64,000 bases of DNA from Actinomycetota bacterium (GTDB taxonomy: Bacteria; Actinomycetota; Geothermincolia; Geothermincolales; RBG-13-55-18), in assembly GCA_014360655.1 (NCBI GenBank), contig JACIXC010000013.1, positions 1-64,000 of the forward strand, in the 5' to 3' direction. Numbering within the stretch: position 1 is the first letter of the stretch; every line of letters begins with the position of its first letter. Below, piece after piece: positions 1-64,000 of the stretch. The notes below the pieces were generated by a model. The model saw nothing but the letters and a program-made list of their open reading frames with translations. It was not told where the DNA came from and searched no databases. The position numbers were made by a program, and so were the translations under genes.

Positions 1-2
1 AG

Positions 3-158
3 CAGCTCAAGCAGGACCTGGAGGCCGTCTACGAGATCGAGGTAGCCGATGACGGGAAGAGATGGCTCTTGAGAAGCCCCCTCGAGGGAGTAGCCAGCAA
101 GGTTTTCAAGGCCGTAGGGGTGGCCGCGCCGCCAACGGCGAGGATGGCGGAGGTGTAG
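3..158 (+). CDS. 3' end of a truncated-at-edge gene, possibly a transposase
   Basis: An open frame enters from the left edge and ends at TAG 156-158, giving about 51 C-terminal residues. It ends with a GVASKVFKAVGVAAPPTARM-like stretch. I see no catalytic motif. The 'RSPLEGVASKVF..AGVAxPP' style resembles the tails of some IS4/IS1634-type transposases, but this is a memory-based resemblance only. The GC-rich codon use stops abruptly at this stop codon and AT-rich sequence follows, which fits the end of a mobile element. The stop overlaps a GTG that opens the next frame. Confidence 0.4.
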   Translation, partial: QLKQDLEAVYEIEVADDGKRWLLRSPLEGVASKVFKAVGVAAPPTARMAEV

Positions 159-352
159 TGCCAATCCCTGTTTTTCATGCTAAAAAACGACTATCTACCT
201 GGTATTCTGAAAATGCAACTGTAGAAGATGAGCTAGAAAAGCATGCCCTTGTTTCTGGTGCAAGAATTGAATTCCAAAGGGATAAAGTACATACTCTTTA
301 TAACAACCCGAGCACAGCAACGATTGTGTTGTATGGCTTATGGGGATGCTAA
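158..352 (+). CDS. Small hypothetical ORF or gene remnant, AT-rich
   Basis: Starting at GTG 158, which overlaps the preceding TAG, this frame encodes 64 residues (VPIPVFHAKKRL...LYGLWGC). I recognise no family, and no good ribosome-binding site precedes the GTG. Base composition changes here from GC-rich to AT-rich and stays so through the HNH gene downstream. It could be a real small gene, or the 3' remnant of a gene whose 5' part was replaced by the GC-rich segment on the left. I favour the remnant reading weakly, because the composition boundary coincides with the start. Confidence 0.3.
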   Translation: MPIPVFHAKKRLSTWYSENATVEDELEKHALVSGARIEFQRDKVHTLYNNPSTATIVLYGLWGC

Positions 353-391
353 TATTGACTAGGCAGCAGTTAGTGCAGGTGGGAGGAATAT

Positions 392-2005
392 ATGGGCTCT
401 CTATATCTTGCCAGGTTATCTGATGAGGAGAAGAATGAACTGAAGCATAAGCTTCTTGAGTCTCAAGGGCAAAAATGCTTTATTTGCGAAAAACCGCTAG
501 ACATCTCAATACAAGAATACGAAATTGACCACATCATCCCTGTAAGCATTGGCGGTAAAGATGATATCACAAATATGGCGATAACCCATTCAACCTGTAA
601 CGAATCCAAGCAGGATTCTGACCTACGTGTTGCAAGAGTTCTTGCGAGGTTTGGGGCAATACGTGATGCATGTTTTAAGAATAATCGTGGTGTTAATTTA
701 GATGATATTTTAAAGGAATATGGCGGTTCGAAATACGAACTTTCGATTGTTTATGATGAAACTAGAGGTATGGCAAGATATTCCTTCTCTGATATTGGAT
801 GTAATGACATATACGAGACCAAAGTCTTTGAAGATGATTTGAGCGGGTTCAAATATTTCTTCGGAATTTTCCCTATAGAATATGTCTTCCATGATGACAG
901 GATTAATCCTCGCTCAATAGGCCAAAACATATCAAAATTGGTAAAAGAGTTCTTCCTAAAGAGGCCTCAGCTTCATGTTCCACTTGGCTGGATTGACCTA
1001 ACGAACAACCGGAAGGAAAGATTGAAAGTTTTTGATGGACAACACAAAGCCGCAGCACAGGTCTTGCTAGGGGTAAGAAAATTACCGGTAAGAGTTTTTA
1101 TCAATCCCGATATTGATACTCTCCTTACGACAAATACGAACGCAGGTACCACCCTGCGCCAAGTAGCCTTTGACAAGTCAGTTCAAAGGCATCTAGGAAG
1201 CGCTCTCTACTATGATAGGGTAGAAAGATACAGAAAAGAACTCGGGCTTGCGGAAGATGACCTGAGCTTCTCTGAAAGCGATTTAGTAAGATACTTTAAG
1301 GGCGAATCGCGAGAGATGAAGAGATACATTCTCGACAATGTAAGAGATTATATTACGCACCATCAAGACAATAAGCTGAAAGACTATATAGACTTCGGAG
1401 GCAGGGGAAAGGAAAAGCCTTTATCTTACAGCACGGTAGAAAAAACCTTTTACTCATTTTTTATCTTCCAGGACGTGATGGATAATCCACTTGATTATAT
1501 GCAAGAAGAGGGAGAAAATCCCAGAGATATCGAGCGAGAACAGATATTGCAATTAATGAACATCATTGCTGAGGAGATATTTATTAATAAATTTGACCCG
1601 GTCATTGGGACTTCGAAGATTGAGCATAGGATACAGAAGGGAGAGGATATCCCTGAGCCGCATCTTATTGCTTATAGGATGAGCAAGGAAGAGATTCTTT
1701 ATAATTGGTTAGGATATATATCCCAGATAGCAAAGAATTACTTTATTATGCAGGGGAAACCGATAACAGAGAGAAAGCTCTTTCAGTACAGATTCCCTCC
1801 CGCCCTTTGGGATAGGATACGTGTGTTCATTAGGAATCTGAGGAATCTTCCTTGCTGGGTCAATAAAGAATTGTCATCTACTGTGTTCGGTGGAAAACAG
1901 AATTATGATTTCTGGCAGGCAGTTTTTGAAACGGGCTGCACTCCTCAGGGACTCCAAGTATTAGCAGCTCCATTGAACTTAATGGAAATGATAAAAGAGG
2001 AATAG
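392..2005 (+). CDS. HNH endonuclease fused to a DGQHR (ParB/Srx-like) domain
   Basis: A 537-residue protein. Residues about 25-80 form an HNH nuclease domain: CFIC zinc knuckle, then YEIDHIIP with the D-H pair, GGKDDITNM, and HSTCNESK. The middle of the protein has a DGQHKAAA signature followed by LGVRKLPVRVFI and a conserved NTNAGTTLR segment. This matches the DGQHR group typified by DndB and related DNA-modification or defence proteins. The C-terminal 200 residues are helical and unassigned. The start is set by GGGAGG about 8 nt upstream. Codon use is far more AT-rich than the surrounding genome, a sign of recent acquisition. It lies beside an IS21 copy and a wrecked nuclease gene, as expected in a defence or mobile patch. 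HNH and DGQHR assignments are from motifs; a defence role is inference. Confidence 0.8.
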   Translation: MGSLYLARLSDEEKNELKHKLLESQGQKCFICEKPLDISIQEYEIDHIIPVSIGGKDDITNMAITHSTCNESKQDSDLRVARVLARFGAIRDACFKNNRGVNLDDILKEYGGSKYELSIVYDETRGMARYSFSDIGCNDIYETKVFEDDLSGFKYFFGIFPIEYVFHDDRINPRSIGQNISKLVKEFFLKRPQLHVPLGWIDLTNNRKERLKVFDGQHKAAAQVLLGVRKLPVRVFINPDIDTLLTTNTNAGTTLRQVAFDKSVQRHLGSALYYDRVERYRKELGLAEDDLSFSESDLVRYFKGESREMKRYILDNVRDYITHHQDNKLKDYIDFGGRGKEKPLSYSTVEKTFYSFFIFQDVMDNPLDYMQEEGENPRDIEREQILQLMNIIAEEIFINKFDPVIGTSKIEHRIQKGEDIPEPHLIAYRMSKEEILYNWLGYISQIAKNYFIMQGKPITERKLFQYRFPPALWDRIRVFIRNLRNLPCWVNKELSSTVFGGKQNYDFWQAVFETGCTPQGLQVLAAPLNLMEMIKEE

Positions 2006-2046
2006 CAAACATTCTATCTAGCAATGAACTTAACGGTTTCTGGAAC

Positions 2047-2094
2047 TGATCGACGTCAACTAGATTTTCCCTCTGGCGACAACAAGAATTCCCG
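2047..2094 (+). repeat. IS21 terminal repeat (istB-side end)
   Basis: Two degenerate copies of the element's terminal repeat lie here: an outer one beginning TGATCGACGTCAACTAG and an inner one CGACAACAAGAATTCCCG at 2077-2094. They are in inverted orientation relative to the copies at 4438-4478. The inner copy differs from its counterpart at about two positions. Confidence 0.7.
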
Positions 2095-2108
2095 TTTCTG
2101 AAAGCACA

Positions 2109-2918
2109 CTATGATGTTTTACTATCCTTTTTCTTATCGCCTCCCTCCGCAGGTATCTTCCTGCTCTTACCAACACCTCGCTGCTCCAACCTGTAGGACG
2201 GCAGGTTGAGCTCAAGTATGACCGAATGATGCACCAAGCGGTCTATTGCGGCGGCAGTGGTCATGGCATCGCCGAAGATCTGCTCCCAGCGAGAGAAGGG
2301 CATATTGGAGGAGAGTATGATACTCTTTCTCTCATAGCGGTCGGAGATGAGGGCGAAGAGGACCTCCATCTCCTCCCGCTCGTGGCTCACATATCCCAGA
2401 TCGTCGATGAGCACGACGTCGAAGGATCGCAGCTTCTTCAATTTCCTCTCCAACTCCAGCCGGCGCTTGGCTGCGATAAGCTCCTGCATGAGCAGGGAGC
2501 AGTTGTAGGAAATGACCCGGGCACCGGAATAGACGAGCTCCTGGCCTATGGCTGATAAAAGATGCGTCTTGCCCGAGCCGACGCCTCCGAAGGCGAGCAC
2601 GTTTTCCGCCCGCTTGAGAAACTCACCATCAAGGAGCACCCTCACTTGATTCCTTACCCCCGAGGGCAGACGTTTCATATCGAAGGAAGCCAGGCTTTTT
2701 TCAAGCGGCAGCCTGGATTCACGCAGTCTACGCTCCACCCTGTGCTCTCGCCTCGATTCCGTCTCCAGGCGCACCAGCTCGGAGAGATATTCCTCGTAGG
2801 AGAGACCCTCGGCCCGCGCCCGCTCCGCTTCATCGGCAAAGCATTCCCTCATGGCCGGAAGGCGCAGCTCACGCAGGCGCGAGGAGAGAAGCTCGAAATC
2901 GATGGCCTTTGCCTTCAT
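2109..2918 (-). CDS. istB: IS21-family helper ATPase IstB
   Basis: A 269-residue AAA+ ATPase that assists the IstA transposase in target capture. Walker A is GGVGSGKTHL (around residues 110-119) and Walker B is VVLIDDLGY. The sensor-like SSNMPFSRW and the conserved C-terminal DRLVHHS stretch are typical of IstB/DnaC-like proteins. The ATG overlaps the stop of istA in the ATGA arrangement usual for IS21. The last 20 residues are lysine-rich (GDKKKDSKTS). The length is normal and no disruption is seen, so istB looks intact. Confidence 0.93.
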   Translation of the reverse strand: MKAKAIDFELLSSRLRELRLPAMRECFADEAERARAEGLSYEEYLSELVRLETESRREHRVERRLRESRLPLEKSLASFDMKRLPSGVRNQVRVLLDGEFLKRAENVLAFGGVGSGKTHLLSAIGQELVYSGARVISYNCSLLMQELIAAKRRLELERKLKKLRSFDVVLIDDLGYVSHEREEMEVLFALISDRYERKSIILSSNMPFSRWEQIFGDAMTTAAAIDRLVHHSVILELNLPSYRLEQRGVGKSRKIPAEGGDKKKDSKTS

Positions 2919-4389
2919 CGTCTTCCGGCCCCCTCGAGAAGCAGGTCATAGGCCGGGAGGTCGGCTGGGGATACGAAGACCTCCGCAGACGTATTTTCGG
3001 TGTTCCAGGAGAGGACCTCCTGCACCATATCCGCCGATATCTCTTCCGAGGTGTCCAGAAGCAGTCTGAGCGCCTCAGATGCCCTGGCCTCTCCCTCATC
3101 CGCCGCCAGCTTGAGTATCTTTAGATATTCACGGTCAGCACGATGCGGTGAGCTTTTCAGCAGGGCGTCGTAGGCGGCCCGGAAGCGGCTGGAGGGGAAG
3201 AGATCGGCACGGTAGCGGTAGGAGGCGAAGGCGCCGGGCTTCCGGATGAGCCAGTCGATGATATGGCGGTTTGGATATGATGACCGCCCTTTCCCCGCAA
3301 GCGGGGGATGGTCTCTACCAGCCTCTGGGCGTAGAAGACCTCCAGGCGGTCCGCGTGCACGCGCACGTCCACCTCGGAGCCGATGAGGCGCGAGGGCAGC
3401 GAGTAGGTGTTTTGTTTGACCCGGATGGTGGAGGACTTGCCCACCCCCACGCGGAGGCGCGTGAAGTCCTCGGTTCTTCTCTGTGGCAGGCGCCCGAGGT
3501 GGGGCAATTCCTCGGCCAGCCGCTCCACCCTTCCGGCGTTGCGCCTCAGGAAGAGATCCTTTATGAACCCTTCGTATTCGGATCGCGAGGAGAAATCACG
3601 GCTGCCCCTGAGCATGAGCGCCTGGTCCACCGCCCGCTTCATACGATGGTGGGATTGCTCGATATCCCCGTTCTCGTTGGCCTTGCCCGCCTGGGTCTTG
3701 GCCCCTTTTATGCCGTAGTGGGAGAGCAGGGCGTTGTACCTTTGTGTAAACTCCTCGGGGGACTCCGGTTTGGCCACTGCGGTGGTCAGGCGGTCGGTGC
3801 GATGCTCACTGGGGGTCCCTCCCAACTCCCACAGGGCGTCCTGCAACCCCTTGGAGAGGGCCTCGAAGCTCTCGGAGAAGCACACCTGCCCCGTTTCCCA
3901 GTTGGAGTAGGTCAAAGTGAAGTGATAGAGGAGATGGGGGAAGGGTTCCCCGGCGATGGTGATGCCCAAAGACGTCATGGAGGTGAAATCAGACTGCGAG
4001 AGCTTGCCGGGAGTGTGGACCTGGGGGAAGAATACCTCCTTCGGAGGGCCTTCAGTGGCCCGCCATATCTTGACCTTCCTCTGAAGGGTCCTGAGCTGCC
4101 CGTCCCGGAAGGTCCCCGGGTATTTTCTCTGCAGGTAATCAAAGAGGGTTTTGGCCTCAAGCCCTGGGCTCTCCTCCAGGAATCCCCTCACTTCGTCCCA
4201 GACCTCCGCGAAGGGATCGGGCCTCGTTCGGTAGGTTCTGGGTTGCCTGCATTGACTGGGTAGCTTATCGGAATCCCGCCATTTCCTGGCCGTCTTTTCG
4301 TCCATCCCGGCCTCAGCGGCGGCTTGCGCCAGCGTCTTTTTTTTCTGCATCAGCGACAATAGCCTCCTTACCTGTTGATCGGTAACCAT
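2915..4389 (-). pseudogene. istA: IS21-family transposase IstA, disrupted by a 1-bp frameshift
   Basis: DDE transposase of the IS21 element. An N-terminal HTH (residues about 5-40) is followed by a catalytic core with D134 (SQSDFTSM), D199 (EHRTDRL) and E244 (GDIEQSHH). The frame reads from ATG 4389 to about 3270, through the conserved RLRGKGGHHI, and then is lost. One base is missing at about 3269-3273, where HHI-[N/Q]-Y-RHIIDWL is expected. Restoring it continues RHIIDWLIRKPGAFASYRYR and on to a TGA at 2917-2915 overlapping istB, giving about 491 residues, normal for IstA. Unrepaired, the frame runs out-of-frame to 3157. It could be a genuine mutation or an assembly error. Confidence 0.85.
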
Positions 4390-4437
4390 CTAAGCCTCCT
4401 TTCTTGAGAGTCTTAGATAGTTGTACCGTCCCGCGAG

Positions 4438-4485
4438 CGGGAATTCTAATTGTCGTTGGCCGGGAATTCTAATTGTCGCTGATCA
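4438..4485 (+). repeat. IS21 terminal repeat (istA-side end), two direct copies
   Basis: The 18-mer CGGGAATTCTAATTGTCG occurs twice, at 4438-4455 and 4461-4478, and the element ends at CTGATCA around 4485. These lie just upstream of istA and probably include transposase-binding sites. Confidence 0.8.
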
Positions 4486-5198
4486 TTTACGAGACGTTCT
4501 GCTCGGAGGCGGGGATCGACGAGCCGCCAGACCTAAACGACGACAAGCGTATCATCATAGTCGGCTCCGAGGTAAAGGAGAAACTCGGAAGCGTGACGCT
4601 CTGGCTGAGAGACCATACCGTCGATATCAAAGTCATCGAGGTGGAGGTGTTCAAAGAGGGCGATAATCTCCTGATGCAGCCGCACGCAATCATCCCCTTA
4701 CCTGTTGGTCGGTTCACTTCCACGGGCAAGCCCGCTGGTGGTGGTGGGATGCAGCCTTGGGTCATGAACGGCAGGGAATGGCACCTGGAAAAGAGGTGCA
4801 GCCCTCAAACCAGGAAGATGTTTTAAGCTCTGGATGACATTATCAGGGACAACTTCGAGGTCGACGGACCCAGGTGGGGCCAAAAAGGCTACGTTGCATA
4901 CAGGTTGAACAACTACAATTGGATTAGGGTGGAAACAAGGCCTAACTCTCTTGTCCTGCTCATCCTGGTTGCTCCCGGCAAGTTCAACAAGGCAGAGTTA
5001 GCCAAGGCCTTGGAGATAGAGGAATTCGACGAGGAGGGAACGATAGCGGATAAGATGGGACTGCCGAGCTCGGTTAACATAAGGAAGCTCACCGAATCCA
5101 CTGAGCGGGTCATCCTACGGTTAAAAGGGGATTTCAACGTCCAAAGCGAAGCCTTCATCGGTTTTCTCAATAAGGCGTATAATGCCTTCCCGAAGTAG
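4486..5198 (+). pseudogene. Remnant of a DUF91-like PD-(D/E)XK nuclease-family gene
   Basis: One reading frame runs from the IS21 boundary to TAG 5196-5198, interrupted by an in-frame TAA at 4824-4826. The conceptual product contains KRIIIVGSEVKEKL, VDIKVIEVEVFKEG, MQPHAIIPLP and, after the stop, LDDIIRDNFEVDG, AYRLNNYNWIRVETRPNSL and a charged C-terminus. This is the pattern of the C-terminal half of DUF91/NucS-like nuclease-fold proteins. The N-terminal nuclease half, with the D-E-x-K residues, is absent because the IS21 element abuts the frame. Both the truncation and the nonsense codon mark it as dead. AT-rich composition resembles the HNH gene on the other side of the element, so both may come from one acquired block. 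The family call is from motif memory and is moderate. Confidence 0.65.
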
Positions 5199-5215
5199 TC
5201 CCAGATATGAGCGGA

Positions 5216-5353
5216 CTAGTCCTTACCCCTGTTGGCAACCAGGTCATCATCTATGCTCTCATTCTCTGAATTTTCCTGAGGCTTGATTTGGTTTAGGAGC
5301 TTAATGGCTTCTCTTAGCAATATTTCTGCCACCTGCTCCAACTCCTTCGCCAT
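5216..5353 (-). CDS. Small hypothetical protein (45 aa)
   Basis: ATG 5353 opens a frame of 45 residues: an amphipathic helix (MAKELEQVAEILLREAIKLL) followed by an acidic tail (ENESIDDD) and a TAG at 5218-5216. A GGGGTAG element sits directly upstream. Short proteins with this helix-plus-acidic-tail layout are found in mobile regions, often beside regulators, but I cannot name a family. It converges with the nuclease remnant. It could be a chance frame, though the helical amino-acid pattern argues otherwise. Confidence 0.4.
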   Translation of the reverse strand: MAKELEQVAEILLREAIKLLNQIKPQENSENESIDDDLVANRGKD

Positions 5354-5552
5354 ATCTACCCCGATTGCCGGCTTAAATTAGCCTCTGAACTTAACCTACC
5401 ACATAAGTGGCACTTTTTCTATAGCTAATTAGCAGGTTTTATAGGTAATAGAAGGCGAGATAACTAAAAATCAGAGCAAAATTATATTAAAGTAACAGAA
5501 GCCTCATATTCAACAGAAGCAACATTATTGCCAAAATTGCCAATAGCAAAGC

Positions 5553-5581
5553 TTTACATGCGTTAGGCGCAAATATAAAAT
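5553..5581 (+). promoter_or_regulatory. Sigma-70-type promoter for the XRE regulator
   Basis: TTTACA at 5553-5558 and TAAAAT at 5576-5581 are separated by exactly 17 bp, each matching consensus in five of six positions. The AT-rich block 5400-5590 ends here. Transcription would start near 5588, about 35 nt before the ATG at 5623. Confidence 0.6.
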
Positions 5582-5622
5582 ATATCCATGGCGTTCATGA
5601 AGGGGCATGGAAGGAGGCGGAC

Positions 5623-5901
5623 ATGCAAGAGGCGGAGGAGAAAAAGGAAAAGGGCACCGAGTTCGGGAGGTTCATAAAGCAACAAAGAAAGAGGCTTAAC
5701 CTGAACCAGCAGCAGGCGTCGGATATCGCCGGCATACACCTGACGCAGTGGTCTACCTATGAGGCGGGAAAGAGCCCGGCGGGAATGACCATAGCGACGC
5801 TGGGGAAGTTCGCGAAAGCCCTCAGGATACATCCGTCGGTCCTCATCGCGGTGATCTTCAAGGACAACCCGTTCGCATGGGAGGGTGAGCTTCCGGAATG
5901 A
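5623..5901 (+). CDS. XRE-family helix-turn-helix regulator (92 aa)
   Basis: A compact Cro/CI-type DNA-binding protein. Residues 12-70 form the HTH: FGRFIKQQRKRLNLNQQQASDIAGIH with the recognition helix around LTQWSTYEAGKSPAG, then the usual TLGKFAKALRIHPS closing helix. There is no extra ligand or oligomerisation domain beyond a short tail. AAGGAGG lies 6-7 nt upstream of the ATG, and a good promoter lies at 5553-5581. It may control itself or the genes to its right. Its GC-rich composition separates it from the AT-rich block to its left. Confidence 0.85.
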   Translation: MQEAEEKKEKGTEFGRFIKQQRKRLNLNQQQASDIAGIHLTQWSTYEAGKSPAGMTIATLGKFAKALRIHPSVLIAVIFKDNPFAWEGELPE

Positions 5902-6004
5902 GGTCATCGGCCTATCCCAGAAAAAAGCGCTTAAGGCCCTTGTGCCCGTGACCCGTAAACCGTCGGGGATTAGAATGAAGGGGAGTCTGGCGGCGAAAGG
6001 CACC

Positions 6005-6162
6005 GGGGAGGGATGGGAACATCCGACCCCGAATGATCGGGGCGAGGAAGCCGGGGAGCCGGCGGTTAAAGACAGTGGGGAGGGATGGGCGTATCCGACC
6101 CGGAACGACCGGAACGGGGAAGCCTAGAAAGTCGGCGGAAAGAGGCAGTGGGGAGGGATGGG
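6005..6162 (+). repeat. Imperfect ~72-bp direct repeats carrying a ribosome-binding site
   Basis: GGGGAGGGATGGG occurs at 6005, 6077 and 6150, periods 72 and 73. Between the copies CATCCGACCC.GAA.GA.CGG and a GAAGCC.....GTCGGCGG-like segment recur. The third copy supplies the Shine-Dalgarno of the amidohydrolase at 6164. The interval is open in one frame (5885-6127), but I do not believe it is coding. Confidence 0.6.
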
Positions 6163-6163
6163 C

Positions 6164-7882
6164 ATGTTCGACGTGGTGATCCGCGGCGGCGAGTTGCTGG
6201 ACGGCACCGGGGCGCCGGCCAGGAGAGCGGACGTGGCCGTGCGCGAGGGCAAGGTGGCCGCGGTGGGCGTCCTGCCGGAGGCCGCCGCCGCGCGCGAGAT
6301 AGACGCCGCGGGAAAGGTCGTGTCACCCGGGTTCATCGACATCCACAGCCACAACGAGCTCTACGTCATCCGCGAGGATTACCGGGAACTCTTCGAGCCC
6401 TACGTTAGGCAGGGAATCACCACCAGCGTGGTCTCCAACTGCGGGTGGTCCCTGGCCCCCTGGCCCCCGGAGCGTAGCGAGCTCTTCGGATCCACCCTGC
6501 ACACCATGGGGGTTTCCGCGGACTTTCGGCCGGACTGGGAAACGCAGGAGGAATTCCGGCGCTGGCTGCGCGAGCGAGGACTGCCCATCAACTTCGTGCC
6601 CCTCTCCGCGCACGGGCCCGTGCGCATGGCGGTGATGGGCAGCGAGGCCCGCTTCTGCACCCCCGAGGAGCTGGAGAGGATGAAGGCGCTCGTGCGCCGG
6701 GACATGGAGGCGGGGTGCCGCGGGTTCTCCACCGGCCTCACCTACTTTCCCGGCATGTACGCCCACACCGACGAGATCGTGGAGCTGGCGAAGGTCGCCG
6801 GGGAATACGGGGGCCGCTACGTCACCCACGTGCGCAGCCTGACCGACACCTTCGACCGCGCGGTGGAGGAGGCGGTGGAGATCGCCGCGCGCAGCGGCTG
6901 CGCCCTGCAGGTGAGCCACTTCATGTGCGTGCCCAACCTGGGCAGGCTGGCGGGGGCCGTCTATGCCGTCACCGGGGTCATGGAAAGGATAAACGGAGTT
7001 GTGCCCATGCCGGGATTCCCCAATCCCGTCCTCAAGCGGGCCTACGGGATCGTGGACCGCGCGCTCGCCGACGGGCTCGACGTGGGCCTGGACTTCATCC
7101 CCTACGTGATGGGCAACACCACCGTGACCCAGCTCTATCCCCCCTGGGCGCTGCAGGGAGGCACGGAGGCGCTGCTGCGCCGCCTCTCGGACCCCGGGGA
7201 ACGCGCCAGGATCCGGCACGACGTGGAGACGGTCACCGCCAGGTGGCCCCACTGGGAGCCGGGGTCCTGGTCGACCAACTACGTCAAGTGCCTGGGATGG
7301 AAGATGCTCTCCATCCTCTCCGTGGGCAGCGAGAGGAACCGCCGCCTGGAAGGGAGGCGCATCGTGGACCTGGCGGCGGAGGCGGGGAAGGACCCCTTCG
7401 ACTTCCTCGCCGACCTGACCGTGGAGGAGGAGGGGGCAGTGGTCTTCCTCATGGGCATCCCGCCACGCCCCTGGTCGGAAAAGGTCTTCCTGAAGGGCCA
7501 GGACCACCCCCAGCTCTCGGTGGGCGCGGACGTGCTCTTCCCCGAGAGGGGCGCGCCTCCCCAGACCGCCTACGGGACCTTCCCGCGCATACTGCAGCAT
7601 TACGTGAGGGAGCTCAGGCTCTATACCCTGGAGGACGCCGTGCGCCGCTGCACGGGCCTGGCGGCCTCGCGCTACGGGCTGGAGGACCGCGGGGTGGTCA
7701 GGGAGGGGGCGGCCGCCGACCTGGTGGTCTTCGATCCCGCCGGGGTGCGGGACAACTCCAGTTACGACGACCCCCGCCGGTACCCCTCCGGCATCGAGTA
7801 CGTGCTCATAAACGGCCGGTTGGTGCTGGAAAACAATACCTACCACGGGGATATCCTCCCCGGCGAGGTGCTCTCCCTTTAA
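6164..7882 (+). CDS. N-acyl-D-amino-acid deacylase-like amidohydrolase
   Basis: A 572-residue member of the amidohydrolase superfamily (D-aminoacylase/dihydroorotase-like subset), expected to hydrolyse an N-acyl amide or cyclic imide with a metal centre. The N-terminal beta-sandwich (VVIRGGELLDGTG) leads into the barrel with the metal-binding H61-x-H63 in FIDIHSHNEL. Further conserved stretches are STGLTYFPG, YVTHVRS, QVSHF and C-terminal AADLVVFDP. The start at 6164 is preferred over the ATG at 6158, because the GGAGGG motif would touch 6158 but lies 7-8 nt before 6164. The annotation 'D-aminoacylase' is often over-applied; the true substrate is unknown. A CoA-transferase follows on the same strand 233 bp on. 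Confidence 0.8.
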   Translation: MFDVVIRGGELLDGTGAPARRADVAVREGKVAAVGVLPEAAAAREIDAAGKVVSPGFIDIHSHNELYVIREDYRELFEPYVRQGITTSVVSNCGWSLAPWPPERSELFGSTLHTMGVSADFRPDWETQEEFRRWLRERGLPINFVPLSAHGPVRMAVMGSEARFCTPEELERMKALVRRDMEAGCRGFSTGLTYFPGMYAHTDEIVELAKVAGEYGGRYVTHVRSLTDTFDRAVEEAVEIAARSGCALQVSHFMCVPNLGRLAGAVYAVTGVMERINGVVPMPGFPNPVLKRAYGIVDRALADGLDVGLDFIPYVMGNTTVTQLYPPWALQGGTEALLRRLSDPGERARIRHDVETVTARWPHWEPGSWSTNYVKCLGWKMLSILSVGSERNRRLEGRRIVDLAAEAGKDPFDFLADLTVEEEGAVVFLMGIPPRPWSEKVFLKGQDHPQLSVGADVLFPERGAPPQTAYGTFPRILQHYVRELRLYTLEDAVRRCTGLAASRYGLEDRGVVREGAAADLVVFDPAGVRDNSSYDDPRRYPSGIEYVLINGRLVLENNTYHGDILPGEVLSL

Positions 7883-8115
7883 CGGGCACGGGGGTCGCCG
7901 GGCACAGGATACGGTCTGGCCCCTTGCCTGGCCCGTTCGCCCGGCACCAGCGCCTGGCCCCTTGCCCGGCCCGTTCGCCCGGCCCTTGCGCCGGGGAGGG
8001 AACGAGCGTTGTGTTGTCAGGGGCCGCGCGGGGAAAAATAGGAAAATACGGGCATGCAGCCATAAGGGGATGCGGCCATGCAAGAACGCGGCCACGCGAC
8101 GAAAAGGAGGTCGAG

Positions 8116-9462
8116 ATGAACAGGTGGCGGGACATGTATCGCTCCAAGCTGACCACCCCCGAGGAGGCGGCAAAGGGCATAAAGGACGGGGACAGGGTGT
8201 TCTGCAGCGGCGCCTCCTCCACCCCGGTGGCACTCCTCGAGGCGCTCTGCAAGCGCGCCCTCGCCGGCGAGATACGGGGGGTACAGATGGGTAGCTTCAT
8301 CATCCTCGCCCCCATCTTCGACCTCCTCAAGCCGGAGCTGCAGCGCAACCTACTCATCGACAATTACTACGCCTCCCCCCTGGACCGCTCCGCCCTGGCG
8401 CAGGGCCTCATGACCCACACCCCCTACCACTTCCACCAGGTCACCCGCCTGGCCGTCGAGGACGTGGGCTACCGCAAGCTCATGGTGCAGACCGGGCCCA
8501 TGGACAGGAACGGTTACCTCAACCTGGGACTTTTTGCCAATTACCTCGACGTGGTGGACCGCCTGGACGAGATCTACGTGGAGGTCAACGAGAAGCAGCC
8601 CGTCGTGCACGGCCCCAACTGGCTGCACGTGAGCCAGGTGACCCGCATCGTGGAGAACCACCACCCCGTCTTCGCCCTGCCGCCGGAGCCGGTGAGCGAC
8701 GTGGACCGCGCCATCGCCGAGAACATCATCGGCCACGTCGCGGACGGCTCCACGGTGCAGCTGGGCATCGGGGGGACCACCAACGCCATCGGCGAGCTTC
8801 TCCTGGAGAAGAAGCACCTCGGCTGCCACACGGAGATGATGGGCGACGCCTACATGAAGCTCTTTGAGGCGGGAGCCCTGGACAACACGAGGAAGAACTT
8901 CCACCGCTACCAGATGCTCTGCTACTTCGGGCTGGGGTCGCAGGAGCTCTACGACTGGATGGACGGCAACCCCATGATCTACCTCTCCCCCATAAGCTAT
9001 AACAACGACCCTTACGTCATCGGCCGCAACGACAACCTCGTCTCCATCAACACCACCCTGGAGATCGACATCACCGGCCAGTGCGCCTCGGAGTCCTTCG
9101 GCCCCATCCAGTACACGGCCACCGGGGGCCAGGTGGACTTCACCCGCGGCGCCTGGCTCTCGCGCGGCGGCAAGGCCTTCATCGTCACTCCCTCCACCGC
9201 CCTGGACAGGGAGAGCGGGGAGACGGTCTCCAAGATCGTGCCCCGCCTGCGTCCCGGTGCGGTGGTGACCCTCACCCGCACGGACGTCATGTACGTGGCC
9301 ACGGAATACGGCTGCGTGCAGCTCAAGGGGAAATCGCTGCGCGAGAGGGCGCAGGCGCTCATCAGCGTGGCCCATCCCGACTTCCGCGGCGAGCTGCGCG
9401 ACTACGCCAGGGACGTGAAGTATTTCATCCTCCCCGAGCACGATCCCCTCGCCGGGGGATGA
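8116..9462 (+). CDS. Acetyl-CoA hydrolase/4-hydroxybutyrate CoA-transferase family protein
   Basis: A 448-residue family I-type CoA-transferase that would move CoA between acetyl-CoA or another acyl-CoA and a carboxylate. Characteristic segments are the N-terminal KDGDRVFCSGASSTP, the central VQLGIGGTTNAIGE glycine-rich loop, LEIDITGQCASESFG with the expected catalytic glutamate, and the C-terminal GGKAFIVTPST. AAAGGAGG lies 8 nt before the ATG. The frame remains open far upstream inside the amidohydrolase, but that part is a shadow. The gene overlaps the convergent ATPase gene by 38 bp at its 3' end. The substrate cannot be decided; 4-hydroxybutyrate, butyrate or another short acid are all possible. 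Confidence 0.88.
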   Translation: MNRWRDMYRSKLTTPEEAAKGIKDGDRVFCSGASSTPVALLEALCKRALAGEIRGVQMGSFIILAPIFDLLKPELQRNLLIDNYYASPLDRSALAQGLMTHTPYHFHQVTRLAVEDVGYRKLMVQTGPMDRNGYLNLGLFANYLDVVDRLDEIYVEVNEKQPVVHGPNWLHVSQVTRIVENHHPVFALPPEPVSDVDRAIAENIIGHVADGSTVQLGIGGTTNAIGELLLEKKHLGCHTEMMGDAYMKLFEAGALDNTRKNFHRYQMLCYFGLGSQELYDWMDGNPMIYLSPISYNNDPYVIGRNDNLVSINTTLEIDITGQCASESFGPIQYTATGGQVDFTRGAWLSRGGKAFIVTPSTALDRESGETVSKIVPRLRPGAVVTLTRTDVMYVATEYGCVQLKGKSLRERAQALISVAHPDFRGELRDYARDVKYFILPEHDPLAGG

Positions 9463-11986
9463 GCTTCACCGCCTCGAACCACAGGACCGCGAGCGCCGCG
9501 GCGCCCACGCAGATCGCCACGTCCAGGGGCGACAGGGCACCGAAGGCGAAGAGGTCGCGCAGGAAGGGCACGCAGAGCGCCAGGGCGAGCAGGATGACCG
9601 TCCCCGCCAGGACCCACCAGAGGGCGGGGTTGCGCCTTTTGCGGGTCCGCCAGACGGTGAGCTTCCGGGAACGGTTGACCAGGATGAGCGCCAGGTTGGC
9701 GATGACCAGGGTGGTGAAGGTGAGGGCGCGCACCTCCGCTTCCTCCAGCCCTCGCAGCTGGGCGAAGGAGAAGACGGCGCTGACCACCAGTAGGGTGCTC
9801 AATCCCTGCAGGACGCTGAGGAGCAGCGTTCGCCCGTCAAAGATGCGTTCACCCGGGGGGCGCGGGGGCCGCTCCATGATATCCTCCTCCTCGGGCTCCG
9901 CCTCGAAGGCCAGGGAGCAGGCGGGATCGATGATGATCTCCAGCAGGGCCACGTGCGCGGGGGCGAAGACCAGCGGCAGCTTGAAGAGCACGGGGATGAG
10001 GGACATGCCGGCGATGGGGACGTGCACGGCGACGATGTAGGTCATGGCCTTCTTCAGGTTCTCGTAGATCCTCCTCCCCGCTCTCACCGCCGCCACGATG
10101 GAGGAGAAGTCGTCGTCCAGCAGGACGAGGTCGGCGGATTCCCTGGCCACGTCCGCTCCCCTGCCCCCCATGGCCACCCCGATCTGGGCGGCCCTGAGGG
10201 CCGGCGCGTCGTTCACTCCGTCCCCGGTCATGGCCACCACTTCCCCGTTGGCCTTGAGGGCCTGCACCAGCCGCAGCTTATGCCCGGGGACCACCCTTGC
10301 GAAGATGGAGGCTTGCCCCACGCGCTCCCGCAGCTCCCCGTCGTCCATCTCCTCCAGCTCCGGCCCGGTCATCACCTTACCGTCCGTGTCCAGGCCGATC
10401 TCCTTCGCCACGTGCAGGGCGGTCCCAGGGTAATCCCCTGTGATCATGACCACGCGTATCCCGGCACGACGGCATTCCCGCACGGAGGCCGGCACGGAGG
10501 GCCGCACCGGATCCTCCAGGCCCACCAGCCCCAGGAACCGGAAGGAGAAATCGTGCTGGTTGCTGGGAAGTTCTTCCATTTGAAAGGAAGCCTTGGCCAC
10601 GCCGAGCAGGCGCAGCCCCCGGGCGGCGAGCTCCTCGACCTGCCCGGCAAGCCGCCGCCTCTGCGCACCGTCCAGGTGGCAGAGGTCCGCCACCGCTTCC
10701 GGCGCTCCCTTGGCGGCGATGACGTACTCCCTTCCGTCAGGAGATCTCCAGACGTGGGAGACGGCAAGAAGCTCAGGGGAAAGGGGGTATTCCCTCTCCA
10801 GGACCCAGTCGAAGTGCAGGTGCTCGGTGCCGTCGAGCGCGTCGCCCCCCAGGCCGGCGATGGCCACCTCCACGGGATCGTAGGGGTCCTTCTGCGAGGC
10901 CAGCACCCCGAACTCGAGGAGCTCGTGAAATTCCTCCGGCAGGAGATCGGAAGACGGGTGGCGGAGATCGTATGATCCCGTGGCCGTCTCCAGGCGGGAG
11001 ACGGTCATGCGGTTTTCCGTGATGGTACCCGTCTTGTCCACGCAGAGGACGGTGGCCGATCCCAGCGTCTCCACCGCCGGTATGCGCCTGGTGAGCACGC
11101 TGTGACGGGACATGCGCCATGCTCCCAGGGTCAAGAAGACGGTGAGGACCACGGGGAATTCCTCGGGAAGCAGGGCCATGGCCATGGTGATGCCCACCAG
11201 CAGGCCCTGCAGCCAGTCGTCGCGGGTGGCGCCGTAGACGGCGAACACGGTGGCGCAGAGAACGATCCCCAGGGCCGCCAGGCGGAGGACGAGCCCGCGC
11301 GTTTCCCGCTGCAGCGCGGTGGGCTCGGCGGGGATCTCCCGCAACGACTTTCCTATTTTTCCCATTTCCGTGGAGGGTCCCGTGGCCCTGACCTCCGCGA
11401 TGCCGTGGCCCTTGACCACCAGGGTCCCGGCGAACACGAAGGGCTGATCCTCCCCTCCCGGCGCTCCCATCTCCGGGGGGCCCTCGCAAGGCACCTTGCG
11501 CACCGGGACCGCCTCCCCGGTGAGGAGGGACTCGTCCACCATGAGGTTGGAGCAGGCCAGCAGCACACCGTCGGCGGGCACGCGGTCTCCCTCGGCCAGG
11601 ACCACGATATCCCCGCGCACCACCTCCGTGCCGGAGATGCGCCGGCGTCTCCCCTCCCTGATCACCAGTGCGCGGGGGCTGGAGAGGTCGCGCAGGGCTT
11701 CCAGGGCGCGCTCCGTCCGCTGCTCCTGGAAGAAGGTGATGGAGAGGACCAGGACCACGAAGCTCACGAGGATGAGAGCCTCCTGCAGGTCACCCAGGAC
11801 CAGGTACACGGCCCCGGCGCCGATGAGGAGCAGGAACATGGGCTCCCTGAGGATGTCCAGGGCGATGCGGAAAGGGGTCCTCCTCTCCGTGGATGGTATG
11901 AGGTTGGGTCCCTCCTCGCGCAGCCGGCGGGCTGCCTCCCCCTCGGCGAGACCGCCCATACCCGCCAGCGCGTTCTCGTCAAACAT
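9425..11986 (-). CDS. Cation-transporting P-type ATPase (P2-like)
   Basis: A 853-residue HAD-type ion pump. The N-terminal cation-ATPase domain is followed by helices M1-M2 (about 47-86), the actuator loop with LLTGEA at 154-159, M3-M4 with PEEFP at 274-278, and the phosphorylation motif DKTGTIT with D317. The C-terminal part has [21 protein letters not shown] and six further membrane segments. PEEFP replaces the more usual PEGLP, and M6 reads [19 protein letters not shown], a subgroup of calcium or other divalent-cation pumps of uncertain ion. The ATG at 11986 has GAGGATC at a good distance; a longer frame to 12034 lacks this. The gene ends inside the CoA-transferase gene. The ion cannot be named from these motifs. 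Confidence 0.88.
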
Positions 11987-12391
11987 CGTCGATCCTCGCC
12001 GACTTTGGTTTTTTACGGGAAGAGTGAGCCGCATGCGGCATCCAGCCCACGGCTCCCCCGCGGCAGCCGAAGGGCCCGGGCCGCCTCGCGCAGCACCGGT
12101 TCCCTCAGGGGATATCTCTCTTCCAAGCCCTGGATATAAGCGGCATCTTTCATTTCTTGTTCCTATCCATCAGATCGACGGTCCGTCCGGGAGCGGTTTA
12201 CAGAACATCGCGGTTCCCCCGCGCAAGCCGTGACCATGCCATCCAGACCGCCATCGCGCACCATGCGCCGCACCTCGTTTACGGCGCAGTGGTCCCGGCG
12301 CACATGGTTCGTTCCGCACGCCGTTCTGCCGCGCGTCATCTCCGGCGCACGTCGTCCCGCCGCGCTTTGTTCCCGGCGGGGCTCATCACGC
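11987..12391. other. Gene-free interval upstream of the P-type ATPase gene
   Basis: About 400 bp of GC-rich sequence between the ATPase start and the DUF2207 gene's end. I see no convincing ORF, repeat or RNA. A hairpin at the DUF2207 stop codon is listed separately. The ATPase promoter should lie here on the minus strand, but no clear -35/-10 pair stands out. Confidence 0.4.
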
Positions 12392-12418
12392 GGTTAAGCC
12401 TCATCACGAGGCTCAACC
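12392..12418 (-). terminator. Hairpin over the DUF2207 stop codon
   Basis: On the minus strand GGTTGAGCCTC, a 5-base loop and GAGGCTTAACC form an 11-bp stem with one G-U pair. The TGA stop lies in the left arm. No U-run follows, so Rho-independent termination would be weak; 3' end protection is another possible role. Confidence 0.45.
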
Positions 12419-13990
12419 GGCGGAGGAGCCGCCCCCGCCGAAGCCGCCGCCGGAGGAGCCTCCCCCGAAGCCCCCGCCGCCGAAGCCGGAGCGAAAGCCG
12501 GATCCGCCCGACGATCCACTCCTGTACGGGCCGCCGGTATATAGGGCGGTGGCCATGCCGCTCAGGCCGGCGGTGAGCCTCGTGGCGCTGAAAGCGGGGC
12601 CGGCTCCGCTGTACCAGTCCGGCGAGGAGGTGAGCGCGTCCGCGAAAAGGGCGGCCCACCTGTCGGCCATCCCCATCACCATGGCATAGGGGAGGTTTTC
12701 CTGGAAGCTCTGCAGGGTCATGGATTGCGGCTCCCCCGCCTCCGCGGTCCTCAGGTACTCCCGGAAACCCATGGCCTGCCAGAAGAGCCGCGATCCGAGC
12801 GCGGTGCGCCTGGGCATGGCATGGCCGATGACCCATATCGCTATACCCGCGGGAACGGTGCCCGCGAGCAGGACCCAGAGGTATCCCATGTCCATGCGGT
12901 AATGCAGGATGAAGAGGGCCAGCGGCGGCACGAGCAGCATGGCCATGGCCGCCCGGAAACAGATGCCGACCGTCCTCTCGGGGTCATCGTAGAAAAGCTT
13001 CCTTTTCCTGGCCTCCTTGCGAATGCCGTTCATGATGGCGGTGAATTTGCCCCTTAGCCTGAGGTCATCCTCCTCCACCCGTTCCCCTTTGGCGAAGATG
13101 CCTTTCATGAGCGTACGCTCGTAGGGGAGCAGGTCCCCGGTGGAGGCGTCCCTGCGCTCGAAGATGAAGCTCTTTCTCCCGGGTACCTTCTCCTCCTGGT
13201 CCTCGATGATGCGCAGCTTGCCGCGCACCGCCAGGTCCACCACCGTCGCCGCCAAGTCCTCCATCCTCGGTTGCTGGTGCATGAGCATGGCCACCACCGC
13301 CGGCCTCTCATCGCGCGGCGGCTCGTAGCAGACCCCGGGCCGGGGTCCGCCGTAGGCATCCCTTCCCCTCCAGAACCACAGCGCGAGCATGAGCAGGAAG
13401 GCGCCGAGGAGGCACCCCGCGGCCAGGAGGAGCATGAGCCAGAGGGTGGAGGCGCGGTAGGGCCACGGCTTGTCGATCAGGCCTTTGGGAAGGGAGACGT
13501 CGATGGTGAAATCGGTGTAGGGATAGATGTTCTCCGCCTCCCACAGGTCGCCGTCGTAGGGGGTGCCGTCGAGGTTGTAGACCTGCACGTCCTTGACGCG
13601 CACCTTGCCGTAGGTCCTCCCCTCGTCGAAGTAGGCCATGCGGGCGGGGATGTCGCGGGTGAGGAAGGAGAAGCTGCCGGTGAAGTTCACCACCTGCGTC
13701 TCGCGCACGGTGAAGGAGCCGTCGTCATGCACCTGTACCTGCGAGTCGAAGCGCTCGAACTCCCACTTCTTCTCGGTGTTGCCGACCTGCCCGCGGGTTT
13801 CGCTTCCCGGCAGCGGGCTGGCCATGACCAGGCCCGCCGGAAACGCGGGCGCCCGGGACGGAGATCCGGCATCCGCGAGGGTGACGGTAACCGCAAGGGC
13901 ACCCTGCAGGGCGGGGAAGACGGCGCCGAGCAAGGCCAACGATAAGATGACGCGCGCCACGGGGAGCGATCGCTCATGGCGTTTTCGCAT
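12413..13990 (-). CDS. DUF2207-type membrane protein with Gly/Ser-rich tail
   Basis: A 525-residue exported membrane protein. A signal peptide (VARVILSLALLGAVFPALQGALA) is followed by an extracytoplasmic segment containing QVHDDGSFTVRETQVVNFTGSF and RDIPARMAYFDEG, the start of the DUF2207 fold. A membrane helix follows (LWLMLLLAAGCLLGAFLLML), then a cytoplasmic region (RPAVVAMLMHQQPRMEDLAATVVDLAVRGKL) with a helix pair, and a glycine/serine-rich tail. DUF2207 proteins normally have a longer ectodomain with a YWN-type segment; here it passes quickly to LPKGLIDKPWPYR, so 60-100 residues seem absent. The start at 13990 is set by AGGAGG 6 nt upstream. Function in the family is unknown. Confidence 0.82.
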   Translation of the reverse strand: MRKRHERSLPVARVILSLALLGAVFPALQGALAVTVTLADAGSPSRAPAFPAGLVMASPLPGSETRGQVGNTEKKWEFERFDSQVQVHDDGSFTVRETQVVNFTGSFSFLTRDIPARMAYFDEGRTYGKVRVKDVQVYNLDGTPYDGDLWEAENIYPYTDFTIDVSLPKGLIDKPWPYRASTLWLMLLLAAGCLLGAFLLMLALWFWRGRDAYGGPRPGVCYEPPRDERPAVVAMLMHQQPRMEDLAATVVDLAVRGKLRIIEDQEEKVPGRKSFIFERRDASTGDLLPYERTLMKGIFAKGERVEEDDLRLRGKFTAIMNGIRKEARKRKLFYDDPERTVGICFRAAMAMLLVPPLALFILHYRMDMGYLWVLLAGTVPAGIAIWVIGHAMPRRTALGSRLFWQAMGFREYLRTAEAGEPQSMTLQSFQENLPYAMVMGMADRWAALFADALTSSPDWYSGAGPAFSATRLTAGLSGMATALYTGGPYRSGSSGGSGFRSGFGGGGFGGGSSGGGFGGGGSSAG

Positions 13991-14300
13991 CGGACCTCCT
14001 GACGACCGTGCATCCACCGAGCTCGCGTGTATCTCATTGAGACCTTCGCATGTATTATCTCACACGTGAAGCCGCGCAGGCATGGCAGGACGGATGCGGG
14101 GGCGGTCCCCGGCGGGAAAACGGCGCCTTTCCCGCGCTCCACGACGCATTAGATGGTATATTTTTCCTTTTGCCATCACGGCAGGCGGCGCGGGCGTGCG
14201 GCAACCTCTTGCGCCGGGTCTTCATCCTGCGCGCAGCCGCGGAAAGACGATCGTCCGCGGCGCTCCGCACGTTCGGGGGCGTGGTACGAGGTGAGGCCGC
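13991..14300. other. Gene-free interval
   Basis: About 310 bp between the DUF2207 gene and the end of the dehydratase-type gene, both on the minus strand. It should contain the DUF2207 promoter. I see no gene, repeat or strong structure in it. Confidence 0.4.
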
Positions 14301-15554
14301 CTAGACGCCGATGCCCCCGCCCAGGAGGTTCTCCACGAAGTCGCGTATACGGCCCTCCACCTCGGCGCGGTTGTACCAGCGCGAGTCGGTGTGGTCGGCC
14401 TCGATGATGAGGGCCGGCTTGCCGGTGCGGCGCGTGAACTCCCTGGCCAGGTCATACTGCCCCAGGGAATAGGGCTTGCAGCTGCGGTTGGAGTGCATGA
14501 TCATGCCGTCCACCTGGAAGCGCTCCGCCAGGGATTCTATCTTGTCCGCCATGCGCTCCAGGTTGATGTTCAGGTAGACCTCGGCGTAGATCCTGGACAT
14601 GCTGCCCAGGGGGTCGGCCACGTCAACGTCGTCGAAGGTCCAGGCGCTGGTGTAGGTGTCCGCCACCAGGCAGGTCTCCAGCTGCAGGAAGAGCCTCCCC
14701 AGGTTGCGCAGCTCGTACCAGACGGGGATGTTGTCCCACAGCACGCGGTACTTCTCCGAGGGGAGGATGCCGATGCCCTGCTCCACGCGCTGCCTCATCT
14801 CCTCGAGCAGCCCCTGGTAGAAATCCACCACCTCCTGGGTCCCCCGCAGGGTGACGATGGGTGCCATGAGGATGAAGGCGTCGAAGCAGGTCATGGGGGC
14901 CGGCCGGTGCTGGTTGCAGGCCAGTATCTCCCTCCACAGCCCGGAGGCGAAAAGGGACCTCGCGGCCACCTCTACGAAGTGCTGCTCGTCGTATTCTCTA
15001 TTGGTTATCTTTTCCAGGAAGGCGATGTACTCCTTCATCTGGCGGAGGGAATAGTCGGCGATGTGCCGGGGCAGCTCGCCGCGCACGAAGGGGGTGTCGT
15101 AGATGAAGAGGGGCACGTCGAAGAAGCGCGCCAGCTCCTCGTACCACTTGAAGACGGTGTTGCAGATGTTGTTGCAGGCCACCAGCATGGTGGGGCGGGG
15201 CAGCCCCCCGATGGGCCCTCCCTTGGTGATGGCGCTGCCGATGTCCCCGCGCGCGTAGGAGCAGAGGTCACGCGAGAAGCCCCGCGCCTCCGCCGCCTCG
15301 CACAGCTCCACGTTCATGTGCGCCGCCCCGCACATGGCCCCGTGGTTCTCGGGGTAGACGGGGATGACGTCGAAGGCGATGAGGGGCTCCACGGGGGCGC
15401 CGCTGGTGATCCAGGCGATGTGCTTCTCCGTCCCCTCGGCCGCCTTGGCCTCCGTGTAATACTTGACCATGAGGTCGCGCATGGCGTCGGTGGTCTTGAT
15501 ACGACGCCTCTCCTTGTCCGCCGCCCTGGCATCCGCGTTGCCGTTTACGCTCAT
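14301..15554 (-). CDS. 2-hydroxyacyl-CoA dehydratase/benzoyl-CoA reductase-family subunit (larger)
   Basis: A 417-residue HgdB/BcrC/FldB-type subunit. In this family two such subunits hold a [4Fe-4S] cluster and carry out ATP-primed radical dehydration or reduction of an acyl-CoA. Diagnostic segments include WITSGAPVEPLIAFDVIPVYPENHGAMCG near the N-terminus, CSYARGDIGSA, VACNNICNTVFKWYE with cysteines suitable as cluster ligands, and C-terminal DGMIMHSNRSCKPYSLGQYDL. The ATG at 15554 follows a GGGGGTTGGAG stretch and lies 10 bp after the partner gene's stop, so the two are co-translated. No activator ATPase (HgdC/BcrA-like) is in this window. Substrate unknown: 2-hydroxyacyl-CoA, benzoyl-CoA-like or another acyl-CoA. 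Confidence 0.88.
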   Translation of the reverse strand: MSVNGNADARAADKERRRIKTTDAMRDLMVKYYTEAKAAEGTEKHIAWITSGAPVEPLIAFDVIPVYPENHGAMCGAAHMNVELCEAAEARGFSRDLCSYARGDIGSAITKGGPIGGLPRPTMLVACNNICNTVFKWYEELARFFDVPLFIYDTPFVRGELPRHIADYSLRQMKEYIAFLEKITNREYDEQHFVEVAARSLFASGLWREILACNQHRPAPMTCFDAFILMAPIVTLRGTQEVVDFYQGLLEEMRQRVEQGIGILPSEKYRVLWDNIPVWYELRNLGRLFLQLETCLVADTYTSAWTFDDVDVADPLGSMSRIYAEVYLNINLERMADKIESLAERFQVDGMIMHSNRSCKPYSLGQYDLAREFTRRTGKPALIIEADHTDSRWYNRAEVEGRIRDFVENLLGGGIGV

Positions 15555-15564
15555 CTCCAACCCC

Positions 15565-16698
15565 CTATACTCCCCGAATGGTCTCGATGAAGGCCTGCAG
15601 GCGGGTGCGCAACTGCCCGCGCGAGAAGGACTGCAACTCGCTCTCCAGCACCAGGGAGGGCACGCCGAGCTCATCCTGCAGGCGTCCCTTGAGATAGGGC
15701 ACGTCGAAGAGGTGCGGCTCGCAGAAGGACTGCAGGTAGAAGACCACCCCCCGGGCGCCGCTGTCCTCCACCTGGCGCAGGAGGCGGGTCGCCCTGTCCT
15801 CGATGCACTGGTGCTTGGCGGGGCAGTTGACCCTTCCCCACAGGCGCCTCGCCAGGGCTTCCTCCGGCTCGGCCGACTCGTCCGCGTAGGCGTCGAAGTA
15901 GCGGTGTCCGCTGCAGAGGTCGTCGTCCACCACGTCCGCGCCCAGCTCGAGCAGAAGCTCCATGAGGTCCGGGGTGGTGCACACGCTGCCGCTCACCAGC
16001 AGGGGTACCCTCTCCTCCTGGGATGTCTTCCTGTTTTCCAGTTGCTCCACCAGCTCGTGCAGCATCTCGTTGTGCTTCTCCCTCCGCATCCAGAAGCCGG
16101 CGACCAGGCAGGCGGTGGCGGAGAGCCCGTCCAGCGCTCCCGGGTTCTCCCTGCGCAGTTTGTAGAGCCTTTCCGCCAGTCGCCTGTTGCGGTTGTAGAC
16201 GTGCATGCTCTCCTCGATGGCGTCGTCCCATATCTCCTGCCCGGTGAACTCCTCCACCCGCCTGCGGAAGCGGCGGACCTCCTCGACGATGAAAGGCAGG
16301 GAGGTCTCCTCTCCCATGCGGATGGGGAGCACCAGGTCGCCGTGGAAGGAAAACCCGGTGTTGCGCCGCCAGATGTCCGAAAGGCGCATCATGGTGTCGC
16401 AGGTCTGCACGAAGACCGCGCCCTCCAGGAAGTCCAGTTCCCCCGCCAGGGCCATGTCCAGGTCGGTGCGCGCCAGGGAGCAGCAGTAGGACTGCAGGTG
16501 GGCGTCGGCGTGGGTGATGGTGCGCACCGCCCCCATGAGGCGCACCGGGGTGAGCCCGGCGGCGTGCAGTATCTCCTCCGGCGTGTAGGAGCAGAAAAAT
16601 GCCACCGGCTTTTCCCCCTCCTCGCGCAGGCGGGCCAGGCGCGGGTAGGGGTTGCGCCACAGCTCCACGCATTCCTCGACAACGGCTTGCACGTCCAT
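15565..16698 (-). CDS. 2-hydroxyacyl-CoA dehydratase/benzoyl-CoA reductase-family subunit (smaller)
   Basis: A 377-residue partner of the downstream subunit. Typical features are the opening KPVAFFCSYTPEEILHAAGLTPVRLMG, SYCCSLARTDLDMAL, the FVQTCDTMMRLSDIW cysteine segment, a GSVCTTPDLMELLLELGADVVDDDLCSGHRYF core and FYLQSFCEPHLFDVPYLKGRL near the end. Several cysteines (CSY, CCS, QTCD, SFCEPH) are placed as in HgdC-dependent dehydratases. The start at 16698 has GAAAGGAG 7 nt upstream; longer starts lack this. It is the first gene of a two-gene operon. A 1.1-kb repeat-rich region precedes it. Confidence 0.88.
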   Translation of the reverse strand: MDVQAVVEECVELWRNPYPRLARLREEGEKPVAFFCSYTPEEILHAAGLTPVRLMGAVRTITHADAHLQSYCCSLARTDLDMALAGELDFLEGAVFVQTCDTMMRLSDIWRRNTGFSFHGDLVLPIRMGEETSLPFIVEEVRRFRRRVEEFTGQEIWDDAIEESMHVYNRNRRLAERLYKLRRENPGALDGLSATACLVAGFWMRREKHNEMLHELVEQLENRKTSQEERVPLLVSGSVCTTPDLMELLLELGADVVDDDLCSGHRYFDAYADESAEPEEALARRLWGRVNCPAKHQCIEDRATRLLRQVEDSGARGVVFYLQSFCEPHLFDVPYLKGRLQDELGVPSLVLESELQSFSRGQLRTRLQAFIETIRGV

Positions 16699-17044
16699 GA
16701 CGCTCCTTTCCTCGGAGGCGGTCGGATATCCCATTATTTTCATATGCAACATGGTCCCAAGGTATGGACTAAGAATTCCTATATTGTTCCATCAGCGCGT
16801 ACACCGTTTTCCGAAAACGCGTGCCTTGAGGCCTTACCCTGCTTGTCGTTCTTGCCTCCTCTCTCACCCGCGCTTCCTGGAGAAGAGCTCTTCCTAATTA
16901 TATCCTTTTTGCGGAAAACGGCTGACGCGGTTCCCGCCCGGAAGGAAAGACCTCAAGCGGACCTCACCAAGTAACCCATCCGTTCCCGCCGATGCGTGGA
17001 GTCAACATCGTTCTCGAAGACCAAGCCCGGGGATTGTTGCCGCC
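16699..17044. other. Gene-free interval upstream of the dehydratase-type operon
   Basis: No convincing ORF. It contains the 5' leader and presumably the promoter of the operon on the minus strand. Near 16996-17010 the sequence GTGGAGTCAACATCG resembles part of the tandem unit that follows, so degenerate copies may extend leftwards. Confidence 0.35.
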
Positions 17045-17249
17045 TCTCCTGCAAACATGTGGAGTCAACTCCCCTGCGGCATTACGGGATTGAGGACGGG
17101 AAGTATCTCCTGTAAACATGTTAGGTCAACTCCCCTGCGGCATTACGGGATTGAGGACGGGAAGTATCTCCTGTAAACATGTTAGGTCAACTCCCCTGCG
17201 GCATTACGGGATTGAGGACGGGAAGTATCTCCTGTAAACATTTAGGGTC
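17045..17249 (+). repeat. 61-bp tandem repeat, three copies plus a partial fourth
   Basis: Units begin TCTCCTGTAAACATGTTAGG at 17106 and 17167; a slightly diverged first unit starts at 17045 (GCAAACATGTGGAGTC) and a partial one at 17228. Units two and three are almost identical. Each contains GTCAACTCCCCTGCGGCATT and GGGATTGAGGACGGGAAGTA. There are no stops-free frames of interest and no unique spacers. Confidence 0.85.
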
Positions 17250-17370
17250 AATACCTGTGCCGGGTGTCAGGCCTTGCCAAGCCCTGTTGGTACCTCTAGG
17301 AGATCTTTTCGCTAACGCTCATGATGACCTCCTCCGCTTCTTGTAATGGCTCGGAGGCGCGCACTGTAAA

Positions 17371-17457
17371 TGTCATGGCTCGGAGAGACATCCCGAGAAT
17401 GTCATGGCCTTGAGGGACATCCCGAGAATGTCATGGCCTTGAGGGACGTTCCAAAAA
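17371..17457 (+). repeat. 29-bp tandem repeat, three copies
   Basis: TGTCATGGCYYKGAGRGACA starts at 17371, 17400 and 17429 and is followed in the first two by TCCCGAGAA. The third has diverged to GTTCCAAAAA and runs directly into the palindromic element at 17459. Confidence 0.8.
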
Positions 17458-17458
17458 C

Positions 17459-17583
17459 GTCATTGCGAGGAGGCGCGCAGCGCCGACGAAGCAATCTCGT
17501 GTGCATATGGGAGGGCCCTTCGTGGATCCTCCCACAGAGGGGACGACATACGGTTGAGATTGCTTCGCTTCGCTCGCAATGAC
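17459..17583. repeat. Palindromic MITE-like element with GTCATTGCGAG termini
   Basis: The left end GTCATTGCGAGGAGGCGCGC...CGAAGCAATCTC and the right end GAGATTGCTTCGCTTCGCTCGCAATGAC are inverted repeats enclosing about 50 bp. Elements with the GTCATTGCGAG...GAAGCAATCTC signature are dispersed in many bacterial genomes as non-autonomous or REP-like repeats. The ends match this signature; the family statement is from general knowledge. No ORF is inside. Confidence 0.7.
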
Positions 17584-17731
17584 ATATAAGAACAAGAACA
17601 ATGACATATAAGATCAATGACATATAAGAATAAGAACAATGACGTATAAGATCAATGACATATAAGATCAATGACGTATAAGATCAATGACGTATAAGAT
17701 CAATGACGTATAAGATCAATGACGTATAAGA
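17581..17731 (+). repeat. Short tandem array of GACRTATAAG, nine copies
   Basis: GACATATAAG or GACGTATAAG begins at 17581, 17603, 17619, 17641, 17657, 17673, 17689, 17705 and 17721. Periods are 22, 16, 22, then 16 for the rest. The 16-mer unit is GACGTATAAGATCAAT. The array starts at the right terminus of the palindromic element and shares its CAATGAC sequence. Confidence 0.85.
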
Positions 17732-17782
17732 AGATCCTCGCGGTGACATGCAAAGCGGACCGTATTTCACGGCCCGGGGTGT

Positions 17783-18400
17783 TTATCCCTGCCTTCCTCT
17801 CCTGCCGCCACCGCCTTCAGCGGGAACCTCCCCCGGCGGGTAGACCACGATGGCGGGGTCTGGGCAGGTGACGCAGGTGTTCTGGCAGGCCCCGCATCCG
17901 GTGCAGCGGTCCGCGATCACGCGCGGGCGTCCACGGGAATCCACCTCTATGGCCTGGTATGAACATCGCTCGTAGCAGACCAGGCAATCCTTGCCTTCGT
18001 TCCATGCGATGCACTTCGCGCGGTTGACCGATGCCGTGCCTATGCGCACCTCGTCGTCGGCGGGGCGCCGGATGGCGCCCACGGGGCATGCGAGCGCGCA
18101 GGCCCTGCCGCATAGCTCGAACTCGCACTTGGCGCGGGCCGGGTTGAAGCGCGGCGTCCACAGGCGAGCGGCGCCGTATTCCTTTCCCGCGGGCTCCAGG
18201 CACTCCGTGAGACAGGCGCGCACGCACTCCTGGCAGCGCAGGCAACGGGAGACGAAATCCCCCTCGTCCTGCGCTCCCGGGGGGCGCAGCAGGGGCGCGG
18301 CCGAGGCGTCCCGGCGCAGGACGCCGTATAGGAAGGCGGTCACGGCCCCCGTCAGGCCGAGGGCGAGGAAATCGCGCCGGGCGATCCTCACGTCGCGCAC
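17783..18400 (-). CDS. Tat-exported polyferredoxin (NapG/MauM-like)
   Basis: A 205-residue Fe-S protein. The N-terminus RIARRDFLALGLTGAV is a twin-arginine signal, so the protein should act outside the cytoplasmic membrane. Four cysteine clusters follow: CLRCQECVRAC, CELFGRAC-like CEFELCGRACALACP, CIAWNEGKDCLVCYERC and CTGCGACQNTC, fitting four [4Fe-4S] centres. The layout is that of NapG/MauM ferredoxins, which pass electrons from a membrane NapH-type protein to a periplasmic partner. It overlaps the NapH-like gene upstream by 13 bp, so translation is coupled. No nitrate reductase or methylamine genes lie nearby, so the electron acceptor is not known. Confidence 0.85.
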   Translation of the reverse strand: MRDVRIARRDFLALGLTGAVTAFLYGVLRRDASAAPLLRPPGAQDEGDFVSRCLRCQECVRACLTECLEPAGKEYGAARLWTPRFNPARAKCEFELCGRACALACPVGAIRRPADDEVRIGTASVNRAKCIAWNEGKDCLVCYERCSYQAIEVDSRGRPRVIADRCTGCGACQNTCVTCPDPAIVVYPPGEVPAEGGGGRRGRQG

Positions 18401-19380
18401 GCCGCCTCCTCGGCTCCATCTCCCGTCTCGTCAACCTTCCCCTTTCCCCTGGATACCATGACGGGGACACCCATGGCCCGCAGGGAAAGGGCTCCCTCTC
18501 TCGGGCAGGCGGCGACGCACTCCCCGCACAGGGCGCAGTCGGCCAGGGCAAGACGTCCCGTCCTGCGGCTGTCGGCCACCTCAACGATGCCGAAGGGGCA
18601 GGCCAGGGCGCATTTCCCGCAGTGGATGCAGGAAGACTCCTCCTTCACCAGGGCCATGGGGCTGGCGGAAGCGGGCAGTCGTGAACCGGCCATTCCCGCC
18701 AGGGAAAGGCAGGCTCCCAGGGGGCACATCTCCTGGCACCAGAAGCGCGGGCCCGCAACCGCCGCCAGGACGACGAGAGCGAGAAAAACCGGGGGCACGC
18801 TCCCCGCCAGGATGAAAACCACGGCGCGGTTGCCGATGACCAGGGGGTCGAAGACCCAGAGCAGGTTCGCCCCCAAGAGGAAGAGCAGCACCAGGACCGC
18901 CAGGAAGATGTACTTCAGGCGCAGGCGGAGGTGGCCCTCCTCGATGGCCCTCCCGAGAATATCCCTTGGACGTAGCTGGGATAATTTCCCACGGCGCCTT
19001 CCGCGCGGGGAGGGAATGGCCTCCAGGACCGTCCCCAGTGGGCATATCCAGCCGCAGAAGAAACGGCCGCTCACCAGCGTCAGCCCCAACAGTATCCAGG
19101 CGGGCACGAGGTAGAGCCACAGGGAACTGGCATGCGCCGCCGCGAAGGCCGCCAAGGGATCCACGCGCAGGAAGAGGTTCTCGTCGACGGCACCGGAGGG
19201 CGGGTAGGATGCCGCCCAGGCCAACGCGACGAAAAGGGCGAGGAAGCAGAGCTGCGCCGCCCTGCGCACCCAGTGCACGGCACGTCTCCTGGCCTTGTCC
19301 GCTCGGCCACCTTTTTCCTTCCGCACCGCGGCCAGGTGATCACCCTTTCTCGCCTCTTCTCCACCCGGTTTCCAACTCAC
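18388..19380 (-). CDS. NapH/MauN-like membrane ferredoxin
   Basis: A 330-residue integral membrane Fe-S protein. After a basic N-terminus come membrane helices at about 38-56, 90-110, 155-175 and 188-210. The two loops CGWICPLGTVLE and CQEMCPLGACLS are the paired C-x3-C-P motifs of the NapH/NosR/RdxA group. The C-terminal region has two ferredoxin motifs, CIHCGKCALACPFG and CALCGECVAACPREG, on the cytoplasmic side. It would take electrons from the quinone pool or a soluble donor and hand them to the Tat-exported ferredoxin encoded immediately downstream. The gene starts about 70 bp after the DUF362 gene end on the opposite side of the operon. Confidence 0.87.
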   Translation of the reverse strand: MSWKPGGEEARKGDHLAAVRKEKGGRADKARRRAVHWVRRAAQLCFLALFVALAWAASYPPSGAVDENLFLRVDPLAAFAAAHASSLWLYLVPAWILLGLTLVSGRFFCGWICPLGTVLEAIPSPRGRRRGKLSQLRPRDILGRAIEEGHLRLRLKYIFLAVLVLLFLLGANLLWVFDPLVIGNRAVVFILAGSVPPVFLALVVLAAVAGPRFWCQEMCPLGACLSLAGMAGSRLPASASPMALVKEESSCIHCGKCALACPFGIVEVADSRRTGRLALADCALCGECVAACPREGALSLRAMGVPVMVSRGKGKVDETGDGAEEAACAT

Positions 19381-19447
19381 CTTCTTCCCCCGTTTTTATC
19401 TTTCCCTCCGGGCTTCACGCGGGCCGCCTCTCCGCCCGCCCCGGCCT

Positions 19448-20518
19448 TCAGGCGCTCACCTCCCGCACTCCCAGGGAGGCGAAATCAATGGTGCCCAAGC
19501 CTAGCTCCTCGCCGTGTACCAGGTACCTTATATTCCGCGGCAATACCCCGAAGAAGGCGCACGCGTAGGCGTCCACCGCCACGGGATCGCAGCCGATGAC
19601 CACCGCTCCCGGCCGGGAGACCGTCCCCGGCCCCCCCGGCCCGTTGTCCAGCAGGATGCTGGTGGCGTCGAGTATCGCCAGCGAGGGCCGGATGACCGTG
19701 TTCAGCTCAGCGATGGCGCGGTGGAGGTCGACCTCGTGCATGCGCCCCATGTTCTGGGTGCAGCCGATGAGGTTCTTCATGGCCATGGTGAGACCGGCGC
19801 CGCTGTGGTGCTTGGCCTTGGGCATGTTCACGATGATGTCTGCCTGGAAGATCTCTTCCAGTATGCCTGCCGAGGGCAGCGCGCGTCCATTGGGGACCTG
19901 GACCACCCGCGCCTTCCCCGGTTTCCCCACCGCGTACACGGCGAGCTCCGCGCCCGCCGAGCGCGCCGCGGGGCCGATGCCGTTTTTTTCCAGGGTGGGC
20001 TCCGCCAGGTCCTGCAGGATATGGTCGTACACGGTGACCCCTGCCGCGCCCGCGGCCAGGAAAAGCCTTACCGCCTCGGCCACCAGGTCCGGGTGGGTGG
20101 TGGCGGCGTCCTGCGGTGGGCGGGCGAAGGCGGCGTTGACCTTGATGAGCACCTTCTTGCCGGCCGGGTTCAGCCGGGCCAGCCCACCCCATTCCTCCAG
20201 GCCGCGGCGCAGCATGGCGGCGGGGTCGTCCCCCTTCACCACCACCAGGCCCGGCATTTCTTCCGCGGCCGGCTCCGGCGCCGGCAGCTCCTCCGTGGAT
20301 GCTTCCGGCCCCTCTTCCACCGGGCAGGTGCCGCCGCCGTCACCACCGCAGCCCGGCAGGACCGCTGCCAGGTAGAGGGCTCCCAGCCCGGCGGCCACGG
20401 AACCGGCCTTTCCCAGGAATTCCCTCCTGTTCACCAGGGGGTGACCCCCGCTTCCCGTTTCCTCTTCGTCCGGCATTTCCCACACCGTCGCCTTCCTTCT
20501 CTCGCGATGCGTCCACAT
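19448..20518 (-). CDS. DUF362 protein with Tat/lipoprotein signal
   Basis: A protein of up to 356 residues. NRREFLGKAGSVAAGLGALYLAAVLPGC combines a twin-arginine motif with a lipobox-like cysteine, so it is probably a Tat-exported lipoprotein. The mature part has the DUF362 core: KVLIKVNAAFARPP, TTHPDLVAEAVRLFLAAGA, NMPKAKHHSGAGLTMAMKNLIGCTQ and GCDPVAVDAYACAFFG. DUF362 proteins often sit beside ferredoxins and their reaction is not established. ATG 20518 has GGGGAG very close; GTG 20485 with AAGGAAGG five bases upstream is an equally good start and keeps the whole signal. It heads the minus-strand set that continues with the NapH- and NapG-like genes. Confidence 0.8.
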   Translation of the reverse strand: MWTHRERRKATVWEMPDEEETGSGGHPLVNRREFLGKAGSVAAGLGALYLAAVLPGCGGDGGGTCPVEEGPEASTEELPAPEPAAEEMPGLVVVKGDDPAAMLRRGLEEWGGLARLNPAGKKVLIKVNAAFARPPQDAATTHPDLVAEAVRLFLAAGAAGVTVYDHILQDLAEPTLEKNGIGPAARSAGAELAVYAVGKPGKARVVQVPNGRALPSAGILEEIFQADIIVNMPKAKHHSGAGLTMAMKNLIGCTQNMGRMHEVDLHRAIAELNTVIRPSLAILDATSILLDNGPGGPGTVSRPGAVVIGCDPVAVDAYACAFFGVLPRNIRYLVHGEELGLGTIDFASLGVREVSA

Positions 20519-20682
20519 ATCTCCCCTGTCGTCACTGTCGTGACTGTCGTGACCCGGAAGGTCGCGGTTCTCATGTTACGACCCCGCGCGGGTGCAAGTC
20601 CTTGATCGCCGTCATGCCCGTTATCCCGGCCGCTGCCGCCTTCCCGCCGGCGCCCGGCCGCGCCGCGACCCTGCACGCCCGT

Positions 20683-20715
20683 TCCCACGATCCCCGCATT
20701 TGCGGGATCGCGGGA
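20683..20715 (-). terminator. Hairpin downstream of the zinc-ribbon/V4R-like gene
   Basis: TCCC-A-CGATCC-C-CGC, a short ATT loop and GCG-GGATCG-C-GGGA can fold into an interrupted stem of about 14 bp. It lies 130 bp past the stop at 20843 on the minus strand and has no U-run. The surrounding 20519-20842 interval holds no gene that I can support; near 20526 a GTCACTGTCGTGACTGTCGT short repeat occurs. Confidence 0.3.
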
Positions 20716-20842
20716 GAGCGCGGGAGGCGTGGCAGGCCGCAGGAATCCCGTCGGGCGGATCCCTGCGGCTCCCGCAGGACGGGGCGACGCAGCGGAGCAA
20801 GCGGCCCGCGCGCGGTTCGTTTCCGGCTCGGCGCAGGCCGGG

Positions 20843-21931
20843 TCAAGAATCCCCGGCGCTCACGCGCACGGTGAGTTCGCCGTCCGGAGCGAGGCTCCAT
20901 GCGCGAGTGGTGCTTTCGCGGCCGGTTTCCATCTCGAAGATGCCCTGCGCCAGCCCGACCATCCATAGGTGCAGGCAGGAATTGCATATGGTGAGGGAGA
21001 GATGGCGCTCGTCCACCTCGAAGGCGGCGAGCATGCCCAGCCCCCGCGCGGCCACGAGCTCCTCCAGCGAGGGAGTGTAAGCCCGCCAGTCGCCCCTGTG
21101 GAAGGCTTCCTTCACGAACCTGCGCTGCGCCTCGATGACGGTTTCCGGGATGGTCTCCCCCAGCTCGCTCTCCAGCTCGTGGAAGGCCGCGTCAAGCGAA
21201 GCCGGCCCGAACAGGGCCATCCTCCTTCCGGTCGTGGGGTCCGTGATGGTGCCGTTCTCGAGGTCCCAGACGCAGCGTGCCACCACGCGCGGGACACCGC
21301 AGGCGGGGCACTTCTCCACCCGCACCTCCCCTTCCCTGTAAGCGTATTTGCGCCTCGCCAGCCTCTCCTCAAGCTCCACCGGGTGGCGGCCCACGGTCAA
21401 CTGAAGCCGGCAGGTGTCTTCGTCAAGCCTCTCCCAGGTGACCGAGCACGCGCGCCCCGTCACCGCCTCCATCCCTCCCAGGTTGTCGCCGCAGTAGCGG
21501 TAGATGGAGTAAGGGTACTTTATGGTCATGACGAGGTAGTCATCTTTTTTCCTCAAGCGCCTCAAGGGGCTTGAGCGCACCTCCTCCACCTCGACATGTC
21601 CGTATCCGTAGACGCTGGCGATTCCCGCCATCCTCTTCGCGATCAACGCCGGCTGCAGTAAGTAGAGCGCCCGCCTTACGGCCAGCGGGAACTGCTTTTC
21701 CAGGTATTCCCTCGTGGAGCGGCGCTGGCTCTCCACCACGATGCGCTCCACGGAAACGCCGATGATCTCCTCGATCTTGTGGAAAACGCGGTCGATGTTC
21801 TCCGACTCGAAGAACACCATGCGGTGGTCAGGGTCCCTGGTCTGCCTGATCACCCCGTTTCCGTGCCAGGTGTGTTGCCCGCCGATCATGAGAGGCACGC
21901 CGCATTCCCCGCACGTTCTCACCCTCGCCAT
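20843..21931 (-). CDS. Duplicated zinc-ribbon/V4R-like protein, paralogue A
   Basis: A 362-residue soluble protein with two similar halves. Half one starts with C7-x2-C10 (CGECGVP), then W22-HGNGVI, DPDHRMVFFESENIDRVF, a helix ending VVESQRR, and a G-rich GGMEAVTGR segment followed by a strand-rich stretch. Half two repeats the order: C208-x2-C211 (CPACGVP), W222-DLENGTI, RRMALFGPASLDAAF, VIEAQRRF and GIFEMETGR. The helix-plus-G..E..TGR pattern resembles V4R small-ligand-binding domains, but the match is loose. AAGGGGGAGG precedes the ATG. A full-length paralogue lies at 22862-23920. I know no named family with this architecture; a sensor or binding role is inference. Confidence 0.6.
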   Translation of the reverse strand: MARVRTCGECGVPLMIGGQHTWHGNGVIRQTRDPDHRMVFFESENIDRVFHKIEEIIGVSVERIVVESQRRSTREYLEKQFPLAVRRALYLLQPALIAKRMAGIASVYGYGHVEVEEVRSSPLRRLRKKDDYLVMTIKYPYSIYRYCGDNLGGMEAVTGRACSVTWERLDEDTCRLQLTVGRHPVELEERLARRKYAYREGEVRVEKCPACGVPRVVARCVWDLENGTITDPTTGRRMALFGPASLDAAFHELESELGETIPETVIEAQRRFVKEAFHRGDWRAYTPSLEELVAARGLGMLAAFEVDERHLSLTICNSCLHLWMVGLAQGIFEMETGRESTTRAWSLAPDGELTVRVSAGDS

Positions 21932-22224
21932 GGCAGCCTCCCCCTTTCCCTGCCTAACCTTGTCGCCCGTCCACCATAATTCACCCGTCTACTGCCATAA
22001 TATTACATACCCCGGTCACTGCGCCGCAATCATCCCCGGTTTCTGCGGCTCAATCATCCCCCGGTCCCCGCCCTACCCTGCCGCTCTCCGGCCGGCCACA
22101 CGGAAAGGCGCCTCCTCCGCCTCCCCGGTTAACCGTGCGTGAACTTCTGGTAGAATGGTCCTGTGCCCGCAGGGGACCGGCAGCGGGACATCGGGTGGAA
22201 CGGTTACGTGCGAGGAGGTGCGTC

Positions 22225-22722
22225 ATGAGAGTACTGGTGGCTTACCTTTCCCAGACGGGGAACACCCGCAAGGTGGCCGAGGCCATCTACGACGCCATCG
22301 AGGCGGAAAAGGAGATCAAGCCCCTGGGCGAGGTGGAGAGCCTGGAGGGATACGACCTCGCCTTCATCGGTTTCCCCATCCATGCCTCCAACCCGGCGAC
22401 AGACGCCAAGGCTTTCCTGGAGGAAAAGGGCAAGGGAAAGCGCATCGCGGTCTTCGTCACCCACGCCGCCCCCGAGGACCACGAAAACGTCGCGCGCTAC
22501 CTCGAGAACTGCAAGGCGTCCCTCGCGGAGGTGGACCTGTTGGGGATGTTCGACTGCCAGGGGGAGATGGCCCAGGCCGTCATCGATTTCCTGGCCAAGA
22601 GCGATAACCCTCGCCACCAACAGTTCGCGCAGTACGGCCCCCAGACCAAGGGACAGCCGGACGAGTCCCGCCTGGAGAAGGCGCGCGCCTTCGCCCGCGA
22701 GGTGATGGAAAAAGCCTGCTGA
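22225..22722 (+). CDS. Flavodoxin-family protein
   Basis: A 165-residue FMN-binding electron carrier or flavodoxin-like reductase. The N-terminal strand and phosphate loop read VLVAYLSQTGNTRKVAEAI, the standard T/S-x-T-G-N-T motif. YDLAFIGFPIHASNP and VFVTHAAPEDHE provide the flavin-ring loops. GAGGAGG lies 7 nt before the ATG. It is on the plus strand between two minus-strand paralogues encoding duplicated zinc-ribbon/V4R-like proteins. The last 40 residues form a helix with DNPRHQQFAQYGPQTKGQPD, seen in flavodoxins of several anaerobes. Acting as a redox partner of the flanking proteins is possible but not shown. Confidence 0.85.
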   Translation: MRVLVAYLSQTGNTRKVAEAIYDAIEAEKEIKPLGEVESLEGYDLAFIGFPIHASNPATDAKAFLEEKGKGKRIAVFVTHAAPEDHENVARYLENCKASLAEVDLLGMFDCQGEMAQAVIDFLAKSDNPRHQQFAQYGPQTKGQPDESRLEKARAFAREVMEKAC

Positions 22723-22861
22723 GACTTCAGGTTTCCGCCCGTTCAGCGGCAGCGAAAACGCGGTCTTTCCTGGGCACGGCGGGATAGTTCACGGCAAGCC
22801 ACCGGCGGAGACGGGATAAATATTGCGCCGGCCACTGCAAGCGTGGGCAAAGCCCTGGCGT

Positions 22862-23920
22862 CTACGTATACACCCTTACGCGCAGGTCCCCGTCATCCGC
22901 GTAATCCCATTCCACCTCGCCCCGGCGACCCGTGACGATCTCGAAGAACCCCTGGAAGGTTCCCGCCATGATGAGCGGCAGGCATGCGTTCTCCAGTCTT
23001 ACCCGCATGCCGTCCCTTTCCAGCGTGTACTCACGCAGGTTCCCCAACCCCTGCAAGGCAAGGCCACGCCTCAGCATCCCTTCGTGCCTCACCAGCTCTT
23101 TCTCGAAGCGGCCCTCGGTGGCAAAGCGCCTTGCCGACTCCACGACAAGGCGTGGTATGTGCTCCCCCAGCTCCTCCTCCAGGTCCTTGATGAGCGCGTC
23201 GTAGATGCCGAAAGCCCCCAGCGCCATGCGCACCCCGTCGTGCTTCCGGGTGATGATCCCCCTCTCAGTATCCCAGTCATAGGCTGAGAGCTCGACGGGG
23301 CTGCCGCATGACGGGCAGCGCTCGTACGCGATATCGCCTGGCTTGACCGCGTAATGGTGTATGTTCAGGCGGCCGCTGAACTCCACGGGATGGTCGGAGA
23401 TGTAGGCATTGAGCAGGAACTCGCCGGGCGCGATCTCCTCGCTCCTCACGCTGCCCTCCCGCCCGCAGACGGCCTCCACCCCTCCCAGCAGGGTCCCGGC
23501 GCAGGAGGGGAGGTAATAGGGGTTCTTCACCTTCACGTTCAGGTAGTCGTCGTCACCCTTCCTGTAGCGCACGGACTCGAGGGTCGCCTCGCCGAAACCG
23601 TAGGCCTGCAGAAGGGAAAGCAGGTTCCTGGTGAACGCCTTGAGGGCCACCCGCTCGATTATCTTAAGCGCTACCGGATGTATATAGCTCGCCACGTACT
23701 CGCGGCTCGCCTTGCGGGCCAGCTCGATGACCATGCGATCAAGGGGTATCCCGATCATGTCCTCCGTGATCTTCAGGACGCGGGATATGTAGCCGCCTTC
23801 CCAGAAGATCATGCGGTAGGTCGGGTTCTTTCTGCTTACTATGGCTCCCCCACCCGTCCACTCGTGTCCCTTGCTCACGGCCCTTGGCACCCCGCAGGCC
23901 TTGCACTTACTCGCCTTCAA
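22862..23920 (-). CDS. Duplicated zinc-ribbon/V4R-like protein, paralogue B
   Basis: A 352-residue paralogue of the protein at 20843-21931 with the same order of parts: CKACGVP, W..GGAI, YRMIFWEGGYISRV, a helical stretch, LLGGVEAVCGR; then CPSCGSP, WDTERGII, RMALGAFGIYDAL, VVESARRF, GFFEIVTGRRGEV. The frame is open to 24220, but a TTG at 23920 preceded by AAGGAG six bases away gives a start nearly identical in position to paralogue A, so I choose it. The two proteins differ over most of their length, suggesting an old duplication. Function unknown; zinc binding and small-ligand binding are suggested by motif pattern only. Confidence 0.6.
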   Translation of the reverse strand: MKASKCKACGVPRAVSKGHEWTGGGAIVSRKNPTYRMIFWEGGYISRVLKITEDMIGIPLDRMVIELARKASREYVASYIHPVALKIIERVALKAFTRNLLSLLQAYGFGEATLESVRYRKGDDDYLNVKVKNPYYLPSCAGTLLGGVEAVCGREGSVRSEEIAPGEFLLNAYISDHPVEFSGRLNIHHYAVKPGDIAYERCPSCGSPVELSAYDWDTERGIITRKHDGVRMALGAFGIYDALIKDLEEELGEHIPRLVVESARRFATEGRFEKELVRHEGMLRRGLALQGLGNLREYTLERDGMRVRLENACLPLIMAGTFQGFFEIVTGRRGEVEWDYADDGDLRVRVYT

Positions 23921-24086
23921 CCGTGTCTCCTTGCTCGCAGAGTACCCCCGAGGCGGGGATACGGCATCATGCCTCCGACGTCTTTCACCCGCAATGCTTA
24001 TCATTGAATCGGAATGGCCCGCGGAAGGCTTGAGGGCCTCCTCCCCGCGCCGCGACCGCCGCGCCGCTCCGCACGTGACCGCGCCC

Positions 24087-24752
24087 TCAACCCGCCCTGC
24101 CGGGGAAGATGCGCAAGAGGCTCTCCGGGCGCGGGATCCAGTAGTCGGGTCTTTCTCTTTCCAGTATTTCCCTGGGAAAGGGGCCCCACCCCACCACCCC
24201 CGCCGGAAGTCCCGCGGCATGCGCGCTGCGCACGTCGAAGGGACTGTCGCCTATGAAGGTGGCCTCCCGCGCCGAGATGCCCAGTTTTTCCAGGGCCTTG
24301 AGTACAGGCTCGGGGTGGGGCTTGTGGTTTTCCGTGTCCTCGGCGGTCACCAGCGTCTCGCAATAGGGCGCCAGGCCGAAGAGCTCCAGGTCCCGGGAGG
24401 CGTTGCAGCGGCGCTTGGAGGTCACCACCGCGAGGCGGTAGCCGCGTTCCCGCAGCGCGGACAAGGCCTCCCGCACCCCCGGATACTCCCTCACCAGGCG
24501 CCGGTAATTGTCGTCGTAAACGCGCTGGTAGAGGTCGAATATCTCCCCGGCGCGACCGGGGTCGATATCCCTTGCCTGCTCCGCGAGGGGCCGCCCGACC
24601 TGCAGGAGCAACTCCCGGTCGTCACGCGGCGGGAGGCCCAGGAGGCGGAAGGTCTCCCGGAACGAATAGAGGATGAGCGGGATGGTGTCCACCAGTGTGC
24701 CGTCCAGGTCGAAGAGCAGGGAGTTCACCGAGCGCAGGTCTGTTTCCGCCAT
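24087..24752 (-). CDS. HAD-family phosphatase (PpaX/phosphoglycolate phosphatase-like)
   Basis: A 221-residue class IA HAD hydrolase. Motif I is FDLDGTLVDT with the catalytic aspartates, motif II is VVTSKRR, and motif III/IV is FIGDSPFDVRSAHAAG. A four-helix cap lies between motif I and II. The pattern fits PpaX or phosphoglycolate phosphatase; pyrophosphatase or beta-phosphoglucomutase activities are possible. The ATG at 24752 is followed on the minus strand by a stop just beyond the paralogue-B leader. A histidine-phosphatase gene lies 63 bp upstream on the same strand and may share its transcript. Confidence 0.85.
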   Translation of the reverse strand: MAETDLRSVNSLLFDLDGTLVDTIPLILYSFRETFRLLGLPPRDDRELLLQVGRPLAEQARDIDPGRAGEIFDLYQRVYDDNYRRLVREYPGVREALSALRERGYRLAVVTSKRRCNASRDLELFGLAPYCETLVTAEDTENHKPHPEPVLKALEKLGISAREATFIGDSPFDVRSAHAAGLPAGVVGWGPFPREILERERPDYWIPRPESLLRIFPGRAG

Positions 24753-24815
24753 GATTTGCGCGTCGCTTGCTCCTTCCGGTTATCCACAAATGGCACGGGT
24801 TTCCGCGCCGTCGGC

Positions 24816-25436
24816 CTACCTCAGGTGATAGGTCTCGTTCACCAGCGTCACCGTGGCCGAATCCCGGATTCCTCCCTCGTAGTACTTGACGGCGGAGACG
24901 GAAGCCAGGTCGATCTGGATGCGGAACATGCTGTCCAGGTCCATGCGCAGAGCCTCGCAGAGCACGCCCCTTATGGGCCCACCGTGGGAGACGACGAGGA
25001 CGCTTTCCCTGCCGGGATTGAGGGAGGTGATGCGGTCGACCGCCGCCATGACCCTCTCCCTCACCGCGGCGAAATCCTCACCACCGGGAATGGCCACCGA
25101 GGAAGGGTTGCGCATCCAGTTTCCCACCGCATCCCCTTCCTGCTCGAACAGCTCCCGTATGGAGCGCCCGTCCCATTCCCCCATGTCCACTTCCATGAGG
25201 CCGTCCTCGACCTCCACGCGGAGGCCCTGCGCCTCGGCGACCGGCGCCGCCGTCTCCAGGCAACGCTTCAGGGGACTGCAATACACGGCCTTCAACTCGA
25301 TACCGCGGAAGAAGTCAACCACCCGCCTCGCCTGCTCGAGGCCTTTCTCGTTGAGTCCGATGTCCAGGCGCCCCAGCAACCTCTGCTGGGCATGGTACTC
25401 GGTCTCCCCGTGCCGCAAAAGATAGAGCGTTCCCAT
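24816..25436 (-). CDS. Histidine phosphatase (phosphoglycerate mutase-like)
   Basis: A 206-residue branch-1 histidine phosphatase. The phospho-acceptor motif is LLRHGETEY, followed by the conserved SPLKRCLETA and the second histidine in VVSHGGPIRGVL. This subgroup includes GpmB-like and CobC-like phosphatases as well as broad-specificity enzymes; sequence does not decide. Residues around DGLMEVDMGEWDG match the E-x-x-G-x-W-E-G type motif of the family. It lies upstream of the HAD phosphatase in the same direction. Confidence 0.88.
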   Translation of the reverse strand: MGTLYLLRHGETEYHAQQRLLGRLDIGLNEKGLEQARRVVDFFRGIELKAVYCSPLKRCLETAAPVAEAQGLRVEVEDGLMEVDMGEWDGRSIRELFEQEGDAVGNWMRNPSSVAIPGGEDFAAVRERVMAAVDRITSLNPGRESVLVVSHGGPIRGVLCEALRMDLDSMFRIQIDLASVSAVKYYEGGIRDSATVTLVNETYHLR

Positions 25437-25588
25437 GACCTAACCATTTTAGCCGCGGCCGGGCAGCGGGGCAAGGAACATTGAGCCCTGCCGGGAAAGC
25501 TGCACTGGACCCTGCGGGGACCCTGCCGGTCCCCGTAATCCGCATGAGGCGACCTGCGGCTTACCCGCGCCCTTCCCCCGGCAGTCCC

Positions 25589-26170
25589 TCATCCCCGCCC
25601 GCCATACGTGCGGCCGGTGGCGAGTGCGGGCAGGTGGCCGTCGCGGGCGAACGCCCCCAGCTCACGGAGCGACCTGACCCCGAGCAGGCGGAACGATGCG
25701 ACGAGGAGTAGCGCCCCTCCCGTCTCTTCTGCCCAGAAGAGCGGCTCGCGCAGGTACTCCATCACCTGCTCCATGATGGTGCCCAGCGAGGGATGGCGCA
25801 AGAATGGCCCCAGGGAAGGCCAGAACGCCGTGGTGGGCTCCACCCATATCCTGTCCAGCACCAGGTGCGCGGCCATGCCGCAGGCAAGCCAGAGGAGCCT
25901 GTCGTCCCCGCGGCGCCTCCACCTGTACGCGCCGCCCAGAAGGAAAAGGAGGGCGAAGAGAAAGGTGTGGAAGTATATGCGCCCGTTCTGAAAATGGGCC
26001 CGCAGCAGGGCCTGCCCCAGCGGTTTATCCACCAGGTCCGGCAGCACGCTGCCCAGCAGCAACCACCGCAGGTCGGGGACATCACGGGAGAAGCCGCGGC
26101 TCTCCCCCCACCAGGAAACGGCGGCCGCGGCGGGGGCGGCCGCGAAACCCATGTGTGCGATGAGAAACAC
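25589..26170 (-). CDS. YdjM/DUF457-like membrane-bound hydrolase family protein
   Basis: A 193-residue membrane protein starting at GTG 26170 with GGGAGG nine bases upstream. The N-terminal FLIAHMGFAAAP and LLGSVLPDLVDKPLG carry the H and D residues of the LexA-regulated/YdjM metal-dependent hydrolase group, and CGMAAHLVLDRIW gives the second histidine-aspartate pair. At least four membrane segments are visible. It starts 4 bp after the RNase HI stop, so it is in that operon. The molecular function of the group is not well established. Confidence 0.75.
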   Translation of the reverse strand: MFLIAHMGFAAAPAAAAVSWWGESRGFSRDVPDLRWLLLGSVLPDLVDKPLGQALLRAHFQNGRIYFHTFLFALLFLLGGAYRWRRRGDDRLLWLACGMAAHLVLDRIWVEPTTAFWPSLGPFLRHPSLGTIMEQVMEYLREPLFWAEETGGALLLVASFRLLGVRSLRELGAFARDGHLPALATGRTYGGRG

Positions 26171-26173
26171 CCG

Positions 26174-26791
26174 CTATTCCTCCCCCCGCGGGCCGCCACC
26201 CTCATCCCCGCCGGGATCCTCCCACTCTTCCGCTGCGGGTTGCTCTTCCGCCACGGTGAAAAGCGCCTCCTGCCCCGGCCCCGTCTCCGCCTCACGGCGG
26301 CGCCGGGGGGAGAACCGTGTGCCTGCCTGGTCGAGAGCCAGGTTGGCCAGGCGGTCGGCCTCCTGGTTGCGCTCACGCGGCACGTGCTCGACGCGCCAGT
26401 CCCTGTAACGCCCCAGCATGGACATGACCTGCGCGTAAAGGCTGCGCAGCGTCTTCTCCTTCACCCGGTATTCGCCGCGGAGCTGCAGGGCCATAAGCTC
26501 GCTGTCCGTGTAGATGCGCAGGCGGTCCACCTCGAAGACGGACAGGAGCCTCAGGGCATGCACCAGCGCCGTGTACTCCGCGAAGTTGTTGGTGGCCTCG
26601 CCTATGGCCTCCCCGAAGGACGCCACCTCGCGTCCCTGGCGGGTTAGCACCAGCACCCCGATGGCCGCGGGACCAGGGTTGCCCCGCGCCGCCCCGTCCA
26701 CGAACACGTGCAGCTCCTCGAAACGCTTCGCTCCCTGAAAGGCCGGTTCCAACACGCTTTTCCTGCTCTTCCTCGCCTGCAAGGTCCACAC
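26174..26791 (-). CDS. rnhA: Ribonuclease HI (C-terminally extended)
   Basis: Cleaves RNA in RNA-DNA hybrids. The active-site residues are in FVDGAARGNPGP (first D), NFAEYTALVHAL (E), IYTDSELMALQL (D) and ERNQEADRLANLAL (D). These correspond to the full D-E-D-D set. A charged C-terminal extension of about 55 residues (RRRREAETGPGQ..., EEWEDPGGDEGG) follows the domain. The frame is open far upstream inside the zinc-ribbon gene; I place the start at GTG 26791, about 12 bp after the preceding stop, with GTG 26755 as an alternative. It is translationally close to both neighbours. Confidence 0.85.
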   Translation of the reverse strand: MWTLQARKSRKSVLEPAFQGAKRFEELHVFVDGAARGNPGPAAIGVLVLTRQGREVASFGEAIGEATNNFAEYTALVHALRLLSVFEVDRLRIYTDSELMALQLRGEYRVKEKTLRSLYAQVMSMLGRYRDWRVEHVPRERNQEADRLANLALDQAGTRFSPRRRREAETGPGQEALFTVAEEQPAAEEWEDPGGDEGGGPRGEE

Positions 26792-26802
26792 CGCCTCGTC
26801 GT

Positions 26803-27522
26803 TCAGCTCCCGTCCTGCCTTACCAGTATGCGCCCGCAGTTGGGACAGCGGAATATCCCCTCGCTTCTCAGGAAACGGTCGTATTCCTTTCCCGGGAGCT
26901 CCACCCGGCATCCCTGGCATATGCCCTCGATGACCTTTACCACGGCGAGGTTTTGCTTTCCCGCCAGCAGCTTCTCGTACAGCTCCAGCAGCTCGTCCTC
27001 GAGGCTCCCCGCCAGCTCCTCCCTCTCCCTTTCCAGCTCGCCGAGCTCGCCCTGCAGCTTCTCCAACTCGGCGCGCAGGGTCCCCTCCTTTTCCTCGATG
27101 TCGGCGAGCAGCTCGTTTCGCCTTGCCCGCAACCCCTCCACGCGGAAGCGTATTTCGTCCTGCCTTTCCATCTCCTCGAGGAGCTCCGTCTCCAGCTCGT
27201 CCTTCTTGCGCTTGAGCGAGCGCACCTCTGCCTGAAGCCCGCGCAACTCCTTCGGGTTCGTCACCCTCCCCCCGAAGAGCTTTTCCTCCTCGCGGGCCAG
27301 CTTCTCGTCGACGCCCTGTACCTCCGTCTCCAGCCTCTTCTGTTTCTTTCCTGATTCTTCCAGGGACGACTCCGCTTCCCCCAGGGCGCGGGCGCACGCC
27401 TCCTCCTCCTCGCGAAGCGCGGCCACCTCCTCACCCAGTGGATGGTTTTCCACCTGCTCCCGCAGCGCGAAGATGCGCGTATCCAGCTCCTGCACCTGCT
27501 GCAGCCTTGCCAGCTCGCTCAA
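26803..27522 (-). CDS. Coiled-coil protein with C-terminal C4 zinc ribbon
   Basis: A 239-residue protein of the C4-type zinc-ribbon (CT398/HP0958-like) family. Residues 1-185 are a long antiparallel coiled coil rich in E, R, L and K. The C-terminus has CQGCRVELPGKEYD and CPNCGRILV, a four-cysteine zinc site. Members of this family act as adaptor or RNA/protein-binding factors in flagellar and other systems, but the role in this organism is unknown. The start is TTG at 27522, overlapping the Nif3 stop (TTGA), with GGAGGTGAGGG directly upstream. This gene often precedes RNase H in related genomes, as it does here. Confidence 0.85.
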   Translation of the reverse strand: MSELARLQQVQELDTRIFALREQVENHPLGEEVAALREEEEACARALGEAESSLEESGKKQKRLETEVQGVDEKLAREEEKLFGGRVTNPKELRGLQAEVRSLKRKKDELETELLEEMERQDEIRFRVEGLRARRNELLADIEEKEGTLRAELEKLQGELGELEREREELAGSLEDELLELYEKLLAGKQNLAVVKVIEGICQGCRVELPGKEYDRFLRSEGIFRCPNCGRILVRQDGS

Positions 27523-28643
27523 CCCTCACCTCCGGTCTGCCAGGGACACGTCTCCCTCTCGGAGCCGAAAACCTCGATCTCCATGCCGGCCGCATCGGCC
27601 ATCTCCGCCAGGCGGCGGGCCAAAAAGGGGACCACCACTCTCTCGGTATGATAATGCCCGGCGTCGATGACGGCCAGCCCGGCCCCAAGGGCCGCCAGCG
27701 CCTCGTGGTGGCTAACGTCCCCGGTGACGAGGACATCGGCGCCCATGCGCCTTGCTTCGCCTGCACGGTCCCCTCCCCGGCCGCCGCAAACCGCCACCCT
27801 GCGCACCCGCGCCTCCGCGGCACCGGCGAACCTCACGGCGGGGCAAGCCAGCCGCCGGCGGCACAGCCCGGCCAGCTCGTCCAGCCTCATGGCGCGGGGA
27901 AGGTCCCCTATCCTGCCCGTGCCGCCGCGCCGCGGCGAGCGTGCCGGGTAGATGTCGATCGCCGGCTCCTCGTAGGGGTGCACGGCCATGAGCTCCCGCA
28001 CCGCGCGCTCCAGGCAGGGGCCTTCCACCCACACCTCCAGCCTCACTTCCCGCACCTCGCTCCAACGCCCCTTTTCCCCGCAGAAGGGGCGCGAGCCCGG
28101 TCCCGGCAAAAAAGTCCCCACCCCCTCCGTGCGGAACGAGCAGCCCTCGTAGTCGCCGATAACCCCGGCCCCTGCGCGGAAAAGGGCTTCGCTCGCCGCC
28201 CCCAGGTGCTCCGGCGGCAGGAAGGTCACCAGCTTGAAACCCTCCAGCGCCGCTGCCCCGCCCAGGGGCACGTGGTCCCGCAGGCCCAGGACTTCGGCCA
28301 GGGCGGTGTTCACGCCCTGGGGGGAGGCGTCCAGGCTGCTGTGCGCGGCGTAGACGGTCAACCCGGAACGGACGATGTCGCGGGCGAGGGCGCCCTCCGG
28401 CTCGTCCTCCAGGAGACGTCGCAGGGGTCGGAAAAGCGGCGGGTGGTGGCAGACGACCATGCCGGCCTTCCTGGCGATCGCCTCCCGCAGCACCTCCCCG
28501 CTCACCTCGAGCGCGACCAGCACGGCGTCGACCTCCGCGTTCCGTGACCCGAACTGCAGGCCCGCGCTGTCCCACTCCTCCGCCAGTCCCGGGGGCGCCA
28601 GGCGCTCAACCAGCTCTATCACCTGACCCGCCAAGCATCCCAT
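27519..28643 (-). CDS. Nif3-like dinuclear metal centre protein (DUF34/NIF3)
   Basis: A 374-residue NIF3-family protein. Metal-ligand motifs are VVCHHPPLFRP near residue 65, HSSLDASPQGVN, and C-terminal DAGHYHTERVVVPFL. Between the two halves sits the inserted PII/CutA-like domain seen in the longer members (KLVTFLPPEHLGAA...VHPYEEPAIDIYP). Proposed roles include GTP cyclohydrolase-like activity and metal-dependent housekeeping, none certain. The ATG at 28643 has AAGGGG upstream; the frame is open further but lacks another good start. It is the first gene of a minus-strand operon with the zinc-ribbon, RNase HI and membrane-protein genes. Confidence 0.87.
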   Translation of the reverse strand: MGCLAGQVIELVERLAPPGLAEEWDSAGLQFGSRNAEVDAVLVALEVSGEVLREAIARKAGMVVCHHPPLFRPLRRLLEDEPEGALARDIVRSGLTVYAAHSSLDASPQGVNTALAEVLGLRDHVPLGGAAALEGFKLVTFLPPEHLGAASEALFRAGAGVIGDYEGCSFRTEGVGTFLPGPGSRPFCGEKGRWSEVREVRLEVWVEGPCLERAVRELMAVHPYEEPAIDIYPARSPRRGGTGRIGDLPRAMRLDELAGLCRRRLACPAVRFAGAAEARVRRVAVCGGRGGDRAGEARRMGADVLVTGDVSHHEALAALGAGLAVIDAGHYHTERVVVPFLARRLAEMADAAGMEIEVFGSERETCPWQTGGEG

Positions 28644-29035
28644 CTCTTTCCCCTTCCCGCATTCCCTTGACCCGCGACGCCTTTTCGCTTGCGCGCGCCA
28701 AGACTGCCCCTTCCAGGCGTCTTGCGAGAGACCCTGTTCTAATATACAGGAAAGACCGGCTTTCCACATGGCCAACCGCAAGGGGACCGTGCGGGCGATA
28801 AGCGGGCCGGGAGGCGCACCTTCCCCTTCCCGGGAGGGCGGGCGGCGGCGCCGGGCCGGGCGCCGTATCGTCGCGGCAGGCGCGCGTTCCAGGGCCGGTG
28901 GCCGTCCGCGGCGGCATGATGCCGTATCGTTTCGGTAGGCATGAGCGGCGCGCGGCACGATGCGGCGTGATGTTATACTCAATTGTTGTTCAGCGGTCGC
29001 CCGGAGCCCGCGGGCGATCCCGGCAAGGAGCGCCG
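28644..29035. promoter_or_regulatory. Divergent intergenic region with a TATACT box
   Basis: This 390-bp gap separates the minus-strand Nif3 operon from the plus-strand metallophosphoesterase gene, so it should hold both promoters. TGTTATACT at 28971-28979 is an extended -10 for the rightward gene, but I see no good -35. No ORF is convincing within the gap. Confidence 0.35.
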
Positions 29036-30301
29036 ATGACCAGGACGAGATTCATAGTGAGCGACCTACACCTGGGAGCCGGAGACCACCTGGACGACTT
29101 CGCGCAGGACGCCTCCTTCCGCTCCTTCGTGGAGACCATCTCCAGGCGCCGCAGCTCGGAACTCATCATAAACGGAGATTTCATCGACTTCGTCAACGTA
29201 AGCCTGGAGAAGACTGCCGGCAAGCCCTTCCAGCGCCTGGGTTGCACGGAAGCGGAATCCCTCCGCAAGCTGGAAAAGGTCCTCGAGGCCCACCGTGACT
29301 GCTTCCTGGCGCTGCGCGGTTTCATGGAGAGCGGCCATCGCCTGGTCCTCGTGCCGGGCAACCACGACGTGGACCTCTTCTGGCCGCGGGTGCGCGACCG
29401 GCTCCTCGAGGAACTGGGCACGCCGGACTCCGAGCGCTTCCACTTCGCTTACACCGGCATCTACCGCGACGGCGGCCTCTACGTGGAGCACGGAAACCAG
29501 TACTTCGCGGACAGCGCCTTCGAGAACTTCACCCACCCCTTCCTGCGCGACCCCAAGTCGGGGGAGCTGAGGCTGGAGAGGAGCTGGAGCAACTGTTTTC
29601 TTGAATATTTTGCCAGAGGAATGATCAGCGAACGGAGCCCCTTCATCAACAACGTCAGGCCCATCCCCAACATGGTCTTCATGGGCATACAGGACGAGAA
29701 CCTGCGCTTCAAGCTGGTGTACGGCTACAAGCTGCTCCGCTTCATGTCCAAGGTGGGGTTTCCACCCTTCAAGGAGAGCCGGGAGCTGCAACGGCGCAGG
29801 CGGGAGGGGCTGCTGGACACATGGGGATACTCGCTCAAGAGGGCCCTCGACCTCGCTTCCGGCCGCGGCCGCGTGGAGCTGCAGGGGGTGGAGGACGCGC
29901 AGCGGTTGAGCCCCGGGCTGCCGGAGGATGACGAGGAAGAGACGACGGTGACGCCGGAAACGGGTGGGCTCCTCCTCGATTCCCTGGCCACAAGGGAGGA
30001 TGCGCTCTCGGTGGCGGCGCGCGACCTTCTCCTCTCCGACCAGGGCATAGACGTGGTGGTCTTCGGCCACGACCACCGCTACTACTCCAACGAGCTGCAA
30101 CCGGTGCTCGGCGGCAGGAAGGGGAAGTACTACATCAACACGGGCACCTGGATTCCCATGCTCTTCCTGACCAAGACCAAGCGGCAGCTGCGCTGGAGGG
30201 ACCTTGCGGACGAGAGCCTCTACCAGCAGCTCCTCACCTACGCCACCGTCAGGAGGGGCATCCACGGCTACACCGCGTCCCTGCGCCGCTTCACGCCCTG
30301 A
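29036..30301 (+). CDS. Calcineurin-like metallophosphoesterase
   Basis: A 421-residue enzyme. The five metallophosphoesterase blocks are present: FIVSDLHLGAGD, LIINGDFIDF, LVPGNHDVDLFW, YVEHGNQY and VVFGHDHRYY. The layout resembles UDP-2,3-diacylglucosamine diphosphatase (LpxH) and related phosphoesterases, but it is longer and an LpxH role is doubtful without Lpx neighbours. The middle section has ISERSPFINNVRP and an acidic insertion (PEDDEEETTVTPE). AAGGAG lies 5 nt before the ATG at 29036. It appears to be monocistronic, and the next gene converges. Confidence 0.85.
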   Translation: MTRTRFIVSDLHLGAGDHLDDFAQDASFRSFVETISRRRSSELIINGDFIDFVNVSLEKTAGKPFQRLGCTEAESLRKLEKVLEAHRDCFLALRGFMESGHRLVLVPGNHDVDLFWPRVRDRLLEELGTPDSERFHFAYTGIYRDGGLYVEHGNQYFADSAFENFTHPFLRDPKSGELRLERSWSNCFLEYFARGMISERSPFINNVRPIPNMVFMGIQDENLRFKLVYGYKLLRFMSKVGFPPFKESRELQRRRREGLLDTWGYSLKRALDLASGRGRVELQGVEDAQRLSPGLPEDDEEETTVTPETGGLLLDSLATREDALSVAARDLLLSDQGIDVVVFGHDHRYYSNELQPVLGGRKGKYYINTGTWIPMLFLTKTKRQLRWRDLADESLYQQLLTYATVRRGIHGYTASLRRFTP

Positions 30302-30454
30302 CCCGTGTCATGCCGCAGGGAACGACGGGTCCTCAACGCTTTGCCGCTGTCGCCGGTGCATAAGCGCCGGCGGGCCAGGCCGTTCCCTCCCGCCGCAGGG
30401 CGACAACCGACGGGGGTGAAAGGTGTGTCCCTGCGCCACGGGGAACCGGCCCTC

Positions 30455-31246
30455 TCAGGACTTGGAGCAGACGAGCTGGATATACTTGCCTACGCCCTTG
30501 AGGTGAGGCTCCTGCCCCGCCCTTTCCTCCAGGTCCAGAATGCCGCGGTAGCACTGCCCTTCCTCGAAAAGCGAGCAGTCGATGAACTCCGAGAAGATGA
30601 GCAGTCCGTACTGGCCCTCCAGGTTATATCCCAGGGGGTCGAGCAGGTTCATCATCTCCTCGTCCGAATAGAGGTGGCCGCGGCCGCGGTGCAGTTGTGT
30701 GGGAAATTCTTCCATATCAAAGGCCTCCATGGCCTCGCGCACGTTTCCCTCCATGATGACCTTCTGCATTATCAGCCCGTAGCGGTTGAGGAAGACCAGG
30801 GAGAGCCTGCCGCGCGGCCGCAGCACCCGGGTGATGATGTTGAGGGCCCGCAGCGGGTCGTCAACGTACTCTATGGTCTCGTGGCAGATGATGAGGTCGA
30901 ACTCGTCGGAGATGCATTCCTCCAGGTTCTCGATGCGCTCGTTGAGAAAGCGCAGCAGGGTGGCCCGTTCGGGCAACTGCTCCCGCGCCCTCTCCTCCGC
31001 CGTCTGCAGCAGGCATGCCTGCGGTTCCAACATGGTCACCTTGTGACCGAGGGCGGCGAAACGCAGTGCCACTTCCCCCAGTCCGCTTCCCACGTCGAGG
31101 ATGTTGAGCCCTTCTCCTCCTTTTTTCATCTCCGCCTCGAGATGCCGGTGCAGGTAGCGGAAAGCCAGCTCCGCCTCCAGGCGGGTGGTGGGGGCCTCCG
31201 CGAGCTCCATGAGGAATTCGGTTTTTTCTTCCGGGGTTCTTTCCAT
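30455..31246 (-). CDS. SAM-dependent methyltransferase (class I)
   Basis: A 263-residue methyltransferase. Motif I is LDVGSGLGEVALRFAALG; acidic motif II is VTMLEPQ; and the post-motif IICHETIEYVDDPLRALN fits UbiE/SmtA-like small-molecule methyltransferases. An N-terminal helical stretch (KTEFLMELAEAPTTRLEAEL) precedes the domain, and a C-terminal extension holds the LDPLGYNLEGQYGLL segment. The ATG at 31246 follows GGGAGGT by 6 nt. It converges with the metallophosphoesterase. The substrate cannot be inferred. Confidence 0.85.
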   Translation of the reverse strand: MERTPEEKTEFLMELAEAPTTRLEAELAFRYLHRHLEAEMKKGGEGLNILDVGSGLGEVALRFAALGHKVTMLEPQACLLQTAEERAREQLPERATLLRFLNERIENLEECISDEFDLIICHETIEYVDDPLRALNIITRVLRPRGRLSLVFLNRYGLIMQKVIMEGNVREAMEAFDMEEFPTQLHRGRGHLYSDEEMMNLLDPLGYNLEGQYGLLIFSEFIDCSLFEEGQCYRGILDLEERAGQEPHLKGVGKYIQLVCSKS

Positions 31247-31405
31247 GCAGCGACCTCCCTTTTCTCGATCCCGCAGGAACATGATATGACCGGGCTTTCG
31301 CCGCGGTCAACCGCTCTCCGGCCCGGCCCGCCGCCTCATGCGGCCGGGAAAGCTCACGCGGGCCTGAGGGTGCCTTCCCCGACTCGCAAGATGCTTACTC
31401 CCCGC

Positions 31406-31449
31406 CGTAAAAAGCATGGGGGGCAGGCGGTATCTCACGCCTGCCCCCC
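31406..31449 (-). terminator. Rho-independent terminator of the RRM gene
   Basis: On the minus strand GGGGGGCAGGCG, an 8-base loop and CGCCTGCCCCCC form a perfect 12-bp stem, followed by ATGCTTTTTA. It lies 45 bp past the RRM stop. Confidence 0.85.
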
Positions 31450-31493
31450 TTAAACGCGTATGGCGCCGCCGCGGCGGCGCTGCGCCTGCCGGC

Positions 31494-31766
31494 TCAGAAG
31501 CGGTAGCCGCTCCTCGCCTCCGTGGTCCTCGGCTTCGCCTCGCTCACCTTGAGGGTGCGTCCGTCCATCTCCCTGCCGTTAAGGCCGGAGATGGCCGCTT
31601 TCGCCTCGCTCTCGTTGGACATCTCCACGAAACCGAACCCGCGCGAGCGGTTGGTGTTGCGGTCCGTGACGACCTCGGCCGAATCCACGGTCCCGAACTT
31701 CTCGAAAGCCCCGCGCAGGTCGCCGGAATCCGTCGCGTAACTCAGGTTTCCCACGTATATCTTCAC
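31494..31766 (-). CDS. RRM-type RNA-binding protein
   Basis: A 90-residue single-RRM protein of the kind induced by cold in cyanobacteria and other bacteria. RNP2 is KIYVGNLSY and RNP1 is RSRGFGFVEM; the beta-alpha-beta fold runs the full length and the tail is short (SEAKPRTTEARSGYRF). The start is GTG 31766: AAGGAGG lies 8 nt upstream, and translation from upstream codons would add a tail not found in the family. Its leader has a strong hairpin with a U-run and its 3' end a clear terminator, so the transcript is short and probably regulated at the RNA level. An RNA chaperone role is expected. Confidence 0.9.
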   Translation of the reverse strand: MKIYVGNLSYATDSGDLRGAFEKFGTVDSAEVVTDRNTNRSRGFGFVEMSNESEAKAAISGLNGREMDGRTLKVSEAKPRTTEARSGYRF

Positions 31767-31783
31767 TTCTCTCACCTCCTTCG

Positions 31784-31818
31784 TTTTAAAAAATCCCGAG
31801 GAGCAGGTCTCCTCGGGA
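31784..31818 (-). terminator. Terminator-like hairpin in the RRM gene leader
   Basis: On the minus strand TCCCGAGGAG, loop ACCTG and CTCCTCGGGA make a perfect 10-bp stem followed by TTTTTT, the canonical intrinsic terminator layout. It ends about 18 bp before the ribosome-binding site of the RRM gene. It could attenuate that gene, or terminate transcription entering from the decayed H-NOX gene 170 bp upstream. Confidence 0.75.
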
Positions 31819-31986
31819 CGATCTTCGTAACACCTCAAAAACCAATGCATTTATACAATACCCCTCCCCGGCATAAATAGCAAGGGCTTTCGTGCGCATT
31901 TCTTGTTGCTGCAACGGAGAGGGACCCGCGCGATCGGCCCCGCGCGCGAAACGGCGGCGCGCGGGCCGGCAAGGGCGCAGCCGCTC

Positions 31987-32361
31987 TCAGGCGGGGAAGA
32001 CGACCTCTATCTTGTCATGCGACAGCTTCCTGACCTTCAGGTCTTCATGGAAATATATCCCAACTCACTTGACGAGGCCCATGCATATGCCTATGAGTCC
32101 ACGGTGGGACTTGTAGGCCATGATGAGGGTGCGGTCGTCTACCCACTCGTACTCGAAGCGCGGCGGACTGGCGTTTTCCATGGTCTTGGTGGCCTTTACG
32201 TGCACCTCGTCCATCTTGAGCAGGAAGTCCCTCGCGCTGTTGACGCCGCGGCAATATATCCCGTAGACCTTGGGGGCGTAGACGTTGACCCAGTATTCGC
32301 CGAAGGCTTCCGCCGCCTGCTCCAGGGTTATCCCCAGGACCTGGCAGGTGTTCTTAAGCAT
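31987..32361 (-). pseudogene. Decayed H-NOX (heme NO/O2-binding) gene
   Basis: In one frame from ATG 32361 to TGA 31987 the sequence reads as the C-terminal two thirds of an H-NOX domain, interrupted by an in-frame TGA at 32067-32065. Before it lies FGEYWVNVY, then DEVHVKAT with H54 at the place of the heme-ligating histidine, and YKSHR (Y83-x-S85-x-R87), the diagnostic Y-x-S-x-R motif. After the stop the frame continues VGIYFHEDLKVRKLS to the end. The family normally has a glycine where the TGA lies (LVKG.G/GLIKG). The N-terminal 50 or so residues of H-NOX are missing; a few in-frame codons upstream reach 32385 and end at a TAA. So the gene is truncated and has a nonsense codon. Confidence 0.7.
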
Positions 32362-32476
32362 TTCAAGCGCGCTCCCGTCGAGCCAAAGCCCCTGTTAAAG
32401 GCAACGGCAAGACGCGCAGGTGAAACGGGAGACATTCAACGCGTGTCCGCCCGGCTTGCCTCCCCGGTACTCCACG

Positions 32477-33727
32477 TCACGGCGCCAGGAATGCGGTGAC
32501 CCCCTCCTCGCCTTCCTCCTCCAGCTCCATCTTCAGGCCCTTGAGCACTTCCAGGATATCGTAGCCCTTGTCGAGGAACCCCAGGTACTCGTCATGAAAG
32601 GAGTACATGTCATCCCATAATTTTACGATCCGCTCCACCGCGCTTGCGTCGAAACTGTCCCAGTCCGCGCAAAGTACCTCGAAGGCATCTATGTCGCCGT
32701 TGATAATCGACCTCTTCAAGCGGTCGAAAAGAGATCTCTGCTCCTGGATGAGCGACAACACGCCATCCTGCATGTTGCAGCATTCCGCGGGTGGATTGAG
32801 GGCCTGGAAGCGCTTGGTCACCTGGTCGATATGGGCGATGTCCTGGTCGATGAGGGCCACGGCGTCCGCGGGAGTCATGTTCTCCCGCACGTTGTCCGAG
32901 GCGAAGGATGTTTCCACCCATTCTTCCCATATGCGCGACCAATCTCCCGCGAACGTGAATACCGCAACTGCGCGGGCGGCGTAATCGGCCGTTTCTTCGT
33001 AGTATGAAAGTGCCTCCGAGGCCAGCGAAGTGCATTGCTCGGGCGGCTGCAATCCCTGCAATTCCTTCACCGCCTGGTCGATCACCGAACCGACCGTTGC
33101 GAATTCGTCGCGTAGCTCGTCGCACCACCAGCTGAAGGGTTTGTCGCTGTAATCGCTCCGGTTCCACTTGTTCTCAACATGCTGGAGCTTGGCGACAACG
33201 CCGTCGTGGATTCCCAGCGCCTCTTTCTTGTATTCCTCCGGGCTCATGCCCTTGTGAAAAACGAAAAAGAAGAGCAGCAGGAAAACGGCGGCGCAGATGG
33301 ACAAGGCTGCCGGAATGGAAATGAGCATTATCTTCCTCCTTCGCCTGTCCTCCTCGATCAAGCGCCGCAGTTGCTCCCTGCTCACATAATAGCTCGTGCC
33401 GGCGGTCGAAACATCCTGGCGCTGCGCGTTGGGGAGACCTTGCCCCCGCACCGGCGCCGGCGCTCTTTTCCTCGCGGCGTAAGGCGTTGCCGTCACGGAA
33501 GCCCGCTGCGCCGTCCCCGCCGCCCTTACGGTCATGCCTTGCGGCCCATCCGCCGCAAGCCGCCCGGGAGCCGTAGCCCCGCATGGGGGTGGGTTGTTCC
33601 CCGGCGACTCCGCCGTCTCCTCGGCGAACAACACGTTGCCGCATTGCGGGCAGAAATATTCCTGGATACCGACCTGCGCACCGCATTGCCTGCAGATTTT
33701 TCCCAGCACATCCACCACTCCCTTCAT
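32477..33727 (-). CDS. Zinc-ribbon single-pass membrane protein with helical C-terminal domain
   Basis: A 416-residue protein. CRQCGAQVGIQEYFCPQCG at the N-terminus is a double C-x2-C zinc ribbon. A low-complexity Pro/Ala/Arg linker follows (to residue about 110), then YYVSREQLRRLIEEDRRRRK, a membrane helix (IMLISIPAALSICAAVFLLLFFF) and an extracytoplasmic helical region with repeated LQPPEQC and LNPPAEC motifs. The last part is acidic. Such zinc-ribbon plus one membrane helix proteins are common in this kind of genome and uncharacterised. The start has GAGGCGAG nine bases upstream. The decayed H-NOX gene lies downstream in the same direction. Confidence 0.7.
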   Translation of the reverse strand: MKGVVDVLGKICRQCGAQVGIQEYFCPQCGNVLFAEETAESPGNNPPPCGATAPGRLAADGPQGMTVRAAGTAQRASVTATPYAARKRAPAPVRGQGLPNAQRQDVSTAGTSYYVSREQLRRLIEEDRRRRKIMLISIPAALSICAAVFLLLFFFVFHKGMSPEEYKKEALGIHDGVVAKLQHVENKWNRSDYSDKPFSWWCDELRDEFATVGSVIDQAVKELQGLQPPEQCTSLASEALSYYEETADYAARAVAVFTFAGDWSRIWEEWVETSFASDNVRENMTPADAVALIDQDIAHIDQVTKRFQALNPPAECCNMQDGVLSLIQEQRSLFDRLKRSIINGDIDAFEVLCADWDSFDASAVERIVKLWDDMYSFHDEYLGFLDKGYDILEVLKGLKMELEEEGEEGVTAFLAP

Positions 33728-34172
33728 AACTCGCCTCTTTCAATTATTCGAAGGGATGTGGGGAGAACTTAACACTCATCTTATCGTTTACATTTTACGC
33801 GAAAATCGCCCGATATGCGCCCAACGCCGAGATCCCCATGCGTGTTGGAGAGGCGTCTTCGACCCTCTGTGTTAGAACCGGCAGCGGAAGAAGGGGGGAT
33901 GCCCCTCGTGGGCCTGATGATCATGGCTCGACCGGAGAACCCGCCCGGTTTCGCGATGTCGCTTCCCGCTACATCCATACCACAAGCCGACCGGAGGGAA
34001 CCCTTCCTACTGCGACGTCTTCCGCTGTTGTCTGCGAGCGCAACTAGTGAGGATGAAGTCCTTTCTTCCGTCCAGGCCCGGGACCCTGAAGAGAGGCGAA
34101 GCCGATTCGTGCGTGGGTGCGCCACAAGGACAAGCCGGCCGGCGGGGAATACCCTCCGGCCGTGCTTTTTCA
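33728..34172. other. Gene-free interval before tRNA-Val
   Basis: Frames here look like shadows without conserved motifs. A hairpin near the tRNA end is listed separately. AT-rich sequence at 33735-33800 may carry the promoter of the minus-strand zinc-ribbon gene. Confidence 0.35.
34137..34170 (+). terminator. Possible plus-strand terminator hairpin
   Basis: GGCCGG at 34137-34142 and CCGGCC at 34156-34161 bracket GGGGAATACCCT, which adds further pairing, and a TTTTT run lies at 34166-34170. No plus-strand gene is evident immediately upstream, so its role is unclear. Confidence 0.35.
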
Positions 34173-34247
34173 TGGTGGGCGTTGCGGGATTTGAACCCAC
34201 GACCTCCTGCTTGTAAGGCAGGCGCTCTCCCGCTGAGCTAAACGCCC
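34173..34247 (-). tRNA. tRNA-Val (anticodon TAC)
   Basis: The minus strand starts GGGCGTTTAGCTCAGCGGG and ends GGTTCAAATCCCGCAACGCCC-A-CCA. The acceptor stem pairs GGGCGTT with AACGCCC; the D-loop is AGCTCAGCGGGAGAGC; the anticodon arm CTGCCTTACAAGCAG gives TAC; the T arm is GTGGGTTCAAATCCCGC. CCA is encoded at 34175-34173. Confidence 0.95.
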
Positions 34248-34267
34248 CGAGTCAATGAAAATATACG

Positions 34268-34323
34268 GCACGGCCACGGGGAAGACAACACTCCATGTGC
34301 ACGGCCACGGGGAAGACAACACT
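34268..34323 (+). repeat. 25-bp direct repeat upstream of tRNA-Val
   Basis: GCACGGCCACGGGGAAGACA plus ACACT occurs at 34268-34292 and 34299-34323, period 31 bp. It lies 20-75 bp upstream of the tRNA start on the tRNA strand. Two copies only, identical over 25 bp. Confidence 0.7.
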
Positions 34324-34429
34324 TCGTGACCGGCTCTGCCCCCACCGGCTCCGCCCCGGTCGGCACGGTGCGATTGCCCGGGCGGGGCGAGGCGATGTAA
34401 TCACGCCTGCCGCCCGCGTTCGCTTCCCG

Positions 34430-34891
34430 CTAGGTCCCGCCGCCCTTAACCGCGAGCCTTTCCGCCCTTTCCTTGTGGGCCCGGTTCATGGCCTCGAAGG
34501 GGGCCCGGGAGGTCTTTACCACTACCTTCCATACCAGCGGCGCCAGGATCCCGGAGACGGAAACGCCGTGTTTCAGCAGGGTCCTTCCTTCTGCCAGGGG
34601 CTCCAGGAGCCACCAGTGCTCGAACTCGAACACCCCGGGCAGGTTGAGGAAGGCCGTCCAGCGCAGTTCCCCGGGAGGCTCCACCACCGTCAACCTGGGA
34701 CGGTAATCGCGCCCCCGCATCCCCTCCGGCTCGAAGCGCACGCGCAGTACCTTGCCCGGCGCGAGTTCTCCGCTCGCCCTGCGTATCATGGGGTTCCATG
34801 CGGGATAGGCGGCAAGGTCGCTCAGCACCTCCCACACGCGGTCCCTCCCCGCCTCCACCTCCAGGCTTGTCACAAGCTCGCGCTTCAGCAT
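34430..34891 (-). CDS. SRPBCC-family (START-like) protein
   Basis: A 153-residue helix-grip protein. The typical opening ELVTSLEVEAGRDRVWEVLSDLAAYPAWNPMI and later LRVRFEPEGMRGRDYRPRLTVVEPPGELRW and FEFEHWWLLEPL identify a polyketide-cyclase/dehydrase-like SRPBCC domain, which binds hydrophobic small molecules. The ATG at 34891 with GGAGG six bases upstream is preferred to the upstream GTG. It starts 34 bp downstream of the deacetylase gene end on the same strand. Ligand unknown. Confidence 0.8.
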   Translation of the reverse strand: MLKRELVTSLEVEAGRDRVWEVLSDLAAYPAWNPMIRRASGELAPGKVLRVRFEPEGMRGRDYRPRLTVVEPPGELRWTAFLNLPGVFEFEHWWLLEPLAEGRTLLKHGVSVSGILAPLVWKVVVKTSRAPFEAMNRAHKERAERLAVKGGGT

Positions 34892-34925
34892 CACCCACCT
34901 CCGGATATTCACCGCCGGCGCGCGC

Positions 34926-36845
34926 CTACCTCCTCAATTCGAAGAGGAAGGTGCGCTCCGCGACGATCTCCCGCTGTGCCTGTATCAACACGGCGACCTC
35001 GTTCGCCTGTCCCACCTCGGCCGCCACGTCCACGCTCAGGAGGCCCAGGGAGGGCAGCGTGTAGTTACGTGAGACCTTCTCCCCCGACCCCAGCAGGAAA
35101 GTCACCTTCGCCTTCTGCGCTCCTTCCAGGGGGTTGAAGAGGGCCAGGCGCTCCGCAAAACCGGGGGCGGTGCACCCTTCCGCGAAGCACCAGCGCTCGC
35201 CGGGAGGCTCGCCCCCGGTGTCGCAGGAGCCGCCCGATACGTTGTTGAAGAGGAAGAAGGCGTTGCGTTCCGCCACCACGGGAAGCAGGCTCTCCACCCG
35301 CACGGCATAATCGATGTCGGGGGGGAGGTAGGAGTTGAGGAAAAGGTCCCTGCGCTCTCCCGCCTGCAGGACGAACTCCTCGTCCACGCGCGTGCCGTCC
35401 GACCCCGAGAGCGCGCAACGCACCCGGGTAGCCTCCCGGCAGGGATTGTACACGGTCAGGTAGGTGTCGCAGAGGCTCCTGGTGGTGCCTCCCGCAAAGT
35501 ACCAGTCTCCCCTGGGAAAGGAGGTCCCCGTCGTGCAGTTGCCGCCCTTTATCCCGTTCCCGTAGCTGAAATATTGCGCCCTCTCCACGACAACGGGGGT
35601 GTCGCATCTCGCCACCAGTACGTGGTCCCCCGCAGGCACCAGGTCGTTTACGCGCAGGGTCGCCCGCGCGAGAGGCGGGACCGACAGCCCGCTCGCCGTG
35701 GTCCCGCTGCCGCCGATGAAGCCCAGGTCGACAAGCGCCGTCGTCCCGGAGGGATTGAAGACGCTGAGGTATTCCTCGAAACCCTCCCGAGTGGTGCTGC
35801 CGGGGAAATAGAAGATCCTGCCCGGCTCCCGCACCCCCCTCGCTATGGAGCCGCCGCAGCACCCGGAACCCCGGTCGAAAATGAGCGTCCTCTCCGCCGC
35901 CACCGGCGCGGAGGACAGCAACTGCACGGACACGTCCCCCTGCCAGGGGACCTCCCGGTTCACGGGGATGGAGATGCGGCCCTGCGGCGGTACCACGTAG
36001 CTCCTCGCCACGCTCCCCTGCGCGGTGTAATAGCGCGCTTCCAGGTCCGCCTGCGACCTGCCGGGGTTTACGACGTTCACCCACTCCTCGAAGCCCTCGG
36101 CGGTAGTGCCGTCGGCGAAGTAGATGCTCCGGGAGGCCTCGCTTATGCCGGGGCCCGTCTCCCCGCCCCTCATCACCCTCTTCCACCCGTACAGCTCTGT
36201 GATGGTGACGAAACAGAACCCCCTCTGCTGCAGCCCCTTCACCACGCCAGTCAAAAGCTCGTAGGTATGCCGGCCGCCGAAATGGAAGAGAAGGATGCTG
36301 CCGTCACGGGCGGCGTTGACCATGTAGGCGGCGCGCTCCGGAACCGGGTAGTCGACCCCTCGCGAATCGCCGCTGTCCAGGTCCCACATCACCGGGGTAT
36401 AGCCCGCGGCGGCGGCCACCGCCTGCACGCGCGCATCGATGAATCCTCCCGGCGGGCGGAAGAGGGGGAGCTGCTGCCCGGTCAGTGACGCGATCACCGC
36501 CTGGCAGGTGTTTAGCTCCGCCCTGATCTGGTCGTCGCCGATCCTGGTGAGCCAGGGATGGTTCTGGGTGTGGTTGCAGATGTCCCATCCCAGGGCGTTC
36601 ATCTCCCGCAGCAGGGAAGGGTTCCTCTCCGCCCAGGACCCGATGACGAAAGCGGTCGCGCTGATCCCCTGCGAGGAGAGGAACTCGAGGATGCGATGGT
36701 CGAAGTTGTAGCCGTCGTCGAAGGTGAGGGCCACGCGCGGCGGGTCATCCGCGGCGAGGGCGCGAGGAACGCCCGCTGGCGGGGCAAAGAGCGCGACGCC
36801 CAGGGCGAGCGCGAGAAAAAGGACCGCACAGCGCCTCATGTTCAT
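34926..36845 (-). CDS. Secreted polysaccharide deacetylase with four C-terminal repeats
   Basis: A 639-residue exported protein. A signal peptide (residues 1-31) precedes a NodB-type deacetylase domain: VALTFDDGYNFD with the D-D pair, HTQNHPWLT with the H-x3-H-type zinc ligands, RPPGGF and LLFHFGGRHT. From about residue 240 four units of about 95 residues follow, each starting YFADGTT/YFPGSTT/YFAGGTT/CFAEGCT and including a VNVVNP, FNPS, YNPC or FNPL segment and an AERT-like closing strand. Such repeats look like surface or wall attachment modules. Peptidoglycan or another N-acetylated glycan is a likely substrate; attachment via the repeats is inference. Confidence 0.82.
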   Translation of the reverse strand: MNMRRCAVLFLALALGVALFAPPAGVPRALAADDPPRVALTFDDGYNFDHRILEFLSSQGISATAFVIGSWAERNPSLLREMNALGWDICNHTQNHPWLTRIGDDQIRAELNTCQAVIASLTGQQLPLFRPPGGFIDARVQAVAAAAGYTPVMWDLDSGDSRGVDYPVPERAAYMVNAARDGSILLFHFGGRHTYELLTGVVKGLQQRGFCFVTITELYGWKRVMRGGETGPGISEASRSIYFADGTTAEGFEEWVNVVNPGRSQADLEARYYTAQGSVARSYVVPPQGRISIPVNREVPWQGDVSVQLLSSAPVAAERTLIFDRGSGCCGGSIARGVREPGRIFYFPGSTTREGFEEYLSVFNPSGTTALVDLGFIGGSGTTASGLSVPPLARATLRVNDLVPAGDHVLVARCDTPVVVERAQYFSYGNGIKGGNCTTGTSFPRGDWYFAGGTTRSLCDTYLTVYNPCREATRVRCALSGSDGTRVDEEFVLQAGERRDLFLNSYLPPDIDYAVRVESLLPVVAERNAFFLFNNVSGGSCDTGGEPPGERWCFAEGCTAPGFAERLALFNPLEGAQKAKVTFLLGSGEKVSRNYTLPSLGLLSVDVAAEVGQANEVAVLIQAQREIVAERTFLFELRR

Positions 36846-37116
36846 TCACCCACCTTCCTTCCGGCCGCTACCCTCTTACCGGCTTCCGACGCACTTCCTT
36901 CGCTCCTCTCCCCCATCTCCTCCGGCACCCACAGGATAGAGCGTGGCGATTCTCCCCCTTCGCCGCCATAGGCATTTTCACGCCCTATCCTTCTCTCCCC
37001 TTCCTCCGGCCTTCACCACGTCTTTCCTCCGCCTCTTTTCCTCCTCTTTTCCGGCAAACTTTCCCCACTCTTTTCCGACGCATTTTCGGCCCGATGCCTC
37101 CCCACCCTACCCGGGC

Positions 37117-37968
37117 TCATCCCGCCAGCACCTCCACCACGTCCCCGATAGCCCTGCGGGCGACCCGGGGACGCGCCCCGCCGGACAGCACGTAACATAC
37201 CCTGCTTGGGAAATATTTCCTTACCTTCACCGCGAACTCGCGGTACGCGCCATCGCTCAACTCGAAGGCGCCGTAATCCTCGCGATGGCTGTCATGGCCG
37301 AAAATTATGAAAAGGAGCTCCGGCGCGAATTCCTCCGCCGCCAGCAGGGCCTGGTCCACGGCGCGCAGGAACTGCCCGTCGCCCGCGTTGTGGGGCAAGG
37401 CCAGGTCCAGGTTATGGGGTCCGCGGGGCTCCTTCATCGTATATCCGGAATGGAAGTTCACGTGCAGTATCTCGGGGTCGCCCCCCAGGATGTCACGCGT
37501 GCCGTCCCCGAAGTGGGGATCTATGTCTATGATGGCCATGCGCCTCGTTCCCACCTCCTCACGCAGGAGGTCGATAGCCATGGCCACGTCGTTCAGGTAA
37601 CAGAAACCCCAGAAGCCGTCATGGCTCGCGTGATGCCCGGCGGTGCCCACGAAGCAGAAGGCGGCATGCGCCCGCCCCTCCACCACCTCGCGAGCCCCCA
37701 TGATCACCGCCCCCGCCGACAGTAGGGCGACCCCGTAATAGCCGCTGTTCCTCACGCCCTGGATGTGTTGTTCGCTGTGCGCCCTTGCGGCCAGGCCCTC
37801 CTCCGCCGGCTCCGCCTGCAGGACCTTCACCCCCTCCCGCTGCAGCAGGCCCCGGGAGCGCAGTTCGCCGAAAGCGGGCGCTACCCTTTCCCGCAGTGCG
37901 GGGTGGCCCCGCAGGGCGAAATCGGGGTGATAGACGATCACCAGCCTGCAGCTCTCCGCCGACGCCAT
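37117..37968 (-). CDS. Histone deacetylase/acetylpolyamine amidohydrolase-family protein
   Basis: A 283-residue zinc-dependent deacylase of the arginase-deacetylase fold. Conserved pieces are VYHPDFALRGHPALRERV at the N-terminus, TAGHHASHDGFWGFCYLNDVAMA with the catalytic histidines, AIIDIDPHFGDGT with the zinc aspartate and histidine, and FIIFGHDSHREDYGAFELSDG with the second aspartate. In bacteria these enzymes deacetylate polyamines, acetoin-related or other small substrates. The ATG at 37968 has AGGAGG upstream and is better than the ATG at 37983, which overlaps it. It is flanked by gene-poor, low-complexity sequence. Confidence 0.87.
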   Translation of the reverse strand: MASAESCRLVIVYHPDFALRGHPALRERVAPAFGELRSRGLLQREGVKVLQAEPAEEGLAARAHSEQHIQGVRNSGYYGVALLSAGAVIMGAREVVEGRAHAAFCFVGTAGHHASHDGFWGFCYLNDVAMAIDLLREEVGTRRMAIIDIDPHFGDGTRDILGGDPEILHVNFHSGYTMKEPRGPHNLDLALPHNAGDGQFLRAVDQALLAAEEFAPELLFIIFGHDSHREDYGAFELSDGAYREFAVKVRKYFPSRVCYVLSGGARPRVARRAIGDVVEVLAG

Positions 37969-38449
37969 CTCCGTCCTCCTCATCCCTCGCGTCGCGAGAT
38001 CATTTCCGGGCGGGCGACGGAGGAACCTCCCGGAATCCGCCGGCCTTCCTTCCTTGCCTCGTGGTCCCAGCCGCAGCCAGCGCTGCCGCCCCCTCGCGTT
38101 CCACGTCTTCCGTGCCTTTCACGCCTCAACTTCCGTGCCTCCCATGCCTGCCGCCTCCCGCCGTTCCTCCTATGTCTGCCCCGCCTTCCGTGCCTCCCAT
38201 GCCTTCCATCCCTTACCTTGCATGCCATATCTTCCATGATCTTTCCATGCCCAACCTCGCATGCCTCCATATTACTCGTTGTCGCCGCCAAGGAGTATGA
38301 GGAGATCGTCTTGCCGGCCTGCCCGCCGCCCCCTGCGCCGCCGGCAAGCGGGCCTCCCGCCACGCGGGAGTTTATCCCGGCGGGAAGAGGGGTAAAAACT
38401 TAAAGTGCCGCAGAGAACCGGTTGGATGGTCGAGAAAGGAGGAGGGCTT
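37969..38449. other. Gene-poor interval with low-complexity CATG/CTTCC-rich sequence
   Basis: The plus strand from about 38090 to 38260 repeats TTCCGTGCCT, CCATGCCT and GCCTCCCATGCCT in irregular order, equivalent to GGAAGGCATGGGAGGC on the minus strand. No ORF here has a credible domain. The end holds the leader of the GYD gene, with its GGAGG at about 38437. Confidence 0.4.
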
Positions 38450-38734
38450 ATGGCGACCTATATCCTCATCAGCCGGCTGACGGACGAGGGATGTGCCACC
38501 CTGACCAAGAACCCCGATCGCATCAAGGAAGTGAACAAGGACGTAGAGGCCATGGGCGGCAAGGTGATCGCGCAGTACGTGGTGCTGGGGCAGTACGACT
38601 TCGTCAACATCGTGGAGGCACCGAACAACGAGACCATCGCCCGCATCTCCGTGCAGCTGGCCTCGCGCGGGACCGTGCGCATCATGACCCTGCCGGCCAT
38701 CGAGGTGGATGCCTTCATAGAGAGCCTGAAGTAG
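38450..38734 (+). CDS. GYD-domain protein
   Basis: A 94-residue ferredoxin-like-fold protein. MATYILISRLTDEGCATLTKNPDRI and YVVLGQYDFVNIVEAPNNETIARISVQLASRGTVRIMTLPA carry the G-x-Y-D pattern that names the GYD family. The family is small, often forms oligomers and has no agreed role. The ATG at 38450 follows GGAGGAGGGCTT. A strong GC hairpin lies 27 bp past its stop. Confidence 0.88.
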   Translation: MATYILISRLTDEGCATLTKNPDRIKEVNKDVEAMGGKVIAQYVVLGQYDFVNIVEAPNNETIARISVQLASRGTVRIMTLPAIEVDAFIESLK

Positions 38735-38760
38735 GTCAAGCGATAGGGCTGGGCGAGGCG

Positions 38761-38784
38761 GAGGGGCGCCGCGCGGCGCCCCTC
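38761..38784. terminator. Perfect GC-rich hairpin after the GYD gene
   Basis: GAGGGGCGCC, loop GCGC and GGCGCCCCTC form a perfect 10-bp stem. No T-run follows on either side. It sits between convergent genes, so it may block readthrough in both directions. Confidence 0.6.
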
Positions 38785-38864
38785 TATGCGCTCCAGGCCG
38801 GGAAAAGCGGCGGAAACGCGCGCGGCCCGCGCGATATGCTCCTGCGGCGGTTCCGGTAGTCCTA

Positions 38865-39551
38865 TCAATCCACGAAGCGGTACTTGATGAGGGTCCAGAG
38901 CGCCGGGAGGCCATCCCTCCAGGAGATCTTCTTCCCCTCCTCGATCTCCCGCCCCGTGTAGGATATGGGGACCTCGTAGATCCTGATCTTCTTCTTGAGG
39001 ATCTTGGCGGTTATTTCCGGCTCTATCTCGAAGCGGTTGGAACGCAGGACTATGCCCTCCAGGGCGCGCCGGGTGAAGAGCTTGTAACAGGTCTCCATGT
39101 CGGAGAGGGTGGTGTTGTAGAGGATGTTGGTCACCAGGGCCAGGAAGCGGTTGCCCACGTAATGCCAGAAGAGCATGTTCTTGCGCGGTCCGGTGAAACG
39201 GGAACCGTAGACCACCTCCGCCTTCCCTTTCAGTATGGGCTCGAGCATCTTGGGGTAGTCCTCGGGATCGTACTCCAGGTCCGCGTCCTGGATGATGATG
39301 AGGTCGCCGCTTGCGGCGGCCAGGCCGGCACGCACGGCGGCTCCCTTGCCCCGGTTCTCCGGTTGATAGATGACCCGGGTCGCCGAGTTTTCCTCCATGG
39401 CCAGGATGTCGCGCGTACCGTCCGTGGAGCCGTCGTCCACCACCACTATCTCCAGCTCCAGGTCGCCCAGGTCCACCTGGCGCACCCGGCGCAGGATCTC
39501 CTTGATGGTGTTGCGCTCGTTGTAAACGGGGATGATGACCGATAGCTTCAA
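38865..39551 (-). CDS. Family 2 glycosyltransferase (dolichyl-phosphate mannose synthase-like)
   Basis: A 228-residue GT-A glycosyltransferase with no membrane anchor. LSVIIPVYNERNTI is the N-terminal nucleotide site, VVVDDGSTDGT the beta-phosphate site, and QDADLEYDPEDYP the DxD-type metal motif. The C-terminal half reads NRFEIEPEITAKILKKKIRIYEVPISYTGR, as in DPM1-like and WcaA-like enzymes that transfer sugar to a lipid carrier. A TTG start at 39551 with GGAGG seven bases upstream is better spaced than GTG 39566. It is the last gene of the dTDP-rhamnose cluster on the minus strand. Confidence 0.85.
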   Translation of the reverse strand: MKLSVIIPVYNERNTIKEILRRVRQVDLGDLELEIVVVDDGSTDGTRDILAMEENSATRVIYQPENRGKGAAVRAGLAAASGDLIIIQDADLEYDPEDYPKMLEPILKGKAEVVYGSRFTGPRKNMLFWHYVGNRFLALVTNILYNTTLSDMETCYKLFTRRALEGIVLRSNRFEIEPEITAKILKKKIRIYEVPISYTGREIEEGKKISWRDGLPALWTLIKYRFVD

Positions 39552-39798
39552 GGGGCTTCCTCCCACAACTCTGTCTTGCCGTTCCGCCGGTTAGCCTCCT
39601 TCATCACGGCGCCCGCTTTGCCCGCACCGGCTGTTTACGACTTCCCGCCGGCCGTGCATCCGCTCCCCTCGCAACGGAGGCCTTTTTCGCATCTTTCGGC
39701 ATTCTCCACCATCCTTTTTACGCAGCGAGGAGTCCGCCGCGCAACCCTCACCCCGCTCGCGCGGCGCCGGAGACCTGCCCCGTACGCCGCCACCCGCG

Positions 39799-40806
39799 TC
39801 ATATATCGCCGTAACGCTCGCGGTAATAGCTGCGGAACTCGCCGCTCTTCAACGGCCGCCACCACGCCTCGTTCTCGCGGTACCAGCGCACCGTCTCCCG
39901 CAGCCCCTCCTCGAAAGCCACGAGCGGCCGCCACCCCAGGGCATGGATCCTGGAACAATCCAGGGAATACCTGAAGTCATGCCCCGGCCGGTCGGCCACG
40001 CGCTGGATGCGGTCCTCCCCCATCCCCATGATCTCGAGGATGGCGCGCGTCAGGGCAAGGTTGCTCTTCTCGTTGCCGCCCCCCACGTTGTATATCCCGC
40101 CTCTCTCCCCGCGCCGCAGGACCAGGTCTATGGCCCGGCAGTTGTCCTCCACGAAGAGCCAGTCCCGCACGTTCTTCCCCTCGCCGTAGAGGGGGACCTT
40201 CCTCCCCTCGAGGAGGTTGGTGACGAAGAGGGGGATGACCTTCTCCGGGTACTGGTAGGGGCCGTAGTTGTTGGAGCTGCGCACGATGACGGCATCCAGG
40301 CCGTAGGTCTCCACGTACGAGCGGACCAGGAGGTCCGCGCCCGCTTTGGACGCCGCGTAGGGGCTGTTGGGCTGCAGGGGGCTGTCCTCGCGGAACGACC
40401 CCTCCGGGACGCTCCCGTAAACCTCGTCGGTGCTGATCTGCACGTAGCGTATCCCCCGCTCCTGCGCCGCGCGCAGCAGGCGGAAGGTGCCGAGCACGTC
40501 GGTGCGGACGAAGTCCTCGGGAGAGGTGATGGAGCGGTCCACGTGGGTCTCCGCGGCGAAGTTGATCACCGCCTCCGGCCCCCAGGCGAAGGCCTCCTCC
40601 ACGTCCCGCTCCTCGCAGATGTCGCCACGCAGGAACCGGTAACGCGGGTCACCCTCCACGTCACGCAGGTTCTCGGGATTGCCGGCGTAGGTGAGCTTGT
40701 CCAGGTTGAGGACCTCGTCCTCCTCGTGCTCCCGCAGCACGTGGCGGATGAAGTTGCTCCCTATGAACCCGCATCCCCCGGTGACCAGCAGGCGCATCCC
40801 CTTCAC
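39799..40806 (-). CDS. rmlB: dTDP-glucose 4,6-dehydratase
   Basis: Converts dTDP-glucose to dTDP-4-keto-6-deoxyglucose. A 335-residue extended SDR enzyme: MRLLVTGGCGFIGSNF is the NAD-binding loop, FAAETHVDRSI and STDEVYGSVP follow, with the active-site YAASK and a TSNNYGP-like SSNNYGPYQYPEKVIP segment. All pieces match RmlB/RfbB closely, and length is normal. Start at 40806 is GTG four codons before ATG 40794-equivalent; the RBS (AGGAAGG) fits either. It lies 25 bp after the RmlC-like gene. Confidence 0.93.
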   Translation of the reverse strand: MKGMRLLVTGGCGFIGSNFIRHVLREHEEDEVLNLDKLTYAGNPENLRDVEGDPRYRFLRGDICEERDVEEAFAWGPEAVINFAAETHVDRSITSPEDFVRTDVLGTFRLLRAAQERGIRYVQISTDEVYGSVPEGSFREDSPLQPNSPYAASKAGADLLVRSYVETYGLDAVIVRSSNNYGPYQYPEKVIPLFVTNLLEGRKVPLYGEGKNVRDWLFVEDNCRAIDLVLRRGERGGIYNVGGGNEKSNLALTRAILEIMGMGEDRIQRVADRPGHDFRYSLDCSRIHALGWRPLVAFEEGLRETVRWYRENEAWWRPLKSGEFRSYYRERYGDI

Positions 40807-40831
40807 ATCCTTCCTATCGCTCTTTGCTTCC

Positions 40832-41272
40832 TCAGCGCATCACTATTTCCCAGTCGTAGGGGACGGCCGCCTCCTGCTGGCCGACGTATTCCGGGTCCTC
40901 GCCCTCCCCCTCCACGACCAGGAGCACCAGGGCGGGGCGGCCTCCCACCGCCTTCCACCCGCGCAGCACTCCCGGCGGGACGGCGACCTCGCGAAAGCGG
41001 TATTCTCCCAGGAAGAGCTCCATAACCTCGCCCCCGGCCTGCGAGCCCTCCCTGCGATCGCAGAGCACCAGCTTGATCATCCCCTGCAGGCAGATCACCC
41101 TCTCCGCTACCGCCTTTCTCCGGAACCAGGCCTCCACCCTTCCCGGGAACAGGTGGCGCAGGGTCGCCCTCCCGTAAGGAGGAGACGAGGCTTCACCGCC
41201 CCAGAGGTCCACCGCGTAACCGGTGGCGTCCAAGGCAGTGGGAAGTTCGCGAACGATAACTCCCGGGATCAA
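40832..41272 (-). CDS. RmlC-like dTDP-sugar 3,5-epimerase family protein
   Basis: A 146-residue cupin of the dTDP-4-dehydrorhamnose 3,5-epimerase group, beginning at TTG 41272 with GAGGAGG six bases upstream. It has GRATLRHLFPGRVEAWFRRKAVAERVICLQG, a KLVLCDRRE strand pair and FREVAVPPGVLRGWKAVG, the conserved P-P-G-V segment. It is shorter than typical RmlC (about 180 residues), and the standard catalytic histidine-aspartate motif is not clearly present, so it may be a related epimerase or isomerase. Position between rmlA and rmlB supports a dTDP-deoxysugar role. Confidence 0.7.
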   Translation of the reverse strand: MIPGVIVRELPTALDATGYAVDLWGGEASSPPYGRATLRHLFPGRVEAWFRRKAVAERVICLQGMIKLVLCDRREGSQAGGEVMELFLGEYRFREVAVPPGVLRGWKAVGGRPALVLLVVEGEGEDPEYVGQQEAAVPYDWEIVMR

Positions 41273-41295
41273 TGCCGCCCTCCTCAGATCAGGCC

Positions 41296-42366
41296 TCAGA
41301 TCAGGCCCACCCTGGAATTGTCTCCCAGCATGAAACGGAACGTCTTGGGGCGGTCGAACGACCGTTCGATCACCACGTTCTTTCCGATGAGGCTGTCCTC
41401 GATCCTGCCTGGGATGTTCCGGATGGCGCTGTTCTCCATGACGATGGAGTGCTCCAGCTCGCTTCCCTCCAGCGTGACCCCGTAATATATGGAGGTGAAG
41501 GGCCCCACGTAGGAATCGACGATGCGAGATCCCTTCCCCACCACGGAAGGCCCGCGCAGGGTGGAACGGATCACCTCCGCACCCTCCTCCACCACCACCC
41601 TGCCGAGGATGCGGGACTCCCCGTCCACCGTCCCCGCGCACAGCGGCTCCAGGTCCTCGAGGACCATGCGGTTGGCCTCCAGCAGGTCCTCGATATGCCC
41701 GGTGTCCTTCCACCAACCCCTGATCACGTGCGCCTCCACGTGATAGCCGTTCTCGATGAGGTGCTGGATGGCGTCGGTTATCTCCAGCTCGTTCCTCCAT
41801 GAGGGCTTGATGGCGCGCGCGGCCTCGAGTATTACGGAGCGGAACATGTAGACCCCCACCAGGGCCAGGTCGCTCGGCGGCTCCTTGGGCTTTTCCACCA
41901 GCTCCACCACCTTGTTCCCCTCCAGGCGGGCCACCCCGAAGCGCTGCGGCTCCGCTACGTGCGCAAGCAGGATGAGGGCATCCACCTCCTTGCCGCGGAA
42001 CTCGTCCACGAAGGCTACGATGCCTTCCTTGATGAGATTGTCGCCTAGGTACATGACGAAGGGGGTGTCCCCCAGGAAATCGGCCGCGGTGAGCACGGCG
42101 TGCGCCAGTCCGAGCGGCGCCTCCTGTCGGATATAGGTGACCTCGACCCCCCAGTGGGACCCGTCGCCCACCGCCTCGCGGATCTCGTCCTCGGTATCTC
42201 CCACGATGATGCCGACGTCCTCGATCCCCGCCTCCCGCAGGGCTTCCAGCCCGTAGAAGAGGATGGGCTTGTTGGCCACCGGCACCAGTTGCTTGGCCCT
42301 GGTATGGGTGATGGGACGCAGGCGCGTCCCCTCTCCGCCGCTAAGTATCAATCCCTTGAGCTCCAT
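41296..42366 (-). CDS. rmlA: Glucose-1-phosphate thymidylyltransferase (long form)
   Basis: Makes dTDP-glucose from dTTP and glucose 1-phosphate. A 356-residue protein with GLILSGGEGTRLRPITHTRAKQL, the nucleotide-binding signature, FVMYLGDNLI with the metal aspartate, and LVEKPKEP. A C-terminal left-handed beta-helix follows (AEVIRSTLRGPSVVGKGSRI...SIVMENSAI), making it the archaeal/actinobacterial long type. No Shine-Dalgarno precedes the ATG at 42366; a TAAAAT box 9 nt upstream suggests leaderless expression. It heads the cluster rmlA, RmlC-like, rmlB, glycosyltransferase. Confidence 0.92.
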   Translation of the reverse strand: MELKGLILSGGEGTRLRPITHTRAKQLVPVANKPILFYGLEALREAGIEDVGIIVGDTEDEIREAVGDGSHWGVEVTYIRQEAPLGLAHAVLTAADFLGDTPFVMYLGDNLIKEGIVAFVDEFRGKEVDALILLAHVAEPQRFGVARLEGNKVVELVEKPKEPPSDLALVGVYMFRSVILEAARAIKPSWRNELEITDAIQHLIENGYHVEAHVIRGWWKDTGHIEDLLEANRMVLEDLEPLCAGTVDGESRILGRVVVEEGAEVIRSTLRGPSVVGKGSRIVDSYVGPFTSIYYGVTLEGSELEHSIVMENSAIRNIPGRIEDSLIGKNVVIERSFDRPKTFRFMLGDNSRVGLI

Positions 42367-42374
42367 GAGAGTGA

Positions 42375-42380
42375 ATTTTA
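42375..42380 (-). promoter_or_regulatory. Candidate -10 box for a leaderless rmlA transcript
   Basis: On the minus strand TAAAAT ends 8 nt before the rmlA ATG and no purine-rich ribosome site is present between. A -35 match 17 bp further up is poor. The spacing fits a transcript starting at or next to the ATG. Confidence 0.35.
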
Positions 42381-42558
42381 TCACACCGCCACATGTGCCG
42401 GCACGCCACACCGGCGCAGCCCGTCATTTCCATTTTCAGCCACGGGGTATATGATAGCCGTAGCGACGCTCGGCGACGGACGGCGACTTGCACGTGCGTC
42501 GCGGCGCGGCAAGCGACGGCGCAGCCGGAGAGAAAGCGGTGAGGGCGGTGAGGCACAG

Positions 42559-43659
42559 GTGAGCAGGGGTACGAAGGCGTTTCTTTCCCTGCTGGCGGCC
42601 GCCCTCCTCCTGGGTTCCGTCTTCGGCCTGGTGGTGACCCTCAACGCAGCGGAGCCCGCGCAGGGCACCCCGAAGCTGGAGATAAAGGTCCACACGCGCG
42701 AGGAGATCATGACCTGCGCCTACAAGGTGTACGGCGACGACCAGCAGGGGATGTGGGCGGCCAAGACCATAATCAGGAACACGGGAGAGGTGCCGGCGCG
42801 CGATTTCCGCATCGCCTACAAGATCGAGGGCTATACCGACTGGACCTCGACCGAGGTCTATCCCCTCATCCTGCCCGGCCAGACGGTGCGCGACTACTGC
42901 TGGCCCAACCTCGACGACGCCAAGGTGAAGCAGATCTCCACCAAGACGCCCGTGGAGCTAAAGGTGAGGTACGAATACGACGGCCTGGACTCCCCCGTGG
43001 AGGACACGGAGAAGATCTACCTCCTGGGCAAGAACGACTTCACCTTCACCTCCCTCGAGGAGGACGACATCTTCACCTTCTCCGATGCCTTCGACAATTA
43101 CCCCTTGCTGGCCGCCTTCGTGACCCCCAACGAGGAAACGGTGAAGCGCTTCGCAAACCAGGTCTCCGGAGGGCTCGAGACGGTGATCAACGACCAGGAT
43201 GCCCTCACGGCCTTCATCCGCTGCTTCGAGATCATGCGCCAGGCCGGCATCAAGTACATCATGGAGCCCTCCGGCTTCTGGACGGAAAGGCAGGCGCAGT
43301 ACGTGCAGTACCCGCACGAGACCCTGCTCAGGGCCTCCGGCACCTGCCTGGACCTGGCCATCTGCATGGCCGCCCTCATGGAGGCGGTGGGCATCCGGTC
43401 CTACGTGGCCCTCATACCGGGGCACGCCATCCCGGTCATCCAGTTGCCCCAGAGCGGCACCTTCTTCGCCATAGAATCGACCTTCATAGACCGCGACTAC
43501 GCCCTCTCCCATTACCCGGGGCAGACCAGCCCCGAGGTCACGGCGCAGGAGTGCATGGACATGGCGGAGATGGAGATCTACGACGCCATGAGCGAAGGCT
43601 CCTACATCCTCATCGATATCGAGAAGAGCTGGGAGAACGGGGTGATGCCCATATGGTGA
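42559..43659 (+). CDS. Exported transglutaminase-like protein
   Basis: A 366-residue protein. A signal or anchor helix (AFLSLLAAALLLGSVFGLVVTL) is followed by a beta-sandwich region rich in aromatic residues (AAKTIIRNTGEVPARDFRIAYKIEGYTDW). From about residue 190 a transglutaminase-like core appears, with C263 in ASGTCLDLAICMAALMEAVG and H289 in IPGHAIPVI. An acidic residue follows in STFIDRDYAL. Together these give the C-H-D arrangement. The start is GTG 42559, with GGTGAGG upstream; the frame is open earlier, but without a signal. It overlaps the next gene by seven bases, so the two are co-translated. A cell-surface crosslinking or protease-like role is expected; nothing more can be said. 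Confidence 0.75.
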   Translation: MSRGTKAFLSLLAAALLLGSVFGLVVTLNAAEPAQGTPKLEIKVHTREEIMTCAYKVYGDDQQGMWAAKTIIRNTGEVPARDFRIAYKIEGYTDWTSTEVYPLILPGQTVRDYCWPNLDDAKVKQISTKTPVELKVRYEYDGLDSPVEDTEKIYLLGKNDFTFTSLEEDDIFTFSDAFDNYPLLAAFVTPNEETVKRFANQVSGGLETVINDQDALTAFIRCFEIMRQAGIKYIMEPSGFWTERQAQYVQYPHETLLRASGTCLDLAICMAALMEAVGIRSYVALIPGHAIPVIQLPQSGTFFAIESTFIDRDYALSHYPGQTSPEVTAQECMDMAEMEIYDAMSEGSYILIDIEKSWENGVMPIW

Positions 43660-44630
43660 GAGGGAAAGCGTGGGCTGCGTTGATCCTGGCGCCGGTCGCG
43701 GTACTGCTCGTCTTCCTCCCGGCGGCAGCGCCCCTCGCGCAGGAGCTGGGCGAGGGGGGATCCTATTCCCTGAGCGAAGACTACCGCATCGAGCTCAACG
43801 AGCTGGGCGACGGCCACGTCACGGACACCATAAGCTACGATCCCGACTGGTTCTCCACTTATGGCAGCCTTTTCCAGGAAAACCCCAACCTCCTCTCGCG
43901 GCGTTTCCGCGCGGACACCAACCTGGGTGAGATAGAGGATTTCGACGTGAGGATAAGCCAGAGCAAGGCCACCGTCACCGTGTCCTTCAACGCGCCCGGC
44001 CTGGCCTACCTCCTCGACGACGGGTGGCACCTCTTCGGCTACGGGGGATACCGGTTGGTGGACGAGGGGAACGACAGGATTGTCCTGGAGGCTTCCTGGG
44101 TCCTGAACAACGAATTCACCCTCTTCGAGGAGATGCCGCTCGAGGAAAAGGTGACCATAGTCCTGCCGGAAGGCGCGCGCAACGCGGAATGGGACGAGAA
44201 GACGGGGGCGGTGAGATACGAGCTGCCGGAGATCGTCCCCGCGGGCGGGGGCTTCCTCTACCGGCACAAGGCGCTCTTCACCGCCGTCTTTTCCCTCCTC
44301 GCCGCCCTCGGCCTGCTCCTCTTCCTCTTCGCCTCCACGCGCAGGGCCAGGGAGCCCGTGCCGGCCGCGGCGCCCCCGCTTGGCGCGCCGGCCCCGCCGG
44401 TCATGCCGCCGTTGCCGGAGACGCCCCCGCCGGCGGAACCTCCCGCGGTCATGCCCCCGGCGGAGGCGCATATATCCCCACCACCCACTCCGCCGGCACC
44501 GGGAAAACCCCCCGCCCCGCCGTCACCGCGGGAGAAGCCCTCCTCCCCGGCTTTCTGCACCAGGTGCGGGCATCCGCGCGGCGAGGGGGATGCCCTCTAC
44601 TGCCGGCGGTGCGGCGCCAGGTATGAATAG
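43653..44630 (+). CDS. Exported membrane protein with C-terminal zinc ribbon
   Basis: A 325-residue protein. A signal peptide (AWAALILAPVAVLLVFLPAAAPLAQ) precedes an extracytoplasmic domain of about 180 residues (SEDYRIELNELGDGHVTDTISYDPDWF...). Then come a membrane helix (LFTAVFSLLAALGLLLFLFAS), a long proline-rich linker and a terminal four-cysteine zinc ribbon (CTRCG-x8-C-x2-CG). The linker and ribbon would be cytoplasmic. ATG 43653 overlaps the stop of the transglutaminase-like gene, so the pair is coupled. The ectodomain resembles the start of DUF2207-like sequences only slightly. Function unknown; it may sense or anchor the transglutaminase-like protein. Confidence 0.7.
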   Translation: MVRGKAWAALILAPVAVLLVFLPAAAPLAQELGEGGSYSLSEDYRIELNELGDGHVTDTISYDPDWFSTYGSLFQENPNLLSRRFRADTNLGEIEDFDVRISQSKATVTVSFNAPGLAYLLDDGWHLFGYGGYRLVDEGNDRIVLEASWVLNNEFTLFEEMPLEEKVTIVLPEGARNAEWDEKTGAVRYELPEIVPAGGGFLYRHKALFTAVFSLLAALGLLLFLFASTRRAREPVPAAAPPLGAPAPPVMPPLPETPPPAEPPAVMPPAEAHISPPPTPPAPGKPPAPPSPREKPSSPAFCTRCGHPRGEGDALYCRRCGARYE

Positions 44631-44675
44631 CCCGCGGCGAAAAGGGGGCCGTTTACCGGACTTGCCTTATAGGGA

Positions 44676-45809
44676 TCACGCGTGACCGGAAGGTAGCCTT
44701 TCTGCCAGGGCCTCCCCCACCGCCTCCAGCTGCCACCCCTTGAGCAGGCCGCTCTTGCGGATATCCTCCAGCCCCCGCGGTCTCAGCCTGGCCAGACCCT
44801 TGAGGGACGCGTTGGGCAGGAGGAATCCGGGGTCCATCCCCAGCTCAGCGGCTTTATTATCCCGGACTTCCTTGAACTTCCTCAGCAACTTCTCCGCTTC
44901 GAGATCCCTCGGCGCCCTCGCGGGCGCAGGGAACTGCGGCAGGGATGATCTCGCTCTCCTCAGGCCGCGGTTGATGGCCCTCGCCATCTCCTCCCCGAAG
45001 CGGGAGGCCTGCCTGCGGGAGAGAGCCCCGCAGGCCTCCAGTTCACGCCGGTCGCGGGGAAGCGCCTCCGCCAGCCTGAGCAACCTCTCCGTGCCCACCA
45101 CCTTGAAGGGAGGGAGATCCATGCGCCTGGCCACCCCCTCCCTCCATTCCAGCAGTTCCTCGAGCACGGCGAGCTGCCGGGGCGAAAGGTTGCGCGCTCC
45201 CTTCACCCTGAAGAGGTTGGTCTTCTTCTCCGGCATGGGCTCCAGCTCGCGCACCAGCCTGTCGAACTCCTCGCGCGCCCACGCCAGGCGTCCCAGCCTC
45301 TCCATCTCCTCCTCCATCCTGTCCCGGAGGGGAAGCAGGTAGGCCACGTCCATGGCGGCATAGGCCAGCATATCCGCCTCCAGCGGGCGCCGCGACCAGT
45401 CGGCCTTCTGGAATACCTTGTCCACGCCCAGGCCGAAATATTCCTCCAGCAGGTCGGCGAGGCCCACCCTCTGCTTGCCCAGGACGCGCGCGGCGATCAT
45501 GGTGTCGAACACCGGGCCGGGTTTCACTCCCAGGGAGGTTAGGATCATCCTGCCGTCGTAATCCGCATCGTGGAAGACCTTCTCCCTGGAGGCTTCGGCG
45601 AAGAGGGGGGCGAGCGGCAGGATCTCCACGCGCAGGGGATCGACGATGAAGACCTTCCCTTTCGCCGCGATCTGCAGGAGGGCTATCCTCTCCGCGTAGT
45701 GGTGAAAGCTGTCCGACTCCAGGTCCACCGAAAAGCGGGGGCACTTCTCGAGGAAAGCGAGCATCTCGTGAAGGGAGGCGTCTTCGTCTATTAATTGGAA
45801 TTCGCTCAT
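44676..45809 (-). CDS. rnd: Ribonuclease D
   Basis: A 377-residue 3'-5' exoribonuclease that trims tRNA and other small RNAs. DEDD residues are in FSVDLESDSFHHY (D, E), FHDADYDGRMI (D) and YAAMDVAYLLPL (D), with the usual Y five residues before. Two HRDC domains follow (NLSPRQLAVLEELLEWREGVAR and DNKAAELGMDPGFLLPN). The start at ATG 45809 lies 7 nt after a TATAAT box with no proper ribosome site, so a leaderless transcript is likely. It converges with the zinc-ribbon protein gene; 45 bp separate the stops. Confidence 0.92.
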   Translation of the reverse strand: MSEFQLIDEDASLHEMLAFLEKCPRFSVDLESDSFHHYAERIALLQIAAKGKVFIVDPLRVEILPLAPLFAEASREKVFHDADYDGRMILTSLGVKPGPVFDTMIAARVLGKQRVGLADLLEEYFGLGVDKVFQKADWSRRPLEADMLAYAAMDVAYLLPLRDRMEEEMERLGRLAWAREEFDRLVRELEPMPEKKTNLFRVKGARNLSPRQLAVLEELLEWREGVARRMDLPPFKVVGTERLLRLAEALPRDRRELEACGALSRRQASRFGEEMARAINRGLRRARSSLPQFPAPARAPRDLEAEKLLRKFKEVRDNKAAELGMDPGFLLPNASLKGLARLRPRGLEDIRKSGLLKGWQLEAVGEALAERLPSGHA

Positions 45810-45816
45810 GGCCCTT

Positions 45817-45822
45817 ATTATA
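45817..45822 (-). promoter_or_regulatory. Consensus -10 (TATAAT) for rnd, leaderless layout
   Basis: TATAAT on the minus strand ends 7 nt before the rnd ATG. A weak TTTCCC 17 bp upstream could serve as -35. The distance to the ATG implies transcription starts at the start codon. Confidence 0.5.
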
Positions 45823-45829
45823 TCCACCG

Positions 45830-46275
45830 TGACGCGCGGGGGGGAAACGCGCGAAGAGCGGCTCCGCGGCCAGGAGTCCCAAGCGGCCGCCGCGCGCCAC
45901 CGGGGGGCACGCCCGCGCCCCTGTTCATCTCCCGCAGCGGGGAAGTTATAATATTGTCACAAACAGGGTAGAGGTCAGAACGCACGACGGCACCAGCACC
46001 ACCACGGCAGGCAGCGGCACCCCTTGACGGAATATATACGGTCAACCCGGAAGCAAAATGCGGGCGGTCAACCCGGAAGCAGGGTCACCGGCATGCTCGA
46101 GCGCGCGGCTTCGCGTTCCGCGAGCCCCCGAGCCGGTATGCGGGGATGCGAAAGGAACGGGTTGTGAGGGAGCGCGTCCCTGCGCACCCCACCAGCGGCC
46201 CGGGCACATCCCGCAGGTTCCCGGCACGATTCCCCGCCGGTCCACGTAGGACTGAAAGTAGGAGGAGGGAGTCAC
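45830..46275. other. Divergent gene-free region with a short direct repeat
   Basis: It separates rnd from the histidine kinase gene. CGGTCAACCCGGAAGCA occurs at 46039-46055 and 46065-46081, period 26. AT-rich ATAATATTGTCACAAA near 45950 and AATATATACGGTCAA near 46030 are promoter-like. No convincing ORF is seen. Confidence 0.45.
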
Positions 46276-48489
46276 TTGCAGGAAAGCATCCGCGTTCTTC
46301 ACGTGGAGGATAACCCGGATCATGCTCTCCTCATAAGGCGGAGCCTGGAACGCGAGGATCCAGGCCTGCGCATAGTCACCGCAAGCAGCGCGGAAGAGGC
46401 CCTGCGGGTGATCGGGGAGGGAGGCTGTGACGTCATCCTCAGCGATTACCTCCTGGGGCCGGAGATGAGCGGCCTCGACCTCCTCGAGAGGGTGCGCGCA
46501 AGGGAAATCGGGATACCCTTCATCATCCTTACCGGCCAGGGAAACGAGGAGGTGGCCTCGCAGGCGCTGCGCATGGGGGCGGACGATTACATCATCAAGC
46601 GCTCCGGGCTCCTGCAGTTCAAGCGCCTGGCGCTCACCATCCGCAGGCAGTGGGAGGCTTACCGGGACCGCCTGGCCAGGGAGGAGACGGAGGCGCGCTA
46701 CCGCCACCTGGTGGAGAACGTCAACGCCGGCATCGCCCTGCTGCGCGGGGAACGCGCCACCTACGTCAACCCAAAGCTCTGCGAGATGCTCGGTTACAGC
46801 GCTGTGGAGTTCACTTCCCGCCCCTTCATCGAATTCGTCGCACCACGCAGCAGGGAGATGGTGATGGAAAGGTACCGGCGCCGCCAGGCGGGTGAGGAGC
46901 TCGACCCCACCTACGACCTGTGGGCCATCCACCGGGACGGCCAAGAGGTCTGTCTTGAGCTCACCGCCTCCGCCAGGCAGGACCCCGAGGGTATGTACAC
47001 CCTGGCGGTGGTGAGGGACGTTACGGAGGAGAGGCGTTCCAAGGCCAGGGCGAGGCAGGCCGAGGAGAGATGGCGACTCGTGCTTGAGCAAGCGAGCGAC
47101 GCTGTCTTCCTCCACGACACGGAGGGCAAGATCCTGGACGCCAACCCCGCCGCCTCTCGCCTGACCGGGTACAGCAGGGAGGAATTGCTCTCCATGCACG
47201 TGCAGGACCTGCACATACCGGAAGAGCGCGCCCTCTCCGAAAGCGAGCTCATCAAGACACGCAAGGGGGAGTTCTTCGGTTTCACCGCCACGGCGCTGAG
47301 CAAGGACGGTTCGCAAAAAGGGGTTGCCGTCACCGCTACCTTCCTGGAGGGCGGGGACGAAAGACTGCTCCTCTCCCTGGTCAAGGAGCTGCCCGGGCTA
47401 ACCCCGGGGGACTGGGAGGAAAGGGTTTCCCACGAGGCGGAAGCCCGCTTCAAGGCGGCCTTGGACCAGGCTCCCCTGGTGGCGGTGCAGGGCTATGACC
47501 AGGAAGGGCGGGTCACCTACTGGAACCGCGCCTCCGAGGAGCTTTACGGTTTCCGGCAGGAGGAAGCCCTGGGCAAGACCCTGGACCAGCTCATCCTGGA
47601 CCATGAAGAGGCGGCGAGCTTCCTGGAGGAGCTGCGCCTGATCGGCGAGACGGGAAGGCCTTCCGCGCCGCGGGAATGGATCACCCGCGACCGCTGGGGC
47701 AACCAGAGATGGGTGTATTCCACCATCTTCCCGGTAATGCGGGCGGGGAGGCCGATCGAGGTGTTCTGCATGGATATAGACATAACCGCCAGGAAGGAAC
47801 TGGAAGATGACCTTCGGGAGCGCAACGAGGACCTGGCGGCCTTCGCCCAGATGGTCTCCCACGACCTGCGCGCTCCCCTGACCAGCATAGACGGCTTCGC
47901 GCGCCTCGCCCGCGACGCGGCGGAGGGGAGGTGCGCGCCCCACGAGATGGAGTACTTCGATTACATCCTCAGGGCCTGCCGGGGAATGGAGAGGATCATC
48001 GACTCCGTCATGGAGATGGCGCGCTGCGGCCTGGAGCCCTGGAACCGCGTGGAGGTGAACCTGGCGGACATGGCGCGCGAGATATGGGACGACCTGCGCA
48101 TGCAGGAACAGGCACCGCAGGCCCGCATGCTCCTCTCCCTCCAGCGGGAGAGCGTCACCGCCGACCCCGTCCTCCTGCGGCAGGTGCTGGTGAACCTGGT
48201 GGAAAACGCGTTGAAGTTCAACCGGGAGACATCCGGTCCCCTGGTCGAGGTGAGCTCCGACGCGGGAGACGGGGAGACGGTCATCGCGGTAAGGGACAAC
48301 GGGCCGGGTATCCCGGAAGAGATGAGAGAATCCCTCTTCGAGCCCTTCCGACAGATGGACGAAGGCTCGCCGGGTTACGGCATGGGACTCTACGTCGTGC
48401 GGCGCATCGTGGCGAGCTGGCGCGGCAGGGTGTGGCTGGATTCCACGCCGGGGGAAGGGGCTTCCTTTTATTTCACCGTGCCGGACTGA
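46276..48489 (+). CDS. Hybrid sensor: receiver, three PAS domains, histidine kinase
   Basis: A 737-residue soluble protein with no membrane segment. Residues 1-125 form a receiver domain with acceptor D57 (VILSDYLLG) and the T/K-region LTGQG...IIKRSG. PAS domains follow at about 140-260 (RYRHLVENVNAGIALL), 270-390 (RWRLVLEQASDAVFLHD) and 400-510 (AALDQAPLVAVQGYD). The kinase core has H529 in MVSHDLRAPLTSID, N-box LVENALKFN, DNGPGIP and GMGLYVVRRIV. TTG 46276 follows AGGAGGAGGG. The receiver-first arrangement means it is itself a phosphorelay target. Downstream partners are not adjacent. Confidence 0.87.
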   Translation: MQESIRVLHVEDNPDHALLIRRSLEREDPGLRIVTASSAEEALRVIGEGGCDVILSDYLLGPEMSGLDLLERVRAREIGIPFIILTGQGNEEVASQALRMGADDYIIKRSGLLQFKRLALTIRRQWEAYRDRLAREETEARYRHLVENVNAGIALLRGERATYVNPKLCEMLGYSAVEFTSRPFIEFVAPRSREMVMERYRRRQAGEELDPTYDLWAIHRDGQEVCLELTASARQDPEGMYTLAVVRDVTEERRSKARARQAEERWRLVLEQASDAVFLHDTEGKILDANPAASRLTGYSREELLSMHVQDLHIPEERALSESELIKTRKGEFFGFTATALSKDGSQKGVAVTATFLEGGDERLLLSLVKELPGLTPGDWEERVSHEAEARFKAALDQAPLVAVQGYDQEGRVTYWNRASEELYGFRQEEALGKTLDQLILDHEEAASFLEELRLIGETGRPSAPREWITRDRWGNQRWVYSTIFPVMRAGRPIEVFCMDIDITARKELEDDLRERNEDLAAFAQMVSHDLRAPLTSIDGFARLARDAAEGRCAPHEMEYFDYILRACRGMERIIDSVMEMARCGLEPWNRVEVNLADMAREIWDDLRMQEQAPQARMLLSLQRESVTADPVLLRQVLVNLVENALKFNRETSGPLVEVSSDAGDGETVIAVRDNGPGIPEEMRESLFEPFRQMDEGSPGYGMGLYVVRRIVASWRGRVWLDSTPGEGASFYFTVPD

Positions 48490-48602
48490 CGGAGCCCGCC
48501 GTGCGGCGAGGACCCGCCGCGCGGCACCGTTGCTGCGGCAACGGGAAGCATCGCCGTTTCAACGGCAAAGGGAAGCATGGTAATATGTTCCCTGGTGAAG
48601 TC

Positions 48603-49244
48603 ATGGAGAAGAACGAGAACCGCGTGAAGAAACGGCTCCCCGCGTCGGAGCGGAGAAAGGTCATCCTCGATGCGGCCCTGGACACCTTCGTGGAGTTCGG
48701 GTACCACGGCGCTCTCATGGACACCATCGCCGAGAGGGCGGACGTCACCAAGCCCATCCTCTACCGCCATTTTTCCAGCAAGCTCGACCTGCTCCTGGCC
48801 ATCATCAACCGTTCCGGGGAGAACCTCCGCGATTCCCTGCTCCGCCTCGAGGAGAGCGAGGCGGACTGGCTCACGGCCATCCGCCACTCGGTGCGCTCCT
48901 ACTTCGACTTCGTGGAGGAATCGGAGGCGGGGTTCCGCCTCATCTACGACACCGACCTCAACGTGGACAGCAAGGCCCAGGAACGCGTCACCGAGATAAG
49001 GCTGAGCATCATCGACCTGGTCAATGAAAGGGTCCAACGCTACACGGACATGGATGCCGTCCCGGAGAAACAGGTGTACATCATCGCGGTTATGCTCGTG
49101 GGGATGGTGGAGTCCACCGTCATCCACTGGATGAAATACAGCACGGAGCCGCGCGAGGTCTACGAGGAGAGCCTGGTGAGCGGGGTGGCGAGCATCCTGG
49201 CCAAGCTGCCTCCCAGGAAAAGGCAAGGGGGGGTTACGGGATGA
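48603..49244 (+). CDS. TetR/AcrR-family regulator
   Basis: A 213-residue repressor-type protein. The N-terminal HTH is ERRKVILDAALDTFVEFGYHGALMDTIAERADVTKPILYRHFSSKLDLL with the typical recognition helix in TKPILYRHF. The C-terminal ligand domain is helical and acidic, with no clear specificity marker. ATG 48603 is chosen with GGTGAAG before it; ATG 48585 in frame adds six residues. It overlaps the VOC gene by four bases (ATGA), so the two share a transcript and the VOC protein or its substrate may be related to the effector. Confidence 0.87.
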   Translation: MEKNENRVKKRLPASERRKVILDAALDTFVEFGYHGALMDTIAERADVTKPILYRHFSSKLDLLLAIINRSGENLRDSLLRLEESEADWLTAIRHSVRSYFDFVEESEAGFRLIYDTDLNVDSKAQERVTEIRLSIIDLVNERVQRYTDMDAVPEKQVYIIAVMLVGMVESTVIHWMKYSTEPREVYEESLVSGVASILAKLPPRKRQGGVTG

Positions 49245-49780
49245 GCTCGGCGAAGCACCTGCACATGCCCAGGCTGGCCCAGGTCGGCGTGGTGGTCAGG
49301 GACATGGACGCCACCATAGAGCGCTTCGAAAAGACCTTCGGGATCGGCCCCTGGCTGGTTCTGGAGGGGGAGACCGCCTACTGCCTGGACCGGGGCAGGG
49401 AGACGACCATCAAGGGGCGCATCGCCATGGGCTACAGCGGCAAGGTCCAGATCGAGCTCATCCAGATCCTGGAAGGGGACAGCTTCCACCTCCACACCCT
49501 GGGAGACCGCGACGAGGGCCTGCACCACCTGGGCTTCGCCGTGGACGACCTGGAAGAGAGGCTTGAGGCGGCCCGCGAGGCGGGAATCGGCATCCTGCAG
49601 CGGGGCACCCTGAAGCAACTGGGCATGACCATCGATTACGCCTACCTGGACACCATCGCCTCGACGGGCGTGATACTCGAGTTCATCCAGACCCGCTTCC
49701 TGGGCATGAGGGCCCGCCAGTACCCCTGGCTGCTGAAGACGGTGGCACGGGTGCAGAAGCGTTTCGGCTTCCCCCGTTAG
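49241..49780 (+). CDS. VOC-family protein (methylmalonyl-CoA epimerase-like)
   Basis: A 179-residue vicinal-oxygen-chelate protein. It opens LAQVGVVVRDMDATIERFEKTFGIGPW, then has KVQIELIQILEG and HHLGFAVDDLEERLEAA with the metal-binding histidine and glutamate placed as in methylmalonyl-CoA epimerase and lactoylglutathione lyase-like proteins. A C-terminal basic stretch (RTARQYPWLLKTVARVQKRF-like) is extra. The gene is coupled to the preceding TetR gene. Epimerase activity on an acyl-CoA is plausible given the acyl-CoA genes nearby, but unproven. Confidence 0.8.
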   Translation: MSSAKHLHMPRLAQVGVVVRDMDATIERFEKTFGIGPWLVLEGETAYCLDRGRETTIKGRIAMGYSGKVQIELIQILEGDSFHLHTLGDRDEGLHHLGFAVDDLEERLEAAREAGIGILQRGTLKQLGMTIDYAYLDTIASTGVILEFIQTRFLGMRARQYPWLLKTVARVQKRFGFPR

Positions 49781-50015
49781 GGGACGGGGCCGAAAGCGCA
49801 CGGCACGGGGCACCAAGCGCGTCCGCGGCGAACAACCCGCCTCCGCCGCGGCAGGCTCCCTTCTCCGGCCTCGCTCCCGGGCGCTTTTTCCCAACGTATC
49901 CGTCTCCCGGAGAACCTTTTACTTTTCTCGTTCTTTCCTTTTATCAAGTCCGCTTGCCTTGCCGCCGAATAGCTATGTGACGGAGACATGTTTCCAGCGA
50001 TCCGCGGTGGGGCCC

Positions 50016-50201
50016 ATGGAAGGAAAACGCGTCGAGATCGACGGTATCGTTTACAACCTGGAGGATCCCGAACAGAGGAAGGCAGCCATAAGGGCGTGGC
50101 TTGTGGAGAAGGCCCGCGACAGGAGCGGGGATAAGGAGCAAGCCGAGGAGCAGGCCGGCGGGGAGGACGAACCCACGCGCGAAAAAGAGGGACTCCCTTG
50201 A
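50016..50201 (+). CDS. Small charged hypothetical protein (61 aa)
   Basis: ATG 50016, preceded by GGTGGGG, opens 61 residues: MEGKRVEIDGIVYNLEDPEQ, a helix and an acidic/basic tail (EEQAGGEDEPTREKEGLP). The frame extends back to 49959, but the internal ATG is better placed. The amino-acid pattern looks protein-like (a beta hairpin then a helix), but I know no family. It ends 60 bp before a perfect palindrome. Confidence 0.45.
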   Translation: MEGKRVEIDGIVYNLEDPEQRKAAIRAWLVEKARDRSGDKEQAEEQAGGEDEPTREKEGLP

Positions 50202-50260
50202 TGACCTCTTTCTGTCTGCTGCTGAAAGGCGGCCTCGACGGCGTGCCGACGGCCTGGCGG

Positions 50261-50339
50261 CGTGCTATTATTAGCACGGAACGTTTTATATCGTTAGTAA
50301 CTGGTTCTTTTAAAATGGGGGCGGGTTATTTTAACGCCC
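50261..50339. promoter_or_regulatory. Operator-like palindromes upstream of a TetR gene
   Basis: CGTGCTA-TTAT-TAGCACG at 50261-50278 is a perfect 7-bp inverted repeat. A second imperfect one, GGGCG at 50319-50323 with CGCCC at 50335-50339, contains GTTATTTTAAC. AT-rich ACGTTTTATATCG between them is promoter-like. The TetR gene at 50384 follows, so these are candidate autoregulatory sites. Confidence 0.45.
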
Positions 50340-50383
50340 GTGAACGCTTGCCGTAGCGGCGCTTGCGGGAAGGGACGAGGCAC

Positions 50384-51001
50384 ATGGCCAAAAAGCGGTT
50401 GCCGGCGGAGAAGCGCAGGGAGAGCATCCTGAAGGCGGCTGAGCGCTGCCTGGCGCGCCGCGGGTACTATTCATGCACCACGGCGGACATCGCCGCCGAG
50501 GCGGGCATCACCGAGCCCATCCTCTACCAGCACTTCGAGGACAAGCGGGACCTGGTGGAGTGCATGCGGGACCGCACCATCAAGGACCTCTCCCACTACG
50601 TGGTCATGCGCGTCCTCAAGCGCGGCAACCCGCTGGCCGGCCTGCGCGAGGCGGCGGAGGCCGCCTTCGATTACACGAGACGCCACCGCAGCAAGATGAG
50701 GGCCTACTACTACTCCATCCCAGAACTCGGGCGCGGGGGCTTCCACCGTACCCCCGTGGACCGCTTGCACCACCTCTACGCGGCGGTCTCCTACATGATC
50801 GAGGAGGCACAGCGACGGGGCGAGGCGAAAAGCGAGGTGAACGCCGCGGAGTTCGCTTGGAGTTTCATCGCCCTCATGGAGATCGTCTACATCGCCAACG
50901 CGCTGGGCCTGGAGGTCCCCTTCAGCGACAAGCACATGTACTTGGAAATGGTGGACAGGTTGCTCTTGAGCATTTCCACCTCCGATCACATCGAGGACTG
51001 A
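50384..51001 (+). CDS. TetR/AcrR-family regulator
   Basis: A 205-residue protein. HTH: EKRRESILKAAERCLARRGYYSCTTADIAAEAGITEPILYQHFEDKRDLV. The effector domain is helical, with RYYYSIPELGRGG-like MRAYYYSIPELGRGGFHRT and a tyrosine-rich helix that may form a ligand pocket. ATG 50384 has GACGAGG upstream. A second TetR gene starts four bases after its stop on the same strand, so they are co-transcribed, an uncommon arrangement. Confidence 0.87.
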   Translation: MAKKRLPAEKRRESILKAAERCLARRGYYSCTTADIAAEAGITEPILYQHFEDKRDLVECMRDRTIKDLSHYVVMRVLKRGNPLAGLREAAEAAFDYTRRHRSKMRAYYYSIPELGRGGFHRTPVDRLHHLYAAVSYMIEEAQRRGEAKSEVNAAEFAWSFIALMEIVYIANALGLEVPFSDKHMYLEMVDRLLLSISTSDHIED

Positions 51002-51005
51002 CGCC

Positions 51006-51617
51006 ATGCCCGGGACGAGACCTTCCAGGAGAAACAGCCGCCCGCTCATCGTCGCCGCGGCCCTCAAGGCCTTCGCGGCCAAGAACTACGACGGCGCGTC
51101 CATGGCGGACATCGCGCGGGCCGCCGGCATCACCAAGCGCGCCATCTACCGCCACTTCCCCTCCAAGCGCGAGCTCTTCTACGCCGTGCGCAACGAGGTT
51201 TACGACGCCATCGTGGAGAACCTCTGGCGCGAGCTCCCCCCCGCCCGGGACTTCACGGAACTGGCGGACGCCATCATGCGGGCGCACCTGCGCTTCTGCA
51301 AGGAGAACCCCGACATGCTGCGCATCGTGGTGAACACCGTTTCCGAGGCGGCGACGAGGGAGTTCCAGCAGAATATCGAGGGCCTGCTCGCGGACAGGGC
51401 GGGCGACATCAATGCCCTGGTACGGGCCGGGATCGAGGAGGGGACCCTCGACCCCTCCCTCGATCCCGACTACCTGGCCTGGGTCCTCGTGCTCATCTTC
51501 TTCTTTCTCACCTACATGATGGCCTTCGAGGAGGACTGGCTGCTGCCGCGTGGTGAGGAGGCCGCGTCGGTGATCATGCGCCCTATCCTGTCCTCCTGGG
51601 CCCCGAAGGAGGGTTGA
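51006..51617 (+). CDS. TetR/AcrR-family regulator
   Basis: A 203-residue protein directly after another TetR gene. HTH: RPLIVAAALKAFAAKNYDGASMADIARAAGITKRAIYRHFPSKRELF. The C-terminal part contains a hydrophobic stretch (YLAWVLVLIFFFLTYMMAF), unusual for a soluble repressor, so the ligand may be lipidic. The two TetR products could heterodimerise or control the divergent acyl-CoA genes to the right, but nothing here proves it. Confidence 0.87.
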   Translation: MPGTRPSRRNSRPLIVAAALKAFAAKNYDGASMADIARAAGITKRAIYRHFPSKRELFYAVRNEVYDAIVENLWRELPPARDFTELADAIMRAHLRFCKENPDMLRIVVNTVSEAATREFQQNIEGLLADRAGDINALVRAGIEEGTLDPSLDPDYLAWVLVLIFFFLTYMMAFEEDWLLPRGEEAASVIMRPILSSWAPKEG

Positions 51618-51734
51618 GGCGGCGCGGCATCCCCTTTCGCGCCCCGGCGCCCGTGCCGGACCCGGTTACCAGCCGGCCGGGCGGACCCCTGAAGCGAAGG
51701 CTGGGCCGCAGGCCTTCCCGCCCGTCAGAGTTCT

Positions 51735-52970
51735 CTACTCGTAGATCTTCTCGTCTTCGTTGAAGGCCTCCGGGGCGTCCAGCTCCACGTCCCTCCTCCC
51801 CTTCACCTGCTGCTCAAGCTCCTTGTAGAACTCGTGCTGGATGATGAGGTTCATGACCTGGTTGGTGCCCGTCCATATGGAGAGGAGGCGGGAGTCGCGC
51901 AGCATCCTCTCGATAGGATAGACGTTGGTGTAGGCGATACCCCCCATGGCCTGCATGGCGTTGTAGCAAATCTCCCACACGGCCTCCGTGGCGAACTTCT
52001 TCGCCTCCGAAACCATGCGCCGCATCCTTCCGTGGGGGACGCCGGAATCGATGGCCCGCGCCGTCATCCAGATGAGGCTGGCCATGGCGTCCAGCTTCAC
52101 CAGGCTCTCGGCGATCATGAAGCTCACCGCCTGGAAGTTCTTGATGGCCGTTCCGAAGGCCTTGCGCCGCGTGGTGTAGCGTGCCGCGAGCTCTATGGCC
52201 TCCCGCGCCGCCCCCACGCATCCGGCCGCCGAGGTCATGCGCTCGGGAACCATCATGCGGTAGAAGATGTGCGAGGCGCCGTTCTCCTCCCCCACCAGGT
52301 TCTCCGCCGGTACCCTGGTGTCGCGGAAGAGAACCCTGCCGGTGCCGCTGCCCCGCGCCCCCATGAGCCCGTAGACCGTCTTCACCTCCACGCTCTCGTC
52401 CCGTTCGACCAGGAAGCAGCTCAGGCCGTCGCGGGGAGGGGCGTCCGGGTCTGTGCGCGCGTAGACCATGAAGTAATCGGCTCCCTCCGCGCCCACGATG
52501 AAGCGCTTCTGGCCGTGCAGGACGTAGTGGTCGCCCTCGCGGCGCGCCGTGCACGTGGCGCCGAAGAAGTCGGAGCCGCCGCGCGGCTCGGTAAGCGCCT
52601 CCGCGCACACCTTCTCCCCCTTGATGGTGGGCACCAGGAAGCGCCGCTTCTGGTCCTCGCTCCCGAACTGGACGATGCACTCCCCCACGATGCTCACCAG
52701 GGAGTAGAGGCAGGTCAGTGGCACTCCCACCAGGGACATCTCGGAGATGGCTATGATCTCGTCTTCCCACTTCAGGCCCCGCCCCCCGTATTCCTCGGGG
52801 AAACGCAGGCCGAGGAGGTTCCTCCTTCCGGCCTCCTCCAGGAAAAACCTGGGAAAGGGCGCGATCATGGCATCCATGTCCAGGATGAGCTGGCGGGGGA
52901 CCCAGCTCACCAGGTCACGCACCTCCTCCTGCAGCCTCCTCTGCCCCTCGCTCATGACGAAGTCGAACAT
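51735..52970 (-). CDS. Acyl-CoA dehydrogenase (411 aa)
   Basis: Oxidises an acyl-CoA at the alpha-beta bond with FAD. Conserved parts: EEYGGRGLKWEDEIIAISEM, CAEALTEPRGGSDFFGATCTARR, GQKRFIVGAEGADYFMVYART, RKAFGTAIKNFQAVSFMIAE and MQAMGGIAYTNVYPIERMLRDSRL. The C-terminal motif is IWTGTNQV, where the general base glutamate of most members sits in IYEGTxQI; a threonine replaces it. The base may lie elsewhere, as in some subfamilies. The start at 52970 has GGAGG seven bases upstream and follows the MerR gene, which it overlaps in the region of its stop. Confidence 0.88.
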   Translation of the reverse strand: MFDFVMSEGQRRLQEEVRDLVSWVPRQLILDMDAMIAPFPRFFLEEAGRRNLLGLRFPEEYGGRGLKWEDEIIAISEMSLVGVPLTCLYSLVSIVGECIVQFGSEDQKRRFLVPTIKGEKVCAEALTEPRGGSDFFGATCTARREGDHYVLHGQKRFIVGAEGADYFMVYARTDPDAPPRDGLSCFLVERDESVEVKTVYGLMGARGSGTGRVLFRDTRVPAENLVGEENGASHIFYRMMVPERMTSAAGCVGAAREAIELAARYTTRRKAFGTAIKNFQAVSFMIAESLVKLDAMASLIWMTARAIDSGVPHGRMRRMVSEAKKFATEAVWEICYNAMQAMGGIAYTNVYPIERMLRDSRLLSIWTGTNQVMNLIIQHEFYKELEQQVKGRRDVELDAPEAFNEDEKIYE

Positions 52971-52972
52971 CC

Positions 52973-53647
52973 TCATCCCTCCCGTGACGGTCTCCCTGCG
53001 GACCCGCGGTCCCGAACCTTCGCGCCCCGTGCAGCGCCCTTCTCACCCGCCTTCTTCCCCGCCTTCTTCACTGGTCTCCTTCCCGGCCCCTTTCCCGGCC
53101 CCTCACGCTTCCCGGCGACGGGACCGAATTCCCTTTCCTCCAGCTCGGCGATGACCTTCCCCGCCGCTTCCAGGAAAGCTTCCCTCCCGCCGTCTCCCCC
53201 TCCCTTCCGTTGCAGGATAGCGAGGAAGTCCCGGGCGAATTCCAGCATCTCGCCGCGTATCTCCAGGAGCTCCTCTATCCTCTCGTCTATCTCGCGGATA
53301 TGCCGGAACCCGTATTCCAGGGTGCGCACGATCTGCTTCTCCTGGGTGGGGTCGGCGTCGTAGAGCGCGAGGATGTCGGCGAGCTCGGAAAGGGAATAGC
53401 CGAAGCGCCTGCCGCGCAGGATGAGCTTGAGGCGCGCCCGGTCCCGCTCGTCGTAGAGCCTCTGGCTCCTGGGGGAGTCGCGGTGGGGAGAGAGCAGCCC
53501 CACCTCCTCGTAATACCTGATGGCGCTGGGCGCGATGCCGAATTCTCCCGCCAGCTCCGAGATGGTCATCTTCCTGTCGCGTCCCATGGCCGTCCCGTCA
53601 TGCCGCCCCGCATACTCCCCCACGGGCTCCCTCGCCTCGTGAGTCAC
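52973..53647 (-). CDS. MerR-family regulator with basic tail
   Basis: A 224-residue regulator. The winged HTH begins MTISELAGEFGIAPSAIRYYEEVGLLSPHRD and continues QRLYDERDRARLKLILRGRRFGYSLSELADIL. A dimerisation helix (TQEKQIVRTLEYGFRHIREIDERIEELLEIRGEM) follows. From about residue 180 a Lys/Arg/Gly/Ala-rich tail (KREGPGKGPGRR...KKAGKKAGEKG) is appended, which may bind DNA or RNA nonspecifically. GTG 53647 overlaps the preceding ACAD stop (GTGA); ATG 53587 or 53569 would give shorter products. It sits between two acyl-CoA dehydrogenase genes in one operon. Confidence 0.82.
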   Translation of the reverse strand: MTHEAREPVGEYAGRHDGTAMGRDRKMTISELAGEFGIAPSAIRYYEEVGLLSPHRDSPRSQRLYDERDRARLKLILRGRRFGYSLSELADILALYDADPTQEKQIVRTLEYGFRHIREIDERIEELLEIRGEMLEFARDFLAILQRKGGGDGGREAFLEAAGKVIAELEEREFGPVAGKREGPGKGPGRRPVKKAGKKAGEKGAARGAKVRDRGSAGRPSREG

Positions 53648-55275
53648 CTACCCGCCGCCGTTTTCGCCGCGTATTCTCCCGCTTCCGCCGCGGCCTCTGC
53701 ATCGGCGAGGGCCAGGTCCTGGTAGGCGTGGAAGAGGCGGCCGCAGAAATCGTCCCAGCGCGTGCAGACCTCCAGCGTCCTCTCGTTCATCTCGAAGAGG
53801 TGCGGTATGGAGAGGAGCTCCCTTATCTCCCGCGAGAACTCCCCCACCAGGGAGGGGTCAGCCCCCCGCAGCACGGAGGCCACGAACTCGTCCGCCGGGT
53901 ACCATTCCGCCACCCGCTGGAAGTCCCGGTGCATCTGCGTGAGCAGCACGTTGCGGGGCCCCTCCCAGAGCTCGTTCACCAGCCCATCGCGCAGCATGCG
54001 GGGGAAAATGGAAAAGTCTTCCATGACGCCGTGGCCCCCGAAGAGGCTGATGCCCCTGCGGGCGAAGTCGTTGGTGTCCGCGGCAACGGTGATCTTCTGC
54101 AACATGACCAGCTGGCGCACCTCGAAGCGTCTCCTCTTCAGGTCCAGGGGTTCCCGGGTGGTGAGGCCGGGCGCGAGCCCGCCGGGTAGGGCGATGAAAT
54201 CGCGGTACAGCCTGAAGCTGCCGGCGATGGTGCGCCGGGTGCACCTCTCGTACTCGGCGATCTGCGCGGCCACCATGGGGAAAAGGTGCAGGGGGAGTCC
54301 GAAAGCGGTGCGGAACTCGGCGTACTTCCTGCCCTCGCGCAGCCCCCGCGCCATGCCCGCCCCTCCCCCTATGCCCACCACCAGGCGGGAGATGGTGAGC
54401 ACGATCCCCACCACGATGGCCACTCCCCTGTCCAGGGGCCCCACCGGGTAGGCGAGCGCCCCGTCGAAGGTGATCTCGGCGGTGGGCAGCTCCACCGTTC
54501 CCATCTTCCACTTCAGGCGGTCTATTGTGTACCCGTTGCGTATCTCCCTCTCCTTGTCCCGCCACATGGGGACGACGAAACAGCCCACGCGCTCCGAGCC
54601 GCTGGGCTTAGCCGTGACCACGGCGTAGTCGGCCTGGGCAGCCGAGCAGAAGAACTTCCTCCCGTAGATGCGCCATTCCCCGCCCTCCTGCACGGCCTCC
54701 ACGAGGTTGGCGGGGACGTCGGAGCCGCCCTGGATCTCGGTGACGAACTGGGCGCCTACGGCGTACTCGCCGTCGCGGCCATCCTTCACGTGTGCGAGGA
54801 TGCGCTGCGTCTCTGGTCTGTCGGCATATTTTTCCAGAAGTGCCGCCAAGCCCCACGTGCAGGCCAGCGGGCATACTATCCCCGCCTCGGAGTTCTCGCT
54901 CAAGAGAAAGATCTTCATGAAGCGGGCCCAGGGCGAGACGGCGTCCGAGAACATGCCCTCCGAGAAGACCTCCCTCTCCATGACCTCCGTCTCGTAAGGC
55001 CGCACTATGCGGTCGATGCGGTTCCCGTGTCCGTCGAAATGCTTCATGTAGGGCCGGTTCTCGGGCGTGGCCGCCCTCTCTGCGAGATCGCGCCAGCGGA
55101 AGGAGGCCTTGCGCGAGAACTCCCTGGCCTCGCGGTCCACCGCTTCTGCCTCGGGGCCCGCGAACGCGCGCAGCATCCTCTGCAGGAAAGGATCGTCCGC
55201 GTAGTAATCGACGTTCCTGCGCCACTCGAGGTAAGGGTTGAAGCTGTAGGGGTTGTTCCTGTCCGGTAGAGACAT
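53644..55275 (-). CDS. Acyl-CoA dehydrogenase (AidB-like, 543 aa)
   Basis: A 543-residue ACAD of the AidB/long group with an N-terminal extension before the fold. Conserved pieces: WGLAALLEKYAD, GAQFVTEIQGGSDVPANLVEAV, YGRKFFCSAAQADYAVVTAKP, GGAGMARGLREGRKYAEFRTAFG and a C-terminal NELWEGPRNVLLTQMHRD with the WEG glutamate. A four-helix bundle ends the protein. The ATG at 55275 has GGAGGTG upstream. First gene of the ACAD-MerR-ACAD operon. The substrate is not known; AidB-like proteins can act on branched or unusual acyl chains or be non-catalytic. Confidence 0.87.
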   Translation of the reverse strand: MSLPDRNNPYSFNPYLEWRRNVDYYADDPFLQRMLRAFAGPEAEAVDREAREFSRKASFRWRDLAERAATPENRPYMKHFDGHGNRIDRIVRPYETEVMEREVFSEGMFSDAVSPWARFMKIFLLSENSEAGIVCPLACTWGLAALLEKYADRPETQRILAHVKDGRDGEYAVGAQFVTEIQGGSDVPANLVEAVQEGGEWRIYGRKFFCSAAQADYAVVTAKPSGSERVGCFVVPMWRDKEREIRNGYTIDRLKWKMGTVELPTAEITFDGALAYPVGPLDRGVAIVVGIVLTISRLVVGIGGGAGMARGLREGRKYAEFRTAFGLPLHLFPMVAAQIAEYERCTRRTIAGSFRLYRDFIALPGGLAPGLTTREPLDLKRRRFEVRQLVMLQKITVAADTNDFARRGISLFGGHGVMEDFSIFPRMLRDGLVNELWEGPRNVLLTQMHRDFQRVAEWYPADEFVASVLRGADPSLVGEFSREIRELLSIPHLFEMNERTLEVCTRWDDFCGRLFHAYQDLALADAEAAAEAGEYAAKTAAGR

Positions 55276-55383
55276 GGTGGCACCTCCTCCGCCTCGCTCC
55301 GTCGCCGACGGCTACCCCGCAACCGGGTTCCCGCGCCTCCGCGCCCGCCCGCCAAGGGCGGCGGGCGCAGGTCAGGATTTTTA

Positions 55384-55399
55384 AAGTTCAATTTAACTT
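55384..55399. promoter_or_regulatory. Perfect palindrome, candidate MerR operator
   Basis: AAGTT-CAATTT-AACTT is a perfect 5-bp inverted repeat with a 6-bp centre, in an AT-rich patch 110 bp upstream of the ACAD gene at 55275 that heads the operon containing a MerR gene. MerR proteins bind such dyads between promoter elements. Confidence 0.5.
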
Positions 55400-56023
55400 G
55401 ATATCATAAACCTAATATCCCGCACCCCTGCCTGTCAACCGTATCCCTTGCCGGTCTCCCGATCTTTTTCGAGCAGGAAAGCGCCAACCGAAACGATTCA
55501 GCATCCCTTGCCGGCTCCGCTTTTCCCTCGACCTCGTTGCGGTTTTTCGCCTCCCCGACCAACCTGGTCGCCAGGGCGGATAAGTCGAACGTTTCGGGGG
55601 TCGCCCCTTTCTTCATCCGGGTTCAGCCTGTTTTGCCGGGATGATGGTACGGCATTGTGCGGCCTCTCGATCCTTTTCGACCCCAAGGCGCCCGGCGAAA
55701 CGGTAGGCTGGTGCGACCTCTGCGGGGAATATGTATTTCGACCCCCGGGCGCCCGGCGAAACGTCAACGTATCCCCTGCCGCCCGGAAGGCGCCTAGGTA
55801 ATGCTTGGGCACCCACTCCGCGCGCCCCCTGTCCGCGCTGTTATCCGCGACGCGTTCTGCGGCGCGCGGTTTTACGCGCCACGTCCCTCGCTGCCTCGCC
55901 TCCCGCGGCGAGCCCGTTCCCGTCACATCCTCCGGGCCGGCGCCGTACGCGTAATTCCCGTGAAGCCGCGCGGGGACCTCCCCGCCACCCCCCGCTTCCG
56001 CCGTCCCGCTGCATCGCGCCGGC
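55400..56023. other. Gene-free block with degenerate repeats
   Basis: About 620 bp without a supported gene. TTCGACCCC..GGCGCCCGGCGAAACG occurs at 55676-55702 and 55737-55763, period 61; shorter CATCCCTTGCCGG-like copies lie near 55440, 55500 and 55768. Nothing resembles a known RNA. It probably includes the operon promoter of the ACAD gene and the 3' region of the FGGY kinase gene. Confidence 0.45.
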
Positions 56024-57589
56024 TCAGGCCCAGCGGCGCGCCCTCTCCACCGCCCGCTTCCAGCCCGCGTAGAGCTGCTCCCGGGTGGCGGCGTCCATGC
56101 GGGGCTCGAAGACCCTCTCCACCCTCCTGGTCCCCAGGATGTCGTCGGGATATCTCCAGTATCCCGCCGCCATGCCCGCCAGGTAGGCGGCCCCCAGTGC
56201 CGTGGCCTCGAGCATTTCCGGGCGCTCCACCTGCACCTCGAGGATATCCGCCAGGAACTGCATGAGGAAGTCGTTGCGGGAGGCCCCCCCGTCCGCCTTG
56301 ATGGCGCGCACCTCGATGCCGGAATCCCCCTGCATGGCCTCGATGACGTCCCGGCACTGGTAGGCGATGGACTCCAGGGTAGCCCTCACCACCTGCTCGC
56401 GGGTGGTGGCCCGCGTGAGGCCGATCACCGTGCCCCGCGCGTAGGGGTCCCAGTAAGGGGCGGTGAGCCCGGTGAAGGCGGGGACCACGTAGACTCCGCC
56501 GCAGTCGGAGCAGGACTCCGCCAGCTCCTGCGACTCCGCGGCCTCCCTGATTATCTGCAGGTTGTCCCGCAGCCACTGCACGGAGGAGCCCGCGCTGGAG
56601 ATGATCCCCTCTATCATGTAGGTGGTCTTTCCCCCTATCCTCCAGGCGATGAGGGGGGTGAGCCTGTGCACCGAGGCCATGGGCTCCTCGCCCGTGTTCA
56701 TGTCGATGAAGGACCCCGTCCCGTTGGTGCACTTCACGCTCCCCGGCTCGAAGCAGGCCTCGCCGAAGAGGGCGGCCTGCTGGTCCGCCACCACGCTGCG
56801 GATGGGGATGGGTTCTCCGAAGGCCTCGGTGACCCCGAAGTCGCCGCTGGTCTCCCGTATCTCCGGCAGGCGCAACCCGCCCGGCAGCCCGAAGGGCTTG
56901 AGGAGGAGCGGGCTCCAGCGCATGCCGAAGGGGTCATACATGCCGGTGGCGCTCACGTTGGAGTAGTCGGTGGCGTGCACCGCTCCCCGCGTGTACTTCC
57001 ACACCAGCCAGGAATCCACGGTTCCGAAGAGCAGTTCACCCGCCTCCGCCCTGCGCGCCGCCCCCTCCACGTTGTCCAGGATCCAGCGGGCGTGGGCGGA
57101 GGACTGGGCGGGGGTCACGGTGAAGTGCGCCGCGGTGATGAGCAGCTTCCCCAGGCGGTTGCGCCGAAGGCCCTCGCCGAGGACGGCGATTCTCTGGTAA
57201 ATATTGCCAAGCAGGTGCAGGAAGCGGAACAGCGGGCTGCGGTTGATCTTCTCGCACGTGTCGGACATGCGCGTGTCCTGCCAGGTGATGGCGTTGTACA
57301 CCGGTTCCCCGCTCGCGCGGTCCCAGAGGAGGCTGGTGGCGCGCTGCGTGGCGATGCCCATGGCCGCGATGCGCGACGGCTCCACGCCCGCCTCCCTCAG
57401 GGTCTCCCGCGTCACCTCCACGCACTTCTCGAAGAGAAGGATGGGGTCCTGCTCCGTCCAGCCGGGCCTGGGGAACAACTGCGGGATCTCCGCGTAGGTC
57501 TCGTGGAGGATGTTCGCGTCTCGATCGAACAGGGCCGCCCGCACCCCCGTGGTCCCCACGTCGTTCACCAGGATATAGCGATCGTCCAT
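56024..57589 (-). CDS. FGGY-family carbohydrate kinase (glycerol kinase-like)
   Basis: A 521-residue sugar kinase. The N-terminal phosphate loop is VNDVGTTGVRAALFD, followed by WTEQDP and AITWQDTR. The second domain has VVADQQAALFGEACFEPGSVKCTNGTGSFIDMNTG, VPAFTGLTAPYWDPYARGTVIGLTR, and the adenosine site in KADGGASRNDFLMQFLADIL. The pattern is close to GlpK, but glycerol-specific residues differ, so ribulose, xylulose or another polyol are possible. The ATG at 57589 has GAGGGGG six bases upstream. It seems to be alone in its transcript. Confidence 0.82.
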   Translation of the reverse strand: MDDRYILVNDVGTTGVRAALFDRDANILHETYAEIPQLFPRPGWTEQDPILLFEKCVEVTRETLREAGVEPSRIAAMGIATQRATSLLWDRASGEPVYNAITWQDTRMSDTCEKINRSPLFRFLHLLGNIYQRIAVLGEGLRRNRLGKLLITAAHFTVTPAQSSAHARWILDNVEGAARRAEAGELLFGTVDSWLVWKYTRGAVHATDYSNVSATGMYDPFGMRWSPLLLKPFGLPGGLRLPEIRETSGDFGVTEAFGEPIPIRSVVADQQAALFGEACFEPGSVKCTNGTGSFIDMNTGEEPMASVHRLTPLIAWRIGGKTTYMIEGIISSAGSSVQWLRDNLQIIREAAESQELAESCSDCGGVYVVPAFTGLTAPYWDPYARGTVIGLTRATTREQVVRATLESIAYQCRDVIEAMQGDSGIEVRAIKADGGASRNDFLMQFLADILEVQVERPEMLEATALGAAYLAGMAAGYWRYPDDILGTRRVERVFEPRMDAATREQLYAGWKRAVERARRWA

Positions 57590-58183
57590 TGGCAGCCCCC
57601 TCACTGCATCACATCCTGCAAGTCAAATAATACCATGACCCTGCCCTCGAGGCTTTCGGCATCGCGGCCGCAACGCAGCGACGCCCTTCTCCGGCAAGCT
57701 GTCGTCCTCCCGCGCTTTATGGAGGTTCGCGCGCGAGAGAGTGAGCGAGCGAGTGAATGTCCATCCCCCGGCCCGCAAGCAGTGATATGAAACCCACCTG
57801 CGGGGGACGGGTGCGGCGAAGACCCGGCGGGGAGATCGGCAGTGGTCCGCGGCGCACTCCATCCCCGCCCCTCACCCCCATTACCCGGCCCCCTCCCCGC
57901 AGGCATTGCGGACTTGTACCCATCAAGCCCGGAGAACCATGGGGTCGGTCGCGGCGAGGACGCCTTTCCCAAGTTTTCGGGACTGCGGGTAAGGCACGGG
58001 GCGCCGAGCGAGACCGTTACCCCAAGGCTCCGGCCCGGAAGAAGGATTTGCACCCAACCAGGCCGGGAACGACCGAGTTGGTCGCATCTGAGCCCGCGAA
58101 GCGAGACCGTCACTCGGCGGCCCGGCCCGGAAGAAGGAGGGAAAAGGGTCAGGGGAGGGGGCGAAGCCCTCTCCCCTGGGTTC
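57590..58183. other. Gene-free interval with repeats
   Basis: About 590 bp. GCGAGACCGT.....CCGGCCCGGAAGAAGG is present from 58008 and again from 58101. AGGGGAG...CTCCCCT at 58151-58177 is an inverted repeat. Frames are shadow-like. I support no gene. Confidence 0.45.
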
Positions 58184-58231
58184 ACCTAAACCGCAGCATA
58201 TAGCGCCTGGCCCGAGGCGTTGCGTTTAGGT
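58184..58231 (-). terminator. Hairpin at the end of the CCG-domain gene
   Basis: On the minus strand ACCTAAAC (including the stop) pairs with GTTTAGGT, with an inner GCCTCGGGCCAGGC hairpin between. No U-run follows. Confidence 0.5.
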
Positions 58232-59218
58232 CGTATCGCCCAGCGCCATCTTCAAGAGCTCGATGAGGTGGTGGTTTTCCAGCCCCGCCGCCGTCGCCGT
58301 CTTGCGCAGGTTGAGCACGCACAAGGGGCAGAGGTAGGCCATGGCCTGCGCCCCGTGCTGCACGGCGTCATCGACGTTGCGCCTCCTTATCTCCATGGCC
58401 TTCTCCCGGTCGCGCGGCACCATGGGTGACCCGCAGCACATGGCGTGCCTCCGGTCGAACTTCCTCTCCACCCTCTCCACCCCGATGAGGTTGAAGAGCT
58501 CGTCCAGCCACTCGTCCTTCCAGGGGGTGTAGCGGGAGGCGCAGGGCTGCTGGTAGGCGACCTTCAACCCCAGGGGCCTTATCTCGTCGCGGCGCTCCCT
58601 GGCGCGTTCCAGCAGGTACTCGATGATGTGCACGGGGCGGAAGGGGACCTCCACGCCGTAATCCTTGACCATGGCCGCCAGAAGGGCGTAGCAGTCGTCG
58701 TGGTAGAGGACTATCTCCCGCGCGCCGCTCTCGGCCAGGCTGTCCACCACCCTCCGGGCGCCATCGCGCACCGGCGAGTGGTATCCGAGATGCACCCATC
58801 CCACGTTGCAGAAGTACCTGCCCCCTTTGAGGAAGGTGCACCCCGCGAAGAGGGGCCCCTCGAACAGCCCCGGTATCAGGTCTCCCACGCTGCAGAGCGA
58901 GAGCACCGGCCGGTCGGGTTCGCCCTCCACCACCTCGCTCGGGGCGTTGGGCAGGTTGCGAAAGAGCTGCGTGTTCTCCTCCGGGATGTTCAGCACTCCC
59001 GTTTCCTCCTGGCGCTCCAGGATGAGGTCGAAGGGATTGGCGCCCTTCTCGCAGAACTGGTTGCATGCCACGCAGGTGACGCACTCGCTCACGATCTCGG
59101 GCGTCTCCCCCTCCTTGAGGCGGCGGAACTGCTCGATGGACTGCTCGCGGTCGTAATCCATGTAGGGACATTTGAGGATGCAGTCGCCGCACAGGTTGCA
59201 GAGCTCCTCGTGAAACAT
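58226..59218 (-). CDS. CCG-domain Fe-S protein (HdrD/GlpC-like)
   Basis: A 330-residue electron-transfer protein. CNLCGDCILKCPY and CVTCVACNQFCEKGANP are the two ferredoxin motifs at the N-terminus. The CCG domain follows, with KVAYQQPCAS and a first CC-G in HAMCCGSPMVPRD, then LCPLCVLNL. The usual second CCG domain is reduced, so this is a short HdrD/GlpC/LutA-like unit. Such proteins hand electrons between flavin enzymes, quinones and disulfides. The ATG at 59218 has AAGGAGGG upstream. It is divergent from the SCP2-like gene at 59491, and likely partners with the acyl-CoA or alcohol dehydrogenases nearby. Confidence 0.85.
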   Translation of the reverse strand: MFHEELCNLCGDCILKCPYMDYDREQSIEQFRRLKEGETPEIVSECVTCVACNQFCEKGANPFDLILERQEETGVLNIPEENTQLFRNLPNAPSEVVEGEPDRPVLSLCSVGDLIPGLFEGPLFAGCTFLKGGRYFCNVGWVHLGYHSPVRDGARRVVDSLAESGAREIVLYHDDCYALLAAMVKDYGVEVPFRPVHIIEYLLERARERRDEIRPLGLKVAYQQPCASRYTPWKDEWLDELFNLIGVERVERKFDRRHAMCCGSPMVPRDREKAMEIRRRNVDDAVQHGAQAMAYLCPLCVLNLRKTATAAGLENHHLIELLKMALGDTT

Positions 59219-59330
59219 CTTTCCCTCCTTGCTCCGGTCGACCGGCCTCGAGCGGGAACACCGCGACAACCATGCTATCACAACAGCGGCAGGCCCGGCG
59301 GCGTGTCCGGTTTAACCCGCTCCGCGCGGG

Positions 59331-59410
59331 GGTAATATCGGTATATGCCGTATATATTTTATGATGCCTATTCAGTTTTACTTGTTTTGCATATATTATT
59401 AGGAGGCGGT
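59331..59410. promoter_or_regulatory. AT-rich divergent promoter region
   Basis: TATATGCCGTATATATTTTATG and TTTGCATATATTATTAGGAGG form an AT-rich island between the CCG-domain gene (minus) and the SCP2-like gene (plus). ATATCGG...CCGTATAT is a near palindrome. No single promoter pair is certain. Confidence 0.4.
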
Positions 59411-59490
59411 GGCGCCGGCGGCGCGCCGCAAGGCGGGAAAGGCGGCACGATTTGGGGGATCCAGCGAGGTGAAACGAAGGAGGGATAGTC

Positions 59491-60054
59491 ATGGCTCTGA
59501 CCTACGGCACGGATGAATGGGAACAGGCCTACCAGGAACTGGTCAAGGAGAGGCAAGCGGCCTCCTCCCCACCCTACATCATGGGCACCCCGGAATGGGT
59601 GGACCAGTACGAGAAGGCGGTGCAGAACGACGCCGCCTACAAGGAGGCGGCCAAGGACTGGGAGGGCTCGGTGGTCATCAAGGTCCTGGCCAAGCCGGAG
59701 GTGGGCCTGGACAAGGACCTCTACATCTTCATGGACCTCTGGCACGGCGACTGCCGCTCCATGCGCATCGTCCCCCCCGAGGCCGGCGAGGCCGGCGACT
59801 TCGTCATCACCGGCGAGTACGAGCGCTGGAAGTCGGTCATAAAGAAGGAGCTGGACACGGTCAAGGGCATGATGCAGGGAAAGCTCAAGCTGAAGGGGGA
59901 CCTCCCCACCATCGTGCGGGCGGTCAAGGCGGCCACCAGGCTGGTGGAGCTCTCCGCCGAAACCAACCCTCGCTTCCCCGACGAGTTGAGCGCGGAGGAG
60001 GTCGAGAGCCTGCGTGAGCTCCTGAAGACGGCCGGGGAGAAGTTCGGCATCTGA
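59491..60054 (+). CDS. SCP2-like lipid-binding protein (187 aa)
   Basis: A 187-residue protein of the sterol carrier protein-2 group, which holds hydrophobic molecules in a tunnel. Matching pieces are VVIKVLAKPEVGLDKDLYIFMDLWHGDCRSMRI, FVITGEYERWKSVIKKEL and GKLKLKGDLPTIVRAVKAATRLVEL with the G-x-L-x-x-K-G-D motif. An N-terminal helix of about 55 residues precedes the domain. A purine-rich GAAGGAGG lies 8-9 nt before the ATG. It opens a plus-strand run with the iron alcohol dehydrogenase and a second SCP2-like gene. Confidence 0.75.
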   Translation: MALTYGTDEWEQAYQELVKERQAASSPPYIMGTPEWVDQYEKAVQNDAAYKEAAKDWEGSVVIKVLAKPEVGLDKDLYIFMDLWHGDCRSMRIVPPEAGEAGDFVITGEYERWKSVIKKELDTVKGMMQGKLKLKGDLPTIVRAVKAATRLVELSAETNPRFPDELSAEEVESLRELLKTAGEKFGI

Positions 60055-60335
60055 GCCCTTCGCTGCTCAGGGACGGCGCGCGGGTCCCCGGCGGCGCTTC
60101 CCCGGGGACCCGCGCGGACTGCGCGGCGGGAGGAGGCGGGTCGGCTCCAGGCGCGAGCGGCGATATCGCGAGGGCGGACGTTTTCCGCCCTCGGGCGGCG
60201 ACTTTACGTATAGGCATCGAGGCAGACCTGGCGGCCCCTACACCGGCCCCGGGGCGGCGCTGAGAAGAAGCGGCCTTTCGACCGCACCGAAAGAGGCTCG
60301 CAGGAGGTGTTCCGGACTCACGGGAGGTGGTATGC

Positions 60336-61499
60336 ATGGCCTACGACAAGGACCTCGCCTTTATCTACAGGAACTACACGCGCATCGTCTTCGGCATCAA
60401 CACCGTCAACGACGTCGGGTCCGAGGTGGATTACCTCAAGTGCTCCCGGGCCTTCATCGTGACGGACAAGGGGGTAAAGGAAGCCGGACTGGTGGAGAAG
60501 GTGGAGAAGGGGCTGGGGAGCCGCCTCGTGGGCATGTTCGACGAGTGCCCCCAGGACTCGGGATTCCACATAGCAAGCCAGGCGGCGGAGATGGCGCGCG
60601 CGGCGGGCGCCGACTGCCTGGTGAGCGTGGGGGGCGGCAGCTGCATCGACACCGCAAAAGGTGCGGCCATCCTGCTCAAGGAGGGCGGCGACCTGCATGA
60701 CTACTCCGGGTACCAGCTTCTCACCCGCCCCCAGACCCCACACATCGCCATCCCCACCACCGCCGGGACGGGGAGCGAGGTGACCTACTTCTACGTCATC
60801 AAGGACTGGGACAGGAACATCAAGATCGAGTACGGGGACGATTACATCATCCCCAACACCGCCATCCTGGACCCGGTGATGACGCAGGGGCTCCCGCCCA
60901 TGCTCACCGCCACCACCGGCATGGACGCCCTCACCCACGCCATCGAGGCCATACACGCCACCCCGGCGGAGCCCATATCGGACACCATGGCCTTCGGGGC
61001 CATCCGCCTCATCATGGAGTATCTCCCCCGCTGCGTGGAGAACGGGGACGATCTCTTCGCCCGGGGGCAGCAGCAGATCGCGGCCACCATGGCCGGCGTG
61101 GCGTTCGGCAACGCCCAGGTGGGGCTGGTGCACGGCATCGCCCACACGGTGGGAGCCGTCTGCGGCGTCCCCCACGGGCTGGCCAACAGCATCCTTTTGC
61201 CGCACGTCATGAAGTACAACCTCGACGAGTGCGCGGACCGCTACGCCCTCGTCGCCGAGGCCATGGGGGTAAAGGAGAAGGGCATGAGCGACGAGGAGGC
61301 GGCGGAGGCCGCGACCGCCGCGGTGTGGGAGCTGACCAAGAGGATGGGGGTGCCACAGACGCTGCGCGAGGTAAACGTCCCCGAGGAGATGCTCCCCGAG
61401 ATAGCGGACCTCACGTTGGGCACCGGACCGGTGGTCTTCAACCCCAAGATGATCTTCGAGGCCGAGCAGGTGCTCGAGGTCTTGAAGAACGCCTACTGA
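60336..61499 (+). CDS. Iron-containing (type III) alcohol dehydrogenase
   Basis: A 387-residue NAD(P)-dependent metal alcohol dehydrogenase. The nucleotide loop is LVSVGGGSCIDTAKGAAIL, followed by IPTTAGTGSEVTYF. Metal ligands fall in GMDALTHAIEA (D, H), LVHGIAHTVGAVCGVPHGLANSILLP (two H). The N-terminal strand (FIVTDKGVKEAGL) is normal. ATG 60336 with GGGAGG upstream is better than ATG 60332, which is out of frame. It lies between two SCP2-like genes, suggesting a hydrophobic alcohol or aldehyde as substrate. Confidence 0.9.
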   Translation: MAYDKDLAFIYRNYTRIVFGINTVNDVGSEVDYLKCSRAFIVTDKGVKEAGLVEKVEKGLGSRLVGMFDECPQDSGFHIASQAAEMARAAGADCLVSVGGGSCIDTAKGAAILLKEGGDLHDYSGYQLLTRPQTPHIAIPTTAGTGSEVTYFYVIKDWDRNIKIEYGDDYIIPNTAILDPVMTQGLPPMLTATTGMDALTHAIEAIHATPAEPISDTMAFGAIRLIMEYLPRCVENGDDLFARGQQQIAATMAGVAFGNAQVGLVHGIAHTVGAVCGVPHGLANSILLPHVMKYNLDECADRYALVAEAMGVKEKGMSDEEAAEAATAAVWELTKRMGVPQTLREVNVPEEMLPEIADLTLGTGPVVFNPKMIFEAEQVLEVLKNAY

Positions 61500-61645
61500 G
61501 GGGCTTGGGGAAGGGCGCCGGGCGCGGGAAGCGAGTGCCTTTCACGACGGTGCGGCGCAGCGGTACAGCCCGCGATACGGCAGGGCTCCGTAAGAAGGAA
61601 TATCGTCCCTGAAAGGATGGGGCTTTTAGGAGGAAAGGAGGAGAC

Positions 61646-62062
61646 ATGGCCGACATCAGCCTGGGAACGGGCGCGGAGGAGGTCCCCCTGGCGGGGATGC
61701 TCGCGGACATGCTCAAGGCGAACCTGGAGAAGCCGGAGAAGCTGAATGACTTCAACAAGTTGAAGGCGCGTGTGCTCATCCACGCCGAGGACGCCGAGGC
61801 CAAGATCACCATGGACTTCGACCGCGGCAGGCTTGTGGTCTACGGCGGCGAGGTGGGCAAGCCGAACATATCCATCTCCACCGACGCCGCCACCCTTCTG
61901 GACCTGGCCAACATCAAGATCAAGTTCGGGCTGCCCTGGTATTTCGACGAGACCGGCCTGGGCGTGGTGAAGAAGCTGCTGAAGAGGGAGCTGAAGATCA
62001 AGGGCATGTTCACCCACCTGGGAGCCCTTACCAGGCTCACCAAGGTCATGTCGCTGAACTGA
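61646..62062 (+). CDS. SCP2-like lipid-binding protein (138 aa)
   Basis: A 138-residue protein related to the one at 59491 only in outline. KARVLIHAEDAEAKITMDFDRGRLVVYGGEVGKPNISISTDAATLLDLANIKIKFG and LKRELKIKGMFTHLGALTRLTKVM match the SCP2 strand-strand-helix order with the closing K-I-K-G helix. AGGAAAGGAGG precedes the ATG. It comes after the iron alcohol dehydrogenase and before the aldehyde:ferredoxin oxidoreductase, so a carrier role in that pathway is plausible. Confidence 0.65.
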   Translation: MADISLGTGAEEVPLAGMLADMLKANLEKPEKLNDFNKLKARVLIHAEDAEAKITMDFDRGRLVVYGGEVGKPNISISTDAATLLDLANIKIKFGLPWYFDETGLGVVKKLLKRELKIKGMFTHLGALTRLTKVMSLN

Positions 62063-62327
62063 CCGCTTCCACCGCGCCATGTCAGGCAATCCCGGGGGCA
62101 TGAGCCCATGGCGCGGAGCGCACATTCCCCCGCGAGAGCCGGCGAGGGAAGGCGAAAGGAAGGCGGAGGGGGGTTGCTGCCCAGCCCGAACAAACCATGG
62201 CGCGATGTGCGGATCTCCTTTCGGCGGGAGTTCTCGCCTCGGGGTCAGACCGGGACATGTGCCCCGAGGACGACGAGCAAGTCACGTCCCCCGGAACGAC
62301 AGCGGTAATTAAAGCGAGGTGATACTG

Positions 62328-64000
62328 ATGGCATACGGCAACATGGGCAAGGTGGCGGAGGTGGACCTCACATCCGGCACGGTAAGCGAGATAGAGCTGG
62401 ACGAGCAGATCTACCGCGACTACATAGGCGGGGCCGGCCTGGCGGCCAAGCTCCTCTACGACCGCGGGAACCTGGACGCCGCGCCCCTGGACCCGGACAA
62501 CCTCCTCATCTTCGCCACCGGCCCTCTCACCGGGATCGGCTTCTCCGGTTCCAGCCGCCTCTCGGTGGGAGCGCGCTCCCCCCTGACGGGCATCTGGGGA
62601 CAGGCCTCGTGCGGGGGTAACTTCGGCCCCGAGCTGAAGCGCTGCGGCTACGACGCCCTCATCCTCAAGGGGAAGGCGGATAGGCCAGTCTACCTGCTGC
62701 TGGGCAACGACAGCGTGGAGATCGCGCCCGCCGAAGACCTGTGGGGAAAGGACGTCTACGAGACCACCGACATCCTCAAGGAAAGGCACGGCAAGCAGTG
62801 CAAGGTCCTCGCGGTCGGGCCAGCCGCCGAGAACGGGGTCCCCTTCGGGAGCATCACCAACGACTACGGGCATCACTTCGGCCGCTCCGGCATGGGCACG
62901 GTGATGGCCTCCAAGAACGTCAAGGCCGTCGCCGCCCAGGGCGACAGGAAGATGGAGTACGCCGACCCCGAGAAGGTCAAGGCCATGCAGGAGGAGCACC
63001 GCGAGCTGGTGAAGGACAGCATCTTCTGTAGCGCCATCTCCGCCTTCGGCACCGGCGCCAACATGGAGGCCAAGATGTACGAAGGCGACGTGCCCACCCG
63101 CAACTGGGGGCAGGGCCTGTGGGAGGAGGGGGCGGAGAAACTCTCCGGCATCGCCCTCGCCGACAGCTTCATAGTGGACCACGCCAGCTGCCGGGGATGC
63201 GCGGTGCGCTGCAAGCCCGTGGTGGAGGTGAAGGAGGGGCCCTACGCCATGGGACCCGGCCCGGGACCCGAGTACGAGACGCAGGCCTCCTTCGGCACCA
63301 TGATCATGAACGACAACCTGGCAGCACTGTGCAAGATCAACGACTTCTGCAACCGCATGGGCATGGACACCATCACCTGCGGTGCCACCGTCGCCTGGGC
63401 CATGGACTGCTTCGAGGCGGGCATCCTCAAGCCCGAGGACTACGACGGCGTGGAGCTCAAGTGGGGTGACGTGGACGCCGTCATCGACCTCCTCCCCAAG
63501 ATCGTCACAAGGGAGGGAAAGCTGGGGGCCCTGCTGGCCAAGGGTTCACGGGCGGCCGCGGAAGAGATCGGAGGAGGGGCGGACGCCTTCCTCACCGACT
63601 CCAAGGGACTGGAAGCCCCCATGCACGACCCCCGCTGCAACTGGGGGGATGGCCTCGCCTATGCCGTTTCCATCCGGGGCGCCTGCCACGTATCCAACCT
63701 CACCTTCCTCCTTGAGTGGGGGGCCATCGAGTATCCCGAGATAGGGCTGGACAAGAACTACCAGCCGCAATCGGCAGAGTACAAGGCGGAGGCCGTGGCC
63801 CTTACCGCGGACCTGGGTTGCATCATGAACTCCGCCTGCTGGTGCGAGTTCCCGGGCACCATCTACTCGGTCACGCAGTGGGCGGAGCTCTTCAACGCCG
63901 TTGCCGGGTACGGCTGGGACGTGGAGAAGATGATGGAGGCGGGAGCCCGGGTATGGTTCCTGCAGCGATGCCTGGGCCACATCTGGGGCGCCACGGGAGC
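62328..64000 (+). CDS. Aldehyde:ferredoxin oxidoreductase (truncated by window edge)
   Basis: At least 557 residues before the window ends; the family is about 600-700. It oxidises aldehydes to acids (or reduces acids) using a tungsten or molybdenum pterin and one [4Fe-4S] cluster, with ferredoxin as partner. Visible markers are the N-terminal MGKVAEVDLTSGTV and YIGGAGLAAKLLYD, GPLTGIGFSGSSRLSVGARSPLTG, GRSGMGTVMASKNVKA, CRGCAVRCKP with three cluster cysteines, and GPEYETQASFG. The fourth cysteine should lie further on or beyond the edge. GCGAGGTGATACTG precedes the ATG. It follows the alcohol dehydrogenase and SCP2-like genes in the same direction. Confidence 0.9.
   Translation, partial: MAYGNMGKVAEVDLTSGTVSEIELDEQIYRDYIGGAGLAAKLLYDRGNLDAAPLDPDNLLIFATGPLTGIGFSGSSRLSVGARSPLTGIWGQASCGGNFGPELKRCGYDALILKGKADRPVYLLLGNDSVEIAPAEDLWGKDVYETTDILKERHGKQCKVLAVGPAAENGVPFGSITNDYGHHFGRSGMGTVMASKNVKAVAAQGDRKMEYADPEKVKAMQEEHRELVKDSIFCSAISAFGTGANMEAKMYEGDVPTRNWGQGLWEEGAEKLSGIALADSFIVDHASCRGCAVRCKPVVEVKEGPYAMGPGPGPEYETQASFGTMIMNDNLAALCKINDFCNRMGMDTITCGATVAWAMDCFEAGILKPEDYDGVELKWGDVDAVIDLLPKIVTREGKLGALLAKGSRAAAEEIGGGADAFLTDSKGLEAPMHDPRCNWGDGLAYAVSIRGACHVSNLTFLLEWGAIEYPEIGLDKNYQPQSAEYKAEAVALTADLGCIMNSACWCEFPGTIYSVTQWAELFNAVAGYGWDVEKMMEAGARVWFLQRCLGHIWGATG

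Follow-up and report, generated by a model that had tools for sequence, protein, structure and literature searches.

SCP2a, a protein of the sterol carrier protein 2 (SCP2) family, is encoded directly upstream of an iron alcohol dehydrogenase (ADH) in a gene pair that is near-invariant in two bacterial phyla and recurs in a third. Genes for a second SCP2 protein (SCP2b) and an aldehyde:ferredoxin oxidoreductase (AOR) follow the pair in the DNA analysed here, and the run as a whole has, in our estimate, an even chance of being a conserved anaerobic module that interconverts a poorly soluble alcohol, aldehyde and carboxylic acid with the help of SCP2 carriers.

Gene layout and linkage across genomes

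The stretch under analysis (the window) comprises 64,000 nucleotides, positions 1-64,000 of the forward strand of contig JACIXC010000013.1 in assembly GCA_014360655.1, from an Actinomycetota bacterium (Geothermincolia; Geothermincolales; RBG-13-55-18). The host is a heat-loving actinobacterium. Open reading frames (ORFs) and domain searches place SCP2a, the iron ADH, SCP2b and the AOR in this order on the plus strand and a Fer4/CCG gene divergently on the minus strand, in agreement with the positions that the initial annotation had given for all five genes. These features and the genes on their left are:

51735-52976 and 53644-55275, minus strand: acyl-CoA dehydrogenase genes
56024-57604: glycerol-kinase-like gene
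58226-59281, minus strand: Fer4/CCG protein (PF02754, 42 bits)
59491-60054, plus strand: SCP2a, 187 aa (PF02036, 45.3 bits, cut-off 21.3)
60336-61499, plus strand: group III iron ADH (PF00465 and PF25137); the ORF opens at 60327 with GTG
61646-62062, plus strand: SCP2b, 138 aa (PF02036, 30.8 bits, cut-off 21.3)
62328-64190 of the contig, plus strand: AOR, 620 aa (PF02730 and PF01314); the window stops at 64000

The ATG at 60336 agrees with the start in most ADH relatives. The plus-strand intergenic gaps measure 146-281 bp in the window, so that co-transcription is uncertain here; the SCP2a-ADH spacing in many relatives is only 20-60 bp. Purine-rich stretches upstream of the plus-strand genes are candidate ribosome-binding sites, and a scan for promoters found none.

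Linkage was assessed by sequence searches and from the stretches around matched loci, with three groups sampled. SCP2a lies immediately upstream of the orthologous ADH in 13 of 13 testable loci of the named collection (ADH identity 61-88%; SCP2a identity 57-93% over 13 loci), in 21 of the 22 best loci of the window's class and in 25 of the 30 best loci of the Bacillota class that contains Dethiobacter (the class of G060); L025, with a spacing of 484 bp, was entered in the pair counts by hand. The reverse test, on 98 Bacillota genomes, found SCP2a upstream of all 25 testable orthologous ADHs, and SCP2a and the ADH were both present in exactly the same set of 25 genomes. These orthologues score at least 452 bits, the lowest of them being genes cut by contig ends, whereas the next-best two iron ADHs (342 bits) have no SCP2a upstream; nor does SCP2a adjoin the two further iron ADHs of the window genome. 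A third phylum has the pair in 12 genomes. Since gene linkage is conserved across relatives, chance association of the genes is excluded. The initial annotation had named a lack of conservation of the SCP2 genes beside ADH and AOR as the finding that would speak against its idea; the check was run and the idea survived it, the pair being near-invariant and the AOR joining it repeatedly.

SCP2a is associated with the ADH far more strictly than the AOR is, and the pair occurs with no AOR within the stretch examined in L013, L018, L127 and L158. The order of the module genes shuffles while their content persists: SCP2b-AOR-SCP2a-ADH is found in L138, AOR-SCP2a-ADH-SCP2b in L133, SCP2b-SCP2a-ADH in L139-L141, MBL-AOR-MoaD-SCP2a-ADH in L144, and a divergent AOR with an acyl-CoA ligase beside SCP2a-ADH in L015, L017, L145, L157 and L159. 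Module proteins are fused in none of the loci examined; an apparent ADH-SCP2b fusion in L129 (ORF 4124-5740) was rejected, as the frame encodes SCP2b alone, and the long frames around SCP2a in L044 and L117 were also rejected as fusions.

Proteins of the module

SCP2a is a TT1886-type SCP2 protein with helical extensions at its N- and C-termini (phmmer E about 1e-20 against 1wfr and 2cx7), and its AlphaFold model (pLDDT 88) has 2cx7 as top fold match, with a TM of 0.90 by target length. The SCP2b model (pLDDT 78.5) is best matched by UbiJ-SCP2, sterol carrier protein 2 and the SCP2 domains of alkylsulfatases. Both proteins belong to the SCP2 family by their domain matches and are predicted by these models to have the SCP2 lipid-carrier fold. 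TT1886 (1wfr, 2cx7), which SCP2a resembles in sequence and fold, and UbiJ-SCP2 (6h6n-p), the closest fold to SCP2b, differ from the present case in that two SCP2 proteins are encoded here as members of a conserved set that includes ADH and AOR. In the alkylsulfatases SdsA1 and Pisa1 (2cfu, 2yhe), matched by both models, an SCP2-fold domain works with an enzyme on long alkyl substrates; there, however, it is fused to a metallo-beta-lactamase-fold hydrolase, whereas the module has separate proteins and redox enzymes.

The window genome has three copies of SCP2a, and SCP2a was rejected as a pure marker of the module, given its paralogues elsewhere and the more distant relatives that consist of the core only and have no ADH, found in other Actinomycetota, in the phylum of G063 and in Bacillota. 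SCP2-fold proteins can act as non-carrier partners, and SCP2a might serve this ADH clade specifically, in assembly, membrane docking or regulation, in which case nothing could be concluded about how hydrophobic the substrate is. We regard this as unlikely: the strictness of the ADH pairing relative to that of the AOR speaks for it, as do additions to the SCP2 core, with some 35 conserved residues at the N-terminus and a helix at the C-terminus, while the SCP2a paralogues that adjoin unrelated oxidoreductases, GMC-type in L061 and molybdopterin-type in L055, fit substrate delivery better, and SCP2b is a second, distinct SCP2 protein within the set.

The ADH has the features of group III iron ADHs, its metal ligands D200, H204, H269 and H283 being invariant in 14 homologues, and falls with 41 SCP2-linked ADHs into one clade (support 99/97). 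Against curated equivalogs of substrate-specific iron ADHs (lactaldehyde reductase, ErcA, 4-hydroxybutyrate dehydrogenase and others) its best score is 305 bits, with a cut-off of 523; naming it after a characterised enzyme was rejected, as all curated scores lie far under the cut-off. Position 151 in lactaldehyde-reductase numbering, which we take to be a polar contact for diols in that enzyme, is occupied by Ala in most members of the family and by Phe in the window ADH.

The AOR, completed beyond the window in L005:7329-9191, matches the AFOR_N and AFOR_C domains (PF02730/PF01314) over its full length with 261.9 and 373.2 bits (cut-offs 29.8 and 27; E 5e-78 and 2e-111). Aligned with the AOR of P. 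furiosus (1aor), it retains CRGCAVRC, SACWC, GPEYE and ACHV, and in this alignment it keeps the FeS-cluster cysteines (CxxCxxxC and a distal Cys) and the catalytic Glu and His of 1aor. The AORs joined to SCP2a-ADH fall into three or more deep clades of the AOR family, and MoaD-like genes adjoin the AOR in L057 and L144. In AorABC of the Aromatoleum type, a bacterial AOR acts with additional electron-transfer proteins; the module AOR differs in that neither an AorA-like ferredoxin nor an AorC-like flavoprotein was found among its neighbours in the window or in L005, the divergent CCG/Fer4 protein being the sole candidate of this kind. This protein has two 4Fe-4S motifs and a CCG domain, its closest curated models being GlpC/HdrB-like and all far under cut-off, and is a candidate electron carrier and family-specific accessory. 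Its divergent position is conserved only in L007, L008, L011, L025, L147-L149, L153 and L154, and a core role was rejected, as the gene is unlinked outside the window's family.

Neighbouring genes and candidate substrates

A distance of about 4.2-7.8 kb, which includes the glycerol-kinase-like gene, separates the acyl-CoA dehydrogenase genes from SCP2a. Nearer partners are found downstream, namely a block of DUF35 and thiolase-fold, aldolase-like proteins and an acyl-CoA ligase. In several relatives an acyl-CoA ligase lies beside the AOR, and long-chain models score best for it. In L144, a single Bacillota genome, genes for a dehydratase activase, a HadBC-type 2-hydroxyacyl-CoA dehydratase and a BktB-like thiolase lie near AOR-SCP2a-ADH, so that long-chain fatty alcohols are not the sole candidate substrates; an activase-like fragment was recognised by eye in L142. 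AORs accept aromatic and short aldehydes, and with these genes this gives some ground for small or aromatic substrates, such as amino-acid-derived or benzyl-type alcohols, with the SCP2 proteins working elsewhere. We hold this to be improbable, as the signs occur in two related loci only and the usual linked ligase matches long-chain models best.

The downstream block consists of two pairs, each of a DUF35 protein and a thiolase-fold protein that lacks the thiolase nucleophilic Cys. Relatives conserve it at 78-92% identity, a level similar to that of the AOR, and among the loci examined it was seen beside the module in the window's family alone. The first thiolase-fold protein carries YDAF at the motif where the aldolases Ltp2 and Sal have YDHF and YDCY (PMC12329534), and has all three features of these enzymes (no nucleophilic Cys, DUF35 partner, YDxF); the second carries YLPA, without YDxF. 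The steroid side-chain aldolases Ltp2-ChsH2 and Sal-Shy (6ok1; PMC12329534) share the Cys-less thiolase fold and DUF35 partner, and YDxF with the first protein, but differ in that the proteins here are downstream neighbours in one family and only putative aldolases. By its motifs, the first pair resembles steroid retro-aldolases and is a possible source of aldehyde. It is conceivable, though doubtful, that in the window's family the pairs cleave a 3-hydroxyacyl-CoA in an anaerobic degradation of isoprenoid- or steroid-like side chains, the AOR oxidising the released aldehyde and the ADH balancing it with alcohol. The Cys-less folds with their DUF35 partners, the YDAF motif and the conservation of the block argue for such cleavage; its restriction to one family and the YLPA of the second protein argue against it, and neither a hydratase nor a steroid gene could be identified next to the block. 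This reading can be combined with that of a carrier module.

Proposed function and its meaning

In the carrier module, SCP2a would bind a hydrophobic alcohol and present it to the iron ADH, which would oxidise it to the aldehyde with NAD+; SCP2b, or SCP2a again, would hold the reactive, poorly soluble aldehyde and pass it to the tungsten-type AOR, which would form the acid and reduce ferredoxin, and the acyl-CoA ligase would activate the acid so that it can enter beta-oxidation. Onward electron transfer by the CCG/Fer4 protein, and the supply or consumption of aldehydes by the DUF35/aldolase-like pairs, may be added to this in the window's family. A hydrophobic substrate, hand-over by carriers and an oxidative direction are the likeliest reading, as is, by analogy with the AOR family, ferredoxin as acceptor. 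Linkage, order shuffling, AORs of several clades, SCP2 folds, long-chain-like ligases and ADH position 151 count for the carrier module, and pairs without AOR, the dehydratase genes of L144 and the 146-281 bp gaps against it. The carrier-assisted alcohol-to-acid pathway of the initial annotation accordingly retains the backing of conserved linkage, SCP2 folds and a long-chain-like ligase, and sheds two parts: the CCG carrier, divergent as described and linked solely in the window's own family, and the acyl-CoA dehydrogenases, which were too loosely called adjacent and are not the closest partners.

AORs are able to run towards acid reduction, and acid reduction by AOR and ADH is known in acetogens. 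One gene set would serve either direction, and the AOR might reduce acids with reduced ferredoxin while the ADH makes alcohol, for reductant disposal or for alcohol or wax synthesis, with the SCP2 proteins holding the products. The linked genes for acyl-CoA ligase, acyl-CoA dehydrogenase, hydroxyacyl-CoA dehydrogenase and thiolase indicate instead acid activation and breakdown, and the genes recognised beside the module include none for wax-ester or fatty-acid synthesis, which makes this reverse flow quite improbable.

Alcohol oxidation by ADH and AOR is known in anaerobes for short soluble substrates (the ethanol/acetate type), and the module shares with it the conversion of alcohol to aldehyde by the ADH and of aldehyde to acid by a tungsten AOR with ferredoxin. 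To our knowledge SCP2 proteins are not part of that pathway, while the module has two. The enzyme families are known, and the SCP2-ADH-AOR module is undescribed in the searchable literature, as the initial annotation had supposed of this exact set: no paper there joins SCP2 or sterol carrier protein with AOR, which is weak evidence as subscription papers are mostly outside it, and none there treats AOR with a long-chain alcohol; papers from wider searches appear, by their titles and abstracts, to concern other subjects. A more speculative and rather doubtful extension has the two SCP2 proteins dedicated to moving a water-insoluble alcohol, and the aldehyde made from it, between iron ADH and tungsten AOR; in Geothermincolia the aldehyde would be released by coupled Cys-less thiolase-fold/DUF35 retro-aldolases, so that side chains of steroids or isoprenoids would be cleaved without oxygen, in parallel to the aerobic process.

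Collectively, a lipid-carrier protein is obligately paired with an ADH, and AORs of differing ancestry have joined the pair repeatedly, in at least two phyla and probably in three. If the carriers deliver hydrophobic alcohols and aldehydes, the module would reveal a way in which anaerobes deal with aldehydes that are insoluble and reactive, would widen the range known for tungsten AORs, and would provide a marker by which hot-spring and subsurface bacteria that use fatty, isoprenoid or steroid-like alcohols anaerobically could be recognised.

The five genes and their families

The window covers the first 64 kb of its contig (C13, 102 kb), in a source genome of 2.97 Mb in 35 contigs. Among named organisms its closest relatives are Candidatus Solincola and Geothermincola (Actinomycetota), the group to which it probably belongs. 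Domain and family-model matches place the five genes of the initial annotation where it had located them and in the families it had named:

58226-59281, minus strand: CCG, Fer4/CCG protein, divergent from the other four
59491-60054, plus strand: SCP2a, SCP2-like protein
60336-61499, plus strand: ADH, iron alcohol dehydrogenase
61646-62062, plus strand: SCP2b, SCP2-like protein
62328-64190, plus strand: AOR, aldehyde:ferredoxin oxidoreductase, cut by the window end and whole on the contig

Alignment with P. furiosus AOR shows that AOR retains the FeS cysteines together with the corresponding Glu and His. In ADH, the metal-ligand residues expected of a group III iron ADH are present at all four positions, and its score is far under the cut-off of every curated substrate-specific model. 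The position matching residue 151 of lactaldehyde reductase, a diol contact, is Ala in most of the ADH family and Phe in the window, which is weak evidence against diol substrates. SCP2a resembles the TT1886 sterol-carrier structures by sequence and, in its predicted model, by fold. SCP2b has no convincing match in the PDB by sequence; its predicted model has an SCP2 fold, most similar to UbiJ-SCP2 and resembling the SCP2 domains of alkylsulfatases as well.

Conservation of the SCP2a-ADH pair

The linkage of SCP2a and ADH goes beyond chance. Retention of SCP2-like genes beside ADH and AOR had been set beforehand as a check, and the SCP2a-ADH pair indeed persists: ADH lies directly downstream in 21 of the 22 best SCP2a loci among the window's class relatives (L025, with a 484 bp gap, being counted by hand and L040 being the sole locus without ADH), and likewise in 25 of the 30 best loci of a class of 98 genomes, placed in Bacillota by its named members, which include Dethiobacter and Syntrophomonadaceae MAGs. 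The five exceptions in the latter are a contig-end cut (L094), an SCP2a beside AOR (L092) and three distant core-only SCP2 proteins. In a collection of named genomes, SCP2a is directly upstream in all 13 testable loci with a window-type ADH, which span Actinomycetota, Bacillota and one Deltaproteobacteria-labelled genome.

The link is also plain in the reverse search of the 98 genomes with an ADH alignment, which returned 26 orthologous ADHs in 25 genomes; SCP2a lies upstream of every one of the 25 for which the contig extends that far. The genomes with an orthologous ADH are exactly those with a full-type SCP2a (odds of about 1e-23 if kinship is ignored, which weakens the true figure), and the next-best iron ADHs there (342 bits) have no SCP2a beside them. 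Among 379 genomes, many of them large, of a third phylum, probably Myxococcota, SCP2a is directly followed by ADH in 12; except for that of G063, a genome of this phylum, these pairs share 38-54% (SCP2a) and 44-51% (ADH) identity with the window's. In a tree of 45 ADHs, which took in only four unlinked ones, the 41 SCP2-linked sequences are separated from the rest by a branch with support 99/97.

SCP2a relatives also occur elsewhere. The source genome (G000) encodes two more paralogues of 54-60% identity (L050, C1:345786-346343; L051, C8:115300-115854), neither adjoining an ADH or AOR; L051 adjoins a TetR-like regulator and NADH/hydrogenase-like Fe-S genes. In many genomes of the third phylum, a distant core-only homologue lies directly beside a response-regulator and/or GAF-like gene, with ADH absent (L110-L116, L121, L122). 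Since other relatives adjoin a GMC oxidoreductase, which has an acyl-CoA ligase close by (L061:5571-7404), and a molybdopterin oxidoreductase (L055:5020-8287), SCP2a may be a more general oxidoreductase partner within the window's class.

Recruitment of AOR and gene order

The content of the module persists and its order varies.

Gene orders of the module
SCP2a-ADH-SCP2b-AOR: window, window's class, L016
SCP2b-AOR-SCP2a-ADH: L138
AOR-SCP2a-ADH-SCP2b: L133
SCP2b-SCP2a-ADH: L139-L141
AOR-SCP2a-ADH: L142
MBL-AOR-MoaD-SCP2a-ADH (MBL, metallo-beta-lactamase fold): L144
SCP2a-ADH divergent from AOR-acyl-CoA ligase: L015, L017, L145, L157, L159

Long branches divide the AORs joined to the pair into at least three clades, and AOR was therefore either recruited repeatedly or replaced. 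No other observation argues as strongly as this recurrent joining that AOR belongs to the same pathway as SCP2a-ADH. No AOR lies beside the pair within the stretch read in L013, L018, L127 and L158, making it a frequent, not constant, neighbour. An MBL-fold gene recurs near the module in differing genomes and orders (L144:10860-11855, L138:10109-11092, L012:11754-12746, L005:13199-13912). The source genome has an AOR paralogue (L052:6466-8331, contig C4; 71% identity) with no SCP2 or ADH beside it and an acyl-CoA ligase about 3 kb off.

Flanking genes and the proposed pathway

The genes immediately downstream of AOR are, all in its orientation, two for DUF35 proteins enclosing two for thiolase-fold proteins (L005:9685-13067, contig positions 64684-68066, just past the window end). 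They are followed by the MBL-fold gene (minus strand) and, in turn, genes for 3-hydroxyacyl-CoA dehydrogenase and acyl-CoA ligase. Within the window's family the block shows 78-92% identity, a conservation close to that of AOR, and it did not turn up next to the module outside that family. Neither thiolase-fold protein has the nucleophilic Cys of thiolases; the first reads YDAF where the steroid aldolases, with which the two share DUF35 partners, carry YDHF (Ltp2) or YDCY (Sal) (PMC12329534). These pairs could be retro-aldolases, with an aldehyde or ketone released close to AOR. On the other side, AidB-like acyl-CoA dehydrogenase, glycerol-kinase-like and CCG genes (82%, 84% and 79% identity) keep the same order in the window (53644-59281) and Ca. 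Solincola (L008:152-5100), so conservation within the family reaches upstream of the module as well.

SCP2-fold proteins bind lipid in a hydrophobic tunnel. Gene context favours a pathway in which the SCP2 proteins would deliver a hydrophobic alcohol and the corresponding aldehyde to ADH and AOR, because SCP2a-ADH pairing is strict and accompanied by a second SCP2 protein, SCP2a paralogues adjoin other oxidoreductases (L061, L055), and the acyl-CoA ligases beside AOR are long-chain-type. The alcohol would be oxidized to the aldehyde with NAD+, the aldehyde to the acid with ferredoxin, and the acid converted to acyl-CoA. That SCP2a is an ADH-specific partner rather than a substrate carrier seems unlikely; we give somewhat less credence still to small or aromatic substrates, to which the HadBC-like dehydratase genes near L144 would point, and as little to a module running in the reductive direction.

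The carrier-assisted oxidation of hydrophobic alcohols proposed in the initial annotation is thus partly supported: what stands is a real, conserved module built of known families, with SCP2a linked to ADH and AOR joined repeatedly, and hydrophobic delivery is the favoured reading. Literature searches of open papers found none joining SCP2 proteins with AOR, and the module is apparently undescribed. It is best classed with ADH-AOR alcohol oxidation, from which it differs in having lipid-carrier partners as an added feature.
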